Shown: in pieces, positions 1 to 54,664 of the stretch | How the letters are laid out: the number at the start of each line of letters is the position of its first letter | Numbering within the stretch: the stretch's first letter is position 1 | Assembly (NCBI RefSeq): GCF_014197855.1 | Contig: NZ_JACIGJ010000019.1 | Coordinates: 1-54,664, forward strand | Reading direction: 5' to 3' | DNA: 54,664 nt | From: Roseospira marina | GTDB taxonomy: Bacteria > Pseudomonadota > Alphaproteobacteria > Rhodospirillales > Rhodospirillaceae | Position numbers and translations under genes: made by a program | Notes under the pieces: generated by a model | Database searches by the model: none | Told to the model about the DNA's origin: nothing | The model's input: the letters and a program-made list of their open reading frames with translations, nothing else

Positions 1-876
1 ACATGGAGCCTCCCGCTTAATCCAAGGGAGTCCCCTACAGAATCCATTTCAAGCCCGACCGCTACCCCGATTTCTCAAATGCGATTCCCCTGCAAGAGAT
101 GGAGAGGTATGGAATTGCGACGATGGATTGTTGGCGGCGCCACCAACCAAGGCAATGACTTCCGCTCAGGGGAGTCCTGACACAGCAGCATGCCAGAAAC
201 GGTCACGGCACGTGTCGGCACTGGATGGATAACGGGCTGATGTCGCTCCTGGATTGACATGAAGCGGGGCTCTCTGCCCTTTTGGGGTGGTCGGTGTGAA
301 CAGAGACGGCGTCGGATGAAGTGTTATTGCCTTTGCCGACGCCCTCCCTTTTATCTTATAAATTTCAATTCCTTAAATGCAATCTGCTCACAGAGAAGGG
401 AGGGTGCTCCTAAAAAAACGACGTGCAGGCAATGGGGTAAGCGACATCGTAGGCTTTCTTTTATATTGCCTTCTTTCCAGATGCATTTCCCAGTATGCTC
501 ATTCACGCTCATTTACGCTCTCCTGTGCTACCCTATCTCCAAATTCAAACCATGACTTTTGGTTATGATTGTGAAATTTGCAATGGCGAGCAGATTCGCC
601 CGCGACCAAGCGGCGAATGTGGTCCAGGCCTCGCCCCCGCCGGAAACTGCCCAGCGTCGTCGCCGGTCAACAGCGGGCCCCCATGCCCATTGACCCCATC
701 TTGTTTATCCCTCTGTTCGACCGGACCCACGGTCATCCCTCCGTTCCGACCTGCCAGCCGAAACGCCGTCGGTCGCTGGCTCGGTCAAGGTGGGCCGAAG
801 GTCTCCGCGCGGAGCGCGGCGTGTCCTTGACCGGGCCGAGACCGATGGCCCCCTGGCAAGGGGCGGGCGGAGGGGT
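1..876. other. Gene-poor leading region with an AT-richer block
   Basis: No reading frame here encodes a protein I recognise. Short open frames exist on both strands but lack convincing ribosome sites and family motifs. About 340-590 is visibly richer in A and T than the rest of the window, with runs such as tttatcttataaattt, while 600-876 returns to high GC. The block lies just upstream of a decayed integrase, so it may be leftover mobile DNA. That is an inference; nothing in the sequence identifies the element. Confidence 0.5.
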
Positions 877-1218
877 TCATGGCTCCAACCTGTTGGCGAT
901 GTCCTCTGCCACCCTGTTGGCCGCGCGGCGTTGCGCCGCGTCGATGTGCACATAGCCTTGCGTGATCCCGCGCGCCGCGCGACCGAGCAGCGCGCCGATG
1001 GTGAGGTCGGAGAACCCCAGGTCGCCGGCCACGCTGGCGAAGGTATGGGGAAGCATATGCGGCGTGACGTCAATCAGGCCGGCCACGGCGCGCAGCCGCC
1101 GAAGCGTGTCCGGCGCCGCGGTGAACGGGCCGTCGCCCTGATCGGCCGGGAACAAGAAGGGCGACCCGCCGGGAACGGGTAAGGTTGTCAACAGGTCCAG
1201 GGCACTGCGCCCGTTTGA
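877..1218 (-). pseudogene. Tyrosine recombinase (phage-type integrase), C-terminal remnant
   Basis: The last roughly 110 codons of this minus-strand frame match the C-terminal catalytic half of an XerC/phage integrase. They run from SALDLLTTLP through PFLFP, HMLPHTFAS, a DLGFSDLTIGALLG helix and GYVHID. Active members read HxLR-H/RT, then LGH, then Y. Here the catalytic Arg of HxLR is Pro (HMLP) and the second His of LGHA is Arg (LGRA), while the Tyr of YVH is still present. The N-terminal and core-binding domains and the first catalytic Arg are absent upstream; the open frame continues to 1452 without recognisable homology. I read this as an inactive fragment of an old mobile element. A divergent active recombinase is unlikely with two catalytic residues lost. 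Confidence 0.75.
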
Positions 1219-1242
1219 CCTCCCGCACAGGTTCATAGTCAC

Positions 1243-1261
1243 GAGGCTGAGCCTCAGCCTC
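1243..1261. repeat. Near-perfect 19-bp palindrome
   Basis: GAGGCTGAG and CTCAGCCTC face each other across one base, between the integrase remnant and the nitrilase-like gene. With a one-base centre it cannot form a good RNA hairpin, so a protein-binding site or an element end is more likely than a terminator. No second copy was noticed in the window. Confidence 0.5.
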
Positions 1262-1502
1262 AACCTCGGTGAACGGGGCGCGACCGTCGGTCTCCGGACC
1301 CGGCGCTCCGGTGACGGGGCCCGCCCGACCGTGCCTGCACAGAACCGGTGCCCCTTTTTGCGAAAAGCGCTATAGACCGGGCGGACTCCGGCACGGGGCG
1401 CGCGCAAAATCGGGATGCGGGTCCGCACAAGAACGCCGGTGTCCACGCTCATGCAAGGCGGTCGGCAGCCTCGTCACTCACCCCTGCCAGGAAAGAGAAC
1501 CC

Positions 1503-2570
1503 ATGATCGAGCCGTATAACGCCGTTGGCCTTATTCCCTCATTCTGGGGCATTCGGACGCGCGAGGACATTCAGAAAAATATCGATCATTTGAGGGGGCT
1601 GACCCACGGGGCCTTTTGGCTGTCCAATCTGGACATCCCGGTCCGGCTCATCGCGATTCCCGAAGGTGCGTTGATGGGGTTCAACGACGAGGTCCTTGAT
1701 GTTGATCACGCGGACTTCGCCAGGACCTGCTGCATCGACATTCCCGGCCCGGAAACCGACGCCCTTGGCGACATCGCCAAGGAGTGGAACGTGTACATCA
1801 TGGCTCAGGCCAAGGCACGCCATCCGGACTGGAAGGATCTCTTCTTCAACGTGGGCTTCGTCATCGATCCCGACGGTGCGGTCATCCTGAAGCACTACAA
1901 GATCAACGCCTTGCTGCCCGTGGAGCGGTCGGTCTCCCCCCACGATCTGTTCGACTGGTGGATTGAGAAGTACGGTCGCACCCTGGATGCCTTCTGGCCG
2001 GTCGCCGACACGAAAATCGGTCGGCTCGGCGTGATGATGGCGATGGAGGGGAGCTACCCGGAGAATGGTAGAGGCCTGGCGATGAACGGCGCCGAAGTCG
2101 TGTACCGGGCGTCCTTGCCGGCCCCCTTCACCGGCAATGACTTCTTTGAAATCACCAACCGGGCCCGTGCGCTGGAAAACAACATGTACGTCGTGGCGCC
2201 GAACATCGGGAGTTATCACCTCCATCCGGAGGACACGGTGGGCGTCGATGCCGGTGGGGGGTGCTCCATGATCGTGGATTACCGCGGCCGGATCGTCGGC
2301 AAGCAACTCGACACCAACGGATCCACGTTCGTATCCGGGGTCATCGATATCGAAGCCCTGCGCCACCATCGGTCCAGTGCCCAGGTCACCAACTGGCTGA
2401 AGGACGTGCGTTCGGAACTGGCGCAGATCGTCTATGAAACGCCTGTTTATCCCAAGAATCTGTACATCGATAAACTTCCGGGGAAGCACGCCGACTACAA
2501 GAAAGAGGTAATTGACCGGCAGGTGAATCTGATGCTGGAGCGGGACATCTGGAAAAAGCCGGCCAAATGA
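1503..2570 (+). CDS. Nitrilase-superfamily (aliphatic amidase-like) protein lacking the catalytic Cys
   Basis: A 355-residue carbon-nitrogen hydrolase-fold protein. Enzymes of this superfamily cleave amides or nitriles with a Glu-Lys-Cys triad. The Glu (IPEGALMGF, E54), the Lys (LKHYKI, K133) and the second Glu (LLPVE, E141) are visible. Where AmiE-type amidases read IICDDGNYPE, this protein reads MMAMEGSYPE, so the nucleophile position is Ala180. The downstream region (AMNGAEVVYRAS, ARALENNMYVVAPN) is well conserved, so this is not obvious decay. It may be a non-hydrolytic homologue or use different chemistry. The ATG at 1503 follows AGGAAAGAG at 1489-1497. The frame is open upstream to 1269, but that part shows no family similarity. 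It stands alone, with an integrase remnant upstream and convergent pheT downstream. Confidence 0.85.
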   Translation: MIEPYNAVGLIPSFWGIRTREDIQKNIDHLRGLTHGAFWLSNLDIPVRLIAIPEGALMGFNDEVLDVDHADFARTCCIDIPGPETDALGDIAKEWNVYIMAQAKARHPDWKDLFFNVGFVIDPDGAVILKHYKINALLPVERSVSPHDLFDWWIEKYGRTLDAFWPVADTKIGRLGVMMAMEGSYPENGRGLAMNGAEVVYRASLPAPFTGNDFFEITNRARALENNMYVVAPNIGSYHLHPEDTVGVDAGGGCSMIVDYRGRIVGKQLDTNGSTFVSGVIDIEALRHHRSSAQVTNWLKDVRSELAQIVYETPVYPKNLYIDKLPGKHADYKKEVIDRQVNLMLERDIWKKPAK

Positions 2571-2596
2571 TCGTCTGATTGTCCGTGATGTCACCA

Positions 2597-2631
2597 GGTA
2601 TACCGCCCGTCCCCACTGTCGGGCGTATACC
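2597..2631 (+). terminator. Hairpin after the nitrilase-like gene
   Basis: GGTATACCGCCCG pairs with CGGGCGTATACC, leaving one bulged C and a ten-base loop, 26 bases after the stop codon. There is no T-run afterwards, so it may be a weak or factor-assisted terminator. Confidence 0.5.
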
Positions 2632-2752
2632 ATCATATCATAGTCATAGACCGGTCGCCGACCGGGACGGGGGAGTGTTCAACGACAGCGCGCCCGCCCC
2701 CGCGTCGGTTCCAGTCAGGCCCGGAACGGATGGGGAGGTGCCGTCGAGCGGG

Positions 2753-2786
2753 GGCCATCGGACGCCGTTCGTGGGGTCCGATGGCC
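2753..2786 (-). terminator. Hairpin downstream of pheT
   Basis: GGCCATCGGAC (2753-2763) is perfectly complementary to GTCCGATGGCC (2776-2786) across a twelve-base loop, just past the end of pheT. It lacks a U-tract in the pheT direction, so intrinsic termination is plausible but not certain. Confidence 0.5.
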
Positions 2787-2800
2787 TGTCGTCCGGTTCC

Positions 2801-5212
2801 TTACGCCCGCAGTTCGCCGCCCGTGGCCTTGACCACCGCTGCGACGATCTTCTTCGTGACCGCCTCGATGTCCTCGTCGGTCAGGGTCCGTTCGGTCGGT
2901 TGCAGGGTCACGCACAGGGCGACGGACGTTTTGCCCGGCTCCAGGCGTTCGCCCTGGTAGACGTCGAACACCGCGACATCGGCGATCAGCGCCTTGTCCG
3001 CGCCCTTGGCGGCGCGCACCAGTGTTTCGGCTGACACGTCCGCGTTGACGAGGAACGCGAAGTCGCGCTCGACCGGCTGGAACGGGCTAGCGTTCAGCAG
3101 CGGCCGGGCTTTGGTCGGCTTCGCCTTCGGCTCCGGCACCGCTTCCAGGAACACCTCGAACGCGGCCACCGGGCCTTTGACGTCCAGCGTCTTCAGCACG
3201 CCCGGGTGCAACTCCCCGAACCGCGCCAGCACCTTCGGCCCCAGCTTGAGGGTACCAGAGCGGCCGGGGTGGTACCACGCGGGCGCCTCGGCGACGGTCT
3301 GCAGATTGCCGACCGGCGCGCCCGCCGCCGTCAGCGCCGCCAGGGCGTCGGCCTTGGCGTCATAGGCGTCGACCGTGCGGGGGTGGGTGTCCCAATGGCG
3401 TGGGCCGCTCTGGCCGACACGCACCCCGGCGGCGACCATCTGCTGTTCACCCGGTTCGCCGCCGTGGAACTGCGGACCGACCTCGAACAGCGCCGCGTTG
3501 GGCACACCCCGGTCGGCGTTGCGCTGCGCGGCGGTGGCGAGGTTGGGCAGGATCGACGGGCGCATGGCGTCCAGATCGCTGCTGATCGGGTTGGCGAGGT
3601 CCAGGGCGGGCAGGCCGCCGCCGAACGCCTCGGCGTGCGCCTTCGGCTGGAACGACCACGTCACGCTCTCCGACAACCCCCGCGCGGCGAGGGCGCGCCG
3701 GGCCGCCACGCGGCGCACCTGGGCGCCGGTGAGGACCGGGGTCGGCATCGGGTCGCGCGGCAGCGAGATCCGGGGGATGCGGTTGAATCCGTGGATGCGC
3801 GCCACTTCCTCGACGAGGTCATGCTCGTCCGAGATGTCGGGGCGCCAGGACGGGCGCAGGACGGTGAGCACGCCGTAGGCGTCCTCGGCCAGGACCTCGC
3901 AGCCCAGGGCCTCCAGAATGCGGCGGCACTGGGCGGTGTCGAGGCGCAGCCCGCACAGGCGCAGCACCTGCAGCGGATCAAGCGAGATTTCCGTCCGCCA
4001 CGCCGGCGGCGCGCCCGCAACCACGAGGTGGGAGGCCTCGCCGCCGCACCAGTCCAGGATCAGGCGGGTGGCGGCCTCGGTGCCGGGGATGGCGCTTTCC
4101 GGGTCCACGCCCCGGTCGAAGCGGTAGCGAGCATCGCTGTCGATCCCAAGTCGGCGACCTGTTGCGGCAATGCGGCGGGGATCGAACAGGGCCGATTCCA
4201 GGACCACGTTCACGGTCTCCGCCGTGCAGCCCGTATCGCGCCCGCCCATGATCCCGCCGATGCCCTGCGGTCCGGCGTCGTCACAGATCGCGACGTCCTC
4301 CGCCGACAGCGTGTAGTCCTTGTCGTCCAGGGCGGCGATGGTCGCGCCGGCCGTGGCGAGACGGGGCTGGATGTCGCCCGTCAGCTTGTCGGCGTCAAAG
4401 ACGTGCAGCGGCCGCCCGTACTCGTAGGTGATGAGGTTGGTCACATCGACCAGGGCCGAGATCGGTCGCAGGCCGATGGCCGTCAGCCGGTCCTTGACCC
4501 ACTGCGGGCTCTCGCCGTTCTTCACCCCCCGGATGTAACGGGCCACGTACTGGGGGCAGGCGTCGCGGTCGGCCTCGTCGGGGCCAAGCGTGACCCGCAC
4601 CGGGCTGTCGAAGGTGCCCGGCACCGGCTCGATCGTCAGCGGCTTCAGCGTGCCCAGCCCCGATGCGGCCAGATCCCGGGCCACGCCGCGCACGCCCAGG
4701 CAGTCCGGACGGTTTGGCGTGATGGCGATGTCGATCATGGGATCGAGGGGCAGCACCTCGGTGATGCTGACGCCCAGCGGAGTGTCCGCCGGCAGCTCGA
4801 TGATGCCGCTGTGGTCGTCGCCCAGGCCAAGCTCCCGAGACGAACACATCATGCCACGGCTTTCGACGCCGCGGATCTTGCCCACCTTCAGGACCTGACC
4901 GCTTTCGGGAATCGTGGTGCCGGGGCGGGCCAGAACGACCTTGATGCCGGCGCGGGCGTTGGGCGCGCCGCAGATGATCTGAAGGTCGGCCTCACCCTCG
5001 GTGCCCGTGCGCACGGTGCACAGGCGCAGCTTGTCGGCGTCCGGGTGCTTCTCGGCGGTCAGCACCTCGGCCACCGTGAACGGCGCCAGCGTGCTGCGCA
5101 GGTCCGTCACCCCCTCGACCTCCAGACCGAGCATGGTCAGCCGGTCCGTGATCGCCTCCAGCGGCGCGTCGGTCTCCAGATGCTCCTTGAGCCAGGACAG
5201 CGTGAACTTCAT
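2801..5212 (-). CDS. pheT: Phenylalanyl-tRNA synthetase beta subunit
   Basis: An 803-residue beta chain of the cytoplasmic alpha2-beta2 enzyme that charges tRNA-Phe. It opens with [12 protein letters not shown], as usual for bacterial PheT. An EMAP/tRNA-binding OB domain follows at about 40-150 ([19 protein letters not shown]), then the B3/B4 editing region at about 200-400, a B5 domain, a catalytic-like fold and a C-terminal anticodon-binding domain (about 705-803, from the [12 protein letters not shown] segment to the C-terminus). Length and domain order are normal. Its ATG overlaps the pheS stop in an ATGA, indicating translational coupling and matched subunit synthesis. A hairpin follows at 2753-2786. 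No anomaly was seen. Confidence 0.98.
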
Positions 5213-6285
5213 CGGCCGAGCCCTCCATGCAGCGTGGGCACGTCGAGCGCGCCGAATCCGTAATGGCGCAGCCAGCGCAGATCGGACTCGAAGAACGTCC
5301 GCAAGTCGGGAATGCCGTACTTCAGCATGGCGATGCGCTCCAGGCCCATGCCGAAGGCAAAGCCCTGGTACTCCGCCGGGTCCAGGCCGCAGGCGCGCAG
5401 CACGTTGGGATGCACCATGCCGCAGCCGAGGATCTCCAGCCAGTCGTCGCCCGCACCGATGCGCAGTTCGCCGCCCTTACGGGAGCAACCGATGTCTACC
5501 TCCGCCGACGGCTCGGTGAAGGGGAAGAACGACGGCCGGAAGCGCATCGGCACGTTGTCGACCTCGAAATACGCCTCGACGAACTCCTGCAGGCAGCCCT
5601 TCAGGTGGCCCATGTGCGTGGACTGGTCGATCACCAGCCCCTCGAACTGATGGAACATGGGCGTGTGCGTCATGTCGGAATCGCTGCGGTAGGTCCGACC
5701 CGGTGCCAGCACGCGCACCGGCGGCTTCTGGCCCAGCAGGGTGCGGATCTGAACCGGCGAGGTGTGCGTACGCAGGACGTGGCGGGTGCCGTCCGCGCGC
5801 TCCGGCAGGAAGAAGGTGTCATGCATCTCCCGCGCCGGATGATCGGGCGGGAAGTTCAGGGCCGTGAAATTGTGGAAGTCGTCCTCGATGTCCGGCCCCT
5901 CGGCGATCGCGAAGCCCATCTGAGCGAAGATCGCCACCACCTCGTCCCAGGTCTGGCTGATCGGATGGATCGAACCGGTCGACTCGGGCCGTACCGGCAG
6001 GGTGACGTCGATGCGCTCCCGTTCCAGCCGGGCGTCGAGGGCGGCGGCCTCCAGGGCCGCGCGCCGCTGGTCGATGGCCTCGGCCACGGCGGCCTTGACG
6101 CGGTTCATCTCCTGGCCGAACGCCTTGCGCTGCTCGGGGTCCATGCCGCCGAGCGCCTTCATCAGGGCGGTCACGCGGCCTTTCTTGCCGAGCGCGGATA
6201 CCCGCACCTCTTCGAGGGCCGCCGGGTCCGAGGCCGCCTCAACGGCGGACATCAACTCAGCGCGCAGTGTTTCCAGGTCTTCCAT
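5209..6285 (-). CDS. pheS: Phenylalanyl-tRNA synthetase alpha subunit
   Basis: A 358-residue class II synthetase subunit that forms phenylalanyl-adenylate and transfers Phe to tRNA-Phe. The N-terminal coiled coil (about 1-90) is followed by the catalytic core. Motif 2 includes [11 protein letters not shown] and [22 protein letters not shown]. Motif 3 is [17 protein letters not shown], and [19 protein letters not shown] lines the active site. I chose the ATG at 6285 ([11 protein letters not shown]). An in-frame ATG at 6297 is an alternative, and neither has a strong ribosome site. The open frame continues upstream to 6522 without family similarity. It lies downstream of rplT, separated by a strong hairpin, and its stop overlaps the pheT start. 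Confidence 0.96.
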
Positions 6286-6405
6286 GCACTCTTCCATAGA
6301 CGCGTCAGGGTTGGACGAACGGCAGCGTCGCATAACACCCGGGCGCGGGTAAGAAAAGATCACCCCGCGCCCGGCGCGGGTCCGCCATGCAAGGGGCGCA
6401 TGCAA

Positions 6406-6437
6406 ACGGCCGCCCGCCATCGCCGGCGGGCGGCCGT
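6406..6437 (-). terminator. Intrinsic terminator or attenuator between rplT and pheS
   Basis: A perfect 13-bp stem (6406-6418 with 6425-6437) has a six-base loop and is followed on the minus strand by TTTGC. It could end rplT transcripts or act as a partial terminator reducing pheST expression relative to the ribosomal genes. The short T-run argues for incomplete termination. Confidence 0.65.
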
Positions 6438-6466
6438 ATCGCAAACCGAACGGAGTCGGATGGGCG

Positions 6467-6823
6467 TCAGCCGCGGGCGGCGCGAGCCTGTTCGCACAGC
6501 GAGCCGAAGGCCTCCGGCTCATGCACGGCGAGATCGGCCAGAACCTTGCGGTCCAGATCGATGCCAGCCTTCTTCAGGCCGTCGATGAACACGCTGTAGG
6601 TCAGGCCGTGCAGGCGGGCACCGGCGTTGATGCGCTGAATCCAAAGGCCGCGGAAATCGCGCTTCTTCTGACGCCGATCACGATAGGCGTACTGAAGGCC
6701 CTTTTCGACCTTCTCGATCGCGATGCGGTAGTTGGTGGAATTGCGGCCGCGGTAACCCTTGGCCAGCTTGAGAATCTTCTTGTGACGGGCGTGGCTGGTC
6801 GTGCCGCCCTTGGCGCGAGACAT
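6467..6823 (-). CDS. rplT: 50S ribosomal protein L20
   Basis: A 118-residue protein with the L20 hallmarks [35 protein letters not shown] and [16 protein letters not shown]20 binds 23S rRNA early in 50S assembly and in some bacteria represses its own operon. Lys and Arg are concentrated in the N-terminal extension. The first residues, MSRAKGGTT, differ slightly from the common MARVKRG. It lies 49 bp downstream of rpmI, presumably co-transcribed, as in most bacteria. No infC is adjacent. Confidence 0.97.
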
Positions 6824-6872
6824 GGTAGTTTACTCCTGACGGAAAACGGACCCCTGGGGAAACGGTGCGCGT

Positions 6873-7076
6873 TTAGCGCCCGTAGGGCAGAAAGTTGCGC
6901 TTGATGATGGTCGCGTCAGCGTCGCTCAGGATGAACGTGCCGCGCGCCTGGCGCTTCATCTTCTGCGGCTTGTTGCGCAGCATGTGGCGCTTGTAGGCCA
7001 CGTTGGCGCGCACCTTGCCGGTGCCGGTCAGGCGAAAACGCTTTTTCGCCGCGCTCTTGGATTTCATCTTGGGCAT
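6873..7076 (-). CDS. rpmI: 50S ribosomal protein L35
   Basis: A 67-residue, very basic protein beginning MPKMKSKSAAKKRFRLTGTGKV and containing HMLRNKP, both diagnostic of L35, a component of the large ribosomal subunit. It is the first gene of the rpmI-rplT-pheS-pheT block. AGGA lies about ten bases upstream of the ATG. The usual upstream partner infC is absent, a pattern often seen in alphaproteobacteria. Confidence 0.96.
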   Translation of the reverse strand: MPKMKSKSAAKKRFRLTGTGKVRANVAYKRHMLRNKPQKMKRQARGTFILSDADATIIKRNFLPYGR

Positions 7077-7480
7077 TTTCTATGGTCCTGTGCGTGGCCC
7101 GCGTTAGAGGCGCTGTCCGGTCCGGAAGACCGGAACGGCCGGCGGGCGGTCGGTTTCGGGTTGGGACGGTCGGGCATGCCCTGGCGTGCCCCCACTTGAA
7201 GCGGGTCACGGCACACCGCGCCACGCCATCCCTTGTTCGGAAAGCGAGCCGTTTACCGCATGGAGGGCCGGCTTGCAAGATGTTCCCTGCGTCGCGCGCG
7301 GCGAACGGGTGGCGGCAGGGGGCGCGATGGCCGCAGATGGCGCGTTCGGACACCGTGGGTCGGGGTGTCCCTGTCGGGCTTCCTTGTCGGTTCGCGTCAG
7401 ATTGTTATAGTAAGAGTCATCCTATCGAGTGCCGGACGCTCCCAGGTGGGGGCGGGTTTCGATTTTCGGGAGATCGCCCC
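7077..7480. promoter_or_regulatory. Divergent intergenic region between rpmI and the PilZ gene
   Basis: About 400 bp without a supported gene. It must hold the promoter of the minus-strand ribosomal/PheRS block and that of the plus-strand PilZ gene. A plausible promoter for the latter is annotated separately at 7384-7411. I see no clear minus-strand promoter and no L20 leader structure that could be drawn with confidence by eye. Confidence 0.5.
7384..7411 (+). promoter_or_regulatory. Candidate sigma-70 promoter for the PilZ gene
   Basis: TTGTCG (7384-7389) and TATAGT (7406-7411) are spaced by 16 bp, about 70 bp before the PilZ start. The -10 matches consensus at five of six positions. This is sequence inspection only. 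Confidence 0.4.
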
Positions 7481-7873
7481 ATGGCCTCTCCAGTACCTCA
7501 GGATATGGTGGATCGCGCGGGCGACGGGCGGCGCCGGGACCGCAGGGCGGTTCAACGCTACGCCGTGCCCCTATCCGGCCGTTGGATCGCGGACGGCCGG
7601 TGGGTTCATACGGTGATTGAGTCCATGTCGCATCGCGGCGCCGCCTTGTCCTGTTTGGTGTCCCTGCGCGTCGGGGAGGCAGGCATCCTGAAACTGGACG
7701 ATCTGGACGTTCCGATTCCCGGGGATGTCCGCTGGGCGCACGATGGCCTCGCGGGGGTTGCGTTCACGCTGGGCGAGATCGACTCGGAGCGCCTGCGAGA
7801 GCACATCGCGCGCCATGGCACGCGGGGCTGTCTTGAGCTTCCGCCCGGGGTCGTGCCCGCGTCCGGCGTCTAG
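7481..7873 (+). CDS. PilZ-domain protein, probable cyclic-di-GMP receptor
   Basis: A 130-residue cytoplasmic protein that is essentially one PilZ domain. The N-terminal RRRDRR...R segment fits the RxxxR motif that grips c-di-GMP. IESMSHRGAAL fits the (D/N)xSxxG motif with Glu in place of Asp. DVRWAHDGLAGVAFTL is the typical closing strand ending in G-x-x-F. PilZ proteins relay c-di-GMP levels to motility, exopolysaccharide or transcription outputs; the output here is unknown. GGGAG about seven bases before the ATG supports this start, and the longer open frame upstream is not coding. It precedes a large sensor kinase by 258 bp in the same direction. Confidence 0.8.
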   Translation: MASPVPQDMVDRAGDGRRRDRRAVQRYAVPLSGRWIADGRWVHTVIESMSHRGAALSCLVSLRVGEAGILKLDDLDVPIPGDVRWAHDGLAGVAFTLGEIDSERLREHIARHGTRGCLELPPGVVPASGV

Positions 7874-7987
7874 AGCCTATCCCGTGTGACCCGGATGGTC
7901 TGCAATAGTGTGTCGAGGCAGGATGTCCGCCGGGCCGTCCGGGAGTGCGCTATGATTGGGAACCCCGCTGTGATGCCGGGCACGCCG

Positions 7988-8020
7988 GCCGGGTGTGGGG
8001 CCGGGTGTGGGGCCGGGGGC
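7988..8020. repeat. Short GC-rich tandem repeat
   Basis: GCCGGGTGTGGG occurs twice in direct tandem (7988-7999, 8000-8011), followed by a partial third copy, in the gap before the hybrid kinase. Slippage during replication could vary the copy number. Confidence 0.6.
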
Positions 8021-8131
8021 GTGGCGCCCGCAGCCTTCTTTCCGCGAAACGGATCGGCGTCTGTGACGGCTTCGTCTTGCCATTCCGGTGCGCCACACGT
8101 CGGCGTAGTGTGATCGGTCCGGGGGGGTTCC

Positions 8132-11100
8132 ATGGCGTCCGAGACCCTCGTCAATGCGTCGTCCGCCAGTGCGTCGTCCGCCAGCGTGTCATCAGCCAGC
8201 GTGTCATCAGATGGTACCGCGCCCGCCGCGCTGGCCATTCTGGCGCGCCTTTCCCAGGACCTAGCGGGTCCGGATCTCACCGTGGTGGGCGCAGCCCATC
8301 GCGTGACCGCAAGCTTGCTGGCCTTGCCCGGTGCGGTCGAAGTTCGGGTCCTGCGTCTGCCCGGTCATCTTGAGGTCAGTCGCGCGGGCGCCGCGCCGGC
8401 GGTGCAGGGTGGGCTTGGCCCGGTGCGGCTCGCGGCGACGGTGCGGGCCGACCAGCGGCCGTGGGGAACGCTCGACGTCGCCCTGGCGGCCGGCATTCGG
8501 ACCACGCTTCCCGGCCTCGGCGAGGCCGTGACCCTTGCGGCGGATCTTCTGGCCCGTGCGCTCGGTGACATCGCGAGCCGGATGACGGCCCGGCCGGATG
8601 TCGCAGTTCGGGCGATGCGTGAGGCTATTGGTGCGCGGCTCAGTGTCGGTATGACGTTGACGGAGGCCCTGCACGGCGAGGCGTCCGCTCTGATGGCGCT
8701 GGTCGATGCGGACGCTCTTTTGGTTGAGTCTCTCGGCGACCGTCTGTTCGTCGGGTGCGCGCTGGACGAGGCGGAGGCTTTGCTGGGGGCCTGCCGACGC
8801 AGCGCCGGAGTGCGGGACCAGGAGCCGGGCTGTTCGGACGCCACGGCGGGGCTCCCCGATGTGGTGGACCTCTCGGACGACGTGTGGGCCGCGACTGCCG
8901 TGCTTCCCCTCGGTGACATTTTCGGGGACGTGTTGATCCTGGCGCGCCGCGCTGCGCCCCCCGTGTCGGATCTGGGGTCGGCGTCGGGCGGGGAGGCAGT
9001 CGTCACCCCGTTCACGGAGACCCAGTGGCGTGTGTTGCGGTGCCTGCATCGGTTCCTGGAGGAGCGGTTTGCGGTGGAGCAGGTGCGACGCCGGGGCCCG
9101 CTCGGCCGGTTCCTGGCGACGGTGTCGCGGACGTTTCTGACCGAATCGGTGTCGCATGCTACGGCCGACGCGCTGCGCATGGTGTGTGAGTCCATCGGGG
9201 CGGAACAGGCGGCGGTGATCCAGGCTGCCGATCCTCGGGATGGCCGGCGGGACTGGCGCCTGGTGCAAAGCTGGAGCGGTCAGGATGCGCGGGCGCTGGG
9301 CCCGGCGTGCGCTCGGGAGTCGTGCAGCGCCTGTTCGGCGTTTCACGCGCATCTCGAACACGCCGGTCTGTTGCGGGTCAGCCGGGTCGAGGATGTGTCG
9401 GATTTTCTCGACCGGCTACCCGCTTGTGCCTGGCTGACCTGTGCGAGTTCCGTGTTGATCCTGCCGCTGAGGGATCGAGGGCAGACGGTCGGTGTCGTGA
9501 CATTCGTGACGCACCGCCAGACGCGGCGCTGGACGGACTGGGACGTGCAATGGGCCAGTCTGGCGGCAGAGATCATCGGCCATGCCTTGTCGCGCCATCG
9601 GGTGGAGGCGGAACGGGCCGCCAGTGAAGATCGGTTCCGCGCCCTGTTCCAGCAAAGCCGAGAGCCGCTGCTCCTGCTGGACCAGAACGCCGTGGTCCTG
9701 GACACGAACCGGGCGGCCGAGGATCTGACCGGCATCCGCGCGCGCGGTCTGGCGTCCCGTCCGGCGGAGCCTGGGGGAGCCGCGGGCGCCAAACCGTTCC
9801 AGCGCGAGGCCATTCTGGCGGGCCTGTCCCGGCTGGATCGTGGGCGCTTGGGTGTGGCTGAAACCATACACACGCGACCCGATGGCGTGGTGGTGCCGCT
9901 GGAACTGACCATGCAACGGTTCGAGCACGCCGGGGGCGTGCATTTTCTGGTCGCCGCCGAGGATATCTCGGCCCGAAAGGCGGCGGAGGAGGCGGCGCGG
10001 GAACGGGCCGCGCGCGACGAACTGATGATCCAGATCGCCAAGCGGTTCGTGCGGGAGCCGCTGGATCGTGCCATCTGGACCGCGTTTTCCGAGGTCGGGA
10101 CGTTCCTGAACCGGGATGCGTTCATCATGCAGGAACCGGGCGACCCCGGCGGGATGTTGCAAACACGTCTCGTCTGGCGTGCCGCTCCAGGCCTGGGGGC
10201 CTGCGCGACCAAGCTGGCCCGGCTGCCGAAGGCCCGCCTGGGGCTCGAAGTCGGGCGACCGTGGCGCTGGTCGGAGCGCGACGAGGGCGGGGCGTCCAAG
10301 GAGGGGGCACGGTGCAACAATGCGGGCCCGCATGGCGTGGCGGTGCTGGCGGTCCCCGTCATCGTGGAGGATGCTGCGGTCTCCCAGATCGTTCTGGCCG
10401 ATTGCTCCGGCCGCAAGCGTGGCTGGACCGATGCCGATTCCAGGCTTCTGGCCTTCCTGGCGGAGATGTACGCGAGTGCCCTGACCCGGGCGCGGGACCG
10501 CAGCGCCCGTGCCTTGAGTGAAAAACGGTTGGAAGCCTTCGCCAGCAATCTTCCGGGGATCGTCTGGCGGCGGGTCCGGACCCGGGACGGCACCTTGAGC
10601 TACCCCTATGTCAGCCCCGGCCTAGCGAAGTTCGCGCGGTTGCCCGAGGGCGATGGGCGGCGAAACGCCGATGGGGTGGCCGGCATCGTCCATCCCGATG
10701 ACCGGGCGATGTTCCATCGCAGCGTCGAGCAGGCCGCCGCCGCGCATGAGGACTGGTCTCTTGAATATCGCGTCCTGTGCGGCGACGGTCACCAGAAGTG
10801 GGTTCATTCCCGGGGCAAGGTCCACGATCTCCCGGATGGCGCCGTGGCGTGGGATGGCCTGACGCTGGATATCAGCGACCTCAAGCGGTCCGAGCAGGCG
10901 CTGCGCGAGAGTGAAACACGGTTCCGGACGGCCTTTGATCAGGCGGCGGAGGGCATGGCCCTGATCGGGCCGGACGGTCGCTGGCAGCGTGTCAATCAGT
11001 CGCTGACGACGCTTTTGGACGTGTCGGCCGAGGACATGGTGGGCACGCCTGTGATCCGCTGGGTCATGGAAGAAGACCGTAAGGTCGTGATGGCGTTGCG

Positions 11101-13099
11101 TCGCCGGGTGGCTCTGGAGCCGACGTCGCTTTTGGAAACCCGTGTGCGGGCGCGACGGGTCGATGGGACCACGCCCTGGATCCACGCCAAGGTGGCGCCG
11201 GTGTTCGACGAGGACGGCGGCGTTCTGTACTGGCTGGCCCACGTCCAGGATGTGTCGGCGCAGAAGGCGACGCAGGACCTGCTTGTGGCGGCCCGCGATC
11301 AGGCCGAAGCGACGGCGCGGGCCAAGAGCGATTTCCTGGCCATGATGAGCCACGAGATCCGCACCCCGTTGGCGGGCATGATCGGGCTCGCCCAGCTTCT
11401 TCAGCGCGGGAACCTTCCGGTCGTGCAGAGCCGGCGGGCGGGCCGTATCGAGTCCGCCGGTCGGCTTCTTCTAGGGATGCTCGACGATATTCTGACGCTG
11501 TCGAAGGCGGAATCAGGCGCCTTGGGGACCGCGAACGGTCCCTTCTCGCCGGCCAGTGTGGTGTCGGAGGTCTTGGGGCTTCTGTCCGCGCATGCCGACG
11601 GCAAAGGCCTGAAATTGCAGATGGATCTCGCGCCGGACCTGCCGTGCCGTGTCGTTGGGCCCGAGGCTTTGGTTCGGCTGGTGCTGTTCAATCTGGGGGG
11701 AAATGCGGTCAAGTTCACCGATCGGGGTCGGGTTGTGTTGCGGGCCCGTTTCGAGGCGGCGGGCACGGCGGGCGAAACGCCCACGCTGCTGTTCGAGGTG
11801 GAGGATACGGGCGCCGGTATCGACCCGGCCGACCGCGTCCGTCTGTTCGCGCCGTTTGCCCAGGGCAGAGATTCCATGACGTCGGGCAAGACACGGGCCG
11901 GCGTGGGACTCGGTCTTGCCATCTGCCGCCGGATGGTGGCCGCGATGAACGGGGCGCTCGATGTGGACAGCGAGCCGGGTGTGGGCAGCCGGTTCTGGTT
12001 TCGCTGCCCGTTGGTCGCGGGCGAGGCGTCCCTGGAGCACGACCTAACGGGGACCGGGGGCCTCGGGACGACGCTGGCGGGGACGGAGCCGACGGACCGG
12101 GTCCCGACCTTGGCTGGTCTCGACGTGCTGGTTGTGGATGACGATTCCATCCATTGCGAGGTTCTGACGGAGATGCTGGCCACGCTTGGCTGCCGGCCAC
12201 GCGGTTTCGCGAGCGGGCCGGCGTTGTTGGAGGCCGCGTCCCGGGGCCTTGCGGCCCCACCCAGCCTGATTCTCATGGATCTCAACATGCCCGAACTGGA
12301 TGGCGACGAGACCGCGCAGTGTCTTCGCGGTCTGGGGCACGGATGGGCCGAGACACCGGTGCTGGCGGTGACCGCCGGCACGGCCGGCTGGTCAGCGGGG
12401 GAGTGCGGGGGGCTTATGACCCCGTCCAACCCTCAGCACGAGGCTCTCAAGGACAGCGGGTTCGAGGGCTGTCTGTGCAAGCCGGTGGACCTTGCGACGT
12501 TGCGGCTGGCCCTGAGCCGGTACGCCCGCCGCGATGCCGACGCCGGGCCCGGGGCGTGGTCGGAGGGTTCTGGCGATCTCCCGTCCGCGTCAACGGAGCC
12601 GACGGGGGCCACCGGACAGGGGGGTACGCTCGTGGCGTCCCCCACGACGGACGTGCCCACGATCCCAACGGATCCGGTGCTCGATCAGGCCTTATGGAAC
12701 CGACGGCTGGCGTTGCTGGGGGCGGCCCGGATGGCGGACCGTCTGGCCGACCTGGATGACATTATGAGACCCTTGTGCGCCTGGGCCGAGCATCCCACCG
12801 CAGAGGCGGCCGCGACCATGGCGGCCTTGGCCCATCGCGTCCGGGGCGCCGCCGCGACGTTGGGGGCAGGGCGTCTCGCGGATCACGCCGGCCGCCTGGA
12901 GCACGCGATCCTGGAGACGCCGACCGTGGCCTTTCTGTCATCGGCGTCTCCGCCCGTCCGGCTGGTTCGGGCCGGGACAGCGTTTCTTGCGGCCTGGCGT
13001 GAGGCGCGTGCGGCCTTTCGGGCGGGGTTGGCCGCGGAGGAAACCGGGGCGGACGATCAGGGCTCGCCCACGGTGACCACATCGGCGGTGAAGATGTAG
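8132..13099 (+). CDS. Soluble multi-sensor hybrid histidine kinase (GAF/PAS-HisKA-HATPase-REC-HPt)
   Basis: A 1655-residue cytoplasmic sensor with no membrane segment. Approximate order: repeat-containing N-terminus (1-30), GAF/PHY-like sensor regions (30-330), GAF (330-490), PAS (500-625), GAF (635-790), PAS (800-930), PAS (930-1055), HisKA with phospho-His H1074 (MMSHEIRTPL), HATPase (NLGGNAVKF, DTGAGI, GVGLGLAIC), receiver with D1383 (LILMDLNMPELDG), and a C-terminal HPt with H1568 (LAHRVRGAAATLGA). This is a complete His-Asp-His relay needing only a final response regulator. The OmpR-type regulator encoded convergently, overlapping by 43 bp, is the obvious candidate. The ligand is not evident: the GAF domains lack a recognisable bilin Cys context, and haem or redox sensing cannot be excluded. 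The start is ATG at 8132 after a G-rich stretch. Confidence 0.93.
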   Translation: MASETLVNASSASASSASVSSASVSSDGTAPAALAILARLSQDLAGPDLTVVGAAHRVTASLLALPGAVEVRVLRLPGHLEVSRAGAAPAVQGGLGPVRLAATVRADQRPWGTLDVALAAGIRTTLPGLGEAVTLAADLLARALGDIASRMTARPDVAVRAMREAIGARLSVGMTLTEALHGEASALMALVDADALLVESLGDRLFVGCALDEAEALLGACRRSAGVRDQEPGCSDATAGLPDVVDLSDDVWAATAVLPLGDIFGDVLILARRAAPPVSDLGSASGGEAVVTPFTETQWRVLRCLHRFLEERFAVEQVRRRGPLGRFLATVSRTFLTESVSHATADALRMVCESIGAEQAAVIQAADPRDGRRDWRLVQSWSGQDARALGPACARESCSACSAFHAHLEHAGLLRVSRVEDVSDFLDRLPACAWLTCASSVLILPLRDRGQTVGVVTFVTHRQTRRWTDWDVQWASLAAEIIGHALSRHRVEAERAASEDRFRALFQQSREPLLLLDQNAVVLDTNRAAEDLTGIRARGLASRPAEPGGAAGAKPFQREAILAGLSRLDRGRLGVAETIHTRPDGVVVPLELTMQRFEHAGGVHFLVAAEDISARKAAEEAARERAARDELMIQIAKRFVREPLDRAIWTAFSEVGTFLNRDAFIMQEPGDPGGMLQTRLVWRAAPGLGACATKLARLPKARLGLEVGRPWRWSERDEGGASKEGARCNNAGPHGVAVLAVPVIVEDAAVSQIVLADCSGRKRGWTDADSRLLAFLAEMYASALTRARDRSARALSEKRLEAFASNLPGIVWRRVRTRDGTLSYPYVSPGLAKFARLPEGDGRRNADGVAGIVHPDDRAMFHRSVEQAAAAHEDWSLEYRVLCGDGHQKWVHSRGKVHDLPDGAVAWDGLTLDISDLKRSEQALRESETRFRTAFDQAAEGMALIGPDGRWQRVNQSLTTLLDVSAEDMVGTPVIRWVMEEDRKVVMALRRRVALEPTSLLETRVRARRVDGTTPWIHAKVAPVFDEDGGVLYWLAHVQDVSAQKATQDLLVAARDQAEATARAKSDFLAMMSHEIRTPLAGMIGLAQLLQRGNLPVVQSRRAGRIESAGRLLLGMLDDILTLSKAESGALGTANGPFSPASVVSEVLGLLSAHADGKGLKLQMDLAPDLPCRVVGPEALVRLVLFNLGGNAVKFTDRGRVVLRARFEAAGTAGETPTLLFEVEDTGAGIDPADRVRLFAPFAQGRDSMTSGKTRAGVGLGLAICRRMVAAMNGALDVDSEPGVGSRFWFRCPLVAGEASLEHDLTGTGGLGTTLAGTEPTDRVPTLAGLDVLVVDDDSIHCEVLTEMLATLGCRPRGFASGPALLEAASRGLAAPPSLILMDLNMPELDGDETAQCLRGLGHGWAETPVLAVTAGTAGWSAGECGGLMTPSNPQHEALKDSGFEGCLCKPVDLATLRLALSRYARRDADAGPGAWSEGSGDLPSASTEPTGATGQGGTLVASPTTDVPTIPTDPVLDQALWNRRLALLGAARMADRLADLDDIMRPLCAWAEHPTAEAAATMAALAHRVRGAAATLGAGRLADHAGRLEHAILETPTVAFLSSASPPVRLVRAGTAFLAAWREARAAFRAGLAAEETGADDQGSPTVTTSAVKM
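8153..8212 (+). repeat. Four 15-bp coding repeats at the kinase N-terminus
   Basis: Four consecutive 15-base units (8153, 8168, 8183, 8198) encode repeated ASxSS-like pentapeptides. The first two are nearly identical to each other, as are the last two, suggesting sequential duplication. Because 15 is a multiple of three, copy-number change keeps the reading frame. Confidence 0.8.
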
Positions 13100-13806
13100 C
13101 CGGCGCGATGCACCGTCACGATCAGGCGGGGCTGCGAGGGATCGTCCTCCAGCTTTTGCCGCAGGCGCCGGACCAGGACGTCCACGGTCCGCTCTGTCGG
13201 CTCGAACGGAACCGGCCGGTGGCCGGTCAGAAGCTGCTGGCGGGTCATGACCTCGCCCGCGTTCTCGACAAACGCGGTCAACAGGTCGAACTCGGCGGCG
13301 GTGAGGCGGATGTCGGTCCCGTCGCGGCGGCTGAGGGTGCGAGTGTGCAGGTCCATATCCCATGACCCGAACCGTCGCCACCGCGGTTCTTCGCCGGCGC
13401 GCCGGCCTGCGGCGCTGTCCAGCCGACGCAGCAGGTTGCGGACGCGAATGATGAGTTCGGCCTCGTCCACCGGTTTGACGACGTAATCGTCCGCGCCGAG
13501 TTCAAGCCCGGCAAGACGATCCTCGCGCGAGTCGCGCGCGGTGACGATGATGAGCCCGACATCCGACGTGTCGCGCAACTCTCGGGTGATGGTGAAACCG
13601 TCCTTGCCCGGCATGCCGATGTCGAGAAGGATCACATCAACCGGCGCGCGCTCAATGATGCGGGCCATTTCGGCCCCATCGCTGGCGGTCAGAGTGTGCA
13701 AGCCCGACGCCTCCAGCGCGGCGCTGAGCACGTCGCGCGTGATCGGGTCGTCGTCCACCACGAGGACGGTGCCGGATTGGGGCGTGGAGCCAACGGGTTC
13801 GGGCAC
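13057..13806 (-). CDS. OmpR/PhoB-family response regulator
   Basis: A 249-residue transcription regulator. The receiver domain (about 12-125) has acidic residues VVDDDP, phospho-acceptor D62 (VILLDIGMPG), the switch Thr in IIVTARD and Lys in VVKPVD. The winged-helix DNA-binding domain (about 150-245) contains RLTAAEFDLL, ERTVDVLVRRLRQKLE and RLIVTVHRAGYIF. Its last 43 bases overlap, tail to tail, the end of the hybrid kinase, which carries its own HPt domain. By analogy with the TorS/TorR and ArcB/ArcA relays this is the likely final phosphate acceptor. That pairing is inferred from position, and target genes are unknown. Confidence 0.92.
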   Translation of the reverse strand: MPEPVGSTPQSGTVLVVDDDPITRDVLSAALEASGLHTLTASDGAEMARIIERAPVDVILLDIGMPGKDGFTITRELRDTSDVGLIIVTARDSREDRLAGLELGADDYVVKPVDEAELIIRVRNLLRRLDSAAGRRAGEEPRWRRFGSWDMDLHTRTLSRRDGTDIRLTAAEFDLLTAFVENAGEVMTRQQLLTGHRPVPFEPTERTVDVLVRRLRQKLEDDPSQPRLIVTVHRAGYIFTADVVTVGEP

Positions 13807-14172
13807 GAGTGGAGCCTCGATCTTTGGGCGGCGCTCCTGCGTGAATTCAGGTTCCAGTCACGCTCGTGTTGCGTGTTCAGAAAAGCCGCGCGCCGGGACG
13901 ATCTCTGACCGGGCGTTATCGTGCCGTGCGACTCGGATGATGGCAAGCCAGGAGAACTTATACATAATTTTATTTACAGGGGCGTTGACACAACTTTGCG
14001 TGAACTCAGAACCAGAGACATGTCAACGGGTTAAACCACCGGTGCCGACTCGGCCGCCGAACCTCTTCAACCGGGCTGTCAAGGCTGGTAGAGTCCGTGA
14101 AAAGCCAATGAAGCAGTGGCGCAGCGGGCCGAAAGGCTGCGTTGACCTCCACCTCCAGAAAGGATGTGTGTG
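13807..14172. promoter_or_regulatory. Divergent intergenic region with an AT-rich core and inverted repeat
   Basis: No gene is supported. It separates the minus-strand response regulator from the plus-strand EF-hand gene. The core around 13955-13980 is AT-rich (tatacataattttattt). GTTGACA (13984-13990) and its complement TGTCAAC (14021-14027) face each other across 30 bp. Each contains a consensus -35 hexamer, but neither has a good -10 at 16-18 bp, so a regulator-binding pair is as likely as promoters. Confidence 0.45.
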
Positions 14173-15042
14173 ATGTCTGATTCCGTCGGTGCAGGTGGTC
14201 CGAGCGGCTCAAGTGGCGTTCTGTCCTCCACCATGCGATCCATAACCCGTCAGGCGGGCGATCCGCAGGACCGCGAGGTCCGCCGGGTCGAGGATGTTGT
14301 TGATCTGTCACCGCTGGCGGCGGGACAGGAGCGGCAGCAGCGTGCCGTCGAGCCCGCCGAGCCGGGCGACCAGATGTACAATCCGGGGTCCCAGAAGAAC
14401 CCCCTGGCCGGTCTGAAGGCCGATAAGGAAGCCGACCAGGCGGATCGCGCGGCCCGGGAGGCTGAGCGGACCGTTCGGGAGAGCGAGTCCGAGCCCGAAC
14501 CGGTCGCTCTCGTCCAGCCGGTCAACATCGGCATGGCGGCCGCCATTACGATCGGCGCCGAAGATATGGTGCGCCGGTTCGACACCAATGGCGACGACCA
14601 CCTGGACCTGCGTGAGCGGGACCTGGCGCTTGAAGCCGTGCAGTCCGATGACGCCACCGTGCCGGGCGGCGGGCGTATGTTCCGGCGTCAGGCCGAGGTC
14701 GCGCAGCAGTTCGACGGCGACGGCGACGTCTTCGTCGCGCAGGACGCAGCGCGTCGGGCCGAAATCGAAGCCCGGCGTGAAGAGGCCAGCCAGAATGCGG
14801 GCCAGGGTGAGGCCTTCCTGGCGGAGCAGGAGTCTCAAAAGGCGGATGCGGCTCAGCAGCGGGCCGTCGCCGAGGACAAGGTGGAACGAGGACGCGCCGA
14901 GCGTCTTGCGGCCCTGGAGCAGCAGAATACGGCCGGCGAAGAGGCTGCCGTGGGACCGCGTCGCTCGGGGGCCGATACGGCCTACCTCAAGTCGGAGGAA
15001 CTCGGGCTGCCGCAGGGGGCGGTGTCCGATGTCGAAGCCTGA
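14173..15042 (+). CDS. EF-hand protein with charged coiled-coil flanks
   Basis: A 289-residue hydrophilic protein with no signal peptide or membrane segment, so probably cytoplasmic. One canonical EF-hand loop begins at D137 (DTNGDDHLDLRE), with ligands at positions 1, 3, 5, 9 and 12. A second loop at D181 (DGDGDVFVAQDA) has Asp at 1, 3 and 5 but Ala at 12, so it is probably weak or inactive. An Ala/Glu/Arg/Gln-rich segment before the loops (about 75-110) and another after them (about 195-260) look like helical coiled coil. AAAGGA nine bases before the ATG at 14173 favours this start over the ATG at 14164. I do not recognise a named family. Calcium-responsive scaffolding is a guess. Confidence 0.75.
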   Translation: MSDSVGAGGPSGSSGVLSSTMRSITRQAGDPQDREVRRVEDVVDLSPLAAGQERQQRAVEPAEPGDQMYNPGSQKNPLAGLKADKEADQADRAAREAERTVRESESEPEPVALVQPVNIGMAAAITIGAEDMVRRFDTNGDDHLDLRERDLALEAVQSDDATVPGGGRMFRRQAEVAQQFDGDGDVFVAQDAARRAEIEARREEASQNAGQGEAFLAEQESQKADAAQQRAVAEDKVERGRAERLAALEQQNTAGEEAAVGPRRSGADTAYLKSEELGLPQGAVSDVEA

Positions 15043-15214
15043 TCCGCGCGTGCCGCGGATGATTGGCTGAGACGAGTGCCTGAGAGGCGCGGCTGGATAT
15101 GATCGGTTGCGGTCGGAGCGGCCGCATGGTTGCCTGACACGCCGGGGTTTCGGACAGACCGAGACGCCGGCGTCGTCGTGTTCCGCCCGACCCGATCCCA
15201 CTGCCGGTCCCTTC

Positions 15215-16774
15215 ATGAACCTGACCTTCTGTCTCCGCGTTACCGACCTTTCCTTATGCACGCCGGACGGGCGGTCGCTTTTGGAAGGGGCGGAGGTCTC
15301 CGTTGGCGCTGGCGAGATCGTGCTGCTGACCGGGCCATCCGGGTGCGGCAAGAGTACGCTGTTGCGCGTTCTGGCGGGGCTCGGCCGTCCGGGGGATGTC
15401 CGGACCGGGACGGCCATCCGCCCGGGGTGCCCGCCCGTGGACCTCGTCCGGACGCCGGAAGCGGCGTGTTTCGGGGCGCTGGTGTTCCAGTCCCTGGGGT
15501 TGTTCGAAGACCTGACGGTGGCGGAGAACCTGGCCATTGTCGCGGATCACGGTCCGGCTTCGGGTGGCGTCGTGGCCGGAGAGGGGGCGTCCGATCAGGT
15601 CGCGCGGGCCCTGTTGGACGGGCTGCCCCTCGACCGTTCTCCCCGCCTGTTGAGCGGGGGCCAGCAGCAACGTGTGGCCATCGCGCGCACTGTGCTGGCC
15701 GACCGGCCGCTGCTTCTGTTCGACGAACCGAACGCGGGTTTGGATGCCGCCGCGGGGCGGGATCTGGCGGCCCTGATCGCCCGCGTCGCGGCCGACGCGG
15801 GGCGGGGCGTCATCATTGTCGCGCACCATCTGGAGCCGTTTTTGCCCTACGCGGGACAGGTTGTGTTCATGGATCCGGGAACGCGGACGCTGGAGCACCT
15901 GCCGGCCGATGGGGCGGTGATCGAGGGCCGGCTGATGGCGGCGGCGGCGGCCCGGCGCGGCAGCGACGCGGGGCCCCGCGCCTCGGAGGACACCCGGACC
16001 GAGGCCCCCGGTCTGGCCCCCGGCCGAGGGGCCGAGGCCGGGCCACGGGCCGTGAGGCGGTTCTGGCTTTGGCGCTATTTGCGGGGGTACGCTTGGAGTC
16101 TCGCGCTGTGCCCGGCCGCGCTGGGGTACATGGCCCTGGCGGCAGTGCTGGTGGGGTTCGTAACCACTTGGTTCACGATCCAGACCATGCCGTACCGCAC
16201 GGTGCTGTCACCCTTGATCCTGAACGATCTGCTGGCCGGCATGGGGGCCTTGCAATACCGGGTGCTGGTCCCCTTGCTGACGGCGATTCTGCTGGCCTCG
16301 CGCGCCGGGGCCATTGTGGCCGCCGACATGGGGCATCGGGTCCACGCCTCCCAGATCCTCGCCATGCGCAACCTCGGTGTGCCGGACCGCCTGTATCTGC
16401 GCGGTGCCGTCACCCTCACCGTGGTCGCGGCGGCGGTCGGGTTCGCGCTCGTGCTGTTCGTGCTGTCCGCTCTCATGTCGGAGCGGACGTTCAACATGCT
16501 CCTGTATCCGGATGGGTCGCCGTCGCGCTGGTGGGACCATTTCTTCAGCCAGCTTGTGGACGACGAGCACTGGAGTCCGCGCGGGACCGGCTGGCTGCTG
16601 CTGAAGATGGCGCTGAGCGGGCTGGCGATCGCCTGGGCCAGCCTGCGCGCTGGTCTGTCCCCGAAGCAGACCGGTCTCGACATCAACGACGGCATTTCCA
16701 CGGCCGTGACCACCGCGTTGGGAAGTGTCCTTGCGATCCACGCCCTGGTGGCGCTGGTGGAGTTCCAGGTATAG
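15215..16774 (+). CDS. Single-chain ABC transporter: ATPase fused to MlaE-like permease
   Basis: A 519-residue fusion. The N-terminal ATPase (about 1-245) has Walker A GPSGCGKST, Q-loop VFQSLGLF, signature LLSGGQQQRVAIAR, Walker B LLLFDEP and H-switch IIVAHH. The C-terminal part (about 280-519) has about five membrane segments. Its VPLLTAILLASRAGAIVAADMG resembles the conserved GPVLTALLVAGRVG-AIAAELG of MlaE/YrbE permeases, and its last segment (GISTAVTTALGSVLAIHALV) also fits. MlaFE systems move phospholipids across the inner membrane with an MlaD partner, but none is encoded nearby. In known systems ATPase and permease are separate genes, so the fusion is unusual. The start is the internal ATG (MNLTFCLRV); the upstream 36 codons look non-coding. 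The substrate is unknown. Confidence 0.8.
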   Translation: MNLTFCLRVTDLSLCTPDGRSLLEGAEVSVGAGEIVLLTGPSGCGKSTLLRVLAGLGRPGDVRTGTAIRPGCPPVDLVRTPEAACFGALVFQSLGLFEDLTVAENLAIVADHGPASGGVVAGEGASDQVARALLDGLPLDRSPRLLSGGQQQRVAIARTVLADRPLLLFDEPNAGLDAAAGRDLAALIARVAADAGRGVIIVAHHLEPFLPYAGQVVFMDPGTRTLEHLPADGAVIEGRLMAAAAARRGSDAGPRASEDTRTEAPGLAPGRGAEAGPRAVRRFWLWRYLRGYAWSLALCPAALGYMALAAVLVGFVTTWFTIQTMPYRTVLSPLILNDLLAGMGALQYRVLVPLLTAILLASRAGAIVAADMGHRVHASQILAMRNLGVPDRLYLRGAVTLTVVAAAVGFALVLFVLSALMSERTFNMLLYPDGSPSRWWDHFFSQLVDDEHWSPRGTGWLLLKMALSGLAIAWASLRAGLSPKQTGLDINDGISTAVTTALGSVLAIHALVALVEFQV

Positions 16775-16963
16775 CGCGTCCCCCTGATCTAAACACGATC
16801 ACCTCCGTATCGAGGGCGCTGACGGCGGCGTGCAGGCGGGCGTTGGCCCAGGCGTTGCCCGCCGCTTTTCTTGGGCCGGTGGTGGAAAAAAGGGGTCCGC
16901 CGCGCTCACCGCGTCGCGTACTCTCCGTCGAGACCCGTCGTGCGCTGTGATGTGGAGCTTCCC

Positions 16964-17950
16964 GTGCCGCCCGCCCGTCTGCCGCCTCTGAATGCCTTGC
17001 GCGCCTTTGCCGCCGCCGCCCGCCATCTGTCGTTTACGCGCGCGGCTGAGGACCTGTATGTGACCCAGGCCGCTGTTAGTCATCAGGTCAAGGCCCTGGA
17101 GGATTTCCTGGGCGTGCCGCTGTTTCGCCGGGGCACACGGGCTATTCATCTCACCGAAGCCGGGCAGCGGTATGCGCTGCGCGTTCAGGATGCCTTCCGG
17201 ACTCTTCACGACGCGACGGACGCCCTTCTGGCGCAGGAGGAAAGCGGCCGGCTGACCGTGACGACCATGACCAGCTTCGCCGCCAAGTGGCTGATTCCGC
17301 GCTTGGGCGATTTTCTCTCCGCACATCCGGAGATCGAACTGCGCCTGGAGACCGGCATGGAGGCGGTCGACCTTCAGACCGGTGCGGTCGATGTGGCGTT
17401 GCGCCTGGGGCCGGGTCCGTATCCCAACCTCCACGCCGAGATTCTGTTGCGCGATGAGGTGTTTCCGGTCTGCGCGCCGGCGCTCATGGACGGTCCGTAT
17501 CCGCTGCACACCCCACCCGATCTTGCGCACTATGTGCTGTTGCAGGATGGCGGATTGGACTGGGCGGTCTGGCTCGATGCGGCTGGCCTGCGCGGCCGGT
17601 TTGACCCGTACCGGGGGCCGGGCTTCCTGGATTCGACGATGAGCATTCAGGCCGCCGTGGCCGGCCACGGTGTCCTGTTGGGGCGGACCGTCCTGGTCGC
17701 CGATGAACTGGCGGACGGACGGCTGATCGCGCCCTTCGACTTGGCGATCGAGAGCAACTTTGTCTACTGGTTCCTGTGCCGTCCGGACCGATTGGAAAGC
17801 CCACGTGTTCAGGCGTTCCGGGACTGGGTCCGCCGGCAGACGGCGACCGCCAGCTTGATCCGCCCGGTGTCGCGGATCGTGTCCGCCAAAGAGGCGCCGG
17901 GTGTCGTCTACAACGCGCACACCGGTCGTGTGATAGCCGGAGGCAACTGA
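16964..17950 (+). CDS. LysR-family regulator, GcvA-like
   Basis: A 328-residue transcription factor. Its N-terminal winged helix (about 8-70) includes LNALRAFAAAARHLSFTRAAEDL, YVTQAAVSHQVKALED and LGVPLF. The effector domain (about 95-305) resembles the GcvA/AmpR group (SFAAKWLIPRLGDF, VDVALRLG). GTG at 16964 is chosen because GGAG lies six bases upstream and the family normally starts about ten residues before LNALRAF; GTG at 16952 is possible. No divergently paired gene reveals a target: the ABC fusion is upstream in the same orientation and the next gene is convergent. The inducer is unknown. Confidence 0.88.
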   Translation: MPPARLPPLNALRAFAAAARHLSFTRAAEDLYVTQAAVSHQVKALEDFLGVPLFRRGTRAIHLTEAGQRYALRVQDAFRTLHDATDALLAQEESGRLTVTTMTSFAAKWLIPRLGDFLSAHPEIELRLETGMEAVDLQTGAVDVALRLGPGPYPNLHAEILLRDEVFPVCAPALMDGPYPLHTPPDLAHYVLLQDGGLDWAVWLDAAGLRGRFDPYRGPGFLDSTMSIQAAVAGHGVLLGRTVLVADELADGRLIAPFDLAIESNFVYWFLCRPDRLESPRVQAFRDWVRRQTATASLIRPVSRIVSAKEAPGVVYNAHTGRVIAGGN

Positions 17951-18005
17951 GGGCCCAGCGGGTGATGCTCCCGGTTCCGATGCACCGGTCCCTCCGGTCC
18001 GTGGA

Positions 18006-18233
18006 TCACCGTTCGAAGGGGCCCCAGCGTCGCCGCAAGGAGTGCCGCGCGCAGTCGAGGATCAGCCAAAGTTCGCGCCCCCCCAGCACCTCCGCCCGGG
18101 TCTGCAGGGTGCCGAGAAGGTCCCAGGCTTCGCGGGCCTTGTCGCGGGCGGTGTCGCCGCCGGAAAGATCAATCTCCGATGGGGGGCGCAGGTTCTCGTA
18201 AAACGGGTGGCTAGCGATGTGCGACTCCGACAT
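18006..18233 (-). CDS. Small hypothetical protein
   Basis: A 75-residue acidic/basic protein (MSESHIASHPFYENLRPPSE...). The ATG is preceded by GAGGAA at ideal spacing (GAGGAACACCGCGC-ATG), good evidence that it is translated. It has no signal peptide, membrane segment or metal motif, and the central part is predicted helical by eye. It is convergent with the LysR gene and divergent from the cobN side. No function can be assigned. Confidence 0.6.
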   Translation of the reverse strand: MSESHIASHPFYENLRPPSEIDLSGGDTARDKAREAWDLLGTLQTRAEVLGGRELWLILDCARHSLRRRWGPFER

Positions 18234-18840
18234 GCGCGGTGTTCCTCATGGTAAGCAGACCGACCCCGTATCCTGCGACAGCCGCCCCCACGCGGCGTCC
18301 CCCAACTGGGGGAGGGTAGCCCTTCTTTAAGGGCGTAGGATGCGTTGTACTACTTCTGGCCGTGCCCTGTGAAGCCATATTGTTTTCTGGGAGGACTGCG
18401 CACAGTGGCGGTTTAAGGGTTGCGACGCGGTTCTCTGAGGACACCCAAGGGACGGAACAGCGTGCTCTATCCGTCCGCTTTGCGGACAATATCCAGGCCT
18501 GAGAGGCGGAGCGGGCGTTTCACTCAGGATGATTGCTTTTGGGGTGGTCCTGACGCCACGGACGATGTTTAGGATGCACCGTATAGTCGTTGTCCTGTTC
18601 GCGCTGATGGTGTACCGGGTCCGGGGGTGAGGCGAAACTCGGTATGCGGGTGTCGTATTCATGGGGTTGCGTGGGCCGATCCGTTTAAAACGGTGCGGTC
18701 CCGTATCAAGGGGATCCGCGTTACAGCGGGGGGGCGGCGCGCCAGACGGCGCGGATGCGCATGGTGACGCGCATGGTGACGCGCGTACTGACGACGGGAA
18801 TGCGTGACCCGCGCCCCGGTTGGCCTTACTCTCCGGCCCC
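18234..18840. other. 600-bp intergenic region upstream of cobN
   Basis: No gene supported. It contains two small hairpins near 18298-18334 (CCCCCAACTGGGGG, and GCCCTT-CTTT-AAGGGC) and a 12-bp tandem repeat before cobN. It is the natural place for a cobalamin riboswitch, but I could not find the ordered B12-box elements (see rejected items). A minus-strand GCCACTG near 18404 appears isolated. Confidence 0.45.
18757..18792. repeat. 12-bp tandem repeat before cobN
   Basis: GCGCATGGTGAC occurs twice head to tail, followed by a diverged third unit GCGCGTACTGAC, about 50 bp upstream of the cobN start. It could affect leader RNA length or structure if unstable. Confidence 0.65.
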
Positions 18841-21800
18841 ATGCATTTGCTCGCCGCCACGCCGGGCGTCGTCAGCGATGGCACGGAGGCCGTGGATCTG
18901 GGACAGGATCCGGCCGACATCGTCGTCCTGACCGCCGCCGATACCGAAATCGCCTGCCTGTCCGCCGCGCGCGCGCGCTTGGGCGCGGGAGCGCCCTCCC
19001 TGCGTCTGGCGAATCTGACGCGCCTTGGCCACAATTATTCCGTGGACTTATACGCGGACGCCGTCCTGCGCCATGCCCGCCTGATCGTCGTGCGTCTGCT
19101 GGGTGGGCGGGCGTACTGGTCCTATGGCGTCGAGACCGTGGCCGCGCTGTCGCGCCGCTACGGGGTGCGCGTCGCGCTGTTGCCGGGGGATGCCCATCCG
19201 GACCCCGACCTGACGGAGGCGTCGTCCCTGCCGGCGGCGGAGCTGCATCGCCTGTGGCAATACCTCGTCCACGGCGGTGTGGAGAACGCGCATAACTTCT
19301 TGACCCGTTGCGCGGATCTGCTGGACGCGCCCGGCTTTTCGGACTGGCGGGAGCCGGCGCCGCTGCCCCCGGCCGGTCGGTTGGGCGCGGCCCCCGTGAC
19401 AGACCCAGTCGGGAACCGTCCGGTGGTGGCGCTGGTATTTTACCGCGCGTTGGCCCAGGCCGGGGATCTGGCGGTCATCACCGCCCTGACCGACGCCTTG
19501 CGGGCCGAGGGGCTGGCGGTTCTCCCGGTGTTCGTGACCAGCCTGAAGGACCCGGTCGCGGGGGCTCTGCTGGGTGAACTGCTGGACGAAACGCCGCCTA
19601 ACCTGATCCTGAATCTGACCGGCTTTGCGGTCGCCACCGCGGACCACGCCCGGACCAACCCGTTCGCCGCCCATGATGTGCCGGTGCTGCAGGCCGTGCT
19701 GGCGAGCGGCTCAATGGAGAGCTGGCGGGACGGCACCCACGGCCTGATCGCCCGCGACATCGCCATGTCCGTCACCCTGCCGGAGGTGGACGGGCGGGTG
19801 TTCACCCGCGCGGTGTCGTTCAAGGGCCTGCACCGTTGGGACGCGGACGCCCAGGTGGACGTGACCGGTCATGTGCCGGAGCCGGGCCGCGTCGCCTTCG
19901 TCGCCGCGCTGTGCGCGCGTTGGGTCACCCTGCGGCGGACCGCGCCCGCCGATCGGCGGGTGGCGCTGGTGCTCGCCAACTATCCCAACAAGGACGGTCG
20001 GCTTGGCAACGGCGTCGGGCTCGACACGCCGGCCGGAACGGTGCGGGTGCTGCAGGCGCTGGCGGAGGCCGGCTACACGGTTCGCGACGTTCCGGCCGAC
20101 GGGGCCGCGCTGATGGACCGGCTGCGGGCCGGCCCGACCAATGCGCTGGAGGCACGCTCGGCGCGCGAGGTGCGGGTCGTCCTGCCGCTGGAGACGTACC
20201 AGACCGCGCTCGACCGGCTGCCGAAGACGGCCCGCTTCGATATCACCGCGCGGTGGGGGGAGCCGGCTGAGGACCCTTCGTTCCTGCCGGAGCGGGGCGG
20301 GTTCTCCCTCTCCATGATGATGCTGGGCAACGTGGCCGTTGGGATCCAGCCGGCGCGCGGCTACCACATCGATCCGGTGAGCAGCTACCACGACCCGGCC
20401 CTGATCCCGCCCCACGGCTACCTCGCCGTCTACATCTGGATCCGGGAGGTGTTCGGCGCCCATGCCGTCGTGCACATGGGCAAGCACGGCAATATGGAGT
20501 GGCTGCCCGGCAAGAGTCTGGCGTTGTCCGACGCCTGCTGGCCGGAGGCCGTGTTCGGCCCGCTGCCCCACCTGTATCCGTTCATCGTCAACGATCCGGG
20601 GGAGGGCACGCAGGCCAAACGCCGCGCCCTGGCGGTGATCGTGGACCACCTGACGCCGCCGCTGACCCGGGCGGAAAGCTACGGTCCGTTGCGCGATCTG
20701 GAGCGGCTGGTGGACGAGTACCACGAGGCCGCCGGGGTCGATCCGCGCCGCCTGACCGTGCTGCGCGACGAAATCCTGTCCCTGGCGGAGACGAGCGGAC
20801 TCGCCGCCGACCTCGGTCTCCCGCCACCCCGTGCGGCACGGGCCGACGACGGCGCGGCGGAGGCCTTGGCCGCGCTGGACAATCACCTGTGCGAGCTGAA
20901 GGAGATTCAGATCCGCGACGGCCTGCACATCTTCGGGCGATCGCCGGAGGGGGACCAGCGCACGGATCTGCTGGTGGCGCTGGCCCGCCCCCCCCGTGGC
21001 GATCGGCCCGAGGATGTGTCGCTGACGCGCGCGTTGGCCGATGATCTCGGGCTTGGCTTCGATCCACTGGAGACGCAGGACCTGGGGCGGCCCTGGCCGG
21101 GCCCGCGTCCGTCTGCGCTGGCCGACATCTCGGCGGATTCATGGCGGACGGCCGGCGACACGGTGGAGCGGCTGGAAGGGCTGGCGCGTGCTCTGGTGGC
21201 CGGCACGCGGGAGCCGTATCCGGAGTGGCCCCGCACGGCGGCGGTGCTGGGCGAGGTGCGGGGTGTGCTGGCCCCGGCGGTCGAGGCCTGCGGCACCGCC
21301 GAAATCGGGGGCCTTCTGACCGGTCTGGACGGGCGGTTCGTGCCGCCCGGCCCCTCCGGCGCGCCGACGCGCGGCAAGCCCGACGTGCTGCCGACCGGCC
21401 GCAATTTCTTTTCCGTGGACAGCCGCCGCGTGCCCACGCCGACCGCCTGGGCGCTCGGCTGGCGCTCCGCCACGCTGTTGATCGAGCGCCACGCCATGGA
21501 TCATGGCGATTGGCCCCGGGCGGTGGCGTTGTCGGCCTGGGGCACGGCCAACATGCGCACGGGCGGAGACGACATCGCCCAAGCCCTCGCGCTTATGGGG
21601 GCCCGGCCCCGGTGGGAACCGGCGTCCGGCCGGGTGATCGGGTTCGAGATCCTGCCGCTGTCGGTGCTGGACCGGCCCCGGGTGGACGTCACCCTGCGCA
21701 TCTCGGGCTTTTTCCGCGATGCCTTTCCGGCCCAGGTGGACCTTGTGGATTCGGCCGCGCGCGCCGTCGCCGCGCTGGAGGACGAACCGGCGGACCTCAA

Positions 21801-22578
21801 CCCGCTGGCCGCGCGCGTGCGGGCGGAATCCGCGCGCCTGGAGGGGCAGGGCCTGCCGGCGGAGGACGCCCGCCAGCGCGCCGGGCATCGGGTGTTCGGT
21901 TCTCGCCCCGGGGCGTACGGCGCCGGCCTTCAGGCGCTGATCGACGAGCAGGGCTGGGACACCGATGCGGATCTCGCGGCGGCTTATGTGGCCTGGGGCA
22001 GCTACGCCTATGGCGGCGGCGTGTCCGGGCACAGCGCGCGGGCGCTGCTGGAATCCCGCCTGTCGCAGGTGGACGCGGTGCTGCACAATCAGGACAACCG
22101 CGAGCACGACCTACTGGATTCCGATGACTATTATCAGTTCGAGGGCGGGCTGGCGGCGGCGGTGCGTAGCCTGTCGGGCCAGCAGCCGGCGGTCTATCAC
22201 AGCGACCACAGCCGGCCGGAAAGCCCGCGCGTGCGCACGCTGGATGAGGAGATCGCCCGCGTGGTTCGCGCCCGTGCGGCGAACCCGAAATGGATTCAGG
22301 GGGTTATGCGGCACGGCTACAAGGGCGCGTTCGAGATCGCGGCCACTGTCGATTACCTGTTCGCCTTCGCCGCGACCGCCCGATGCGTGAAAAACCACCA
22401 TTTCGACCTGCTGTTCGACGCCTACCTGGAGGACCCGACGGTGCGGGACTTCATGGCGGGGGTGAACCCGGACGCGCTGCGCGAGATGGCCGCCCGCTTT
22501 CAGGAGGCTCTGGACCGGGGCCTGTGGCAGCCCCGCCGCAACGATACCGGCCCCCGGCTGGGGGCGCTGTTGGGCTGA
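18841..22578 (+). CDS. cobN: Cobaltochelatase large subunit CobN
   Basis: A 1245-residue protein that, with CobS and CobT, inserts cobalt into hydrogenobyrinate a,c-diamide using ATP in aerobic cobalamin synthesis. It begins MHLLAATPGVVSDGTEAVDLGQ, the typical CobN opening. It has the conserved LANYPNKDGRLGNGVGLDTP and VVHMGKHGNMEWLPGKS segments, PFIVNDPGEGTQAKRR, and a C-terminal GVMRHGYKGAFEIAATVDY. Magnesium chelatase BchH is related but differs in these segments and in its opening. The start is ATG 18841 rather than the TTG at 18820, by family comparison. No other cob gene lies in the window, so the chelatase partners are elsewhere. The following methyltransferase-like gene is 97 bp downstream in the same direction. 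Confidence 0.96.
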   Translation: MHLLAATPGVVSDGTEAVDLGQDPADIVVLTAADTEIACLSAARARLGAGAPSLRLANLTRLGHNYSVDLYADAVLRHARLIVVRLLGGRAYWSYGVETVAALSRRYGVRVALLPGDAHPDPDLTEASSLPAAELHRLWQYLVHGGVENAHNFLTRCADLLDAPGFSDWREPAPLPPAGRLGAAPVTDPVGNRPVVALVFYRALAQAGDLAVITALTDALRAEGLAVLPVFVTSLKDPVAGALLGELLDETPPNLILNLTGFAVATADHARTNPFAAHDVPVLQAVLASGSMESWRDGTHGLIARDIAMSVTLPEVDGRVFTRAVSFKGLHRWDADAQVDVTGHVPEPGRVAFVAALCARWVTLRRTAPADRRVALVLANYPNKDGRLGNGVGLDTPAGTVRVLQALAEAGYTVRDVPADGAALMDRLRAGPTNALEARSAREVRVVLPLETYQTALDRLPKTARFDITARWGEPAEDPSFLPERGGFSLSMMMLGNVAVGIQPARGYHIDPVSSYHDPALIPPHGYLAVYIWIREVFGAHAVVHMGKHGNMEWLPGKSLALSDACWPEAVFGPLPHLYPFIVNDPGEGTQAKRRALAVIVDHLTPPLTRAESYGPLRDLERLVDEYHEAAGVDPRRLTVLRDEILSLAETSGLAADLGLPPPRAARADDGAAEALAALDNHLCELKEIQIRDGLHIFGRSPEGDQRTDLLVALARPPRGDRPEDVSLTRALADDLGLGFDPLETQDLGRPWPGPRPSALADISADSWRTAGDTVERLEGLARALVAGTREPYPEWPRTAAVLGEVRGVLAPAVEACGTAEIGGLLTGLDGRFVPPGPSGAPTRGKPDVLPTGRNFFSVDSRRVPTPTAWALGWRSATLLIERHAMDHGDWPRAVALSAWGTANMRTGGDDIAQALALMGARPRWEPASGRVIGFEILPLSVLDRPRVDVTLRISGFFRDAFPAQVDLVDSAARAVAALEDEPADLNPLAARVRAESARLEGQGLPAEDARQRAGHRVFGSRPGAYGAGLQALIDEQGWDTDADLAAAYVAWGSYAYGGGVSGHSARALLESRLSQVDAVLHNQDNREHDLLDSDDYYQFEGGLAAAVRSLSGQQPAVYHSDHSRPESPRVRTLDEEIARVVRARAANPKWIQGVMRHGYKGAFEIAATVDYLFAFAATARCVKNHHFDLLFDAYLEDPTVRDFMAGVNPDALREMAARFQEALDRGLWQPRRNDTGPRLGALLG

Positions 22579-22675
22579 GGCTGCGGTTTTAAGGTGCGGC
22601 GGACCTGCCTTGTCCCCCGCCGGACGGTCCCGTACCGTCGCGTGTTGCGTTGTTCGTTTATCCGAGGACTTCCGT

Positions 22676-24199
22676 ATGGCTCATCCGCGTCCCGTCCGTG
22701 TCATCCAGGCTCGTCCGCCCGGAGTGCCCGGGGCGTCGGCCCTGGACGATCTGGCCTTCATCACGGTGGAGGGCTTGCGTGAGCTGGGGCACCCCGTGGA
22801 GCGGGTGCCGGAGGGCCTGGATCCGGAGGCGTTGAACATCCTCATTGGCGGCCATCTGCTGGAGGGCCATGGGGTCGATGCTGTGCCCGCCGACGTGATC
22901 GTGTACAACGCCGTGCCGGTGCCGCCCGGCGGGCTGGCGGCGCGCTTTCCGGAGTATGCCCGCCTTCTGGCCCGGAATCCGGTTTGGGATGTCAGCCGGA
23001 GCGCTCTGGACGCCCTGTCCGACGCCAGCAGCCGCCCGGCGCCCTCCGCCGACGAGACCCTGGTTTACGTGCCGCCCGGCTGGGTGCCGGCATTGGGGCG
23101 TGTGCCGGTGGCGCGCGCCCAGGACATCGGCATTCTGTTCATCGGGCCGATGGACCGCGCGCGCTGGCGTCTGCTGGCCGATCTGGAGGCGCAGGGCCAG
23201 GAAGTCCGTCATGTCGCGGAGGCCACCGGCTCGAAGCGTGATGGCCTGGTGGCGCGCGCTCGTCTGGTGTTGGATTTGGCGCCGGTGGAGGATCAGATCC
23301 CGGACCCGGCGTGGCTCGTCTACCTGTTGGCCAACCGCAAGGCCGTGCTGGCGGAAGCGACGGTGGAGCTGGAGGACGACGCTGTCCTACGGGGGGGCAT
23401 CCGGTTGGCTCCGTTCGAGGAGTTGGCGCGCGCCTGTCATCGTCTCGGCAACGACGTCGATGGCCGTTTGGCGCTCGGTCAGCGGGGCCTGGACGCCGTG
23501 CGCCGCCGCGATGCCGCCACGGTGCTGAAGCGCGCGCTGGCGCGGTTGCCGGAAACGGCGCGGACGACGGTGGCGCCGCCCGCGCCCAAGCGCAAGGCCA
23601 AGGCACCGCCCCCGCCTACGTTGGGGAACGCGGACAGCGTGCCCACGATCCTGAACCTGAATGGGGGTCGCGATCCCATCGAGGAGGCGGTGAACCTGGA
23701 CGTTCCCGACGCGCGCGGGCCGGTTGGGCTGGCGCCTCCCGACATCATCGCCGACCTCACCGCGCCCGATCTCGTGGGGCGTGTGTTCGACACCACGCGG
23801 TTCGGGCCGGTCGCGCTGGCGCCGTCCGGCTTCGGCCGCATTCTGGCGCCGTGGGTGCTGTCGCGGACCCGGGACCTGACCGCGCTCATGACCACCTGTT
23901 TGACCCTTCTGGCGGAGGACGGGGCACTGGAAATCCTGGTGCCCTACGATCTGTCGCACGGCGCCTGGGCGGATCCGGCCAGTGTGCGCGCCTTCAACGA
24001 GCATGCCTTTACGGCCTTCACCGAAGGGCACGCGGCCATCGGCTGGATGACCGCCCGTTTCCATATGGAAACGCTGGAGTTCGCCTTTACGGCCTTGGGC
24101 GAGCGGCTGGAATCGGAGGGCACCCCGGTCGAGGGCATCCTGGCTACGCCCCGGGCCGTTGATGCCATGCGGGTGGTGCTGCGCAAGCGGGCGCTGTGA
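22676..24199 (+). CDS. Two-part protein with a C-terminal methyltransferase-like domain
   Basis: A 507-residue cytoplasmic protein. The N-terminal half (about 1-290) contains IGILFIGPMDRARW and an alternating strand/helix pattern reminiscent of glycosyltransferase or nucleotide-binding folds, without a firm match. A Pro/Lys/Ala linker (about 295-320) follows. The C-terminal part (about 325-507) resembles class I SAM methyltransferases: ILNLNGGRDPIEEAVNLDV matches the ILNLGCG..P...VNLD motif, then DIIADL, a late acidic helix and EILVPYDLSHGAW followed by DPASVRAFNE. The glycine motif is altered (NGG for GCG), so SAM binding needs confirmation. GAGGA seven bases before the ATG supports the start. 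It lies 97 bp after cobN but need not belong to B12 synthesis; the fold pairing suits surface-glycan modification equally well. Confidence 0.6.
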   Translation: MAHPRPVRVIQARPPGVPGASALDDLAFITVEGLRELGHPVERVPEGLDPEALNILIGGHLLEGHGVDAVPADVIVYNAVPVPPGGLAARFPEYARLLARNPVWDVSRSALDALSDASSRPAPSADETLVYVPPGWVPALGRVPVARAQDIGILFIGPMDRARWRLLADLEAQGQEVRHVAEATGSKRDGLVARARLVLDLAPVEDQIPDPAWLVYLLANRKAVLAEATVELEDDAVLRGGIRLAPFEELARACHRLGNDVDGRLALGQRGLDAVRRRDAATVLKRALARLPETARTTVAPPAPKRKAKAPPPPTLGNADSVPTILNLNGGRDPIEEAVNLDVPDARGPVGLAPPDIIADLTAPDLVGRVFDTTRFGPVALAPSGFGRILAPWVLSRTRDLTALMTTCLTLLAEDGALEILVPYDLSHGAWADPASVRAFNEHAFTAFTEGHAAIGWMTARFHMETLEFAFTALGERLESEGTPVEGILATPRAVDAMRVVLRKRAL

Positions 24200-24220
24200 T
24201 TCGGAGGACGCGGCGCCCGG

Positions 24221-26149
24221 TTACGCCGCCGCCGTCTGTTGGCCGTACTCCGGCACGAGCTCGCGCAGCAGGGCGAGCGCGCGGTCGGTGTCGCCGGTGG
24301 TGCACGCCACTTCCAGCGCGTCGAGGGTCGCGGCGACGCGGGCGTGATCCAGGCGGCGGGGATCGGCGATCAGCACGCCCTCCTGTCCCGTCGGCACCGG
24401 CTTTTCCGCGCCGTGGAAGACTTCCTCGAACAGCTTTTCCCCGGGCCGAGGGCCGGTGAAGACGATGGGGATGTCCTGATCGGGGCGCAGGCCGGCCAAG
24501 CGGATCATCTGTCGCGCCAGATCGACGATGCGCACCGGCTTGCCCATGTCGAGCACGAAAATGCGGCCGCGCCATGCATCGTCCGCCGTGCCCAGGGCCG
24601 CCGCCTGCAACACCAGCTCGACGGCCTCGCGGATGGTCATGAAATAGCGCGTCATGTCCGGATGCGTGACGGTCAGCGGCCCGCCGCGCGCCAACTGGCG
24701 CTGGAACAGCGGCACGACGGAGCCGGTGGAGCCCAGCACGTTGCCGAACCGCACGGTGACGAAATGGGTGCCCGTGGCGACGCCGCGCCCCTTGTCCAGC
24801 ACGTCCAGCGCCTGCCCGTAACACTCGGCCAAGCGCTTGCTGGCGCCCATAATGTTGGTCGGGTTCACCGCCTTGTCGGTGGAGATCATGACCAGCGCCC
24901 GCACGCCATGCGCCCGGCAGGCATCGGCGACGTGCCGACTGCCGACGGCGTTGGTCCACAGGCCCTCGATGGGGTTCATCTCGACCAGCGGCACATGCTT
25001 GAGCGCGGCGGCGTGGAACACGACCTCCGGCTGGGCCTCCGCCATCACCCGGTCGAGCACGCCCCGATCCCGGACGGACGCGACGCGGGCCGCGCGCGTC
25101 AGGTCCGGATGGCGCTCCGCGATCTCCAGGTCGATCGTGTAGAGGGCAAACTCGCTGCTGTCGAGCAGGGTCAGCGACGCTGGGCTGAGGGCGGCGACCT
25201 GTCGTACCAGCTCGGACCCGATCGACCCGCCGGCCCCGGTCACCAGCACGCGGCGCCCGTCGATCAGGGCGGCGATGGCGGCGCGGTCGAGCACCGCCTG
25301 CGGCCGGCCCAGCAGGTCCTCGACCGAGACCGGGCGGACCTCCAGCCGGTCCGTCGTACCCGCGCGCAAATCCGTGGGGCGGGGCAGGCGGGCGAGGGTA
25401 AGGCCCAGGCGGTCGGCCGTGTCCAGCAGGCTCTGGATGTCGGGGCCGGCGAAGTCCTCTTGGGTCAGCACCAGCTTCATCGGCCGCTGGTTGCGCCCGG
25501 ATAGGGTCGCCACGATGTCCTCGACCTGATCCAGCGTGCCCATGACCTCGACGCCGTGGATGTGGCGCCCGACGCGGCTGCGCTTGCGGGTGATGATGCC
25601 CAGGACCCGATAGCTGGCGCCGGGCTGGCGGTGCAGGGAGCGCAGGAAGAGCTCCGCCCCGTCGCCGGCCCCGGCGAGCAGGATCGGAATGGCGTTGGGG
25701 TCGCGCCGCGTCTCGTAGTGGAAATCGAGTCGGCGGTCTTTCAGCACCCGGTAGAGGAACCGGGGGCCGCCCAACAAGGCCATCAGGACGAACCAGTTGA
25801 TGAGAAAGGCGCTGCGCGGCAGATCGTCCAGGCGGGTCGTCAGGAACATCGCCGGCAGGAACAGCAGGATGGTCAGCGTCACCGCCTTGGTGATCGCCAT
25901 CAGATCCCGCATCGAGGCATAGCGCCAGATGCCCTTGTACATGGGCTGATAAAGGAACACCGCCGCCGCGATGCCGGTGAAGACGGCGGTTCCGATCATC
26001 AGGTTTTCGGGGGCGACGTGGTCCTGCCACGCGTCGCCGACGCGCAGATAGATGGACAGCACGAACGACAGGCCCGACATGATGACGTCGTGCATATAGG
26101 CGATTCGGGCACGCGGCGAGGTGCTCAGGAAAGAGGGCAGCAGTCGCAA
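24221..26149 (-). CDS. Membrane-anchored nucleotide-sugar 4,6-dehydratase (CapD/WbpM/FlaA1 family)
   Basis: A 642-residue inner-membrane protein. About four N-terminal membrane segments (about 20-135) are followed by a CoA-binding-like Rossmann region (about 145-280). The catalytic short-chain dehydratase domain (about 300-600) has NAD motif VTGAGGSIGSELV, HAAALKHVPLVE, and catalytic STDKAVNPTNIMGASKR with Met in place of the usual Tyr, as is normal for this family. Known members convert UDP-GlcNAc to a 4-keto-6-deoxy sugar for O-antigen, capsule or glycoprotein glycans. PGEKLFEEV near the C-terminus is also typical. No other glycan genes lie beside it except possibly the convergent methyltransferase-like protein 21 bp away. 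Confidence 0.93.
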   Translation of the reverse strand: MRLLPSFLSTSPRARIAYMHDVIMSGLSFVLSIYLRVGDAWQDHVAPENLMIGTAVFTGIAAAVFLYQPMYKGIWRYASMRDLMAITKAVTLTILLFLPAMFLTTRLDDLPRSAFLINWFVLMALLGGPRFLYRVLKDRRLDFHYETRRDPNAIPILLAGAGDGAELFLRSLHRQPGASYRVLGIITRKRSRVGRHIHGVEVMGTLDQVEDIVATLSGRNQRPMKLVLTQEDFAGPDIQSLLDTADRLGLTLARLPRPTDLRAGTTDRLEVRPVSVEDLLGRPQAVLDRAAIAALIDGRRVLVTGAGGSIGSELVRQVAALSPASLTLLDSSEFALYTIDLEIAERHPDLTRAARVASVRDRGVLDRVMAEAQPEVVFHAAALKHVPLVEMNPIEGLWTNAVGSRHVADACRAHGVRALVMISTDKAVNPTNIMGASKRLAECYGQALDVLDKGRGVATGTHFVTVRFGNVLGSTGSVVPLFQRQLARGGPLTVTHPDMTRYFMTIREAVELVLQAAALGTADDAWRGRIFVLDMGKPVRIVDLARQMIRLAGLRPDQDIPIVFTGPRPGEKLFEEVFHGAEKPVPTGQEGVLIADPRRLDHARVAATLDALEVACTTGDTDRALALLRELVPEYGQQTAAA

Positions 26150-26267
26150 GGCCAGGGTCCGTCGATCAGGTCGGGGGCCGGAGAAACCCCGACGAATAGG
26201 CCATCCCCCGGGGGCAGGCCAGGAAAATCGGCCTCCCCGGGGGACGGGCGTCGCGGTCGGGGCGCCG

Positions 26268-27008
26268 TCACTGGCCGCTGGACTGATTGCGGGCGCTCGG
26301 CAGCAGGGTCGCGACCCAGCCGGAGAACGCCTGCGGGTTGCGGGTCTGGATCCACACCGGGCCGGGGCCGGTGAACTCCATCACAAGGCCCTCGCCGCTG
26401 GTGGCGCTGGTGAAGGCACGCTTGAAGAAGCCGCCGGCCCCCGCGACCATGCGGGTTTCAAGGCCCATGCCCTCCTGGTAGGCGACCATATGGCCGCTGT
26501 CGACGACCAGCCGCTGGCCCGGCTCCAGGTCGCGCCGGACAATGGCGCCGAAGCTCGACAGGAACACGGTGCCGGCGCCGGTCGCCTTCAGCATGAACAG
26601 ACCCTCGCCGCCCAGCAGACCGCGCATCCCGCCCCATGAGGCGTCGACCGAAACCCCGGGCGAGCAGGCGAGAAAGGATCCGGCCTGAAGAATCAGCGCC
26701 GCGTCGGCGATCTCGGCATCGCGGATATCGCCGGGCATGGCGGGGGCCAGGGAGACTTCGCCCGGACCGCTCTCCGCCGCGATCGTGGTGACGAAGAAGC
26801 TTTCCCCGCCGAGGGCGGAGCGGGCGATTCCGCTCAGGGCGCGCCCAAAGAAGCCGCCGCCGCCCCCGCTTCCGCCGATCGACGTGGTGAGGGCGAGCGT
26901 GGGGGACATGGTGACCATGGCGCCGGACTCGCATTGAACCTGCTCGCCCTGATCCATGCTCATCTCCAGGAGCGAGAACGCCGGGGCCTGGGAGATTCTG
27001 TAGTCCAT
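26268..27008 (-). CDS. AIM24 / TIGR00266 family protein
   Basis: A 246-residue beta-rich protein with the family's features: CESGAMVTMSP near the start, a Gly-rich GGSGGGGGFFGRALSG loop (about 45-62), GEVSLAPAMPGDI, GGEGLFMLKATG and a final WIQTRNP. Bacterial AIM24 proteins are trimeric and of unsettled function; the mitochondrial namesake affects cristae organisation. There is no signal peptide. An AAGGA ribosome site lies about nine bases upstream of the ATG. It lies 118 bp upstream of the dehydratase gene in the same direction; co-transcription is possible but not shown. Confidence 0.88.
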   Translation of the reverse strand: MDYRISQAPAFSLLEMSMDQGEQVQCESGAMVTMSPTLALTTSIGGSGGGGGFFGRALSGIARSALGGESFFVTTIAAESGPGEVSLAPAMPGDIRDAEIADAALILQAGSFLACSPGVSVDASWGGMRGLLGGEGLFMLKATGAGTVFLSSFGAIVRRDLEPGQRLVVDSGHMVAYQEGMGLETRMVAGAGGFFKRAFTSATSGEGLVMEFTGPGPVWIQTRNPQAFSGWVATLLPSARNQSSGQ

Positions 27009-27132
27009 GGGAGATGGTCCTTTCGTGGTGGCAATCCGGTTGGGGCGGGGCCGGCGGGGGCCGGGCCGCGCCCCGGGACTATGCCAGCAATGGCCCCGGG
27101 ACTCGATGGTCGGTGTCGAAATGATCCGTCCG

Positions 27133-28053
27133 TTACCGCCGCCCGAGCGTGAGCAGTCCGGCGCCGGCCGCGATCAGACCCAGCCCGAGGGCGTCCTGCG
27201 GGGAGGGCAGGGCGCCGAACAGCAGGACGCTCCACACCGCCGCGAACAGAAGGTAGGCGGTATCGAACACGCCGACGACGGGCGTTGGCGCCAGCCGATA
27301 AGCCTCCGCCACGGCCAGGGTGATAATCGCCAGGAAGACGCCCAGCACAGCGATCAGCGCCCAGTGCGCCGCCGCCATGGGGGGCCAGACGGCGAGGGCG
27401 AAGGATGTCGCCTGAGCGGGGGCAAACAGCGCGAGCCCGGCGAGTCCCAGGGCGCCCGCGCCAATCAACGCGACATTGAGGGTCAGCGCCATGGCGCCGG
27501 GGTGTTCGTCCGCACACCGGCTTCGCGTGATGATACCGGCTAGGGCATAAAAGAACGCGGCGGCAAGGGGCAGGGCGACGGCCGGTGTGGCGGTGGCGGG
27601 CCTCGGGTCGATGGCGAGCACCACGCCGGCGAGGGTGAGGGCGATGGCCAGTCCTCCCCGCCAACCGACGGCTTCCTTCAGGACACAGCGGGACAGCAGC
27701 GCCATCCAGACCGGCGATGTGTAGTAGCAGGCGGCCGCCAGCGGCAGCGACAGCATCGGCAGGCCGGCGTAATAGCACAGCCACATCGCCGTCAGGCAGG
27801 CGCTGCGCAGCCAGACCCACACAGGGCGGCGCGGGCGGAGCACACGGCGGCCCGATCGCAGGCACAGCCCGCCCGCGATCAGCAGGGCGGCGATCGTCGA
27901 GCGCAGAACGACGATCTGCGCCAAGCCGAGGCTGTCGCCGACGGCCTTCACCAAGGCGTCGGACAGGGACAGGAGAAAGACGGCAATCGTGATCCAGACG
28001 AGGCCCCGGGTGTACCGCCCCGAGGCTTCGGATCGTGTGTGTACCCATTCCAT
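27133..28053 (-). CDS. DMT-superfamily (EamA) transporter
   Basis: A 306-residue inner-membrane protein with about ten hydrophobic segments in two EamA repeats (about 15-135 and 150-300). Typical elements are VVLRSTIAALLIA in the first repeat and a C-terminal Gly/Leu-rich segment. Such proteins usually export amino acids, metabolites or drugs; the substrate is unknown. The open frame continues far upstream across the LysR gene, but that is shadow. The ATG at 28053 (MEWVHTRSE) is chosen because membrane segment one begins 18 residues later. It is divergent from a LysR gene 69 bp away, a classic regulator/target arrangement. Confidence 0.88.
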   Translation of the reverse strand: MEWVHTRSEASGRYTRGLVWITIAVFLLSLSDALVKAVGDSLGLAQIVVLRSTIAALLIAGGLCLRSGRRVLRPRRPVWVWLRSACLTAMWLCYYAGLPMLSLPLAAACYYTSPVWMALLSRCVLKEAVGWRGGLAIALTLAGVVLAIDPRPATATPAVALPLAAAFFYALAGIITRSRCADEHPGAMALTLNVALIGAGALGLAGLALFAPAQATSFALAVWPPMAAAHWALIAVLGVFLAIITLAVAEAYRLAPTPVVGVFDTAYLLFAAVWSVLLFGALPSPQDALGLGLIAAGAGLLTLGRR

Positions 28054-28122
28054 ATGGTATTGAACGCCGGGACAGGCACTCAGATAAAATGAACTTGGTT
28101 CGCAAACACATGAGGATGTGGA
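28054..28122. promoter_or_regulatory. Divergent control region, DMT transporter / LysR gene
   Basis: A 69-bp gap between oppositely transcribed starts. It is AT-richer than its flanks and contains the dyad GAAC-TTG-GTTC (about 28091-28101), a possible LysR-type operator core. Operator assignment is an inference from position and symmetry. Confidence 0.4.
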
Positions 28123-29034
28123 ATGGATCCACTCACCCGGGCCTTGCCCCCGCTGGCCCGCCTGCGCCCGTTCGAAGCGGCGGCGCGGCATGAAAGCTTT
28201 ACGAGGGCCGCCGCCGAACTGGGGCTGACCCAAACGGCCGTGACCAAGCAGATCGCGGCCCTGGAAGCGGATCTCGGCGTCCGGCTGTTCGACCGCCGCA
28301 ATCGCGCGGTGTTCCTCACCGAGGAGGGCCGCCAGTTCGGCCGGGTCGTGTCGGCCGCGCTGGCGGATATCGCGGCGGAGGCGGCGCGGTTGCGGGGTGG
28401 GCGCGGGGCGGGCGGGCTCGTTTTGCAGTGCCAGTTGTGTGAGGCGTTCTATTGGCTGATGCCCCGGCTGTCCCGGTTTCACGCGCGGCATCCGGAGATC
28501 GAGCTGCGCGTGGTCACGGTTCTGACGCCGCTGACCGAGGCGGCGGAGCCGTTCGACGTGGCGATTCAGACCACCGGGCGTGCGGCTGGCTCGGCACGGC
28601 TGGTGTTCACCGCGTCCGACGCGATTTTCCCGGTGTGCGCGCCCGGCGTGTTGGGGGATACGGGCCGCCCAGTCCCGCCGGCTGCCCTGACCGCGTATCC
28701 GCTCTTGGCCCACCGCGTGGTGCCGCAGGACTGGATGGACTGGCCCGCGTGGTTCGCGGCCGTTGGCCTGACGCCGCGCCAAAACCTGAGTCTGATCTCG
28801 TTCGACAGCTTTCCGCTGGTGTTGCAGGCCGCCGTGGCCGGGCAGGGGATCGCGTTGGGCTGGCAGCGGACCGTGGCGGGCCTGCTGGCGGAGGGCAAGC
28901 TGATCCGGCCCACTGAAGAGTCCGTCCTTCGTCCGGCCGAACTGTCGGTGTTTCGCGGTCCTCGCCGCGGCTCTCACGGTGAGACGCAGGCGCTGCTCGA
29001 CTGGTTGCGGGAGGAACTGGCCGAGCCCGCGTGA
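28123..29034 (+). CDS. LysR-family regulator, likely controlling the divergent DMT transporter
   Basis: A 303-residue regulator. The winged helix (about 12-72) shows LARLRPFEAAARHESFTRAAAELGLTQTA VTKQIAALE and LGVRLFDRR (segments listed separately within that span). The effector domain (about 95-300) resembles the GcvA group (IFPVCAPGVLG, VLQAAVAGQGIALGW). AGGA six bases before the ATG supports the start. Its gene abuts the divergent EamA transporter gene across 69 bp, so autoregulation plus control of that exporter is the simplest model. The inducer is unknown. Confidence 0.9.
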   Translation: MDPLTRALPPLARLRPFEAAARHESFTRAAAELGLTQTAVTKQIAALEADLGVRLFDRRNRAVFLTEEGRQFGRVVSAALADIAAEAARLRGGRGAGGLVLQCQLCEAFYWLMPRLSRFHARHPEIELRVVTVLTPLTEAAEPFDVAIQTTGRAAGSARLVFTASDAIFPVCAPGVLGDTGRPVPPAALTAYPLLAHRVVPQDWMDWPAWFAAVGLTPRQNLSLISFDSFPLVLQAAVAGQGIALGWQRTVAGLLAEGKLIRPTEESVLRPAELSVFRGPRRGSHGETQALLDWLREELAEPA

Positions 29035-29322
29035 GCCATTATCAGCCCGTGGTGCGGCGGGCCCGGTGTCGATCGAGGCGCGCCCTGAATGCGGATTATT
29101 TCATTCGAACACGCTGTATTGTAACTCGCCCATAAGTGGATCTTGCACAGCGACTTTTCTTGTCTTCTGAGCTTTTCTAAGCTAATCATTCGTTTCACAG
29201 ACAATTCATCGTTTGGCTTGTGTGGTCCCTTTTAGGTTGGGCCCGCCGACGGTGTGTGGACATCGGCCTTATCGGATGGAACCGGGGCACGAAAGTGACC
29301 CACGCGCTTAAGGGGGGACAGA

Positions 29323-31428
29323 ATGGGCCTCAAGCTGTCGGTGGCGGCCAAGCTGGTGACGGCCAGTGCCATCGTGTTGGTCGTTGGACTTCTGGTGGGC
29401 GGCCTGGTGCTGGCGTTGGAGACGCAATCGGAGACAGCCGCGCTGGCGCTGGGCGAGGGGCGCGCCATCGGAACCGCGATCGCGCGGGATATCCAGGCCG
29501 ATCTGGAGGAGGGGCTGGTTATCGCCCGCACCTTGGCGAAAACCTTCGAGACCTTGAAGGCGGAGGGCGACACGGACCGGGATGTGTTCGATGCCATCTT
29601 GCGCGAAACAATGGAACGCAACCCATCGTTGGCCGGGGCGTGGGCGGGGTATGAACCGAATGCCCTGGACGGGCAGGATGCGGCGTTTGCGGGCCGCGGC
29701 GACCGCACCGACGAGAGCGGTCGGTATATCACCTATTGGTATGACTTCGGCGATGCCAAAGGTCTGACCCTGTACCACCTGACCACGTTCGAGGCGGCAG
29801 GGGCGGCCTCCGCCTACTATCAGGTGCCCATGACCACCGGTCGGGAGTTCGTGACCGAGCCGACGGTGTACGACATTGAGGGGACGGAGGTGTTTCTGGC
29901 CTCGCTCGTTGTGCCCATCAAGGAGGGCGGCCGCACCATCGGTGTGGTGGGCGTGGACATGACGCTGTCCGATCTGTGGGAACGCATCGCGGACACACGA
30001 CCGCTCGGCACCGGATCGGTGTTCGTCATCTCACACGATGGCCGATGGGTGGCGTTGCCGGATGCGGCCGCGCGTGGCACGCCCGTCGTGGACGCCCTCC
30101 CGGCGCTGGAGGCCGCCCTGCCGGCCATTCAGACGGGGTCGTTCTTCGAGCTGGAGTCCGAAGGGATGCGCGACGGCGGTATCCTGGAGGACGCGGCGTA
30201 CACGCACCTATTCACGCCAATCCCCCTGGGTCGGACAGAGCTTCCCTGGTCCGTGATGGTGAACCTGCGCGACGCGGCGATCAAAGCCCCGGCGCAGCGT
30301 GTGGCGCTGATCCTGGCGGCGACCGGAGCGGTGCTTCTGGTCGCGCTGATCGGAGCGCTGGCGTTGGTCGGGCGCCAGCTCATCAACCGGCCCCTGAGCG
30401 CACTGGTTGGGGCGATCGGCGCAATTGAAGGCGGGAACACCGCGATCCCGATCGCGGGGCAGCAGCGAACGGACGAGGTCGGGGCCATCGCCCGGGCGCT
30501 CGAATCCTTCAAGGGCAATTTGATTCGCGTCCGCGAGATGGAAGCCGAGCGTCAGCGGGCCGAGACGGCCGCCGAGGCGGAGCGTCGTCGCGAACGGCTG
30601 AGCATGGCCGATACGTTCGAAACCTCGGTGGGGCAGATTCTCGGTCAGGTGTCCGGCGCGGTGAGCGATATGGATGCGGTGGCGCAGACCATGACACAGC
30701 GCGTGCAGACCCTGGATGGGCAGGCCACGGCTGTCGCCGCCGCCTCGGAGGAAGCCAGCACGAACGTGTCGGCGGTCGCGTCGGCGACGGAGGAACTGAC
30801 CGCCTCCATCGACGAGATCAGCGCTCAGGTCCAACGGGCGTCCACCGTGGCCACCGACGCTGTTGGTCAAGCTGAGGAAGCCGACCAGCGGATGGCGAGC
30901 CTAACGGACGTGGCGGACCGCATCGGGAAGGTGATCACCTTGATCACGGACGTGGCCAGCCAGACCAACCTTCTTGCGCTCAACGCCACGATTGAGGCGG
31001 CACGCGCCGGGGAGGCCGGTAAGGGCTTCGCGGTCGTCGCCAACGAGGTCAAGACGCTGGCCAACCAGACCGCCCGCGCGACGGAGGAGATCAGTGCGCA
31101 GGTCGGCGCCATCCAGTCCGAGACCCGGCACGCCGTCGTCGTCATCAAGACGATTTCCGAGACCATCGGCAGCATCAGCGAAATCGCCAACGCCATCGCG
31201 GCTGCGATAGAGCAGCAGGGCGCGGCCACCCGGGAGATCGCCCGCAACGTCCAGCAGGCCTCGGTTGGGACCCACGAGGTCTCGGAGACCATTGTCGGGG
31301 TCAGCCAGGAAACCGCCGCCAGTCGGGAGTCGGCCGAAGACGTCGGCACCGCGGCACGCCGTCTGGCGGATCAGTCGGCAGCGCTGCAGGCGCGGGTGCG
31401 GGAGTTCCTGGCCGGCATTCGGGCCTGA
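29323..31428 (+). CDS. Methyl-accepting chemotaxis protein with dCache sensor
   Basis: A 701-residue transmembrane chemoreceptor. Membrane segment 1 is at about 10-33 and is followed by a periplasmic dCache-type domain (about 35-325) containing [28 protein letters not shown] and [10 protein letters not shown], the ligand-pocket strands seen in amino-acid and amine sensors. Segment 2 is at about 328-350, then a HAMP domain (about 350-405) and a long signalling coiled coil with tip [20 protein letters not shown] and [12 protein letters not shown] that contacts CheA/CheW. No C-terminal NWETF-like pentapeptide for CheR docking is present. AGGGGGG precedes the ATG. No che genes are nearby. The ligand is unknown; the downstream acid-catabolism island makes a carboxylate tempting, but this is speculation. 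Confidence 0.94.
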
Positions 31429-31435
31429 TGCGGAG

Positions 31436-31467
31436 CGGCCCCTATCCCGCTCCCGGGACAGGGGCCG
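31436..31467 (+). terminator. Hairpin between convergent MCP and pdxA2 genes
   Basis: CGGCCCCTaTCCCG pairs with its complement around a short CTC loop with one mismatch, eight bases after the MCP stop. It could serve both convergent transcripts; T-runs are weak on both sides. Confidence 0.6.
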
Positions 31468-31512
31468 TTGGCCGCGGTTCGGCGTGGGTGGGCCGGGGCA
31501 ACGCCGACCGGG

Positions 31513-32523
31513 TCAGGCGGAGACGGTTTTGGGGGCCAGATCCACGGCGAGCTGAAGGGCCGTGACCAGACTGTCGTGGCGGGCGATTGCCTGGCCCGCG
31601 ATATCGAACGCGGTACCGTGATCGACGGAGGTGCGGATGATGCCGCCCTTCAGACCCACGGTGATGTTCACGCCGTCATCGATCGACATCAGCTTCACCG
31701 GGATGTGCCCCTGGTCGTGGTAGCAGGCCACCACCACGTCGAAATCCCCCCGCATGGCGCGGAAGAAAATGGTGTCGCCCGGCCAGGGTCCCGAGACGTT
31801 GATGCCGTCCTGCTTGGCGCGCGCGATGCCGGGTTCCAGCTTGGTCTCTTCCTCGTTCTCGCCGAACAGGCCGTGTTCCCCGGCGTGCGGATTGATGCCG
31901 CACACGGCGATGCGTGGCGCACCCAGACCCGCCCGCATCACGGTGTCGTGCGCCAGCTTGATCACCTGATAGGTCCGCTCCGGATTGATCCGGCGCACGG
32001 CCTCGATCATGCCGACATGGGTGGTCAGATGGATCACCTTCAGCTTCGGGGTTGCCAGCATCATGGAGTAGTCGGTGGTGCCGGTCAGGTCGGCGAGGAT
32101 TTCGGTGTGCCCGGCGAACAGGTGGCCGCCCTTGTGCAGCGCCTCCTTGTTCAGGGGCGCGGTCACGATGGCCCGGATGGTGCCGGCCTGGGCCAGCTCC
32201 ACGGCCACCCGAACGAACTCATAGGCCGCATGGCCGGCCTCGGCCCTCACGTCCCCATAGGGCAGCGCGCCGACCTCCAGGCCCGGATCCACGCAGGCGA
32301 CGAGCTTGGGCGACGTTCCGGCCAGATCGATGGCGTCGGGCGCCATCCGCCGGACGGCAAAGTCCGTCCCCACGAGATCGCGCGCCCGTTCAAGAGCCGC
32401 CGCGTCGCCGATCACCACCGGCTGGCTGAGTGCGTAAACCTTGGGGTCCATCAGGCTTTTGGCGATAATTTCGGGGCCGATGCCGCAGACATCCCCCATG
32501 GTAATGCCGATAACCGGTGTCAT
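31513..32523 (-). CDS. pdxA2: PdxA2-type 4-phosphohydroxy-acid dehydrogenase
   Basis: A 336-residue NAD-dependent, metal-dependent oxidative decarboxylase of the PdxA family. Visible motifs are ITMGDVCGIGPE, TAPLNKEALHKGG, metal-binding His residues in HLFAGHTEIL, HLTTHVGM and CYHDQGHIPVKLM, and TSVDHGTAFDIAG. True PdxA acts in pyridoxal phosphate synthesis. PdxA2 beside a DUF1537 kinase is known to oxidise 4-phospho-D-threonate (or -erythronate) to dihydroxyacetone phosphate and CO2. The ATG overlaps the kinase stop codon in an ATGA, so the catabolic role is strongly favoured. The open frame extends upstream across the kinase gene, but that is shadow. Confidence 0.9.
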   Translation of the reverse strand: MTPVIGITMGDVCGIGPEIIAKSLMDPKVYALSQPVVIGDAAALERARDLVGTDFAVRRMAPDAIDLAGTSPKLVACVDPGLEVGALPYGDVRAEAGHAAYEFVRVAVELAQAGTIRAIVTAPLNKEALHKGGHLFAGHTEILADLTGTTDYSMMLATPKLKVIHLTTHVGMIEAVRRINPERTYQVIKLAHDTVMRAGLGAPRIAVCGINPHAGEHGLFGENEEETKLEPGIARAKQDGINVSGPWPGDTIFFRAMRGDFDVVVACYHDQGHIPVKLMSIDDGVNITVGLKGGIIRTSVDHGTAFDIAGQAIARHDSLVTALQLAVDLAPKTVSA

Positions 32524-33845
32524 GGGTCGAGTCTCCCGTTGATCAAGAAATCCATTGCCTGGGCCAGGGACGCGGCGGTCCCGAAGCCTCCGGCTTTGGT
32601 GACGATGTGGCAGGCCGGACCCGTCGCCGTGCGCACCAGGGGAATCCCCGGCTCGATTGCCGCGATGAGGTCCAGGCTTCCGATGGCGGCGGCATCCATG
32701 ACCGCCCGCGCGGTTTCGCCCCCGGTCAGAACCAGGCGATCGACGGTCCCATCCTCTACCGTGCTGGCGGCGACCGCGCCCAGGCTGGCGGCAATCTCCC
32801 GCCCCACCCGGACGCGGGACCACCCGGGCACGTCGGCCTGAGCGGACAGGAACGCCGCACCGGCGGGATCGACCTCCGTGGTCAGCACCAGGGCCGGATC
32901 CCGCTGGGCGATCCGTGCGTGAAGGGCTGCCACGCAGCGGGCGATCTCCGTCTCGCGCGCGGCGCCGGCCGTCAGGATCTGCGCCGGGTCCAATAACACC
33001 GGGTCCGCCGACAGGTGCCGGGCCAAGTGGTCGATCTGGTCCCGGCTGGCGGGATGGACGCTGCCGATCACCAGCAACGGCGGCCGGTGTCCCTGGGCCA
33101 GATGGGGGATCTCCGGCGCGCCGGTCAGCCCCCATGCAGACGCCAGACTCGCGGCCAGCCCGGCCGATCCGACCCAGAGAATCTGCCCCGTCGCCTGCGC
33201 CTGCGCCTCAAGGCGTTGCCCGAACGCGGCGATCCGGTTCAGATCCTTCTCCTCGCGGCTGTCGAAGACCACGCACAACGGGGCCTGGCGGTGCAGGGCC
33301 TCCAACACGCGACGCTCCAGGGCGTCGGGATCCCGTGTGTCCTCCGACCCGACGGTCAGACAGGACGCAGCCGGCCGCCCCGCCGCGACCAGGGCTGTCA
33401 CGTTGGACTCGCGCACCGGCGTGGCCGGGTCGCGCGCGAACGCGGTGTCGGCCACCGGCACACCGTTTACCAACAGCCGGCCGTTCTCCACCGTCCGTCC
33501 CTGCGCCGGAAAGGCGGGAGCCACGAGGATCAGGTTAGCCCCCAACCCCCGAGCGGCCCCCGCCAGCTCGGCGGCGACCGGGCCGCGCAGGGTGGAGTCG
33601 ACCTTCTTGAAGACGTGGTCGATGCCGGCCGCCCGGAGCTCCGAAGCCACGGCTTCGGCCTTGGCTTCGGCGGCCTGCGGGCACAGGGGCCGCGTTTCGG
33701 TATCCAGGATCGCGACATCAAGGCCGGCCAGCTCGCCGGGCGACGGGGTGCCGAGAAAGACCCGGGCCGCCGCGCCCCGGGTTGCCATCTGCAACCCGCT
33801 GTCGTTGGCGCCGGTCAGGTCGTCGGCCATGATCGCGATCGTCAT
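32520..33845 (-). CDS. Four-carbon acid sugar kinase (DUF1537, DtnK/OtnK-like)
   Basis: A 441-residue ATP-dependent kinase. The N-terminal substrate domain carries ADDLTGANDSG, KKVDSTLRGP and PAFPAQGRTVENG. The C-terminal nucleotide domain carries VLTTEVDP, LVLTGGETARAV and TKAGGFGTAASL. Characterised relatives phosphorylate D-threonate, D-erythronate or 3-oxotetronates at O4. Translational coupling to the PdxA2-type enzyme points to D-threonate or D-erythronate 4-phosphorylation rather than the 3-oxo route, which would need OtnC/OtnI partners not seen here. It lies 43 bp downstream of the Fe-dehydrogenase gene in the same operon. The exact stereoisomer cannot be read from sequence. Confidence 0.9.
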   Translation of the reverse strand: MTIAIMADDLTGANDSGLQMATRGAAARVFLGTPSPGELAGLDVAILDTETRPLCPQAAEAKAEAVASELRAAGIDHVFKKVDSTLRGPVAAELAGAARGLGANLILVAPAFPAQGRTVENGRLLVNGVPVADTAFARDPATPVRESNVTALVAAGRPAASCLTVGSEDTRDPDALERRVLEALHRQAPLCVVFDSREEKDLNRIAAFGQRLEAQAQATGQILWVGSAGLAASLASAWGLTGAPEIPHLAQGHRPPLLVIGSVHPASRDQIDHLARHLSADPVLLDPAQILTAGAARETEIARCVAALHARIAQRDPALVLTTEVDPAGAAFLSAQADVPGWSRVRVGREIAASLGAVAASTVEDGTVDRLVLTGGETARAVMDAAAIGSLDLIAAIEPGIPLVRTATGPACHIVTKAGGFGTAASLAQAMDFLINGRLDP

Positions 33846-33888
33846 CGCGTCCTCCGCAGCGCCCCGAGGGGCGCGTTAAGACGGGCGG

Positions 33889-35019
33889 CTAATACGCCGC
33901 CTCGTACAGGGCCAGGATGTCCCGTTCGGACAGATCGCGCGGATTGAAATCCAGGAGCCGGCGGATGCCGTGGGCCTCCCGCGCCATGGTCTCCAGGTCG
34001 TTGGCGGGCACACCGTGGCCCGACAGCGTCATGTCGAGGTCGAGGCCCCGGCAGAAGGCCGCCGCCACGTCGCGGACTGCCGTCTCGGAGGTGGGATCCG
34101 CCTCGCCACCCAGCGCTTGGCAGATCCGCGCGGTCTTCTCGGGCACCGTCGAGGCATTGGCGGCGAGGGTGTGCGGGAAGATCAGGGCGTTTGCCAGCCC
34201 GTGGGGAATCTTGTGGCGGGTGCCGAGGGGGTAGGAGACCGCATGCCCGGCCGTGGTGTTCACCGGTCCCAGGCAGACCCCACCGTAGAAGGCCGCCAGG
34301 GACAACCCGGCCCGGGCTTCCAGATCGTCGCCGTTGCGGACGGCCTGGGGCAGGTACCGGCCCACCAGTTCGATCCCTTGCAGGGCGTAGCCGTCGATCA
34401 GCGGATGGGCGCGCTTGCTGGTGTAGGATTCGACGCAGTGGGCCAGCGCATCGATGCCCGTCGCTGCCGTCACCGCCGGCGGGACGCTCCGGGTCAGCTC
34501 GGGATCGATGATCACCAGGTCGGCGATCATATGCGGGCTTTCCGCCGCCATCTTGTTCAGGCTCAGGGGGTCGGTAATCAAGGCGCGGGTGCCCACCTCG
34601 CTGCCGGTCCCCGCCGTGGTGGGGATCTGCACCAAGCCGACCTCGCGGGCCGGCGCCCGGTTCGGCCCGACGATATCCGCCATGCCCTTCTCCGAACGCA
34701 ATAGAACGGCCACGATCTTGGCGAGATCCATCGCGCTTCCGCCGCCGAAGCCGATCACAAGGTCGGCGTCGCACGCACGGGCGGCGGTCAGGGCGGCCTG
34801 AAGATCGTTCAAGTCCGGCTCGGCCGCCATGTCGCTGAAGACCGCGGGCGCGCCGATCCCCAGCCGGTCGATCCGCGTGGCGTTGAAGGGATCGGACACA
34901 ACAAGAACCGTCCGAACACGGCGCGCCTCGAGCCACTCCGAAAGAGTTGTCAACTGGCCCGTCCCAAATCGCGTGGTCGTGGGGCGGAACATCTCCAGCG
35001 GGCGGTCCAAGCGCATCAT
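33889..35019 (-). CDS. Iron-containing alcohol dehydrogenase
   Basis: A 376-residue group III alcohol dehydrogenase that uses NAD(P) and Fe2+ to interconvert alcohols with aldehydes or ketones. Cofactor motif GGGSAMDLAK is at 92-101. Metal ligands are D190, H194 (GIDALAHCVESY), H259 (TTAGHAVSYP) and H273 (HKIPHGLAN). It is first in the minus-strand operon with the four-carbon acid kinase and pdxA2, so it probably handles an aldehyde or hydroxy-acid intermediate. Maleylacetate reductase is a related alternative, but no aromatic genes are near. ATG-ATG tandem codons occur at the start; GGAG lies seven bases upstream of the first. Confidence 0.92.
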   Translation of the reverse strand: MMRLDRPLEMFRPTTTRFGTGQLTTLSEWLEARRVRTVLVVSDPFNATRIDRLGIGAPAVFSDMAAEPDLNDLQAALTAARACDADLVIGFGGGSAMDLAKIVAVLLRSEKGMADIVGPNRAPAREVGLVQIPTTAGTGSEVGTRALITDPLSLNKMAAESPHMIADLVIIDPELTRSVPPAVTAATGIDALAHCVESYTSKRAHPLIDGYALQGIELVGRYLPQAVRNGDDLEARAGLSLAAFYGGVCLGPVNTTAGHAVSYPLGTRHKIPHGLANALIFPHTLAANASTVPEKTARICQALGGEADPTSETAVRDVAAAFCRGLDLDMTLSGHGVPANDLETMAREAHGIRRLLDFNPRDLSERDILALYEAAY

Positions 35020-35152
35020 GTCATGTCTCCGTTTTTCCGGCGGATGGCCACCGGAGGTCAGGGTTTGACCACCCTGCGATCGATAGAGCGCGATCCCCGG
35101 CGGAGCGGGCGCCGGTGGCGATCCACTCCAACCTCAAATACCCCAGAACACA

Positions 35153-35166
35153 AATTTGTCAAGGGA
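35153..35166 (-). promoter_or_regulatory. Candidate operator / -35 element shared with the aldolase promoter region
   Basis: Read on the minus strand, TTGACAAATT begins at 35162 and is followed by TGTG. The same ten bases followed by CGCG occur at 42634-42647, upstream of the HpcH aldolase gene. The core ACAAATTTGT here is a perfect 10-bp palindrome. Such a shared element would suit the cluster's GntR regulator, though TTGACA may simply be a -35 hexamer. Confidence 0.4.
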
Positions 35167-35362
35167 GCCATCCTTTCTGTCCATAATACGGTTTTAGGTG
35201 CCTGGCCTCACGCGGCAGCGCATTTAATAACGTAGGAATTTCAAGGTACTAATGGCTTTCTCCGTATTGATCTGTCTTTTTGCATGCCATTATCATTGAT
35301 GTCACGCAGAGGTGTTGGGCCCGCATCTCATGCTAAGAAACCAGGGCATTGTGAGCGGCTCG

Positions 35363-35378
35363 ATAGGACTAATCCTAT
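35363..35378. repeat. 16-bp dyad upstream of tctB
   Basis: ATAGGA and TCCTAT flank CTAA, giving a perfect six-base inverted repeat about 115 bp before tctB. Its size and position suit a regulator-binding site. Confidence 0.45.
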
Positions 35379-35491
35379 TTTCCTGGTGCTCTCTATTGAC
35401 AACTAGACCACTGGGCGGGAAGGATGGCGGCACGACGTGGGAAAGCCTCCCCGACACAAGGAGGGAGGTCAGCCGCACTGTGGGGTAGGAC

Positions 35492-36022
35492 ATGGTTGAA
35501 CGCCGCGCGGACACCTGGATCGGTTTCGGTCTTCTCGCTACCGTCGCCTTCATGGCGTGGCGCACGCTTCGCATTCCCTCGGTCGCGACGGGAACATCCG
35601 CCGGCCCCGATTTCATCCCCTGGGTGATGATCGGCGGGATCGCGGTGTTGAGCTTTGTCCTGATCATCCGGGCCCAGATCGCCGCTCGAAAAGCGGCTCC
35701 CGACGCCGCCACCCCGCAGGCGGACTCGTCCGGATCCGCCAGCGGTTCCGCCGCCGCTGACGCCGATGTCGCCGCCGAAGGCCTGGACCCGGCGCTGGCG
35801 CGGCGGATCACGCTTCGAATCTTCGCCTTTATCGCCCTGCTGGTCGGCTACGCCGCCGTCTTCATGCAGGTCGGCTATCTGGCGTCGACCTGCGGCGTCT
35901 TCATCATCGGCATGTATCTGCTCGGTGAGAGGGGGTGGCTCTCCCTCATAGTGCTGCCGATCGCCATCACCACCGGAATCTACTTCGGATTCACGGAGGT
36001 TCTCGCGGTCTGGCTTCCGTGA
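35492..36022 (+). CDS. TTT transporter small membrane subunit, TctB family
   Basis: A 176-residue protein with about four membrane segments (near 12-28, 46-64, 105-125 and 128-165) and a Ser/Ala-rich hydrophilic loop at about 70-95. TctB is the poorly conserved four-helix subunit of tripartite tricarboxylate transporters, which use a periplasmic binding protein and ion gradient to import carboxylates. Assignment rests mainly on the following TctC and TctA genes. It is first in the plus operon. GGGG six bases before the ATG serves as the ribosome site. Confidence 0.85.
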   Translation: MVERRADTWIGFGLLATVAFMAWRTLRIPSVATGTSAGPDFIPWVMIGGIAVLSFVLIIRAQIAARKAAPDAATPQADSSGSASGSAAADADVAAEGLDPALARRITLRIFAFIALLVGYAAVFMQVGYLASTCGVFIIGMYLLGERGWLSLIVLPIAITTGIYFGFTEVLAVWLP

Positions 36023-36079
36023 CGCCGCATCAGCCACCGTCCGTCACATTGAAACCAGAACAAACCTTGGGAGGACATC

Positions 36080-37051
36080 ATGTCCATTTATAAATCCTTG
36101 GCCCTTGGCTTCACCGCTCTCGTCGCGTTCGGCGGCCCGGCGGCGGCCGCCGACTTCCCGGTGCGTCCCATTCAGGTCATCGTGCCGTATTCGGCCGGCG
36201 GCGGCACCGATCTGTCGGCCCGCATCATGGCGGACGTTTTCAAGAAGCACGTGGACGGCGGAACCATCGTCGTTCGTGACCAGCCCGGTGGCGGCGGCGC
36301 TATCGGCACCAGCGCCGCCCTGCACGCGCGGCCGGACGGCTACACCCTCGGCACCGGGTCCCAGGGGCCGCTCGCCCTGCTGCCGCATTTCGGCGGCACC
36401 GACTACAGCCTCGACGATGTCCAGTTCATCGGCATGATGGGGTGGAACCTGAAGCTGCTGGTGGGCTGCAAGGACGCGCCCTTCTCCAATTTCGAAGAGA
36501 TGATGGACTACGCCCGGGACAACCCGGGTCAGCTTCAGATCGGCAACTCCGGCGCTGGCGGCGCGGATCACATCGCCATCGAGGCCTTCGCCAAGGCCGC
36601 CGACGTTGATCTGGAGCCGGTGCCCTTCAATGGTGCATCCGAGGGCATGACGGCCTGCCTCGGCGGGCATATCGACGCCATGACGTCGACCCCCTCTGAA
36701 GCCCTGCCGCACGCGCAGTCCGGCGCCGTCACGCCGCTCTTCATCATGAGCGACAAGCGCATCCCGGACTACCCGGACACCCCGACGGCCATCGAAGGGG
36801 GCGTGGATTTCACCTGGGCCTCCTGGAAAGGCATCATCGCGCCCAAGGGCCTGCCTGAGGATGTGCTGGCCACGCTGAAGGATGCCTTCAAGGCCACGTT
36901 CACCGACCCGGACTTCGTCTCCAAAATGGAAGAGATGGGTGAGTTCGTCGAATACCGGGACGGCGACGCCTACCGGGCGCTGGCCGAGCGCGACAGCAAC
37001 CTTGCCAAGGAGGTCATTCAGGACCTCGGCATGTACGGAATGAACAAGTAG
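36080..37051 (+). CDS. TTT transporter periplasmic binding protein, TctC family
   Basis: A 323-residue exported solute-binding protein. A signal peptide (about 1-23, cleavage after AAAA before DFPVRP) is followed by the Bug/TctC signature strand VRPIQVIVPYSAGGGTDLSAR, QPGGGGAIGT, GNSGAGGADHIAIEAF and GHIDAMTSTPSE. These proteins bind carboxylates or hydroxy acids through the two glycine-rich loops. GGGAGGA four to five bases upstream gives a strong ribosome site, matching the high expression expected of a binding protein. It lies between tctB and tctA, and a strong hairpin follows. Confidence 0.94.
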   Translation: MSIYKSLALGFTALVAFGGPAAAADFPVRPIQVIVPYSAGGGTDLSARIMADVFKKHVDGGTIVVRDQPGGGGAIGTSAALHARPDGYTLGTGSQGPLALLPHFGGTDYSLDDVQFIGMMGWNLKLLVGCKDAPFSNFEEMMDYARDNPGQLQIGNSGAGGADHIAIEAFAKAADVDLEPVPFNGASEGMTACLGGHIDAMTSTPSEALPHAQSGAVTPLFIMSDKRIPDYPDTPTAIEGGVDFTWASWKGIIAPKGLPEDVLATLKDAFKATFTDPDFVSKMEEMGEFVEYRDGDAYRALAERDSNLAKEVIQDLGMYGMNK

Positions 37052-37070
37052 TCCACTCTGTTCATTGCCC

Positions 37071-37107
37071 GCGGCGGCCCCGGCACACAGCGTATCGGGG
37101 CCGCCGC
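37071..37107 (+). terminator. Intra-operon hairpin between tctC and tctA
   Basis: A perfect 12-bp GC-rich stem (37071-37082 with 37096-37107) has a 13-base loop and is followed by a pyrimidine-rich stretch with CTCTTT. Hairpins after binding-protein genes commonly stabilise that part of the mRNA or partly terminate it, giving more binding protein than membrane subunit. Confidence 0.75.
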
Positions 37108-37146
37108 CCTTCGCCTCTTTCCTGAGCCCGCTTCTCCGGTGGTGCC

Positions 37147-38658
37147 ATGGACATCCTGCAATACATCGCCCCCGTCTTTTCCCTTGAGGTCATGCAAGTC
37201 ATTGCCTTGGGGACCCTCGGGGGCATGATCATCGGGGCCTTGCCGGGGCTCACCGCCACCATGGGCGTGGCCCTGTTGATCCCGCTGACGTTCGGCATGG
37301 AGCCGGTCCTTGGCCTGAACATGCTGATCGGCATTTATATCGGCGGCATCTACGGCGGCTGCATCTCGTCCATCCTGTTGCGGACGCCCGGAACACCGGC
37401 CTCGGCGGCGACGTGCCTGGACGGGTATCCGCTGGCGCAGAAGGGGCAGGCGGGCAAGGCGCTGGCCATGGCCACCATCGCCTCGTTCGTCGGCGGCATT
37501 TTTGCGGCGGTCGTCCTGGCGACACTGGCCCCGCAGCTTGCGGCCATCGCGCTGAAGTTCGGCCCGGCCGAGTACTTCGCGCTGGCCCTGTTCGGCCTGA
37601 CCATCATCGCCTCGCTGTCCGGCGACTTGGTCAAGGGCGCGATCGCAGGCCTCCTCGGCGTTCTGATTTCGACCTTCGGGGCGGATCCCATCTCCGGGAC
37701 GCTGCGTTACACGTTCGGTGTCTCCGGCTTCGCTTCTGGGTTTGCGTTCACGCCCGCCCTGATCGGTTTGTTCGCGTTGTCCGAGGTCTTCGTCCAGATC
37801 GAGAAGATCCTCGTCGACCGGAAGGCCGACGTGGTGAAGGTTTCGGGCAGCTGGCCCAGTGGCAAGGATCTGCGCAGTTCGGTGCCTGCCCTGATCCGGG
37901 GCTCCGTGATCGGCACGATCCTGGGGATTGTTCCGGGCACCGGCTCGGGTACCGCATCCTGGATCGCCTACAACGAGACCCGGCGCAGTTCCAAGACGCC
38001 GGAGCTGTTCGGCACCGGTCACATGCCGGGCGTGGCGGCCACCGAAAGCGCCAACAACGCCGTCTGTGCCGCCGCGCTGATTCCGCTGCTCGCCCTGGGT
38101 GTGCCCGGTGACGTGGTCACCGCGGTGATGATGGGTGGCCTGATGATCCATGGTCTGGCGCCGGGACCGGTGCTGTTTCAAACCCGGCCGGACATCATCA
38201 TCGGCATGTTCGCGGGCACGTTCCAGGCGACCATTTTCATGTTCATCTTCGGCATGCTGGGGATCCGCCTGTTCTCCCGCATCCTGTTGATCCCCAAGCG
38301 CCTGCTCGTGATGAGCATCGTCGCCTTCTGTTTCATCGGCTCGTTCGCGATCAACCTGAACGTGGTCGATCTCTACACCATGGTCGGGTTCGGCGTGCTG
38401 GGGTACGGCATGCAGAAGTTCGGCTTCTCCCAGGCCGCCCTGTGCATCGCCCTGATCCTGGGGCCGATGGCGGAATCCAACCTGCGGCGCGGCCTGCTGC
38501 AGACCCACGACAACCTTGTCGACTTCCTGTCCGGCCCGATCACGCTTGTGTTCCTTGGCCTGACGGTCTTGTCGCTCGCGTGGCCCCTGATCCGTGGCGG
38601 ACTGGCCCGCCGCCGGGCGGCTGCCGCGAATACGACCCAGCAAAGGGTGCTTCTATGA
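37147..38658 (+). CDS. TTT transporter large membrane subunit, TctA family
   Basis: A 503-residue inner-membrane protein with about eleven or twelve hydrophobic segments. The N-terminal repeat has GLTATMGVALLIPLTFG and GGIYGGCISSILLRTPGTP, and the second repeat has LGVPGDVVTAVMMGG, both TctA hallmarks that form the inverted-repeat transport core. It works with the TctB and TctC proteins encoded just upstream to import a carboxylate by ion symport. Its stop overlaps the next gene's start (ATGA), coupling transport to the catabolic enzymes. The substrate is not evident from sequence. Confidence 0.95.
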   Translation: MDILQYIAPVFSLEVMQVIALGTLGGMIIGALPGLTATMGVALLIPLTFGMEPVLGLNMLIGIYIGGIYGGCISSILLRTPGTPASAATCLDGYPLAQKGQAGKALAMATIASFVGGIFAAVVLATLAPQLAAIALKFGPAEYFALALFGLTIIASLSGDLVKGAIAGLLGVLISTFGADPISGTLRYTFGVSGFASGFAFTPALIGLFALSEVFVQIEKILVDRKADVVKVSGSWPSGKDLRSSVPALIRGSVIGTILGIVPGTGSGTASWIAYNETRRSSKTPELFGTGHMPGVAATESANNAVCAAALIPLLALGVPGDVVTAVMMGGLMIHGLAPGPVLFQTRPDIIIGMFAGTFQATIFMFIFGMLGIRLFSRILLIPKRLLVMSIVAFCFIGSFAINLNVVDLYTMVGFGVLGYGMQKFGFSQAALCIALILGPMAESNLRRGLLQTHDNLVDFLSGPITLVFLGLTVLSLAWPLIRGGLARRRAAAANTTQQRVLL

Positions 38659-39563
38659 GAACCGCGGAGTCCTATGTCGCGCTCGTCACCTGCTTCAATG
38701 CGGACGAGAGCATCAATTACCCGGCCACGCGCGCGCAGGTGCGCCGACAGGTGGCTGCCGGGAACAATATCCTCTGCGCCGGAACCAACGGGGATTTCAC
38801 CGCCCTGACGTTCGAGGAAAAGGTGACCCTGACCGAACAGGTGGTCGAGGAGGCCGCCGGCAAGGTGAAGGTCATCGTCAACGCCGGCATGCCGGCGACC
38901 TACGAGACCGTCCAGCTCGCCAAGGCCTTCGACCGCATCGGCGTGGCGGGCATCGCGGTCATCACGCCGTTCTTCATCGCCTGCACCCAGGATGGCCTGG
39001 TTCGCCATTTCAGCACCGTGGCCGACGCCGTGAACAGCCCGGTCTACCTGTACGACATTCCGGCGCGGACCCAGAACCACATCGAGCCGGAGACGGCCCG
39101 GACCCTGGCGGCGCATGGCAACATCGCCGGCATCAAGGACAGCGGCGGCAAGAAGGACACCCTGGAGGCCTACCTTCAGGTTTCCAAGGAGACGACCGGG
39201 TTCGATGTCTATTCCGGCCCGGACTCCCTGGTGCTCTGGTCCTGCCAGAACGGCGCCAAGGGATGCATTTCCGGTCTGGGCAACGTGATGCCGGACGTGC
39301 TGGCCGGCATCGTCGGCGCCTTCAACGCCGGCGACATGGACGAGGCGGCCCGTCAGCAGGACCGGTTCACCGCCCTGCGCACCGACCTGTACGCGCTCGG
39401 CTACCCGCCGGCGATGGTCAAGCGGGCGCTCTACGTCATGGATTCCAGCGTCGGCGCCAGCCGCCAGCCCGCCCTGTTGCCCGATCCGGCGCAGGACGCC
39501 CAGATCACGGCGATCCTCAAGGCTCACGATCTGCTGCCGACGGAGCAGGAGGCCCTGTCATGA
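38655..39563 (+). CDS. DapA-family (class I) aldolase/dehydratase
   Basis: A 302-residue TIM-barrel lyase/synthase of the dihydrodipicolinate synthase superfamily. Visible are CAGTNGDFTALTFEEK (substrate loop), the catalytic Tyr in YLYDIPART, and the Schiff-base Lys in AGIKDSGG. The family includes aldolases and dehydratases acting on 2-oxo acids. This one is not the biosynthetic DapA, judging by context: it is translationally coupled to tctA upstream and to a 2-hydroxyacid dehydrogenase downstream. I infer that it cleaves or dehydrates a 2-oxo acid derived from the imported compound. The exact reaction is open. Confidence 0.88.
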   Translation: MRTAESYVALVTCFNADESINYPATRAQVRRQVAAGNNILCAGTNGDFTALTFEEKVTLTEQVVEEAAGKVKVIVNAGMPATYETVQLAKAFDRIGVAGIAVITPFFIACTQDGLVRHFSTVADAVNSPVYLYDIPARTQNHIEPETARTLAAHGNIAGIKDSGGKKDTLEAYLQVSKETTGFDVYSGPDSLVLWSCQNGAKGCISGLGNVMPDVLAGIVGAFNAGDMDEAARQQDRFTALRTDLYALGYPPAMVKRALYVMDSSVGASRQPALLPDPAQDAQITAILKAHDLLPTEQEALS

Positions 39564-40534
39564 CCACGATTGCAACCACCTCGCCCGGCTTCGGCCGGTA
39601 TGGCCGCGTGCCGACCCGGATTAAAGAAAACGGGTGGGAGTTCATCCGCTGCGCCGACAGCACCAAACCTGATGGCGGCTTGTCGGACTGTATCGACCGG
39701 ATTGATTTCCTGGTGGCCGGTCTGGTGGCCGTCACCGGCAAAACCCTGGACGCGGCCCCCAAACTGAAGGCGGTCCTGAAGCACGGTGTCGGCGTTGACA
39801 GCATCGATATTCCCGCCTGCACCGCGCGCGGCATTCCGGTGCTGAACACCCCCGGCGCCAACGCCAATGCGGTGGCCGAGCTTGCGTTGGGGATGATGTT
39901 TGCCCTGGCCCGCAACATCCCCGGCGGTCACAAGAGCGTGGTCGAGGGGGGCTGGGACCGTCAGGCCGGGTTTGAGATCGACGGCAAGACCCTGGGCATC
40001 GTCGGCCTGGGCAACATCGGGCGGATGCTGGCGGCCAAGGCTCAGGCTCTGGGCATGACCGTCGTCGCCACTGACCCCTACGCCGATCCGGCCTTCGTCA
40101 AGGAGCTTGGGATCGAGCTGCTGGATCTGGAGGCCTTGCTCGCGCGCAGCGACATCGTCTCCCTGCATGTCTTCGGCGGTGCGGCCAACACGAACCTGAT
40201 CAACGCCGACACGCTGAAGCTCATGAAAAAGACCGCGTGCCTGCTCAATCTGGCCCGGGGCGAAGTGGTCGACCTGGACGCGCTCGACGCCGCGCTGGCG
40301 GCCGGCGCTCTGGGGGGCGCCGGGATCGACGCCTACACCGTGGAGCCGCCCGATCGCAGCCATCCGATCTTTTCCCGCCCGAGCGTTGTGTTCACCCCGC
40401 ATTCCGGCGCGGACACCCTGGAGGCGTTGGAGCGCGTCGGTCTGATGAATGTGGCCGATATCGAGGAGATGCTGGCGGGCGGACGGCCGAAACGGGTTCT
40501 GAACCCGGAGGTGTTCAACACGGCGGCCGAATAA
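39560..40534 (+). CDS. D-isomer-specific 2-hydroxyacid dehydrogenase (SlcC/SerA-like)
   Basis: A 324-residue NAD-dependent oxidoreductase with the catalytic set R233 (NLARGEVVD), E262 (AYTVEPP) and H281 (TPHSGADT), and cofactor loop GLGNIG at 149-154. The family reduces or oxidises 2-hydroxy acids at C2, including phosphoglycerate and (S)-sulfolactate. ATGA overlap ties it to the DapA-family gene upstream. An Ldh_2-fold dehydrogenase of generally opposite stereopreference follows 52 bp later, so the two may together funnel both enantiomers of one acid to a shared 2-oxo acid. The ACT domain of biosynthetic SerA is absent, arguing against serine synthesis. Confidence 0.92.
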   Translation: MTTIATTSPGFGRYGRVPTRIKENGWEFIRCADSTKPDGGLSDCIDRIDFLVAGLVAVTGKTLDAAPKLKAVLKHGVGVDSIDIPACTARGIPVLNTPGANANAVAELALGMMFALARNIPGGHKSVVEGGWDRQAGFEIDGKTLGIVGLGNIGRMLAAKAQALGMTVVATDPYADPAFVKELGIELLDLEALLARSDIVSLHVFGGAANTNLINADTLKLMKKTACLLNLARGEVVDLDALDAALAAGALGGAGIDAYTVEPPDRSHPIFSRPSVVFTPHSGADTLEALERVGLMNVADIEEMLAGGRPKRVLNPEVFNTAAE

Positions 40535-40586
40535 GCCGTCACCCGGGCCGGTCGATCGCCGGCCGTCTAAAACATGGGAAAACACC

Positions 40587-41645
40587 ATGGTTATCGGATC
40601 CCCCCGCTATGATGCCCACGCCCTGCGGGGCATGGCGCACGCCTTGTTCACGGCCGCTGGGCTTGAGGTCGACAAGGCCGCCGCGGTGGCCGAGTATCTC
40701 GTCGAAGCGGATCTCATGGGGCACACCACCCATGGCCTCGCCCTTGCGGGCTGGTACCTGCAAGGCGTCGCCGACGGCGTCGTGACCCGGTCCGGCGCGC
40801 CCGACGTGACCTCCGATCGCGGCGCGGCCGTCCGCTGGGACGGCCGCCGCCTGCCTGGCGCCTGGCTGACCGCCCAGGCCGTCACCCTGGCGTGCGACCG
40901 GGCCGTCCAGTTTGGCACCGCCACCGTCGTCGTGGCCAACAGCCACCATATCGGCTGTCTGGCGGCGTATCTCTCGATTGCCACCGACCGCGGCTACATG
41001 GTCTCGGTCGCCAGTTCCAGCCCCTCGGGTCAGCAGGTGGCGCCGTTCGGGGGGACGAAGGGCCTCTATACGCCCAACCCCATCGCCTACGGCATCCCCA
41101 CGCCGGGCGATCCGATCCTGATCGACATCTCGGCCTCCATCACCACGGTGAACATGGCGAACCGTCTGATCAAGGCCGGCCAGACGTACGATCATCCCTG
41201 GCTGATGGACAAGGACGGCACCCCGAGCCAGGACCCGCAGGTCCTGAAGGACGGCGGGACGCTGCTGCCCACGGGCGGGCTCGATCACGGCCAGAAGGGT
41301 TACGGCATGGCCTTGCAGATCGAGGCCTGGACCCAGGGGCTCGGCGGCTATGGCCGGGTCGACGCCCCCAAGGGTACCAACGCGGCCGTGACCGTTCAGG
41401 TGCATGACCCGGCGGCGTTCGGCGGCGCCGAGGCGTTCCTGCGCCAGACCGGCTGGCTGGCCGACGCCTGCCATGCCAACCCGCCGCGGCCCGGCGTTGC
41501 CCGGGTTCGGTTGCCGGGCGAGGCGGCGCTGGCGCGCAAGCGCGAGGCCTTGGAGAGAGGGGTCGCGCTGTTCGAGGGTATCCTTGAGTCCCTGGAGCCG
41601 CACGCGGCCCGTCTGGGCGTTCCGCTGCCGACGCCGGTGGCGTGA
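40587..41645 (+). CDS. Ldh_2 (malate/L-lactate dehydrogenase family) oxidoreductase, ComC-like
   Basis: A 352-residue NAD(P)-dependent dehydrogenase of the non-Rossmann Ldh_2/MDH2 family. Typical motifs are GHTTHGLALAGWYLQ (substrate side), the NSHHIGCLAAY active-site His segment, a Gly/Pro-rich TPNPIAYGIPT and DHGQKGYGMAL. Relatives oxidise malate, ureidoglycolate, 2,3-diketogulonate and (R)-sulfolactate (ComC). As the last gene of the plus operon it sits beside a SerA-fold 2-hydroxyacid dehydrogenase, suggesting two enantiomer-specific routes to one keto acid. The downstream GntR gene is convergent. Confidence 0.92.
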   Translation: MVIGSPRYDAHALRGMAHALFTAAGLEVDKAAAVAEYLVEADLMGHTTHGLALAGWYLQGVADGVVTRSGAPDVTSDRGAAVRWDGRRLPGAWLTAQAVTLACDRAVQFGTATVVVANSHHIGCLAAYLSIATDRGYMVSVASSSPSGQQVAPFGGTKGLYTPNPIAYGIPTPGDPILIDISASITTVNMANRLIKAGQTYDHPWLMDKDGTPSQDPQVLKDGGTLLPTGGLDHGQKGYGMALQIEAWTQGLGGYGRVDAPKGTNAAVTVQVHDPAAFGGAEAFLRQTGWLADACHANPPRPGVARVRLPGEAALARKREALERGVALFEGILESLEPHAARLGVPLPTPVA

Positions 41646-41728
41646 TCCAGTGCCCCTCCGGCCGGCGCTCGTTTCGGATCGGGCGTCCGGCGCGGAGGGG
41701 TGGGGGAGGGCGATGCCCGGCCGACCGG

Positions 41729-42469
41729 TCAGTCGCGCATCGTGAGGTCCAGGGCTCCGGCGCCGAACAGCCGGTCACGGGAATTTTTCACATGCTGGCG
41801 CATGATCTCACGAGCCCGGTCCCCATCCTGATCCAGGATCGCCTGATAGATTCCGGTGTGTTCGGCGAGGACCTCATTGAGCGCAAAGGGGCCATCGCTG
41901 AGCAGCGATTCCCCGTGCATTTTCATGCCGGCGTGAATGTGTTCGCGCAGCGCCCGCATGGTGGCTTCGTAGTATTGGTTGTTCGACGCCCGCGCCACCG
42001 CCACATGAAAGGCATAGTCGGCGTCCTCGCGGTGCACCTGGGACCCGGTGGCGACGCGCAGCATCTCCAGGGCCGCTTCCAGGTCGGTCATGACCTCTCG
42101 GTTGCGCCGCTGCGCCGCCAGCCAGGCCGCGTCGCTTTCGATGGTCATGCGAAATTCGTAGCACCGCTGAATGTCGGCAATGGTTTCAACACGCGCAAAG
42201 CCAAGTGCCGAACCCTGTGGCGCCCGAACGTAATTGCCGGAGCCTTGTCTCGAGTACACGAATCCTTCGGTGCGGAGCTTTTCCAGCGCAATCCGAAGAA
42301 TTGGACGCGAAACGCTGAACTCCTGTGCGAGTTCTTTTTCCGTCGGGAGTTTTTGATTGGCGGGATATTCGCCATTCGTAATTCTGGCATAGAGCATGTG
42401 ATAGACGCGGTCCGCCAGGGCACTGCGGGGCCGGCTTCGCTCCGGCTGCGCGGGCTGTCCGTCCATCAT
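41729..42469 (-). CDS. GntR-family regulator, FCD (FadR) subgroup
   Basis: A 246-residue regulator. The N-terminal winged helix (about 18-82) includes YARITNGEYPANQKLPTEKEL, EFSVSRPILRIALEKLR and SRQGSGNYV. The all-helical FCD ligand domain (about 95-230) has metal-coordinating residues around FHVAVARAS and EHTGIYQAI. Members usually repress catabolic operons and release DNA on binding a carboxylate. It is convergent with the Ldh_2 gene and divergent from the HpcH aldolase gene, within the catabolic island, so it very likely regulates this cluster. Candidate binding dyads lie in the divergent gap (42470-42688). Confidence 0.93.
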   Translation of the reverse strand: MMDGQPAQPERSRPRSALADRVYHMLYARITNGEYPANQKLPTEKELAQEFSVSRPILRIALEKLRTEGFVYSRQGSGNYVRAPQGSALGFARVETIADIQRCYEFRMTIESDAAWLAAQRRNREVMTDLEAALEMLRVATGSQVHREDADYAFHVAVARASNNQYYEATMRALREHIHAGMKMHGESLLSDGPFALNEVLAEHTGIYQAILDQDGDRAREIMRQHVKNSRDRLFGAGALDLTMRD

Positions 42470-42554
42470 CTCCTTCGTTCCTTACGCCTGGGCCCCCGTT
42501 CGGGCCAAACAATTGGTAAACCTGTTGAATGTAGTCGGGCAAGAAACCGGCTTT

Positions 42555-42582
42555 GTGTTAGATCCTGTCTAAAACGTATAAT
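42555..42582 (+). promoter_or_regulatory. Candidate promoter with embedded operator for the aldolase gene
   Basis: TATAAT at 42577-42582 matches the -10 consensus exactly, and TTGTGT at 42553-42558 is a weak -35 at 18 bp. Between them lies the dyad TTAGA-TCCTG-TCTAA (42558-42572). A repressor bound there would block the promoter. The GntR gene diverges from this region. Confidence 0.5.
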
Positions 42583-42633
42583 ATTCTCAGGGCATTGTGT
42601 CCAGAGATTTGTATCTGCCAACGGGCATTCCTG

Positions 42634-42647
42634 TTGACAAATTCGCG
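42634..42647 (+). promoter_or_regulatory. TTGACAAATTCGCG, copy of the divergent-operon element
   Basis: Identical in ten bases, and differing only by two transitions over fourteen, to the element at 35153-35166 on the minus strand. It lies about 40 bp before the aldolase start and includes TTCGCGAA, an 8-bp palindrome just downstream. No good -10 follows at 17 bp, favouring an operator role. Confidence 0.4.
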
Positions 42648-42688
42648 AACCCCACAGCATGGCCCCCCGCGGGCCCAGAGGACCAATC

Positions 42689-43516
42689 ATGAGCACCACG
42701 ACGTCGATACCGGCCTCCGGCCACCCGAAGCCCCTCTCGTTCGCCGAGCGGCTTCGCGCCCGTGAACGCATGATCGGCTACTGGACGCAGCTACCGGTTC
42801 CGGCCGTTCAGGAGCGCATCGCGCGCCATGGATACGATTACGTCTGTTTTGACGCGCAACATGGCTTCCATGACTATCACGCTGTTCTGAACGGGATGAT
42901 CGGCATCGAGGCCGGGGCCGCCCTTGCGGGCAGCGCCTGCGGAGGCATGGTCCGGGTCGCGGAAAACAGCATCGCGGTCATCGGCCAGGCGCTGGACGCG
43001 GGGGCGCGCGGCGTCATCGTGCCGCTGATCAACACCGCCGAAGAGGCCAAGGCCGCCGTTGCGGCCTGCCGGTACCCGAGCGGCGGGGGCATGCGGTCCT
43101 ACGGTCCGATGCGCGCCGGCCTGCGCTCGGGACCGGAGACCGCCGTCATGAACGTGGAGGTCGCCTGCATCGTCATGATCGAAACCCGGCAGGGGTTGGC
43201 GAACGTCGAGGAGATCGTCGCCACCCCGGGCATTGATGGTCTCTACATCGGGCCGATGGACCTGATGCTCGCCCTGGGTGGGAGCACCATCAACGATCCG
43301 TCGAAAGCGGAGGACTTCGAGGGCGCGCTGGCCCGGATTCTGGCGGCCGCGAAGAACGCCGGCGTGGCTGCCGGCATCCACACCATGGCCGGGGACATCG
43401 CGGCGAAGCGCCTGAATCAGGGCTTCACCTTCGCCTCGGTGTCGTCGGATCTGAACCACCTGGACAAGGCCGCCGCGGAACACCTGAAAACCGCGCGCCT
43501 CGCCCTGGTGTCGTAA
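42689..43516 (+). CDS. HpcH/HpaI-family class II aldolase
   Basis: A 275-residue TIM-barrel aldolase that uses a divalent metal to cleave 4-hydroxy-2-oxo acids to pyruvate (or an analogue) and an aldehyde. Seen: GYDYVCFDAQHGFHDY, MVRVAENS, metal-ligand Glu in IVMIETRQGLANVEEI, and GIDGLYIGPMDL with its Asp. AGAGGA six bases before the ATG at 42689 supports that start over the ATG at 42659. It lies divergent from the GntR gene and is probably part of the same regulon, splitting a 2-oxo acid made by the island's dehydrogenases. The native substrate is unknown. Confidence 0.92.
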   Translation: MSTTTSIPASGHPKPLSFAERLRARERMIGYWTQLPVPAVQERIARHGYDYVCFDAQHGFHDYHAVLNGMIGIEAGAALAGSACGGMVRVAENSIAVIGQALDAGARGVIVPLINTAEEAKAAVAACRYPSGGGMRSYGPMRAGLRSGPETAVMNVEVACIVMIETRQGLANVEEIVATPGIDGLYIGPMDLMLALGGSTINDPSKAEDFEGALARILAAAKNAGVAAGIHTMAGDIAAKRLNQGFTFASVSSDLNHLDKAAAEHLKTARLALVS

Positions 43517-43699
43517 CCCCCGGCAGCCCGGACCTCGGAGCTTTTTGCGGCAACTTTTGAGGGGACATCGGGGTCACCCAAAAGGCTTTCGCACACGGCG
43601 GAAACCGGGGTTGGGGCTGTCCGGGGCCATCAGCGGCGCCCGAAGTCGGTTCGGCCGCGGGGGGACGCGGATCTTTGGCCCGCCTATGGGCATGTCGAC

Positions 43700-44569
43700 T
43701 CAGGGGCGAGACGAGGATGTGTGCGAACCCCCGCGTTCGGTTTTCAGGGCCTTGGTGGCCACGCGCTCCCGTTCACGCTCCTGGCGCCACATGAATCCGG
43801 CGGCGATCAGGATGGTGGCCGTGGCGAGCAGCACCAGCAGGGTGGCCAGCGCGTTGATCTCCGGCGTGACACCCAGGCGCACGGAGGAGAACACCACCAT
43901 CGGCAGGGTGGTCGAGGCCGGTCCCGCGACGAAGCTCGCGATCACCAGATCGTCCAGGGAGAGGGTGAAGCTCAGGAGCCAGCCCGACACCAGCGCCGGG
44001 GCCAGCATCGGCAGGGTGATGACCAGGAAGGCCTTCAGGGGCCGCGCACCCAGGTCCATCGCGGCCTCCTCCACGCTGCGGTCGAGCCCGACGAGCCGCG
44101 ATTGCACGACCACGTTGACATAGGCCATGCAGAACGTGGTGTGGGCGATGGTGATGGTGTCGATTCCCCGTCCCGCCGGCCAGCCGATCACCGTTTCCAG
44201 CGAGACGAACAGCAGCAGCAGCGACAGGCCGGTGATGACCTCCGGCATGACCAGCGGCGCGGTGATCATGCCGGTGAACAGCAGGCGGCCGCGAAACCGG
44301 CCGAACCGGCCCATCATCAAGGCGGACAGGGTGCCCAGGACCGTGGCGATGGTCGCCGAGGTCACCGCGACGCGCAGTGAGACCAGGGCGGCGTTCAGCA
44401 TCTGCTCGTTCCGGAACAGCTCCGCGTACCACTTCAGAGAAAAACCGCCCCACACCGTGACGAGGCGGCTTTCGTTGAACGAATACAGGATGAGCAGCAG
44501 GATCGGGACGTAGAGGAACGCGAACCCGAACGCCAGCATCGCATACAGAAAAACGGGGGAGCGTTTCAT
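43700..44569 (-). CDS. potI: Putrescine ABC transporter permease PotI
   Basis: A 289-residue inner-membrane subunit with six membrane segments. The binding-protein-dependent permease motif EEAAMDLGARPLKAFLVITLPMLAP docks to the PotG ATPase. FNESRLVTVW in the first periplasmic loop and SLDDLVIASFVAGP are typical of the PotC/PotI group. It is the last gene of the minus-strand putrescine operon; its ATG lies one base after the potH stop. The C-terminal tail is unusually charged (RQERERERV). Spermidine-type PotC is the alternative, but the PotF-like binding protein favours putrescine. Confidence 0.93.
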   Translation of the reverse strand: MKRSPVFLYAMLAFGFAFLYVPILLLILYSFNESRLVTVWGGFSLKWYAELFRNEQMLNAALVSLRVAVTSATIATVLGTLSALMMGRFGRFRGRLLFTGMITAPLVMPEVITGLSLLLLFVSLETVIGWPAGRGIDTITIAHTTFCMAYVNVVVQSRLVGLDRSVEEAAMDLGARPLKAFLVITLPMLAPALVSGWLLSFTLSLDDLVIASFVAGPASTTLPMVVFSSVRLGVTPEINALATLLVLLATATILIAAGFMWRQERERERVATKALKTERGGSHTSSSRP

Positions 44570-44570
44570 G

Positions 44571-45614
44571 TCAGCTCTCCTCCGCCCGTTCGGCGTGCTT
44601 GTGCTGATAGTACTGGAACACCACGATGGGGATGACCAGGAAGATCAGCATGGCGATGGCCACGGCCGAAGCCACCGGCCAGTCCCGGTTGTTGAAGAAC
44701 TCGCTCCACAGCACCTTGCCGATCATCAGTGTGCCGGCCCCGCCCAGCAGGTCGGGAATGACGAACTCGCCGACCGCCGGGATGAACACCAGCATGGAGC
44801 CCGCCACGATGCCCGGCATGGAGAGCGGCAGGGTGACGGTCAGAAACGCCTTGAACGGGCGGCACCCCAGGTCCGCCGCCGCCTCGATCAAGGCGATGTC
44901 CATCTTTTCCAGCGTGGCGTACAGCGGCAGAACCATGAACGGCAGGTACGAATAGACGATCCCGATGTAGAGCGAGACCTCGGTATTCAGCAGCGGCAGC
45001 GGGGAATCGATCAGGCCCAGGCTTATCAGCGCGTTGTTGATCAGGCCGTTGTTCTTCAGGATGCCGATCCAGGCGTAGACGCGGATCAGGAACGACGTCC
45101 AGAACGGCAGAATCACCAACAGCAGGTACACCGCGCGCCACGTCGGCGAAGCCCGCGCGATCGCATAGGCCATGGGGTAGCCGATCAGCAGCGCGATCAG
45201 TGTGGAGACCAGCGCCACCTTCAGCGAATTCAGGTAGGCCACGACATACAGCGGGTCGTCCAGAAGGAAGAGGAAATTGCCGAACGCCAACTTGATCTGG
45301 AGATACCCACCCTCGATCCACTCCAACAGCGGCGTGTACGGCGGCAATCCGATGCGGAACTCGGCGAAGCTGATCTTCAGGACGATCAGGAACGGCAGCA
45401 GGAAGAACAGCAGCAGCCAGATGTACGGGATCCCGATGACGGTGCCCCGTCCGAACCGGGCCATAAGCCATTGCAGGCGGGTCCGGCCATGGCCGTTGCG
45501 TTCGCCGTCGCGGCCGGCCGCGGCCCATGCGGCCTCGGCGATTGACCGTGTGCGGGCGCCGGTGGTGGGACGGCCCCCCAAACCGTGGCCGGGGCCTTCA
45601 CCGGCCCCGCTCAT
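44571..45614 (-). CDS. potH: Putrescine ABC transporter permease PotH
   Basis: A 347-residue inner-membrane permease with six main membrane segments after a roughly 60-residue, Gly/Arg-rich cytoplasmic N-terminus. It has FWTSFLIRVYAWIGIL and the ATPase-coupling loop EAAADLGCRPFKAFLTVTLPLS. FIPAVGEFVIPDLLGG is characteristic of PotB/PotH. Its ATG overlaps the potG stop codon (ATGA). It pairs with PotI to form the channel for putrescine delivered by the binding protein. The extended N-terminus is longer than in E. coli and could reflect a later true start, though the ATGA coupling supports this one. Confidence 0.93.
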   Translation of the reverse strand: MSGAGEGPGHGLGGRPTTGARTRSIAEAAWAAAGRDGERNGHGRTRLQWLMARFGRGTVIGIPYIWLLLFFLLPFLIVLKISFAEFRIGLPPYTPLLEWIEGGYLQIKLAFGNFLFLLDDPLYVVAYLNSLKVALVSTLIALLIGYPMAYAIARASPTWRAVYLLLVILPFWTSFLIRVYAWIGILKNNGLINNALISLGLIDSPLPLLNTEVSLYIGIVYSYLPFMVLPLYATLEKMDIALIEAAADLGCRPFKAFLTVTLPLSMPGIVAGSMLVFIPAVGEFVIPDLLGGAGTLMIGKVLWSEFFNNRDWPVASAVAIAMLIFLVIPIVVFQYYQHKHAERAEES

Positions 45615-46786
45615 CCCGTCACCACAACGGTGTTATCGTGGCGCCAGGACACGAACACGCGGTCGTCCCACGTGATATCCGGCTCCGCCATGCGTTCCAG
45701 GTTCTGGGTGGTCACACGGGCCAGCGCCCCGCTGTCCAGGCGGATGTGATAGGTTGAAATGCCGCCGAGGTACACGATATCCTCGACGATACCCTGATCC
45801 CAGTTGTGTGGGCTGTCCGGCTGGACCCGCGAAATCGCAAGCTTCTCCGGCCGCAGCGCGACCCAGACCGTGGCGCCGCCGCGCGCGCTGATGCCGTGGC
45901 CGACATAGACCGGGTTCGCCAGCGCGTCGGAGCGGATGAGGATGTGGTCGGGCTCATCCTCGATCAACTGGCCCTGGAACATGTTCACGGTGCCGAAGAA
46001 TTCGGCCACGTAGCGGGTGTTCGGGTATTCGTACAGGGCGTGCGGGGTGTCCACCTGGATGATGCGCCCCGAATCCATGATGGCGACCCGGTCGGCCATG
46101 GTCATGGCCTCTTCCTGGTCGTGCGTGACGACGACGAAGGTGGTGCCGACACGCTCCTGGATGCCCACCAGTTCAAGCTGGGTCTGCTCCCGCAGTTTCT
46201 TGTCCAGCGCGGCCAGCGGCTCGTCCAGCAGCAGCACCTTGGGGTGCTTGGCCAGGGAGCGGGCGAGGGCGACGCGCTGGCGCTGTCCGCCCGACAGGTG
46301 ATGCGGCTTGCGCTTGGCGAATGGGCCGAGCTGCACGAGGTCGAGCATCTGGCGCACGCGGTCGCGGATCTCGGCCTTCGGCAGGCTGTCCTGGCGCAGC
46401 CCGAACGCCACGTTGGCTTCTACCGACATGTGCGGGAACAGCGCGTAGGACTGGAACATCATGTTGACCGGCCGGTCGTACGGCGGCACCTGCGTCATGT
46501 CCTGGCCGCCGATCAGGATGCGGCCGGCGGTGGGCCGCTCGAATCCGGCCAGCATGCGCAGCAGGGTGGTCTTGCCGCAGCCGGACCCGCCCAGCAGGGC
46601 GAACAGCTCCCCCTCCCGGATGGTCAGCGAGACCTGATCGACCGCGACGAAATCGCCGAAGGTCTTGACCACGTCCTGGATTTCGATGATCGGACGGGCC
46701 TCCGCCCGGCGCAGCACCGCGCCCGGGCGGCTGCCTTCCGGGCGGGAGCTGGCGCTGTGGGTGCCCTGCACCAGGGTGTCGGTCAT
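45611..46786 (-). CDS. potG: Putrescine ABC transporter ATPase PotG
   Basis: A 391-residue cytoplasmic ATPase. Walker A GGSGCGKTT, Q-loop MMFQSYALFPHM, signature HHLSGGQRQRVALAR, Walker B VLLLDEPLAALD and the switch His in VVTHDQEEAM are intact. A C-terminal TOBE domain (about 290-391, ending RVFVSWRHDNTVVV) provides regulation. AGGGG seven bases before the ATG at 46786 supports this start; the open frame extends to 46888 without similarity. It powers PotH/PotI and is coupled to potH by an ATGA overlap. Confidence 0.95.
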   Translation of the reverse strand: MTDTLVQGTHSASSRPEGSRPGAVLRRAEARPIIEIQDVVKTFGDFVAVDQVSLTIREGELFALLGGSGCGKTTLLRMLAGFERPTAGRILIGGQDMTQVPPYDRPVNMMFQSYALFPHMSVEANVAFGLRQDSLPKAEIRDRVRQMLDLVQLGPFAKRKPHHLSGGQRQRVALARSLAKHPKVLLLDEPLAALDKKLREQTQLELVGIQERVGTTFVVVTHDQEEAMTMADRVAIMDSGRIIQVDTPHALYEYPNTRYVAEFFGTVNMFQGQLIEDEPDHILIRSDALANPVYVGHGISARGGATVWVALRPEKLAISRVQPDSPHNWDQGIVEDIVYLGGISTYHIRLDSGALARVTTQNLERMAEPDITWDDRVFVSWRHDNTVVVTG

Positions 46787-46933
46787 GCCAAGCGGCCCCT
46801 CCGATGGATGATGCGATCCCGTGTCTGGAATGGCCACCCGGAGGCTCGGGCGGTCCGGGGAGACGCCGCGGAGCGATGGTGCTCGCACGAGGTCCCCCGG
46901 CCGCGGCGCGTCCTCAGGATGATCCGCCGACGC

Positions 46934-48037
46934 TTAGATCCCGGTCTTGAACTTGCTCCACAGCCGCGTCCGCAGGCGATCGACGGCCTGGGTCGAGGCG
47001 CGGTCCGGGAACAGGCGATCCAACACGTCATCCGCGGGATAGATGCGCGGATCATTCAGAACCTCCTCGTCCAGGAACGGCTTGGAGGTGTCATTCGCGT
47101 TGGCATAGGCGACGTAGTTGGAGATGGAGGCGGTCACCTCTGGCTCCAGCAGATAGTTGATCATCTGGTGCGCGGCGTCCGGGTTCGGGGCATCGGTCGG
47201 AATCGCCAGGGTGTCGAACCAGAGCAGCGTGCCTTCCTTCGGGATCACGTAGGTCACGGTGACGCCGTTGTCGGCCTCGGCGGCGCGGTCGGCGGCTTGC
47301 AGCACGTCCCCGGACCAGCCGATGGCCAGACAGATATCCCCGTTGGCCAGTGCATTGACGTATTCGGAGGAATGGAACTTGGTGATGTAGGGCCGGATCG
47401 GCATCAACAGCTCTTCGACCTTCCGGAAGTCCTCGCGGTTGCCGCTGGAGGGATCGAGGCCGAGGTAGTGTAGGGCGATCGGCAGCAACTCCGTCGGCGC
47501 GTCCAGCACATGGACGCCGCAGTCCGCCAGCTTCGCCAGGTTCTCCGGCTTGAAGAACATGTCGTAACTGTCGAGCGGGCCGTCCTCGCCCAGGCGCGCC
47601 TTCACCATGTCGACGTTCATGCCGATTCCGGTGGTGCCCCACATGTAGATGGCGGCGTGCTCGTTGCCCGGATCCAGCTGCGCCAGATACTCCATCAGTC
47701 GCGGATTGAGGGTCTTCAGATTCGGGATTTTGTCCTTGTCGAGCGGCTGGTACACCCCGGCCTTCACCTGCCGTTCCATGAAAATGCCGGTCGGCACGAC
47801 GAGGTCGTAGCCGGTGTTGCCGGCCAGCAGCTTGGCCTCCAGCACTTCATTGGAATCATAAACGTCATAGGTGACGTCGATGCCCGTTTGCGCCTCGAAA
47901 TTCGGGATCGTGTCTTCGGCGATGTAGTCCGACCAGTTGTAGAAATGCAGCGTGCCATCCGCCAGGGCGGGGGTGGCCAGAGTGGTCGCGGTGGCCAGGG
48001 CGATCCCGGCGACCAGGGAGGGACGAAGATCAGGCAT
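46934..48037 (-). CDS. potF: Putrescine-binding periplasmic protein PotF
   Basis: A 367-residue exported binding protein. A signal peptide (about 1-26, ending TPALA before DGTLHFYNWSDYI) is followed by the polyamine-binding fold with FYNWSDYIAEDTIPNF, YDVYDSNEVLEAKLL, YDLVVPTG and AIGWSGDVLQA. It captures putrescine (possibly agmatine or cadaverine) for the PotGHI transporter. The gene follows the aminotransferase by 28 bp and precedes potG by 147 bp. Specificity for putrescine over spermidine is inferred from the PotF-type sequence and the aminotransferase neighbour. Confidence 0.94.
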   Translation of the reverse strand: MPDLRPSLVAGIALATATTLATPALADGTLHFYNWSDYIAEDTIPNFEAQTGIDVTYDVYDSNEVLEAKLLAGNTGYDLVVPTGIFMERQVKAGVYQPLDKDKIPNLKTLNPRLMEYLAQLDPGNEHAAIYMWGTTGIGMNVDMVKARLGEDGPLDSYDMFFKPENLAKLADCGVHVLDAPTELLPIALHYLGLDPSSGNREDFRKVEELLMPIRPYITKFHSSEYVNALANGDICLAIGWSGDVLQAADRAAEADNGVTVTYVIPKEGTLLWFDTLAIPTDAPNPDAAHQMINYLLEPEVTASISNYVAYANANDTSKPFLDEEVLNDPRIYPADDVLDRLFPDRASTQAVDRLRTRLWSKFKTGI

Positions 48038-48065
48038 CAGGTAACTCCGTGCGGGGGCCTGAGGA

Positions 48066-49466
48066 TCAGGCCATCAGCGTGGGTAGGTCCTGCTCGGTCT
48101 GGTCCAGGGAGCGGGTCAGCGTGTCGACCATGTGGTCGATCTGCGCAGGCGTGATGACGAGAGGCGGCGACAGAACCATGGTGTCGGCGACGGCCCGGAT
48201 GATGACGTTGTTGTTGAAACAGTGGTCCCGGCAGCGTGTTCCGACCTTGCCCACGGGAGAGAAGAAGGCGTGCGCGGTCTTATCGCGGATCAGTTCGACA
48301 CCGGCCATCAGGCCGACGCCGCGTACCTCTCCGACCAGAGGATGCTCGCGGAGCGCGCCCAGGCGCTCCATCAGGTAGGGACCGACATCGTCGCGAACGC
48401 GCTCCACCAAGCGTTCACGCTCCATGATGCTAAGGGTCTCCAGCGCCACGGCGCAAGCGGTCGGATGACCGGAGTAGGTGAAGCCGTGCACGAACTCCCC
48501 GCCTTTTTCGACCAGGGTCCGCCCGATGCGCTGGCCCACCATGACGGCGGCAATGGGCAGGTAGCCGGAGGACAGGCCCTTGGCCAGCGTCATGATGTCC
48601 GGCCGAATGTCGAAGGTCTGGCTACCGAACCACTGACCGGTGCGACCGAAGCCGCAGATGACCTCGTCGACGATCAGCAGGATGTCGTGCTTGGAACAGA
48701 TGCGCTGGATCTCGGCCCAATAGCCCGGCGGCGGCACGATCAGCCCGCCGGCACCCTGGACCGGCTCGCCGACGAACGCGGCCACGCGCTCCGGCCCGAT
48801 GGCCTGGATGGCCTCCTCCAGCCAGCCGGCGGCCTCGCGCCCGAACGCCTCCGGGTCCTGGTCCTGCGCGTATTTGAAGTGGTGCGGCTCGCGGATGTGA
48901 TGGAAGTCGGGCAGGGTGCCGCCGCCCTGCTTGTGCATCGCGCTCATGCCGCCCATCGAGGCGGCGGCGACGGTCGAGCCATGGTAGCCGTTCTGGCGCC
49001 CGATGATGACGCGGCGCTCCGGGTGGCCCTCCAGCGCCCAATACTGCCGCACCATGCGGATGATGGTGTCGTTGGCCTCCGATCCGCTGTTGGCGAAGAA
49101 GGCGTGATCCAGGCCCGGCGGCGCCAGGTCCGCCAGCCGGCTCGCCAGCTCGATGGCCGGGCGCGTCGCCGTCTTGAAGAAGAGATTGTAGTACGGCAGC
49201 TCGCTCATCTGCCGGGCGGCGGCCTGGACCAATTCGTCCCGCCCGTAGCCCACGTTGACGCACCACAGGCCGGCCATGCCGTCGAGGATTTCGGTGCCCT
49301 CCGAATCCCACAGCGAGCAGCCGTCGGCGCGGACGATGATCCGGCTGCCCTCGGCGGCCAGGGCCTTGTAGTCGGTGAAGGGGTGCAGATGATGCGCGGC
49401 GTCGAGGTGCCGCCACGCATCGGTGGTGCGGTCCGGCAGAGGTGCGGCGATCTGGGTGTTGGTCAC
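48066..49466 (-). CDS. spuC: Putrescine-pyruvate-type class III aminotransferase (SpuC-like)
   Basis: A 466-residue PLP enzyme. FFANSGSEANDTIIRMV binds the cofactor phosphate, FVGEPVQGAGG and IVDEVICGFGRTG contain the PLP-ring Asp, and LAKGLSSGYLPIAAV carries the Schiff-base Lys. DAAHHLHPFTDYKAL and FTYSGHPTACAVALE are typical of omega-amine:pyruvate and putrescine aminotransferases, which start putrescine breakdown to 4-aminobutyrate. Leading the operon ahead of potFGHI makes putrescine the likely amine. GTG at 49466 is chosen by family length (AGGA about eleven bases upstream); GTG at 49505 in the same frame is an alternative with no ribosome site. Confidence 0.9.
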   Translation of the reverse strand: MTNTQIAAPLPDRTTDAWRHLDAAHHLHPFTDYKALAAEGSRIIVRADGCSLWDSEGTEILDGMAGLWCVNVGYGRDELVQAAARQMSELPYYNLFFKTATRPAIELASRLADLAPPGLDHAFFANSGSEANDTIIRMVRQYWALEGHPERRVIIGRQNGYHGSTVAAASMGGMSAMHKQGGGTLPDFHHIREPHHFKYAQDQDPEAFGREAAGWLEEAIQAIGPERVAAFVGEPVQGAGGLIVPPPGYWAEIQRICSKHDILLIVDEVICGFGRTGQWFGSQTFDIRPDIMTLAKGLSSGYLPIAAVMVGQRIGRTLVEKGGEFVHGFTYSGHPTACAVALETLSIMERERLVERVRDDVGPYLMERLGALREHPLVGEVRGVGLMAGVELIRDKTAHAFFSPVGKVGTRCRDHCFNNNVIIRAVADTMVLSPPLVITPAQIDHMVDTLTRSLDQTEQDLPTLMA

Positions 49467-49685
49467 GGCGGCATGCGTCCTGGTTTGGGAGCGGGGCGGG
49501 TGCACCGTCGCGGGTGCTCAACGGCCTTAGTTCTGACCGACCGTAGGGCTTTTGGGAAGAGGCCGCCTGTGCGCTGGGCAGCGTGCGCGCGCTTCGAATG
49601 TGACCGTCGGAACCGGAATGCGGGGGGCGGGGCGGCCGGGTAGGGTTCCCCAGTCTATCGCTTATAGGAATGGGAGACCCGCCGA

Positions 49686-50645
49686 ATGGCACCCCTCGCA
49701 ACGATCACGCGGGCCATGGGCGTCCGTGAGTGGAGCCTGCTGCTGTCCCTGTCCTGTCTCTGGGGCGGGTCTTTCTTTTTGGTCGGCGTCGCGGTGCGGG
49801 AGGTGCCGCCCCTGACCATCGTGGCCGCGCGGGTCGGGCTGGCGGCTCCGGTGCTCTGGCTTGCGGTGGCGGCGCTGGGTCGCCCGATTCCCCGGGACCC
49901 GTCGGTCTGGTTGGCGTTCGCCGTCATGGGGGTCCTGAACAACGTCATCCCGTTCAGCCTGATCGTGTGGGGCCAGACGCAGATTCCCTCCGGTCTGGCC
50001 TCGATCCTGAATGCCAGCACGCCCCTGTTCGCGGTGTTCGTGGCCGGTGCCCTGCTGGCCGATGAGCGGTTCACGCTCGCTCGGATCCTGGGCGTCGCCA
50101 TCGGGTTCGTCGGCGTCGCGCTGCTGATCGGGGTGGATGCGCTGGATATCGGCGAGCTGCCCGTGCTGCCCCAGGTGGCCGTGCTGGGCGCGGCTGTGTC
50201 CTATGCGTTCGCCGGCGTGTTCGGGCGCCGGTTCCGGGCGTGGCGCGTCGATCCCTTGGTGACGGCCGCCGGTCAGGTGACCGCGTCGGGTGCGGTGATG
50301 GCGGGCCTTGCGATGGCCCTCGACCGGCCCTGGACGCTGCCGATGCCGGGGCTGGAGATCGTGGCGGCCTTGGTGTGTCTGGCGGTCCTGTGCACTGCGT
50401 TGGCTTACGGCCTGTATTTTCGCATTCTGGAGACGGCGGGGGCGACGAACGTGCTGCTGGTGACCTTTCTGGTGCCCGTCACCGCGATCCTGTTGGGGGT
50501 ATTCGTGCTGGATGAGACGTTGCGCGCCAGTCACCTGGGCGGCATGGCGTTGATCGGCGTGGGGTTGCTGGTGATGGACGGCCGGGCCTGGACCGCCGTG
50601 CGACGGCGGTTGCGGTCGAACGCCGGACCGGAGGCGACGGCATGA
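49686..50645 (+). CDS. DMT-superfamily (EamA) transporter
   Basis: A 319-residue inner-membrane protein with ten membrane segments in two EamA repeats (about 15-145 and 160-300). LWGGSFFLVGVAVREVPPLTI opens the first repeat, and NASTPLFAVFVAGALL and LVTFLVPVTAILLGVFVLDE are typical. Probably a metabolite exporter with unknown substrate. It is distinct from the EamA gene near 27 kb. Its stop overlaps the ada start (ATGA), so the two are co-translated, an odd functional pairing. It is divergent from the putrescine operon. Confidence 0.92.
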   Translation: MAPLATITRAMGVREWSLLLSLSCLWGGSFFLVGVAVREVPPLTIVAARVGLAAPVLWLAVAALGRPIPRDPSVWLAFAVMGVLNNVIPFSLIVWGQTQIPSGLASILNASTPLFAVFVAGALLADERFTLARILGVAIGFVGVALLIGVDALDIGELPVLPQVAVLGAAVSYAFAGVFGRRFRAWRVDPLVTAAGQVTASGAVMAGLAMALDRPWTLPMPGLEIVAALVCLAVLCTALAYGLYFRILETAGATNVLLVTFLVPVTAILLGVFVLDETLRASHLGGMALIGVGLLVMDGRAWTAVRRRLRSNAGPEATA

Positions 50646-51712
50646 CCGCCGGGACCGGGGAGGGGCGCGACGCCCGGCGTTGGCGGGCGGTTGCCGACCG
50701 GCAGCCGATCGCGGACGAGCCGTTCGTGTATGCCGTCGCCACAACCGGGATCTATTGCCGGCCCGGGTGTCCGTCCCGCACGCCCAACCGGGAGAACGTG
50801 GTCTACTTCGCCACGCCCGCGGCGGCGGAGGCGGCGGGGTACCGGCCCTGTCGTCGCTGCTGGCCGCAGGGGGCCGATCCCGACGATTCGCAAACGGTGG
50901 CGGTGGCGCGGGCGTGTCGTCGCCTGGAGACCGACGAGGCGGAGCCAGCCCTGGCCGATCTGGCGGCCGACGCGGGGTTGAGCGCGGCCCAGTTTCGCGC
51001 CGTGTTCAAGGACCGGACGGGCTTGACCCCGAAGGGATACGCGCGCGCGGTGCGCGGCCACCGGATGCGGGCGGCGTTGGAGGAGGGGGCGACGGTGACG
51101 GAAGCGACCTATGCGGCCGGCTACAGCGGATCGGCGCGAGCGCACGCGGACGCGCCCGGCGTGCTGGGTATGACGGCATCGGCCTATCGCAAGGGCGGGG
51201 CGGGCGAGGTCATCGACCACGCCACGGCGGACAGTGCGCTCGGTCGAGTCTTGGTGGCGGCGACGGCACGCGGTCTGTGTGGTATCGCGCTGGGGGACGA
51301 TGATGGGGCGCTGCTGGCCACCCTGTGGGCGCGCTTCCCTAAGGCGACGTTACGCGCCGACGGCCCGGCGGCCCAGGCGGTGTTGCCGGTGGTCCTGCGC
51401 GTGGTGGCGGATCCACGCCAGAACGTGGCGGCGTTGCCGGAGGTGCCACTCGACCTGCGGGGCACGGCGTTTCAGCTTCGGGTGTGGGAGGAACTGCGCC
51501 GTATTCCGCCCGGTGAGACTCGCACCTATACCGAGGTCGCCGCCGCCATCGGCCAGCCCTCCGCCACCCGGGCCGTGGCCAACGCCTGCGGGGCGAACCC
51601 GGTCGCGCCCGTGGTGCCCTGTCACCGGGTCGTGCGGTCGGATGGTGGCCTCGGTGGCTACCGTTGGGGCCTGGAGCGCAAGAAGGCCCTGTTGAGGGAG
51701 GAAGAGGCATAG
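50642..51712 (+). CDS. ada: Bifunctional methylated-DNA repair protein and regulator Ada
   Basis: A 356-residue protein with all three Ada parts. The N-terminal zinc domain has C39, C43, C70 and C73 (TGIYCRPGCPSR and RPCRRC), where C39 accepts methyl groups from phosphotriesters. An AraC-type helix-turn-helix region spans about 95-185 (LADLAADAGLSAAQFRAVFK). The C-terminal O6-methylguanine methyltransferase has acceptor C327 in PVVPCHRVV. Methylated Ada normally activates alkylation-repair genes including its own. It is translationally coupled to the upstream DMT transporter; no alkB or alkA is adjacent. Confidence 0.95.
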   Translation: MTAGTGEGRDARRWRAVADRQPIADEPFVYAVATTGIYCRPGCPSRTPNRENVVYFATPAAAEAAGYRPCRRCWPQGADPDDSQTVAVARACRRLETDEAEPALADLAADAGLSAAQFRAVFKDRTGLTPKGYARAVRGHRMRAALEEGATVTEATYAAGYSGSARAHADAPGVLGMTASAYRKGGAGEVIDHATADSALGRVLVAATARGLCGIALGDDDGALLATLWARFPKATLRADGPAAQAVLPVVLRVVADPRQNVAALPEVPLDLRGTAFQLRVWEELRRIPPGETRTYTEVAAAIGQPSATRAVANACGANPVAPVVPCHRVVRSDGGLGGYRWGLERKKALLREEEA

Positions 51713-51798
51713 CGCGCGCCGGTCCGGCCGGATTGTGAGCCGCGCGGCGCGCTGATAGAACCCTTGGCATCGTTCGTCTCACGTGGGGGAGAGCCGCT

Positions 51799-52377
51799 GT
51801 GTTGCGCGGATTGTACGACTGGGCGATGCGGCTGGCGGAGTCCCGCCATGCCCTCTGGGCGCTGGCCCTGATCTCGTTCATCGAAAGTTCGGTGTTTCCG
51901 ATTCCCCCGGACTTGCTTCTGATCCCGATGGTCCTGGCGCGGCGCGAGCGTGCCTGGCTGATCGCCGGCGTCTGCACCCTGGCGAGCGTGGTGGGGGGCT
52001 TCGCCGGCTATGCCATCGGGTATTTTCTGTTCGAGGCTATCGGGCAGCCGGTGCTGGCGTTCTACGGCTACCTGGATCGGTTCGCCGACTTCCAGGGCAT
52101 GTACAACGAGTGGGGCGCCTGGATCGTGGCCGGGGCCGGCGTAACGCCCTTCCCCTACAAGGTTATCACCATCGCCAGCGGGGTCACACAGCTCGACCCG
52201 TGGGTCTTCGGCCTTGCGTCGGTGGTGTCGCGGGGGCTGCGGTTCTTCATCGTGGCCGCGTTGCTGTGGAAGTGGGGCCCGCCCATGCGGGTGTTTATCG
52301 AGCGGCGCCTGGGCCTGCTGGCGACGCTGGCGTTCGGGCTGCTGCTGGGCGGTTTCCTCGCGCTCAAGCTGCTGTGA
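51799..52377 (+). CDS. DedA/VTT-family membrane protein (YqaA-like)
   Basis: A 192-residue inner-membrane protein of the SNARE-associated/VTT family. Seen: the re-entrant ESSVFPIPPDLLLIPMVL segment, GGFAGYAIGYFLFE, and GVTPFPYKVITIASG with the conserved F/Y-P-Y-K pattern, then SRGLRFFIVAALL. Related DedA proteins flip undecaprenyl phosphate or phospholipids. GTG at 51799 is preceded by GGGGGAG. It lies 86 bp after ada in the same direction and before a small membrane protein. Confidence 0.88.
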   Translation: MLRGLYDWAMRLAESRHALWALALISFIESSVFPIPPDLLLIPMVLARRERAWLIAGVCTLASVVGGFAGYAIGYFLFEAIGQPVLAFYGYLDRFADFQGMYNEWGAWIVAGAGVTPFPYKVITIASGVTQLDPWVFGLASVVSRGLRFFIVAALLWKWGPPMRVFIERRLGLLATLAFGLLLGGFLALKLL

Positions 52378-52433
52378 TCGGGCCGGGCGGCGGGACCTTG
52401 TCGCCGCCGGCGCCGCCGCCCATATCCGACGCC

Positions 52434-52832
52434 ATGACACACGCCACACCCCATACGCCGCCGGTATCCCCCATGGGGCCGGAGCGCGCTTCATCCCCTG
52501 GCAACGGGCCGTCGCGCCGCCTTCTGGCGCGCCTGGGCCGTCTGTCGGCGGGCTGGGTGCTTTTGGTGGTGGGGTTGATCACGGCCCCGACGCCGCTGCC
52601 GATCGGCCTGCCGCTGATTGCCCTGGCGTTGGGTCTGCTGGCCCGGGATTCGGAGCGGGTGCGCCGCGCGGTGCGATGGGTGCGCGGTCGCGTCGGCGCG
52701 CTGGACCGGGGCCTGCGCCGGATCGAGCCGAAGCTGCCGCGACCGGTTGTCTGGGTGCTTCATGCGACGGATCCGCACGTTCCGGTCCTCGGGTCGTCGA
52801 GCCCAAAACCCGCACCCGTGTCATCGGTGTGA
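52434..52832 (+). CDS. Small membrane protein, PGPGW-like
   Basis: A 132-residue protein with one hydrophobic block (about 40-70, GWVLLVVGLITAPTPLPIGLP then LIALALGLLA, shown as separate parts) that could form two short membrane helices, followed by an Arg-rich helix (about 73-100). The arrangement recalls the PGPGW family, but the exact PGPG motif is absent, so the assignment is tentative. The start ATG lacks a strong ribosome site. It shares orientation with the DedA-type gene 56 bp upstream. Confidence 0.55.
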   Translation: MTHATPHTPPVSPMGPERASSPGNGPSRRLLARLGRLSAGWVLLVVGLITAPTPLPIGLPLIALALGLLARDSERVRRAVRWVRGRVGALDRGLRRIEPKLPRPVVWVLHATDPHVPVLGSSSPKPAPVSSV

Positions 52833-52840
52833 AACCATGT

Positions 52841-52869
52841 TTGACAGCGCCGTCGTTTTCCCATAAACC
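52841..52869 (+). promoter_or_regulatory. Candidate promoter for tRNA-Phe
   Basis: A consensus -35 TTGACA (52841-52846) is followed after 17 bp by TAAACC (52864-52869), placing a start about 55 bp before the tRNA. The -10 is poor, but the -35 and spacing are ideal. Confidence 0.45.
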
Positions 52870-52931
52870 CCTCTCCCACGGTGCCGCCCGGCGCCACATC
52901 GTCGGCCCCGCCACCGCGCGAGGCGCACGAC

Positions 52932-53007
52932 GCCCAGGTAGCTCAGTTGGTAGAGCAGGGGACTGAAAATCCCCGTGTCGGCAGTTCGAATCTGTCCCTG
53001 GGCACCA
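52932..53007 (+). tRNA. tRNA-Phe (GAA)
   Basis: A 76-base cloverleaf: acceptor GCCCAGG pairs with CCTGGGC, the D-arm GCTC-AGTTGGTA-GAGC is standard, the anticodon loop is CTGAAAA with GAA, the T-loop is TTCGAAT, and CCA is encoded. It is the substrate of the PheST enzyme encoded at 2801-6285. An integrase gene starts its 3' end 15 bp further on, marking this tRNA as an integration site. Confidence 0.97.
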
Positions 53008-53021
53008 TATTTATCAGCGAC

Positions 53022-54119
53022 TTAGCTGGAAGGGCGAGAGTGGTTTTTACACTCTCGCCCTTCGTTTTTTACACAATGTCCCGGACCTGTTCTCGTTCGC
53101 GTGGCCAATTCGAGACGCGCCATGGCGCCTTCCGCGCGGCGCAAACGATCCGCTTCCTCGGTATAGTGTTCCGCCATGCGAAGCGTGGCCAAACCGAGAA
53201 CGGCCTGGATATCACGACTGTCGCAACCGGCGTCGGCGAGCATGGTCCCCGCCGTGTGCCGCAGTCCGTGGAATGTCAGGCCCGGTTGAGTCGCTCCGTC
53301 GCCTTCGAGCCGTTTCATAATTTTACGCAGTTCGGTTCGGAAGCCTGACCCCGTGTAGGGATTGCCACCCTTGCCCGTGACAACGAGGGGCGACTGTCTG
53401 GGGGTCCTGTCCAAAACAGCGGATAGCATCGAGTGCATGGGCACCCGGATCGAGACACCGGTCTTATGCGAGCGGACTGAAATACGCCCATCAGAGCACG
53501 CCGACCAAGCAAGGGTTAGGCAATCGGCTTGCCGTAACCCTGTGAAGGCGGCCAGGGCAATGGCGGCCCTTATGCCTGGGTGAGACACTGTCGCCTCAAG
53601 GGCGGCCGCTAGCTCTTCCCATCGCCACGGACGATTCGCCTTTGCCTCGCCGCGCGGCTTGCGAATCTTGGCAACGCCCTCCGCCGGGTTCCCTGAGACG
53701 ATCCCGCGTGGTCGGCCCCAGTTGAACAGCAGAGACAAGACCTGGACGACGTAGTTGGCAAAGCGACGCTTGTGCTGCTCGAACGCTTTGTCGCGCAGGC
53801 CGAACACGAGGCGCGGGGTGACCGCGGGCAGGGGGGTGTCGTGCCCTTTGCCCAACCAGTCCAGCACGCGGGCGTAGTCCTTCCGCGTTTCGGCTGCCAG
53901 AGCGGCGTATTCCGGGCTGGCGCGATAGGCCTGGATCAGGCTGCCCAGTGTGCCGGGTTTCGGCGGCGGCGCTGCCTGCTTTTCGGCGGCGGCGTAGGCG
54001 GCCATGAACTCGGGGCTGCCGGGCATTCCAGGCAGACGGGTTCGTGTGGGGCGATGGTAGTAGTAGACGCGCCCGCCCGTTTTGACCCGGTGGATATTGC
54101 GAAGACGTAGGACCGTCAT
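53022..54119 (-). CDS. int: Tyrosine recombinase/integrase next to tRNA-Phe
   Basis: A 365-residue phage-type integrase. An N-terminal arm-binding region (about 1-55) precedes a core-binding domain (about 55-160) and the catalytic domain (about 170-345). Catalytic residues seen: Arg in AFTGLRQAD, Lys in VRSHKTG, HxxR in FHGLRHTAGT, and Tyr in MAEHYTEEAD; the usual second His is replaced in LGLATLRM. ATG at 54119 overlaps the Xis-like gene's stop (ATGA) and has GGAG eight bases upstream, so I prefer it to ATG 54125. Its 3' end reads through the tRNA-Phe terminator and stops 15 bp from the tRNA, the classic integrase-at-attL arrangement. Confidence 0.92.
   Translation of the reverse strand: MTVLRLRNIHRVKTGGRVYYYHRPTRTRLPGMPGSPEFMAAYAAAEKQAAPPPKPGTLGSLIQAYRASPEYAALAAETRKDYARVLDWLGKGHDTPLPAVTPRLVFGLRDKAFEQHKRRFANYVVQVLSLLFNWGRPRGIVSGNPAEGVAKIRKPRGEAKANRPWRWEELAAALEATVSHPGIRAAIALAAFTGLRQADCLTLAWSACSDGRISVRSHKTGVSIRVPMHSMLSAVLDRTPRQSPLVVTGKGGNPYTGSGFRTELRKIMKRLEGDGATQPGLTFHGLRHTAGTMLADAGCDSRDIQAVLGLATLRMAEHYTEEADRLRRAEGAMARLELATRTRTGPGHCVKNEGRECKNHSRPSS
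53030..53070 (+). terminator. Intrinsic terminator of tRNA-Phe
   Basis: A perfect 13-bp stem (53030-53042 with 53050-53062) with a GTTTTTA loop is followed by CGTTTTTT. It is the strongest terminator in the window. Its minus-strand sequence also codes for the last residues of the integrase. Confidence 0.92.
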
Positions 54120-54343
54120 CCCCATTGCTCCAGGTAGGCGGTCGTATCCATTTCCCTGATATGCCCGGTCTGACTGTCGATCCAGGAGTCGACTTCATCA
54201 CGCAACCAGTACCGCATGGAGCGGATGCGGTGACTCGGTAGATCCAGGGTGTCGACCGTTCCCGGTGAGACGTCGAGATAGGCGGCAACGGTTTTTCGGC
54301 GCATCAGGCGTGGCCATCCGGGAAGGGGGCAGCTGTCGTTCAT
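54116..54343 (-). CDS. AlpA/excisionase-like DNA-binding protein
   Basis: A 75-residue protein with a MerR-like helix-turn-helix: LMRRKTVAAYLDVSPGTVD followed by a wing (SHRIRSMRYWLRDEVDSWID). This is the usual form of AlpA and Xis proteins that direct integrase toward excision or activate its transcription. Its stop overlaps the integrase start in an ATGA, so they are co-expressed. The ribosome site is weak. Being first in a two-gene module beside attL fits an element-borne recombination directionality factor. Confidence 0.8.
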   Translation of the reverse strand: MNDSCPLPGWPRLMRRKTVAAYLDVSPGTVDTLDLPSHRIRSMRYWLRDEVDSWIDSQTGHIREMDTTAYLEQWG

Positions 54344-54511
54344 GACGTTCTACCAAGATAGATTTGTGTTCTTTATTCGTTCCGGGTATCGCCATACGCT
54401 TCCCGCATGGAACCCGACGATGACATCTTGTTCGATCTGGCTTAAGCGCTGCGCTTCAAGGTGCCACGCGCCACAGCACACCTCCCAAATGACGCAGGGA
54501 TCTGCCTTCTG

Positions 54512-54664
54512 TCACACGCTCACCGGCGCGTCGGCCGGGAGCAGGGTGCGCAGGGTGGCGAGCCAGCGGTCGGCGGCGTCGTGCCAGGGCTCCGGGCGCA
54601 GCACCAGGGTATCCGGCCGGGGCAACGCGAAGCCCCAGGGCACGTCAGACGGTGCCAACAGGTC
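54512..54664 (-). CDS. C-terminal 50 residues of an unidentified protein (truncated by window end)
   Basis: A minus-strand frame enters at 54664 and stops at 54512, encoding DLLAPSDVPWGFALPRPDTL and onward to a final ADAPVSV. It has the strong GC third-position bias of local genes and no internal stop. No family is recognised from so short a piece; it could be element cargo or a chromosomal gene. Confidence 0.5.
   Translation of the reverse strand, partial: DLLAPSDVPWGFALPRPDTLVLRPEPWHDAADRWLATLRTLLPADAPVSV

Follow-up and report, generated by a model that had tools for sequence, protein, structure and literature searches.

Relation to described pathways

Several described catabolic routes share enzyme families with the locus analysed here. 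PdxA2 functions in the D-threonate pathway, which Zhang et al. reportedly described in PNAS in 2016 as relying on DtnK and PdxA2. The L-threonate/D-erythronate pathway (OtnK, OtnC) ends in DHAP, as we propose for this locus, and the D-glucarate/galactarate pathway employs the GarL aldolase, the GarR reductase and the GarK kinase. SlcC and ComC of sulfolactate metabolism presumably have the same two folds as SerA and Ldh_2, in slc/com operons that we take to be laid out with a TTT importer.

The window, a 54,664-nucleotide stretch of Roseospira marina DNA, contains an island that can be compared with each of these systems. Like the D-threonate pathway, whose DUF1537 protein DtnK is cited in PMC10971088, it combines a kinase and a PdxA of the same two families in tandem, with the same last two steps to DHAP predicted, whereas it adds DapA, Fe-ADH, SerA, Ldh_2 and HpcH upstream, and its kinase and PdxA score under the curated cut-offs. 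With the L-threonate/D-erythronate pathway it has in common a C4 acid phosphorylation and a nearby TTT importer, but it is on contig C17, elsewhere in the genome and also with a TTT importer nearby, that the OtnK and OtnC models exceed their cut-offs; neither OtnC nor OtnI was seen in the island, and the OtnK/OtnC pair was not found there. Plain use of D-threonate or D-erythronate was considered and rejected, as it leaves DapA and Fe-ADH unexplained and OtnK/OtnC lie elsewhere in the genome.

The D-glucarate/galactarate route resembles our proposal in its succession of aldolase, aldehyde-acid reduction and kinase, and its GarL is, with HpaI, the nearest model to the window HpcH. It differs in having a C6 substrate and a glycerate kinase, where we propose C7 and DUF1537/PdxA for the island, whose route would by analogy be a C7 counterpart of the glucarate route. 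Sialic acid catabolism (sialidase, NanA lyase, YhcH anomerase, SSS symporter) is echoed by relatives of the island that pair a sialidase-fold hydrolase with a DapA/NanA-family lyase, those of Pantoea also having YhcH and SSS. Unlike in that system, the downstream enzymes of the cassette are C4-acid enzymes, and the hydrolase is 12-16% identical to sialidases among the matches listed. As the first-pass annotation had suspected, our searches of an open-access library, not all of them directed at novelty, turned up no described pathway with these genes, and the chemistry that the cassette performs seems not to have been established so far.

Gene content and limits of the island

The 12.3-kb stretch at 31438-43761 (unstranded) is an accessory island, because the same-genus genome G004 has just ~0.7 kb (703 bp, L137 8828-9530) between the same two flanking genes; these limits come from DNA alignment with G004, independently of the gene-content counts. 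Eleven intact genes occupy 31513-43516, in the order that had been named for them, and all Pfam matches exceed the curated cut-offs. Three gene starts were corrected, to 32523 for PdxA, 39560 for SerA and 38655 for DapA.

The minus-strand arm consists of a PdxA-family dehydrogenase, predicted to be a C4-acid 4-phosphate dehydrogenase/decarboxylase (31513-32523; PF04166, 330.9 bits), a DUF1537 four-carbon acid kinase whose best model is D-threonate kinase (32520-33845; SBD_N 166.6 and NBD_C 111.9 bits), and an iron-type alcohol dehydrogenase (Fe-ADH), a predicted C4 aldehyde-acid reductase (33889-35019; Pfam 123.1/153.4). Divergent from it, the plus-strand arm begins with three adjacent genes that together identify a TTT importer by Pfam: the small membrane subunit TctB (35492-36022; PF07331, 56.5 bits), the periplasmic binding protein TctC (36080-37051; PF03401, 163 bits) and the large membrane subunit TctA (37147-38658; PF01970, 508.4 bits). 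These are followed by a DapA-family lyase of type DapA1 (38655-39563; DHDPS, 187.8 bits), a SerA-fold 2-hydroxyacid dehydrogenase of the D-isomer type (39560-40534; 2-Hacid_dh_C, 180 bits) and an Ldh_2-fold 2-hydroxyacid dehydrogenase (40587-41645; Ldh_2, 260 bits). ATGA stop/start overlaps join DUF1537 to PdxA, TctA to DapA, and DapA to SerA. A GntR/FCD regulator (41729-42469, minus strand; FCD 86.9 and GntR 72.3 bits) and an accessory HpcH/HpaI-type aldolase (42659-43516, plus strand; HpcH_HpaI, 111.3 bits) complete the set. A candidate GntR/FCD operator of the TTGTCAA type, proposed from sequence similarity alone, lies in the divergent promoter region (35149-35162, unstranded), and a second candidate copy with 2 mismatches lies between GntR and HpcH (42634-42647, unstranded), the one site type thus recurring in both promoter regions of the island.

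Conservation of the cassette

The Ldh_2 scan found 130 loci, of which 80 were kept and 56 of those score at least 480 bits. Within ~10 kb of these 56, we observe a SerA-type gene in 55, PdxA and a DapA-type gene in 49 each and Fe-ADH in 40, while five flanking control genes occur near none (0/56). A sixth control, the PotA ATPase, was omitted here, given how widely ABC ATPases match, and the split SerA of L056 was added to the tally manually. The association of these genes is more than chance. The first-pass annotation had listed a lack of co-conservation of the two arms among the outcomes that would count against it; the neighbourhood survey finds them kept together in relatives, which are mostly Rhizobiales and Rhodobacterales but also include Azospirillum and Caballeronia. 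The divergence of the GntR/FCD regulator also tracks that of Fe-ADH (r=0.91 across 24 loci). A relative of Ldh_2, without annotation, is also carried by Halomonas (L144).

At an Fe-ADH limit of 120 bits, DapA, Fe-ADH and PdxA occur together in 66/105 stretches (with a partial or divergent Fe-ADH, 120-300 bits, in 8 of the 66), among them species without SerA or Ldh_2 in the stretch. DapA, Fe-ADH, DUF1537 and PdxA make up the conserved core, to which SerA, Ldh_2 and HpcH are optional additions. DUF1537 itself was found in only 32/73 core loci by a best-match rule that overlooks a DUF1537-PdxA fusion protein in Caballeronia; none was seen in the Pantoea and Roseomonas stretches, the latter also being without PdxA.

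Across 17 loci, the window PdxA shows 43-51% identity, against 54-86% for the other genes compared, and no relatives of the window DUF1537 were found in plasmids at E<=1e-30 or in 384 other genomes of the class at 1e-45. Judged by sequence, the DUF1537-PdxA pair is a diverged substitute. This divergence would also fit two independent routes, D-threonate via DUF1537-PdxA and a separate 2-hydroxyacid via SerA-DapA, that share merely a regulator and a neighbourhood. A similar pair can indeed occur outside the cassette: in Methylopila (L025), the cassette stands beside DeoR-PdxA-DUF1537-KdgT, whose DUF1537 is D-threonate-kinase-like (169.5 bits), and the cassette itself showed neither a further DUF1537 nor a further PdxA. 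We nevertheless regard two separate routes as unlikely, as DapA accompanies Fe-ADH and PdxA in those 66 stretches, including species with neither SerA nor Ldh_2 in the stretch, and in single gene runs too.

Alternation of a sialidase-fold hydrolase with the TTT importer

In relatives without the TTT importer, the cassette is largely associated with a BNR_2 hydrolase. Its predicted model (pLDDT 90.1) has a GH33 sialidase-like fold, with TM 0.70-0.77 to 1eur and 1eus; by sequence it has no match in the PDB, the sialidases being found by fold. The hydrolase is present in 48/55 non-TTT loci and in 9/10 loci without SerA, whereas in TTT loci SerA is found in 18/18 and the hydrolase in 1/18. The Fisher P of 3e-10 for this alternation overstates independence, because many loci are related and sampling was biased by query (SerA was the query for 11/18 TTT loci and Ldh_2 for 6, the remaining one being the window, and the hydrolase was the query for 6/10 loci without SerA). 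The hydrolase in relatives suggests that the substrate is not a simple C4 acid but a 2-oxo-3-deoxy (ulosonic/ulosaric) acid. Its absence from the window genome, where no sialidase-fold ketosidase serves the cassette, leaves room for the window TTT version to take a different substrate from the ABC-type relatives.

Enzyme-level profile searches

In the NCBIfam search, no window enzyme exceeds the cut-off for its role in the proposed pathway, generic pdxA being the sole model passed. The window DUF1537 scores best, among the NCBIfam DUF1537 models matched, with D-threonate kinase (NF047819, 240.8 against a cut-off of 450), and reaches 131.7 of 350 with the 3-oxo-tetronate kinase (OtnK) model; the matches include no D-erythronate kinase model, so D-erythronate may also be the C4 acid. 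PdxA reaches 324.4 of 583 with the D-threonate 4-phosphate dehydrogenase model NF002891, for which Pantoea L115 alone passes (665 versus 583 bits) among the six relatives scanned (L104, L054, L115, L117, L025, L098). HpcH likewise falls short of its nearest models, GarL/HpaI-type 2-oxo-3-deoxy diacid aldolases (NF007849, 136.5 of 393; TIGR03239, 133.1 of 406.75; HpaI, 133.8 of 368.8). The dehydrogenases, lyase and kinase have no functional NCBIfam model over cut-off and superfamily-level sequence relatives only in the PDB, and hence we name no enzyme from these searches.

The motifs GTNGD, YDIPAR (containing IPAR) and GIKDSGG place the lyase in the class I DapA/NanA fold, with Schiff-base Lys, Tyr and GTxG loop. 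Lys, Tyr and an Arg of the carboxylate-binding type occur in 39/39 DapA1 sequences, and each diagnostic residue in 38 or 39 of 39; the roles of Lys, Tyr, Arg and the GTxG residues we assume from DapA. The Arg is missing in 27/27 sequences of DapA2, an alternative type in relatives, which may consequently act on a different aldehyde.

Proposed pathway and alternatives

That two arms convert one acid to triose phosphate and pyruvate, as first suggested, now stands well as regards the unit, because the arms are co-conserved and a TTGTCAA-type site occurs in both promoter regions. The reactions remain predictions and the enzyme roles are revised, SerA, Ldh_2 and HpcH becoming optional and the C4 acid giving way to a 2-oxo-3-deoxy acid. 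The cassette, common to many soil- and plant-associated bacteria, probably imports and degrades an unusual plant-type sugar acid. Our leading, still tentative reading treats the island as a single catabolic cassette acting on a 2-oxo-3-deoxy acid of seven carbons or on the corresponding 2-hydroxy acid, in which we infer every reaction, the step order and the substrate. TctBCA would import the free acid. Either epimer of its 2-hydroxy form would be oxidised to the 2-oxo acid by SerA or Ldh_2, whose folds indicate D- and L-specificity, respectively; in ABC- or SSS-type relatives the hydrolase would instead free the 2-oxo acid from a ketoside. Cleavage by the DapA-type lyase (and HpcH) would then yield pyruvate and a C4 aldehyde-acid. 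Fe-ADH would reduce the latter to a C4 aldonate, for which D-threonate is the most likely candidate; the kinase of the DUF1537 family would phosphorylate this at C4, and PdxA would oxidise C3, with loss of CO2, to DHAP.

SerA and Ldh_2 may act elsewhere, for example as a C2 epimerase pair. They could turn D-erythronate into D-threonate via the 2-oxo acid, as proposed for SlcC/ComC on sulfolactate, with DUF1537 and PdxA leading to DHAP and DapA and Fe-ADH providing a side entry. The side-by-side genes of D- and L-type 2-hydroxyacid dehydrogenases are consistent with this, and the two-component SlcC/ComC racemase cited in PMC12421959 offers a precedent. Such a route seems improbable, as Ldh_2 was not found in 9/18 TTT loci, all with SerA (two of these nine, L097 and L101, lie on contigs that stop shortly after SerA), and the partners of DUF1537-PdxA in several relatives are DapA and Fe-ADH, not SerA/Ldh_2.

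There is a similarly low chance that the substrate is a 2-oxo-3-deoxy heptulosonate with an aldose end instead of a diacid, from which DapA would release a C4 aldose, oxidised rather than reduced to the aldonate by SDR/Fe-ADH before phosphorylation. SDR genes do recur next to the Pantoea, Azospirillum and Caballeronia cassettes, and the Arg-less DapA2 would suit an aldose, but aldehyde dehydrogenase and SDR are absent from the window island, and the Arg is retained in DapA1 and in the DapA of Pantoea and Azospirillum.

A sulfolactate operon of the slc/com type (TTT importer, SlcC, ComC, then SuyAB or Xsc), suggested by the TTT, SerA and Ldh_2 layout with its shared transporter class and two dehydrogenase folds, is largely refuted and very improbable: a search of the window genome (98.57% complete) for the SuyB family and Xsc gave 0 matches to SuyB-family PF04295 and, for Xsc, a best score of 272.4 against a cut-off of 676.4, Ldh_2 scores 112.7 of 500 bits for L-sulfolactate dehydrogenase (NF040650), and DUF1537/PdxA would be left without a role.

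For the seven-carbon acid cassette, Dha, a component of plant rhamnogalacturonan-II, is the natural compound that on our best reading would fit in both chain length and stereochemistry. A full Dha route is a doubtful possibility: the sialidase-fold enzyme would free Dha, DapA would cleave it to pyruvate and D-threuronate, Fe-ADH would form D-threonate, and DUF1537 and PdxA would give DHAP and CO2, the window TTT version importing the free acid or its 2-hydroxy form. This pathway reading predicts that D-threuronate and D-threonate arise as intermediates. Knowing the substrate would put names to five enzyme subfamilies together and would plausibly account for the 'exo-alpha-sialidase' genes on rhizobial megaplasmids; were the acid Dha, root-associated bacteria would have a specific catabolic trait tied to plant cell-wall pectin.

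Variants among relatives

Versions of the cassette occur in rhizobia, Agrobacterium, Azospirillum, Methylobacterium, Caballeronia, Pantoea, Paracoccus and roseobacters. Azospirillum TSH58 has a contiguous operon, DUF1537-PdxA-FeADH-DapA-sialidase-like, while B510 has the same operon but with an SSS gene between. Sinorhizobium meliloti 2011 has a homologue of the hydrolase on its megaplasmid (record NC_020560.1), and strain ml45 shows the full cassette. Fe-ADH adjoins DUF1537 in the window and PdxA in several relatives. Pantoea encodes an SSS symporter and a YhcH-family protein that passes the generic model and scores 96.6 of 160 with that for N-acetylneuraminate anomerase. Annotated relatives carry generic labels, with the exception of the Pantoea D-threonate 4-phosphate dehydrogenase.

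Gene content and limits of the island

The segment at 31513-43516 carries eleven intact genes in the window annotation, each with a Pfam match, and their identity, order and strands are all as proposed in the first-pass annotation. As read from the window sequence, stop and start codons overlap as ATGA at each of DUF1537-PdxA, TctA-DapA and DapA-SerA, and both arms are therefore tight operons. The genome (G000; 4.60 Mb, 57 contigs, 98.57% complete) holds three PdxA and three DUF1537 genes, so the window PdxA is not its sole PdxA.

To the left of this segment lies a gene for a methyl-accepting protein (29323-31428) and to its right one for an ABC permease (44571-45614); orthologues of both share one contig in G004, a genome of the same genus. 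In DNA alignment, this contig follows the window until 31437 and again from 43762, with 703 bp in between; the cassette is an island, and the empty site is visible in G004. Alignment from the right also ends at 43764-43776 in three other genomes (G001, G002 and G003). A protein search with SerA matches 14 of 148 genomes at 1e-60 (its own included), eight of them strongly (E<=3e-127): the window genome, six genomes of one other genus in the family and one from another family. Within the window's genus, G003 alone of the other five genomes has a match, and it is weak (42%). Given these scattered matches, the cassette has a patchy distribution. In Azospirillum TSH58 (L146, 1-6580), genes for a recombinase and a transposase border the cassette directly, a possible transfer route.

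Co-conservation of the two arms

Using the Ldh_2 protein as a query against named genomes, we kept the best 80 of 130 relatives as loci and looked in them for the window proteins and for flanking controls; 56 of the loci have Ldh_2 at 480 bits or more. PotA was left out as a control because ABC ATPases match widely. The co-conservation expected under the first-pass annotation held up in this neighbourhood survey: PdxA occurs in 49/56 loci, Fe-alcohol dehydrogenase (Fe-ADH, at least 300 bits) in 40/56, DapA1 (the window type) or DapA2 in 49/56 and SerA1 or SerA2 in 55/56 (one split gene added by hand), versus 0/56 for five flanking control genes. The sialidase-like BNR_2 is present in 37/56. 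Each DapA type pairs exclusively with one SerA type in these loci (DapA1 with SerA1, DapA2 with SerA2), and by these gene comparisons the cassette is evidently one unit. HpcH is found in 6/56 loci, DUF1537 in 17/56 and GntR in 15/56, the last two counts being probably too low because relatives have a shorter, diverged kinase (e.g. 341-367 residues) and the stretches stop about 10 kb away. Among the weaker Ldh_2 loci (n=24), only L088 has the set. Across 105 stretches (104 loci and the window), DapA accompanies Fe-ADH and/or PdxA in 73 and all three occur in 66, with Fe-ADH partial or divergent (120-300 bits) in eight of the 66; DUF1537 is also seen in 32 of the 73.

Layouts in relatives

The minimal form is apparent from annotated replicons. 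Chelatococcus, Rhizobium TCK, Roseivivax, Salipiger and Roseinatronobacter have Fe-ADH and TctBCA-DapA-SerA-(Ldh_2) with GntR, DUF1537 and PdxA. The stretches of S. meliloti pSymB, A. fabrum pAt and R. leguminosarum combine an Opp/Dpp-type ABC importer with DapA, BNR_2, PdxA, Fe-ADH, GntR and DUF1537, and have no annotated SerA or Ldh_2. An SSS symporter replaces the importer in Pantoea, Azospirillum B510 and Caballeronia, while DUF1537-PdxA-FeADH-DapA-BNR_2 forms a single run in Azospirillum TSH58. On a Caballeronia sp. SBC1 plasmid, the DUF1537 kinase and PdxA are fused into one protein of 768 residues (L117, 7037-9343), which physically couples the two steps. As exceptions, the annotation of the Pantoea stretch lacks DUF1537, and that of the Roseomonas stretch lacks both PdxA and DUF1537.

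In the plasmid collection, BNR_2 matches 297 records and Fe-ADH 276, and in several genera the two counts almost coincide (BNR_2/Fe-ADH): Rhizobium 128/129, Sinorhizobium 78/78, Agrobacterium 17/17, Ensifer 9/9 and Neorhizobium 5/5; the counter-cases among the listed genera, at the limits used, are Pantoea (27, BNR_2 only) and Roseomonas (9, Fe-ADH only). These layouts and records define the core as DapA, Fe-ADH, DUF1537 and PdxA. FAH/2-keto-4-pentenoate-hydratase-like genes adjoin the cassette in L105 (13027-13788) and L116 (12212-12976), and together with an SDR they could make up a diketo-hydrolase route that bypasses DapA. A Paracoccus yeei plasmid (L145, 1-10732) places an Ldh_2 relative near L-arabinonate dehydratase and 5-dehydro-4-deoxyglucarate dehydratase, with a 3-deoxy-manno-octulosonate cytidylyltransferase gene farther along.

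Alternative front ends

All 18 stretches with a cassette TctA, part of the TctBCA (TTT) importer, have SerA and only one has BNR_2, whereas BNR_2 occurs in 48 of the 55 stretches without it. Nine of the ten stretches lacking SerA carry BNR_2, six of the ten having come from the BNR_2 query; likewise, SerA queries supplied 11 of the 18 TTT loci, and SerA is also in all six TTT loci from the Ldh_2 query. With related loci and biased sampling, the alternation (Fisher P 3e-10) is a clear trend only. Ldh_2 is present in 9/18 TTT loci, and in two of the other nine (L097, L101) the contig stops just past SerA. We infer that SerA, starting from a 2-hydroxy acid, and BNR_2, starting from a ketoside, provide alternative routes to the same 2-oxo acid.

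BNR_2 is absent from the window genome by genome search. No obvious signal peptide was seen by eye in 36 BNR_2 N-terminal starts. The structure model of the L019 protein (pLDDT 90.1) has mostly GH33-type sialidases among its 50 best PDB fold matches (1eur, TM 0.71/0.77, 16% identity), and an invariant E-x-x-Y pair across 18 BNR_2 sequences (E358 and Y361 of L019) is at most suggestive. Genes named exo-alpha-sialidase in rhizobia, Agrobacterium and Azospirillum lie in acid-sugar cassettes (L112-L118, L146, rhizobial plasmids); these are probably not true sialidases. In Pantoea ananatis, a YhcH-family gene (L115, 12115-12585) lies inside the cassette beside the sialidase-like gene and close to the SSS symporter, a combination shared with sialic-acid clusters.

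Proposed chemistry

The PdxA step would yield DHAP. A C7 2-oxo-3-deoxy diacid is the proposed substrate because only then could DapA and the alcohol dehydrogenase alone feed a C4 aldonate: the lyase would release a C4 aldehyde already carrying a carboxylate, which the dehydrogenase would reduce to the aldonate. C4 sugar acids are the substrates of DUF1537 kinases (PMC10971088). The D-threonate kinase model scores best, below its cut-off in every case, for the kinases of the window (240.8 bits versus 131.7 and 59.6; cut-off 450), Chelatococcus (121.3 versus 64.3 and 21.5), Cereibacter L054 (113.5 versus 61.2), Azospirillum B510, Caballeronia, Methylopila L025 and G082; the Pantoea cassette PdxA passes the D-threonate 4-phosphate dehydrogenase cut-off. 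The C7 acid taken for the cleavage analysis, Dha, is named in PMC12168206. Its C3/C4 cleavage would keep C5 (left) and C6 (right), and aldehyde reduction would give D-threonate. This stereochemistry was derived by hand with Fischer projections and checked on the known case of Kdo to D-arabinose. The window HpcH is nearest the GarL and HpaI models, below cut-off; GarL and HpaI cleave C6-C7 2-oxo diacids.

D-erythronate may instead be the C4 acid. The weakest point is the role of SerA and Ldh_2: they may oxidise a 2-hydroxy acid at entry or epimerise an acid at C2, and either role fits. In sequence comparison the carboxylate Arg is missing from DapA2, which is at odds with a single diacid substrate across all relatives. 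An OtnK/OtnC system, which also has TTT and PdxA-family neighbours, lies on another contig, C17, and scores above the curated cut-offs (OtnK 578.9, cut-off 350; OtnC 278.6, cut-off 250); there, TTT, an extra PdxA-family gene, a DeoR-like gene, OtnC and OtnK form a separate group (L141, 2990-10278). A genome search found neither SuyAB nor Xsc encoded in G000, and these two routes of sulfolactate degradation are rejected. Our search of the open-access literature found no described pathway with this gene set.

A diverged kinase-PdxA pair and regulation

Across the 17 loci listed, PdxA is 43-51% identical to the window protein, versus 54-86% for the other window genes. The window DUF1537 gives 27-42% in tblastn pieces, and searches with it found nothing in 384 other genomes of the class (limit 1e-45) or in plasmids (limit 1e-30). 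On these comparisons, the window DUF1537-PdxA pair is a substitute. The kinase/PdxA step has been retained despite gene exchange, which argues that it is part of the cassette pathway. At 341-367 residues, the cassette kinases of L112, L119 and L146 are short and align with just portions of both DUF1537 Pfam domains, whereas the window kinase is full-length (441 residues). In Methylopila turkensis (L025, 640-4826), PdxA and DUF1537 stand with a DeoR regulator and a KdgT-type permease next to the cassette genes, possibly as a C4-acid uptake group; no second DUF1537-PdxA pair was seen in this stretch.

Divergence of the GntR regulator tracks that of Fe-ADH (r=0.91, 24 loci). By sequence similarity, a candidate TTGTCAA-type site lies in one promoter region (35149-35162), with a second copy, at two mismatches, in the other (42634-42647). 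Such a site was not found in L108, L109 or L054, and L104, L107 and L112 have only four-mismatch matches; similar sites with 2-3 mismatches occur in L105, L106, L059, L113 and L114.
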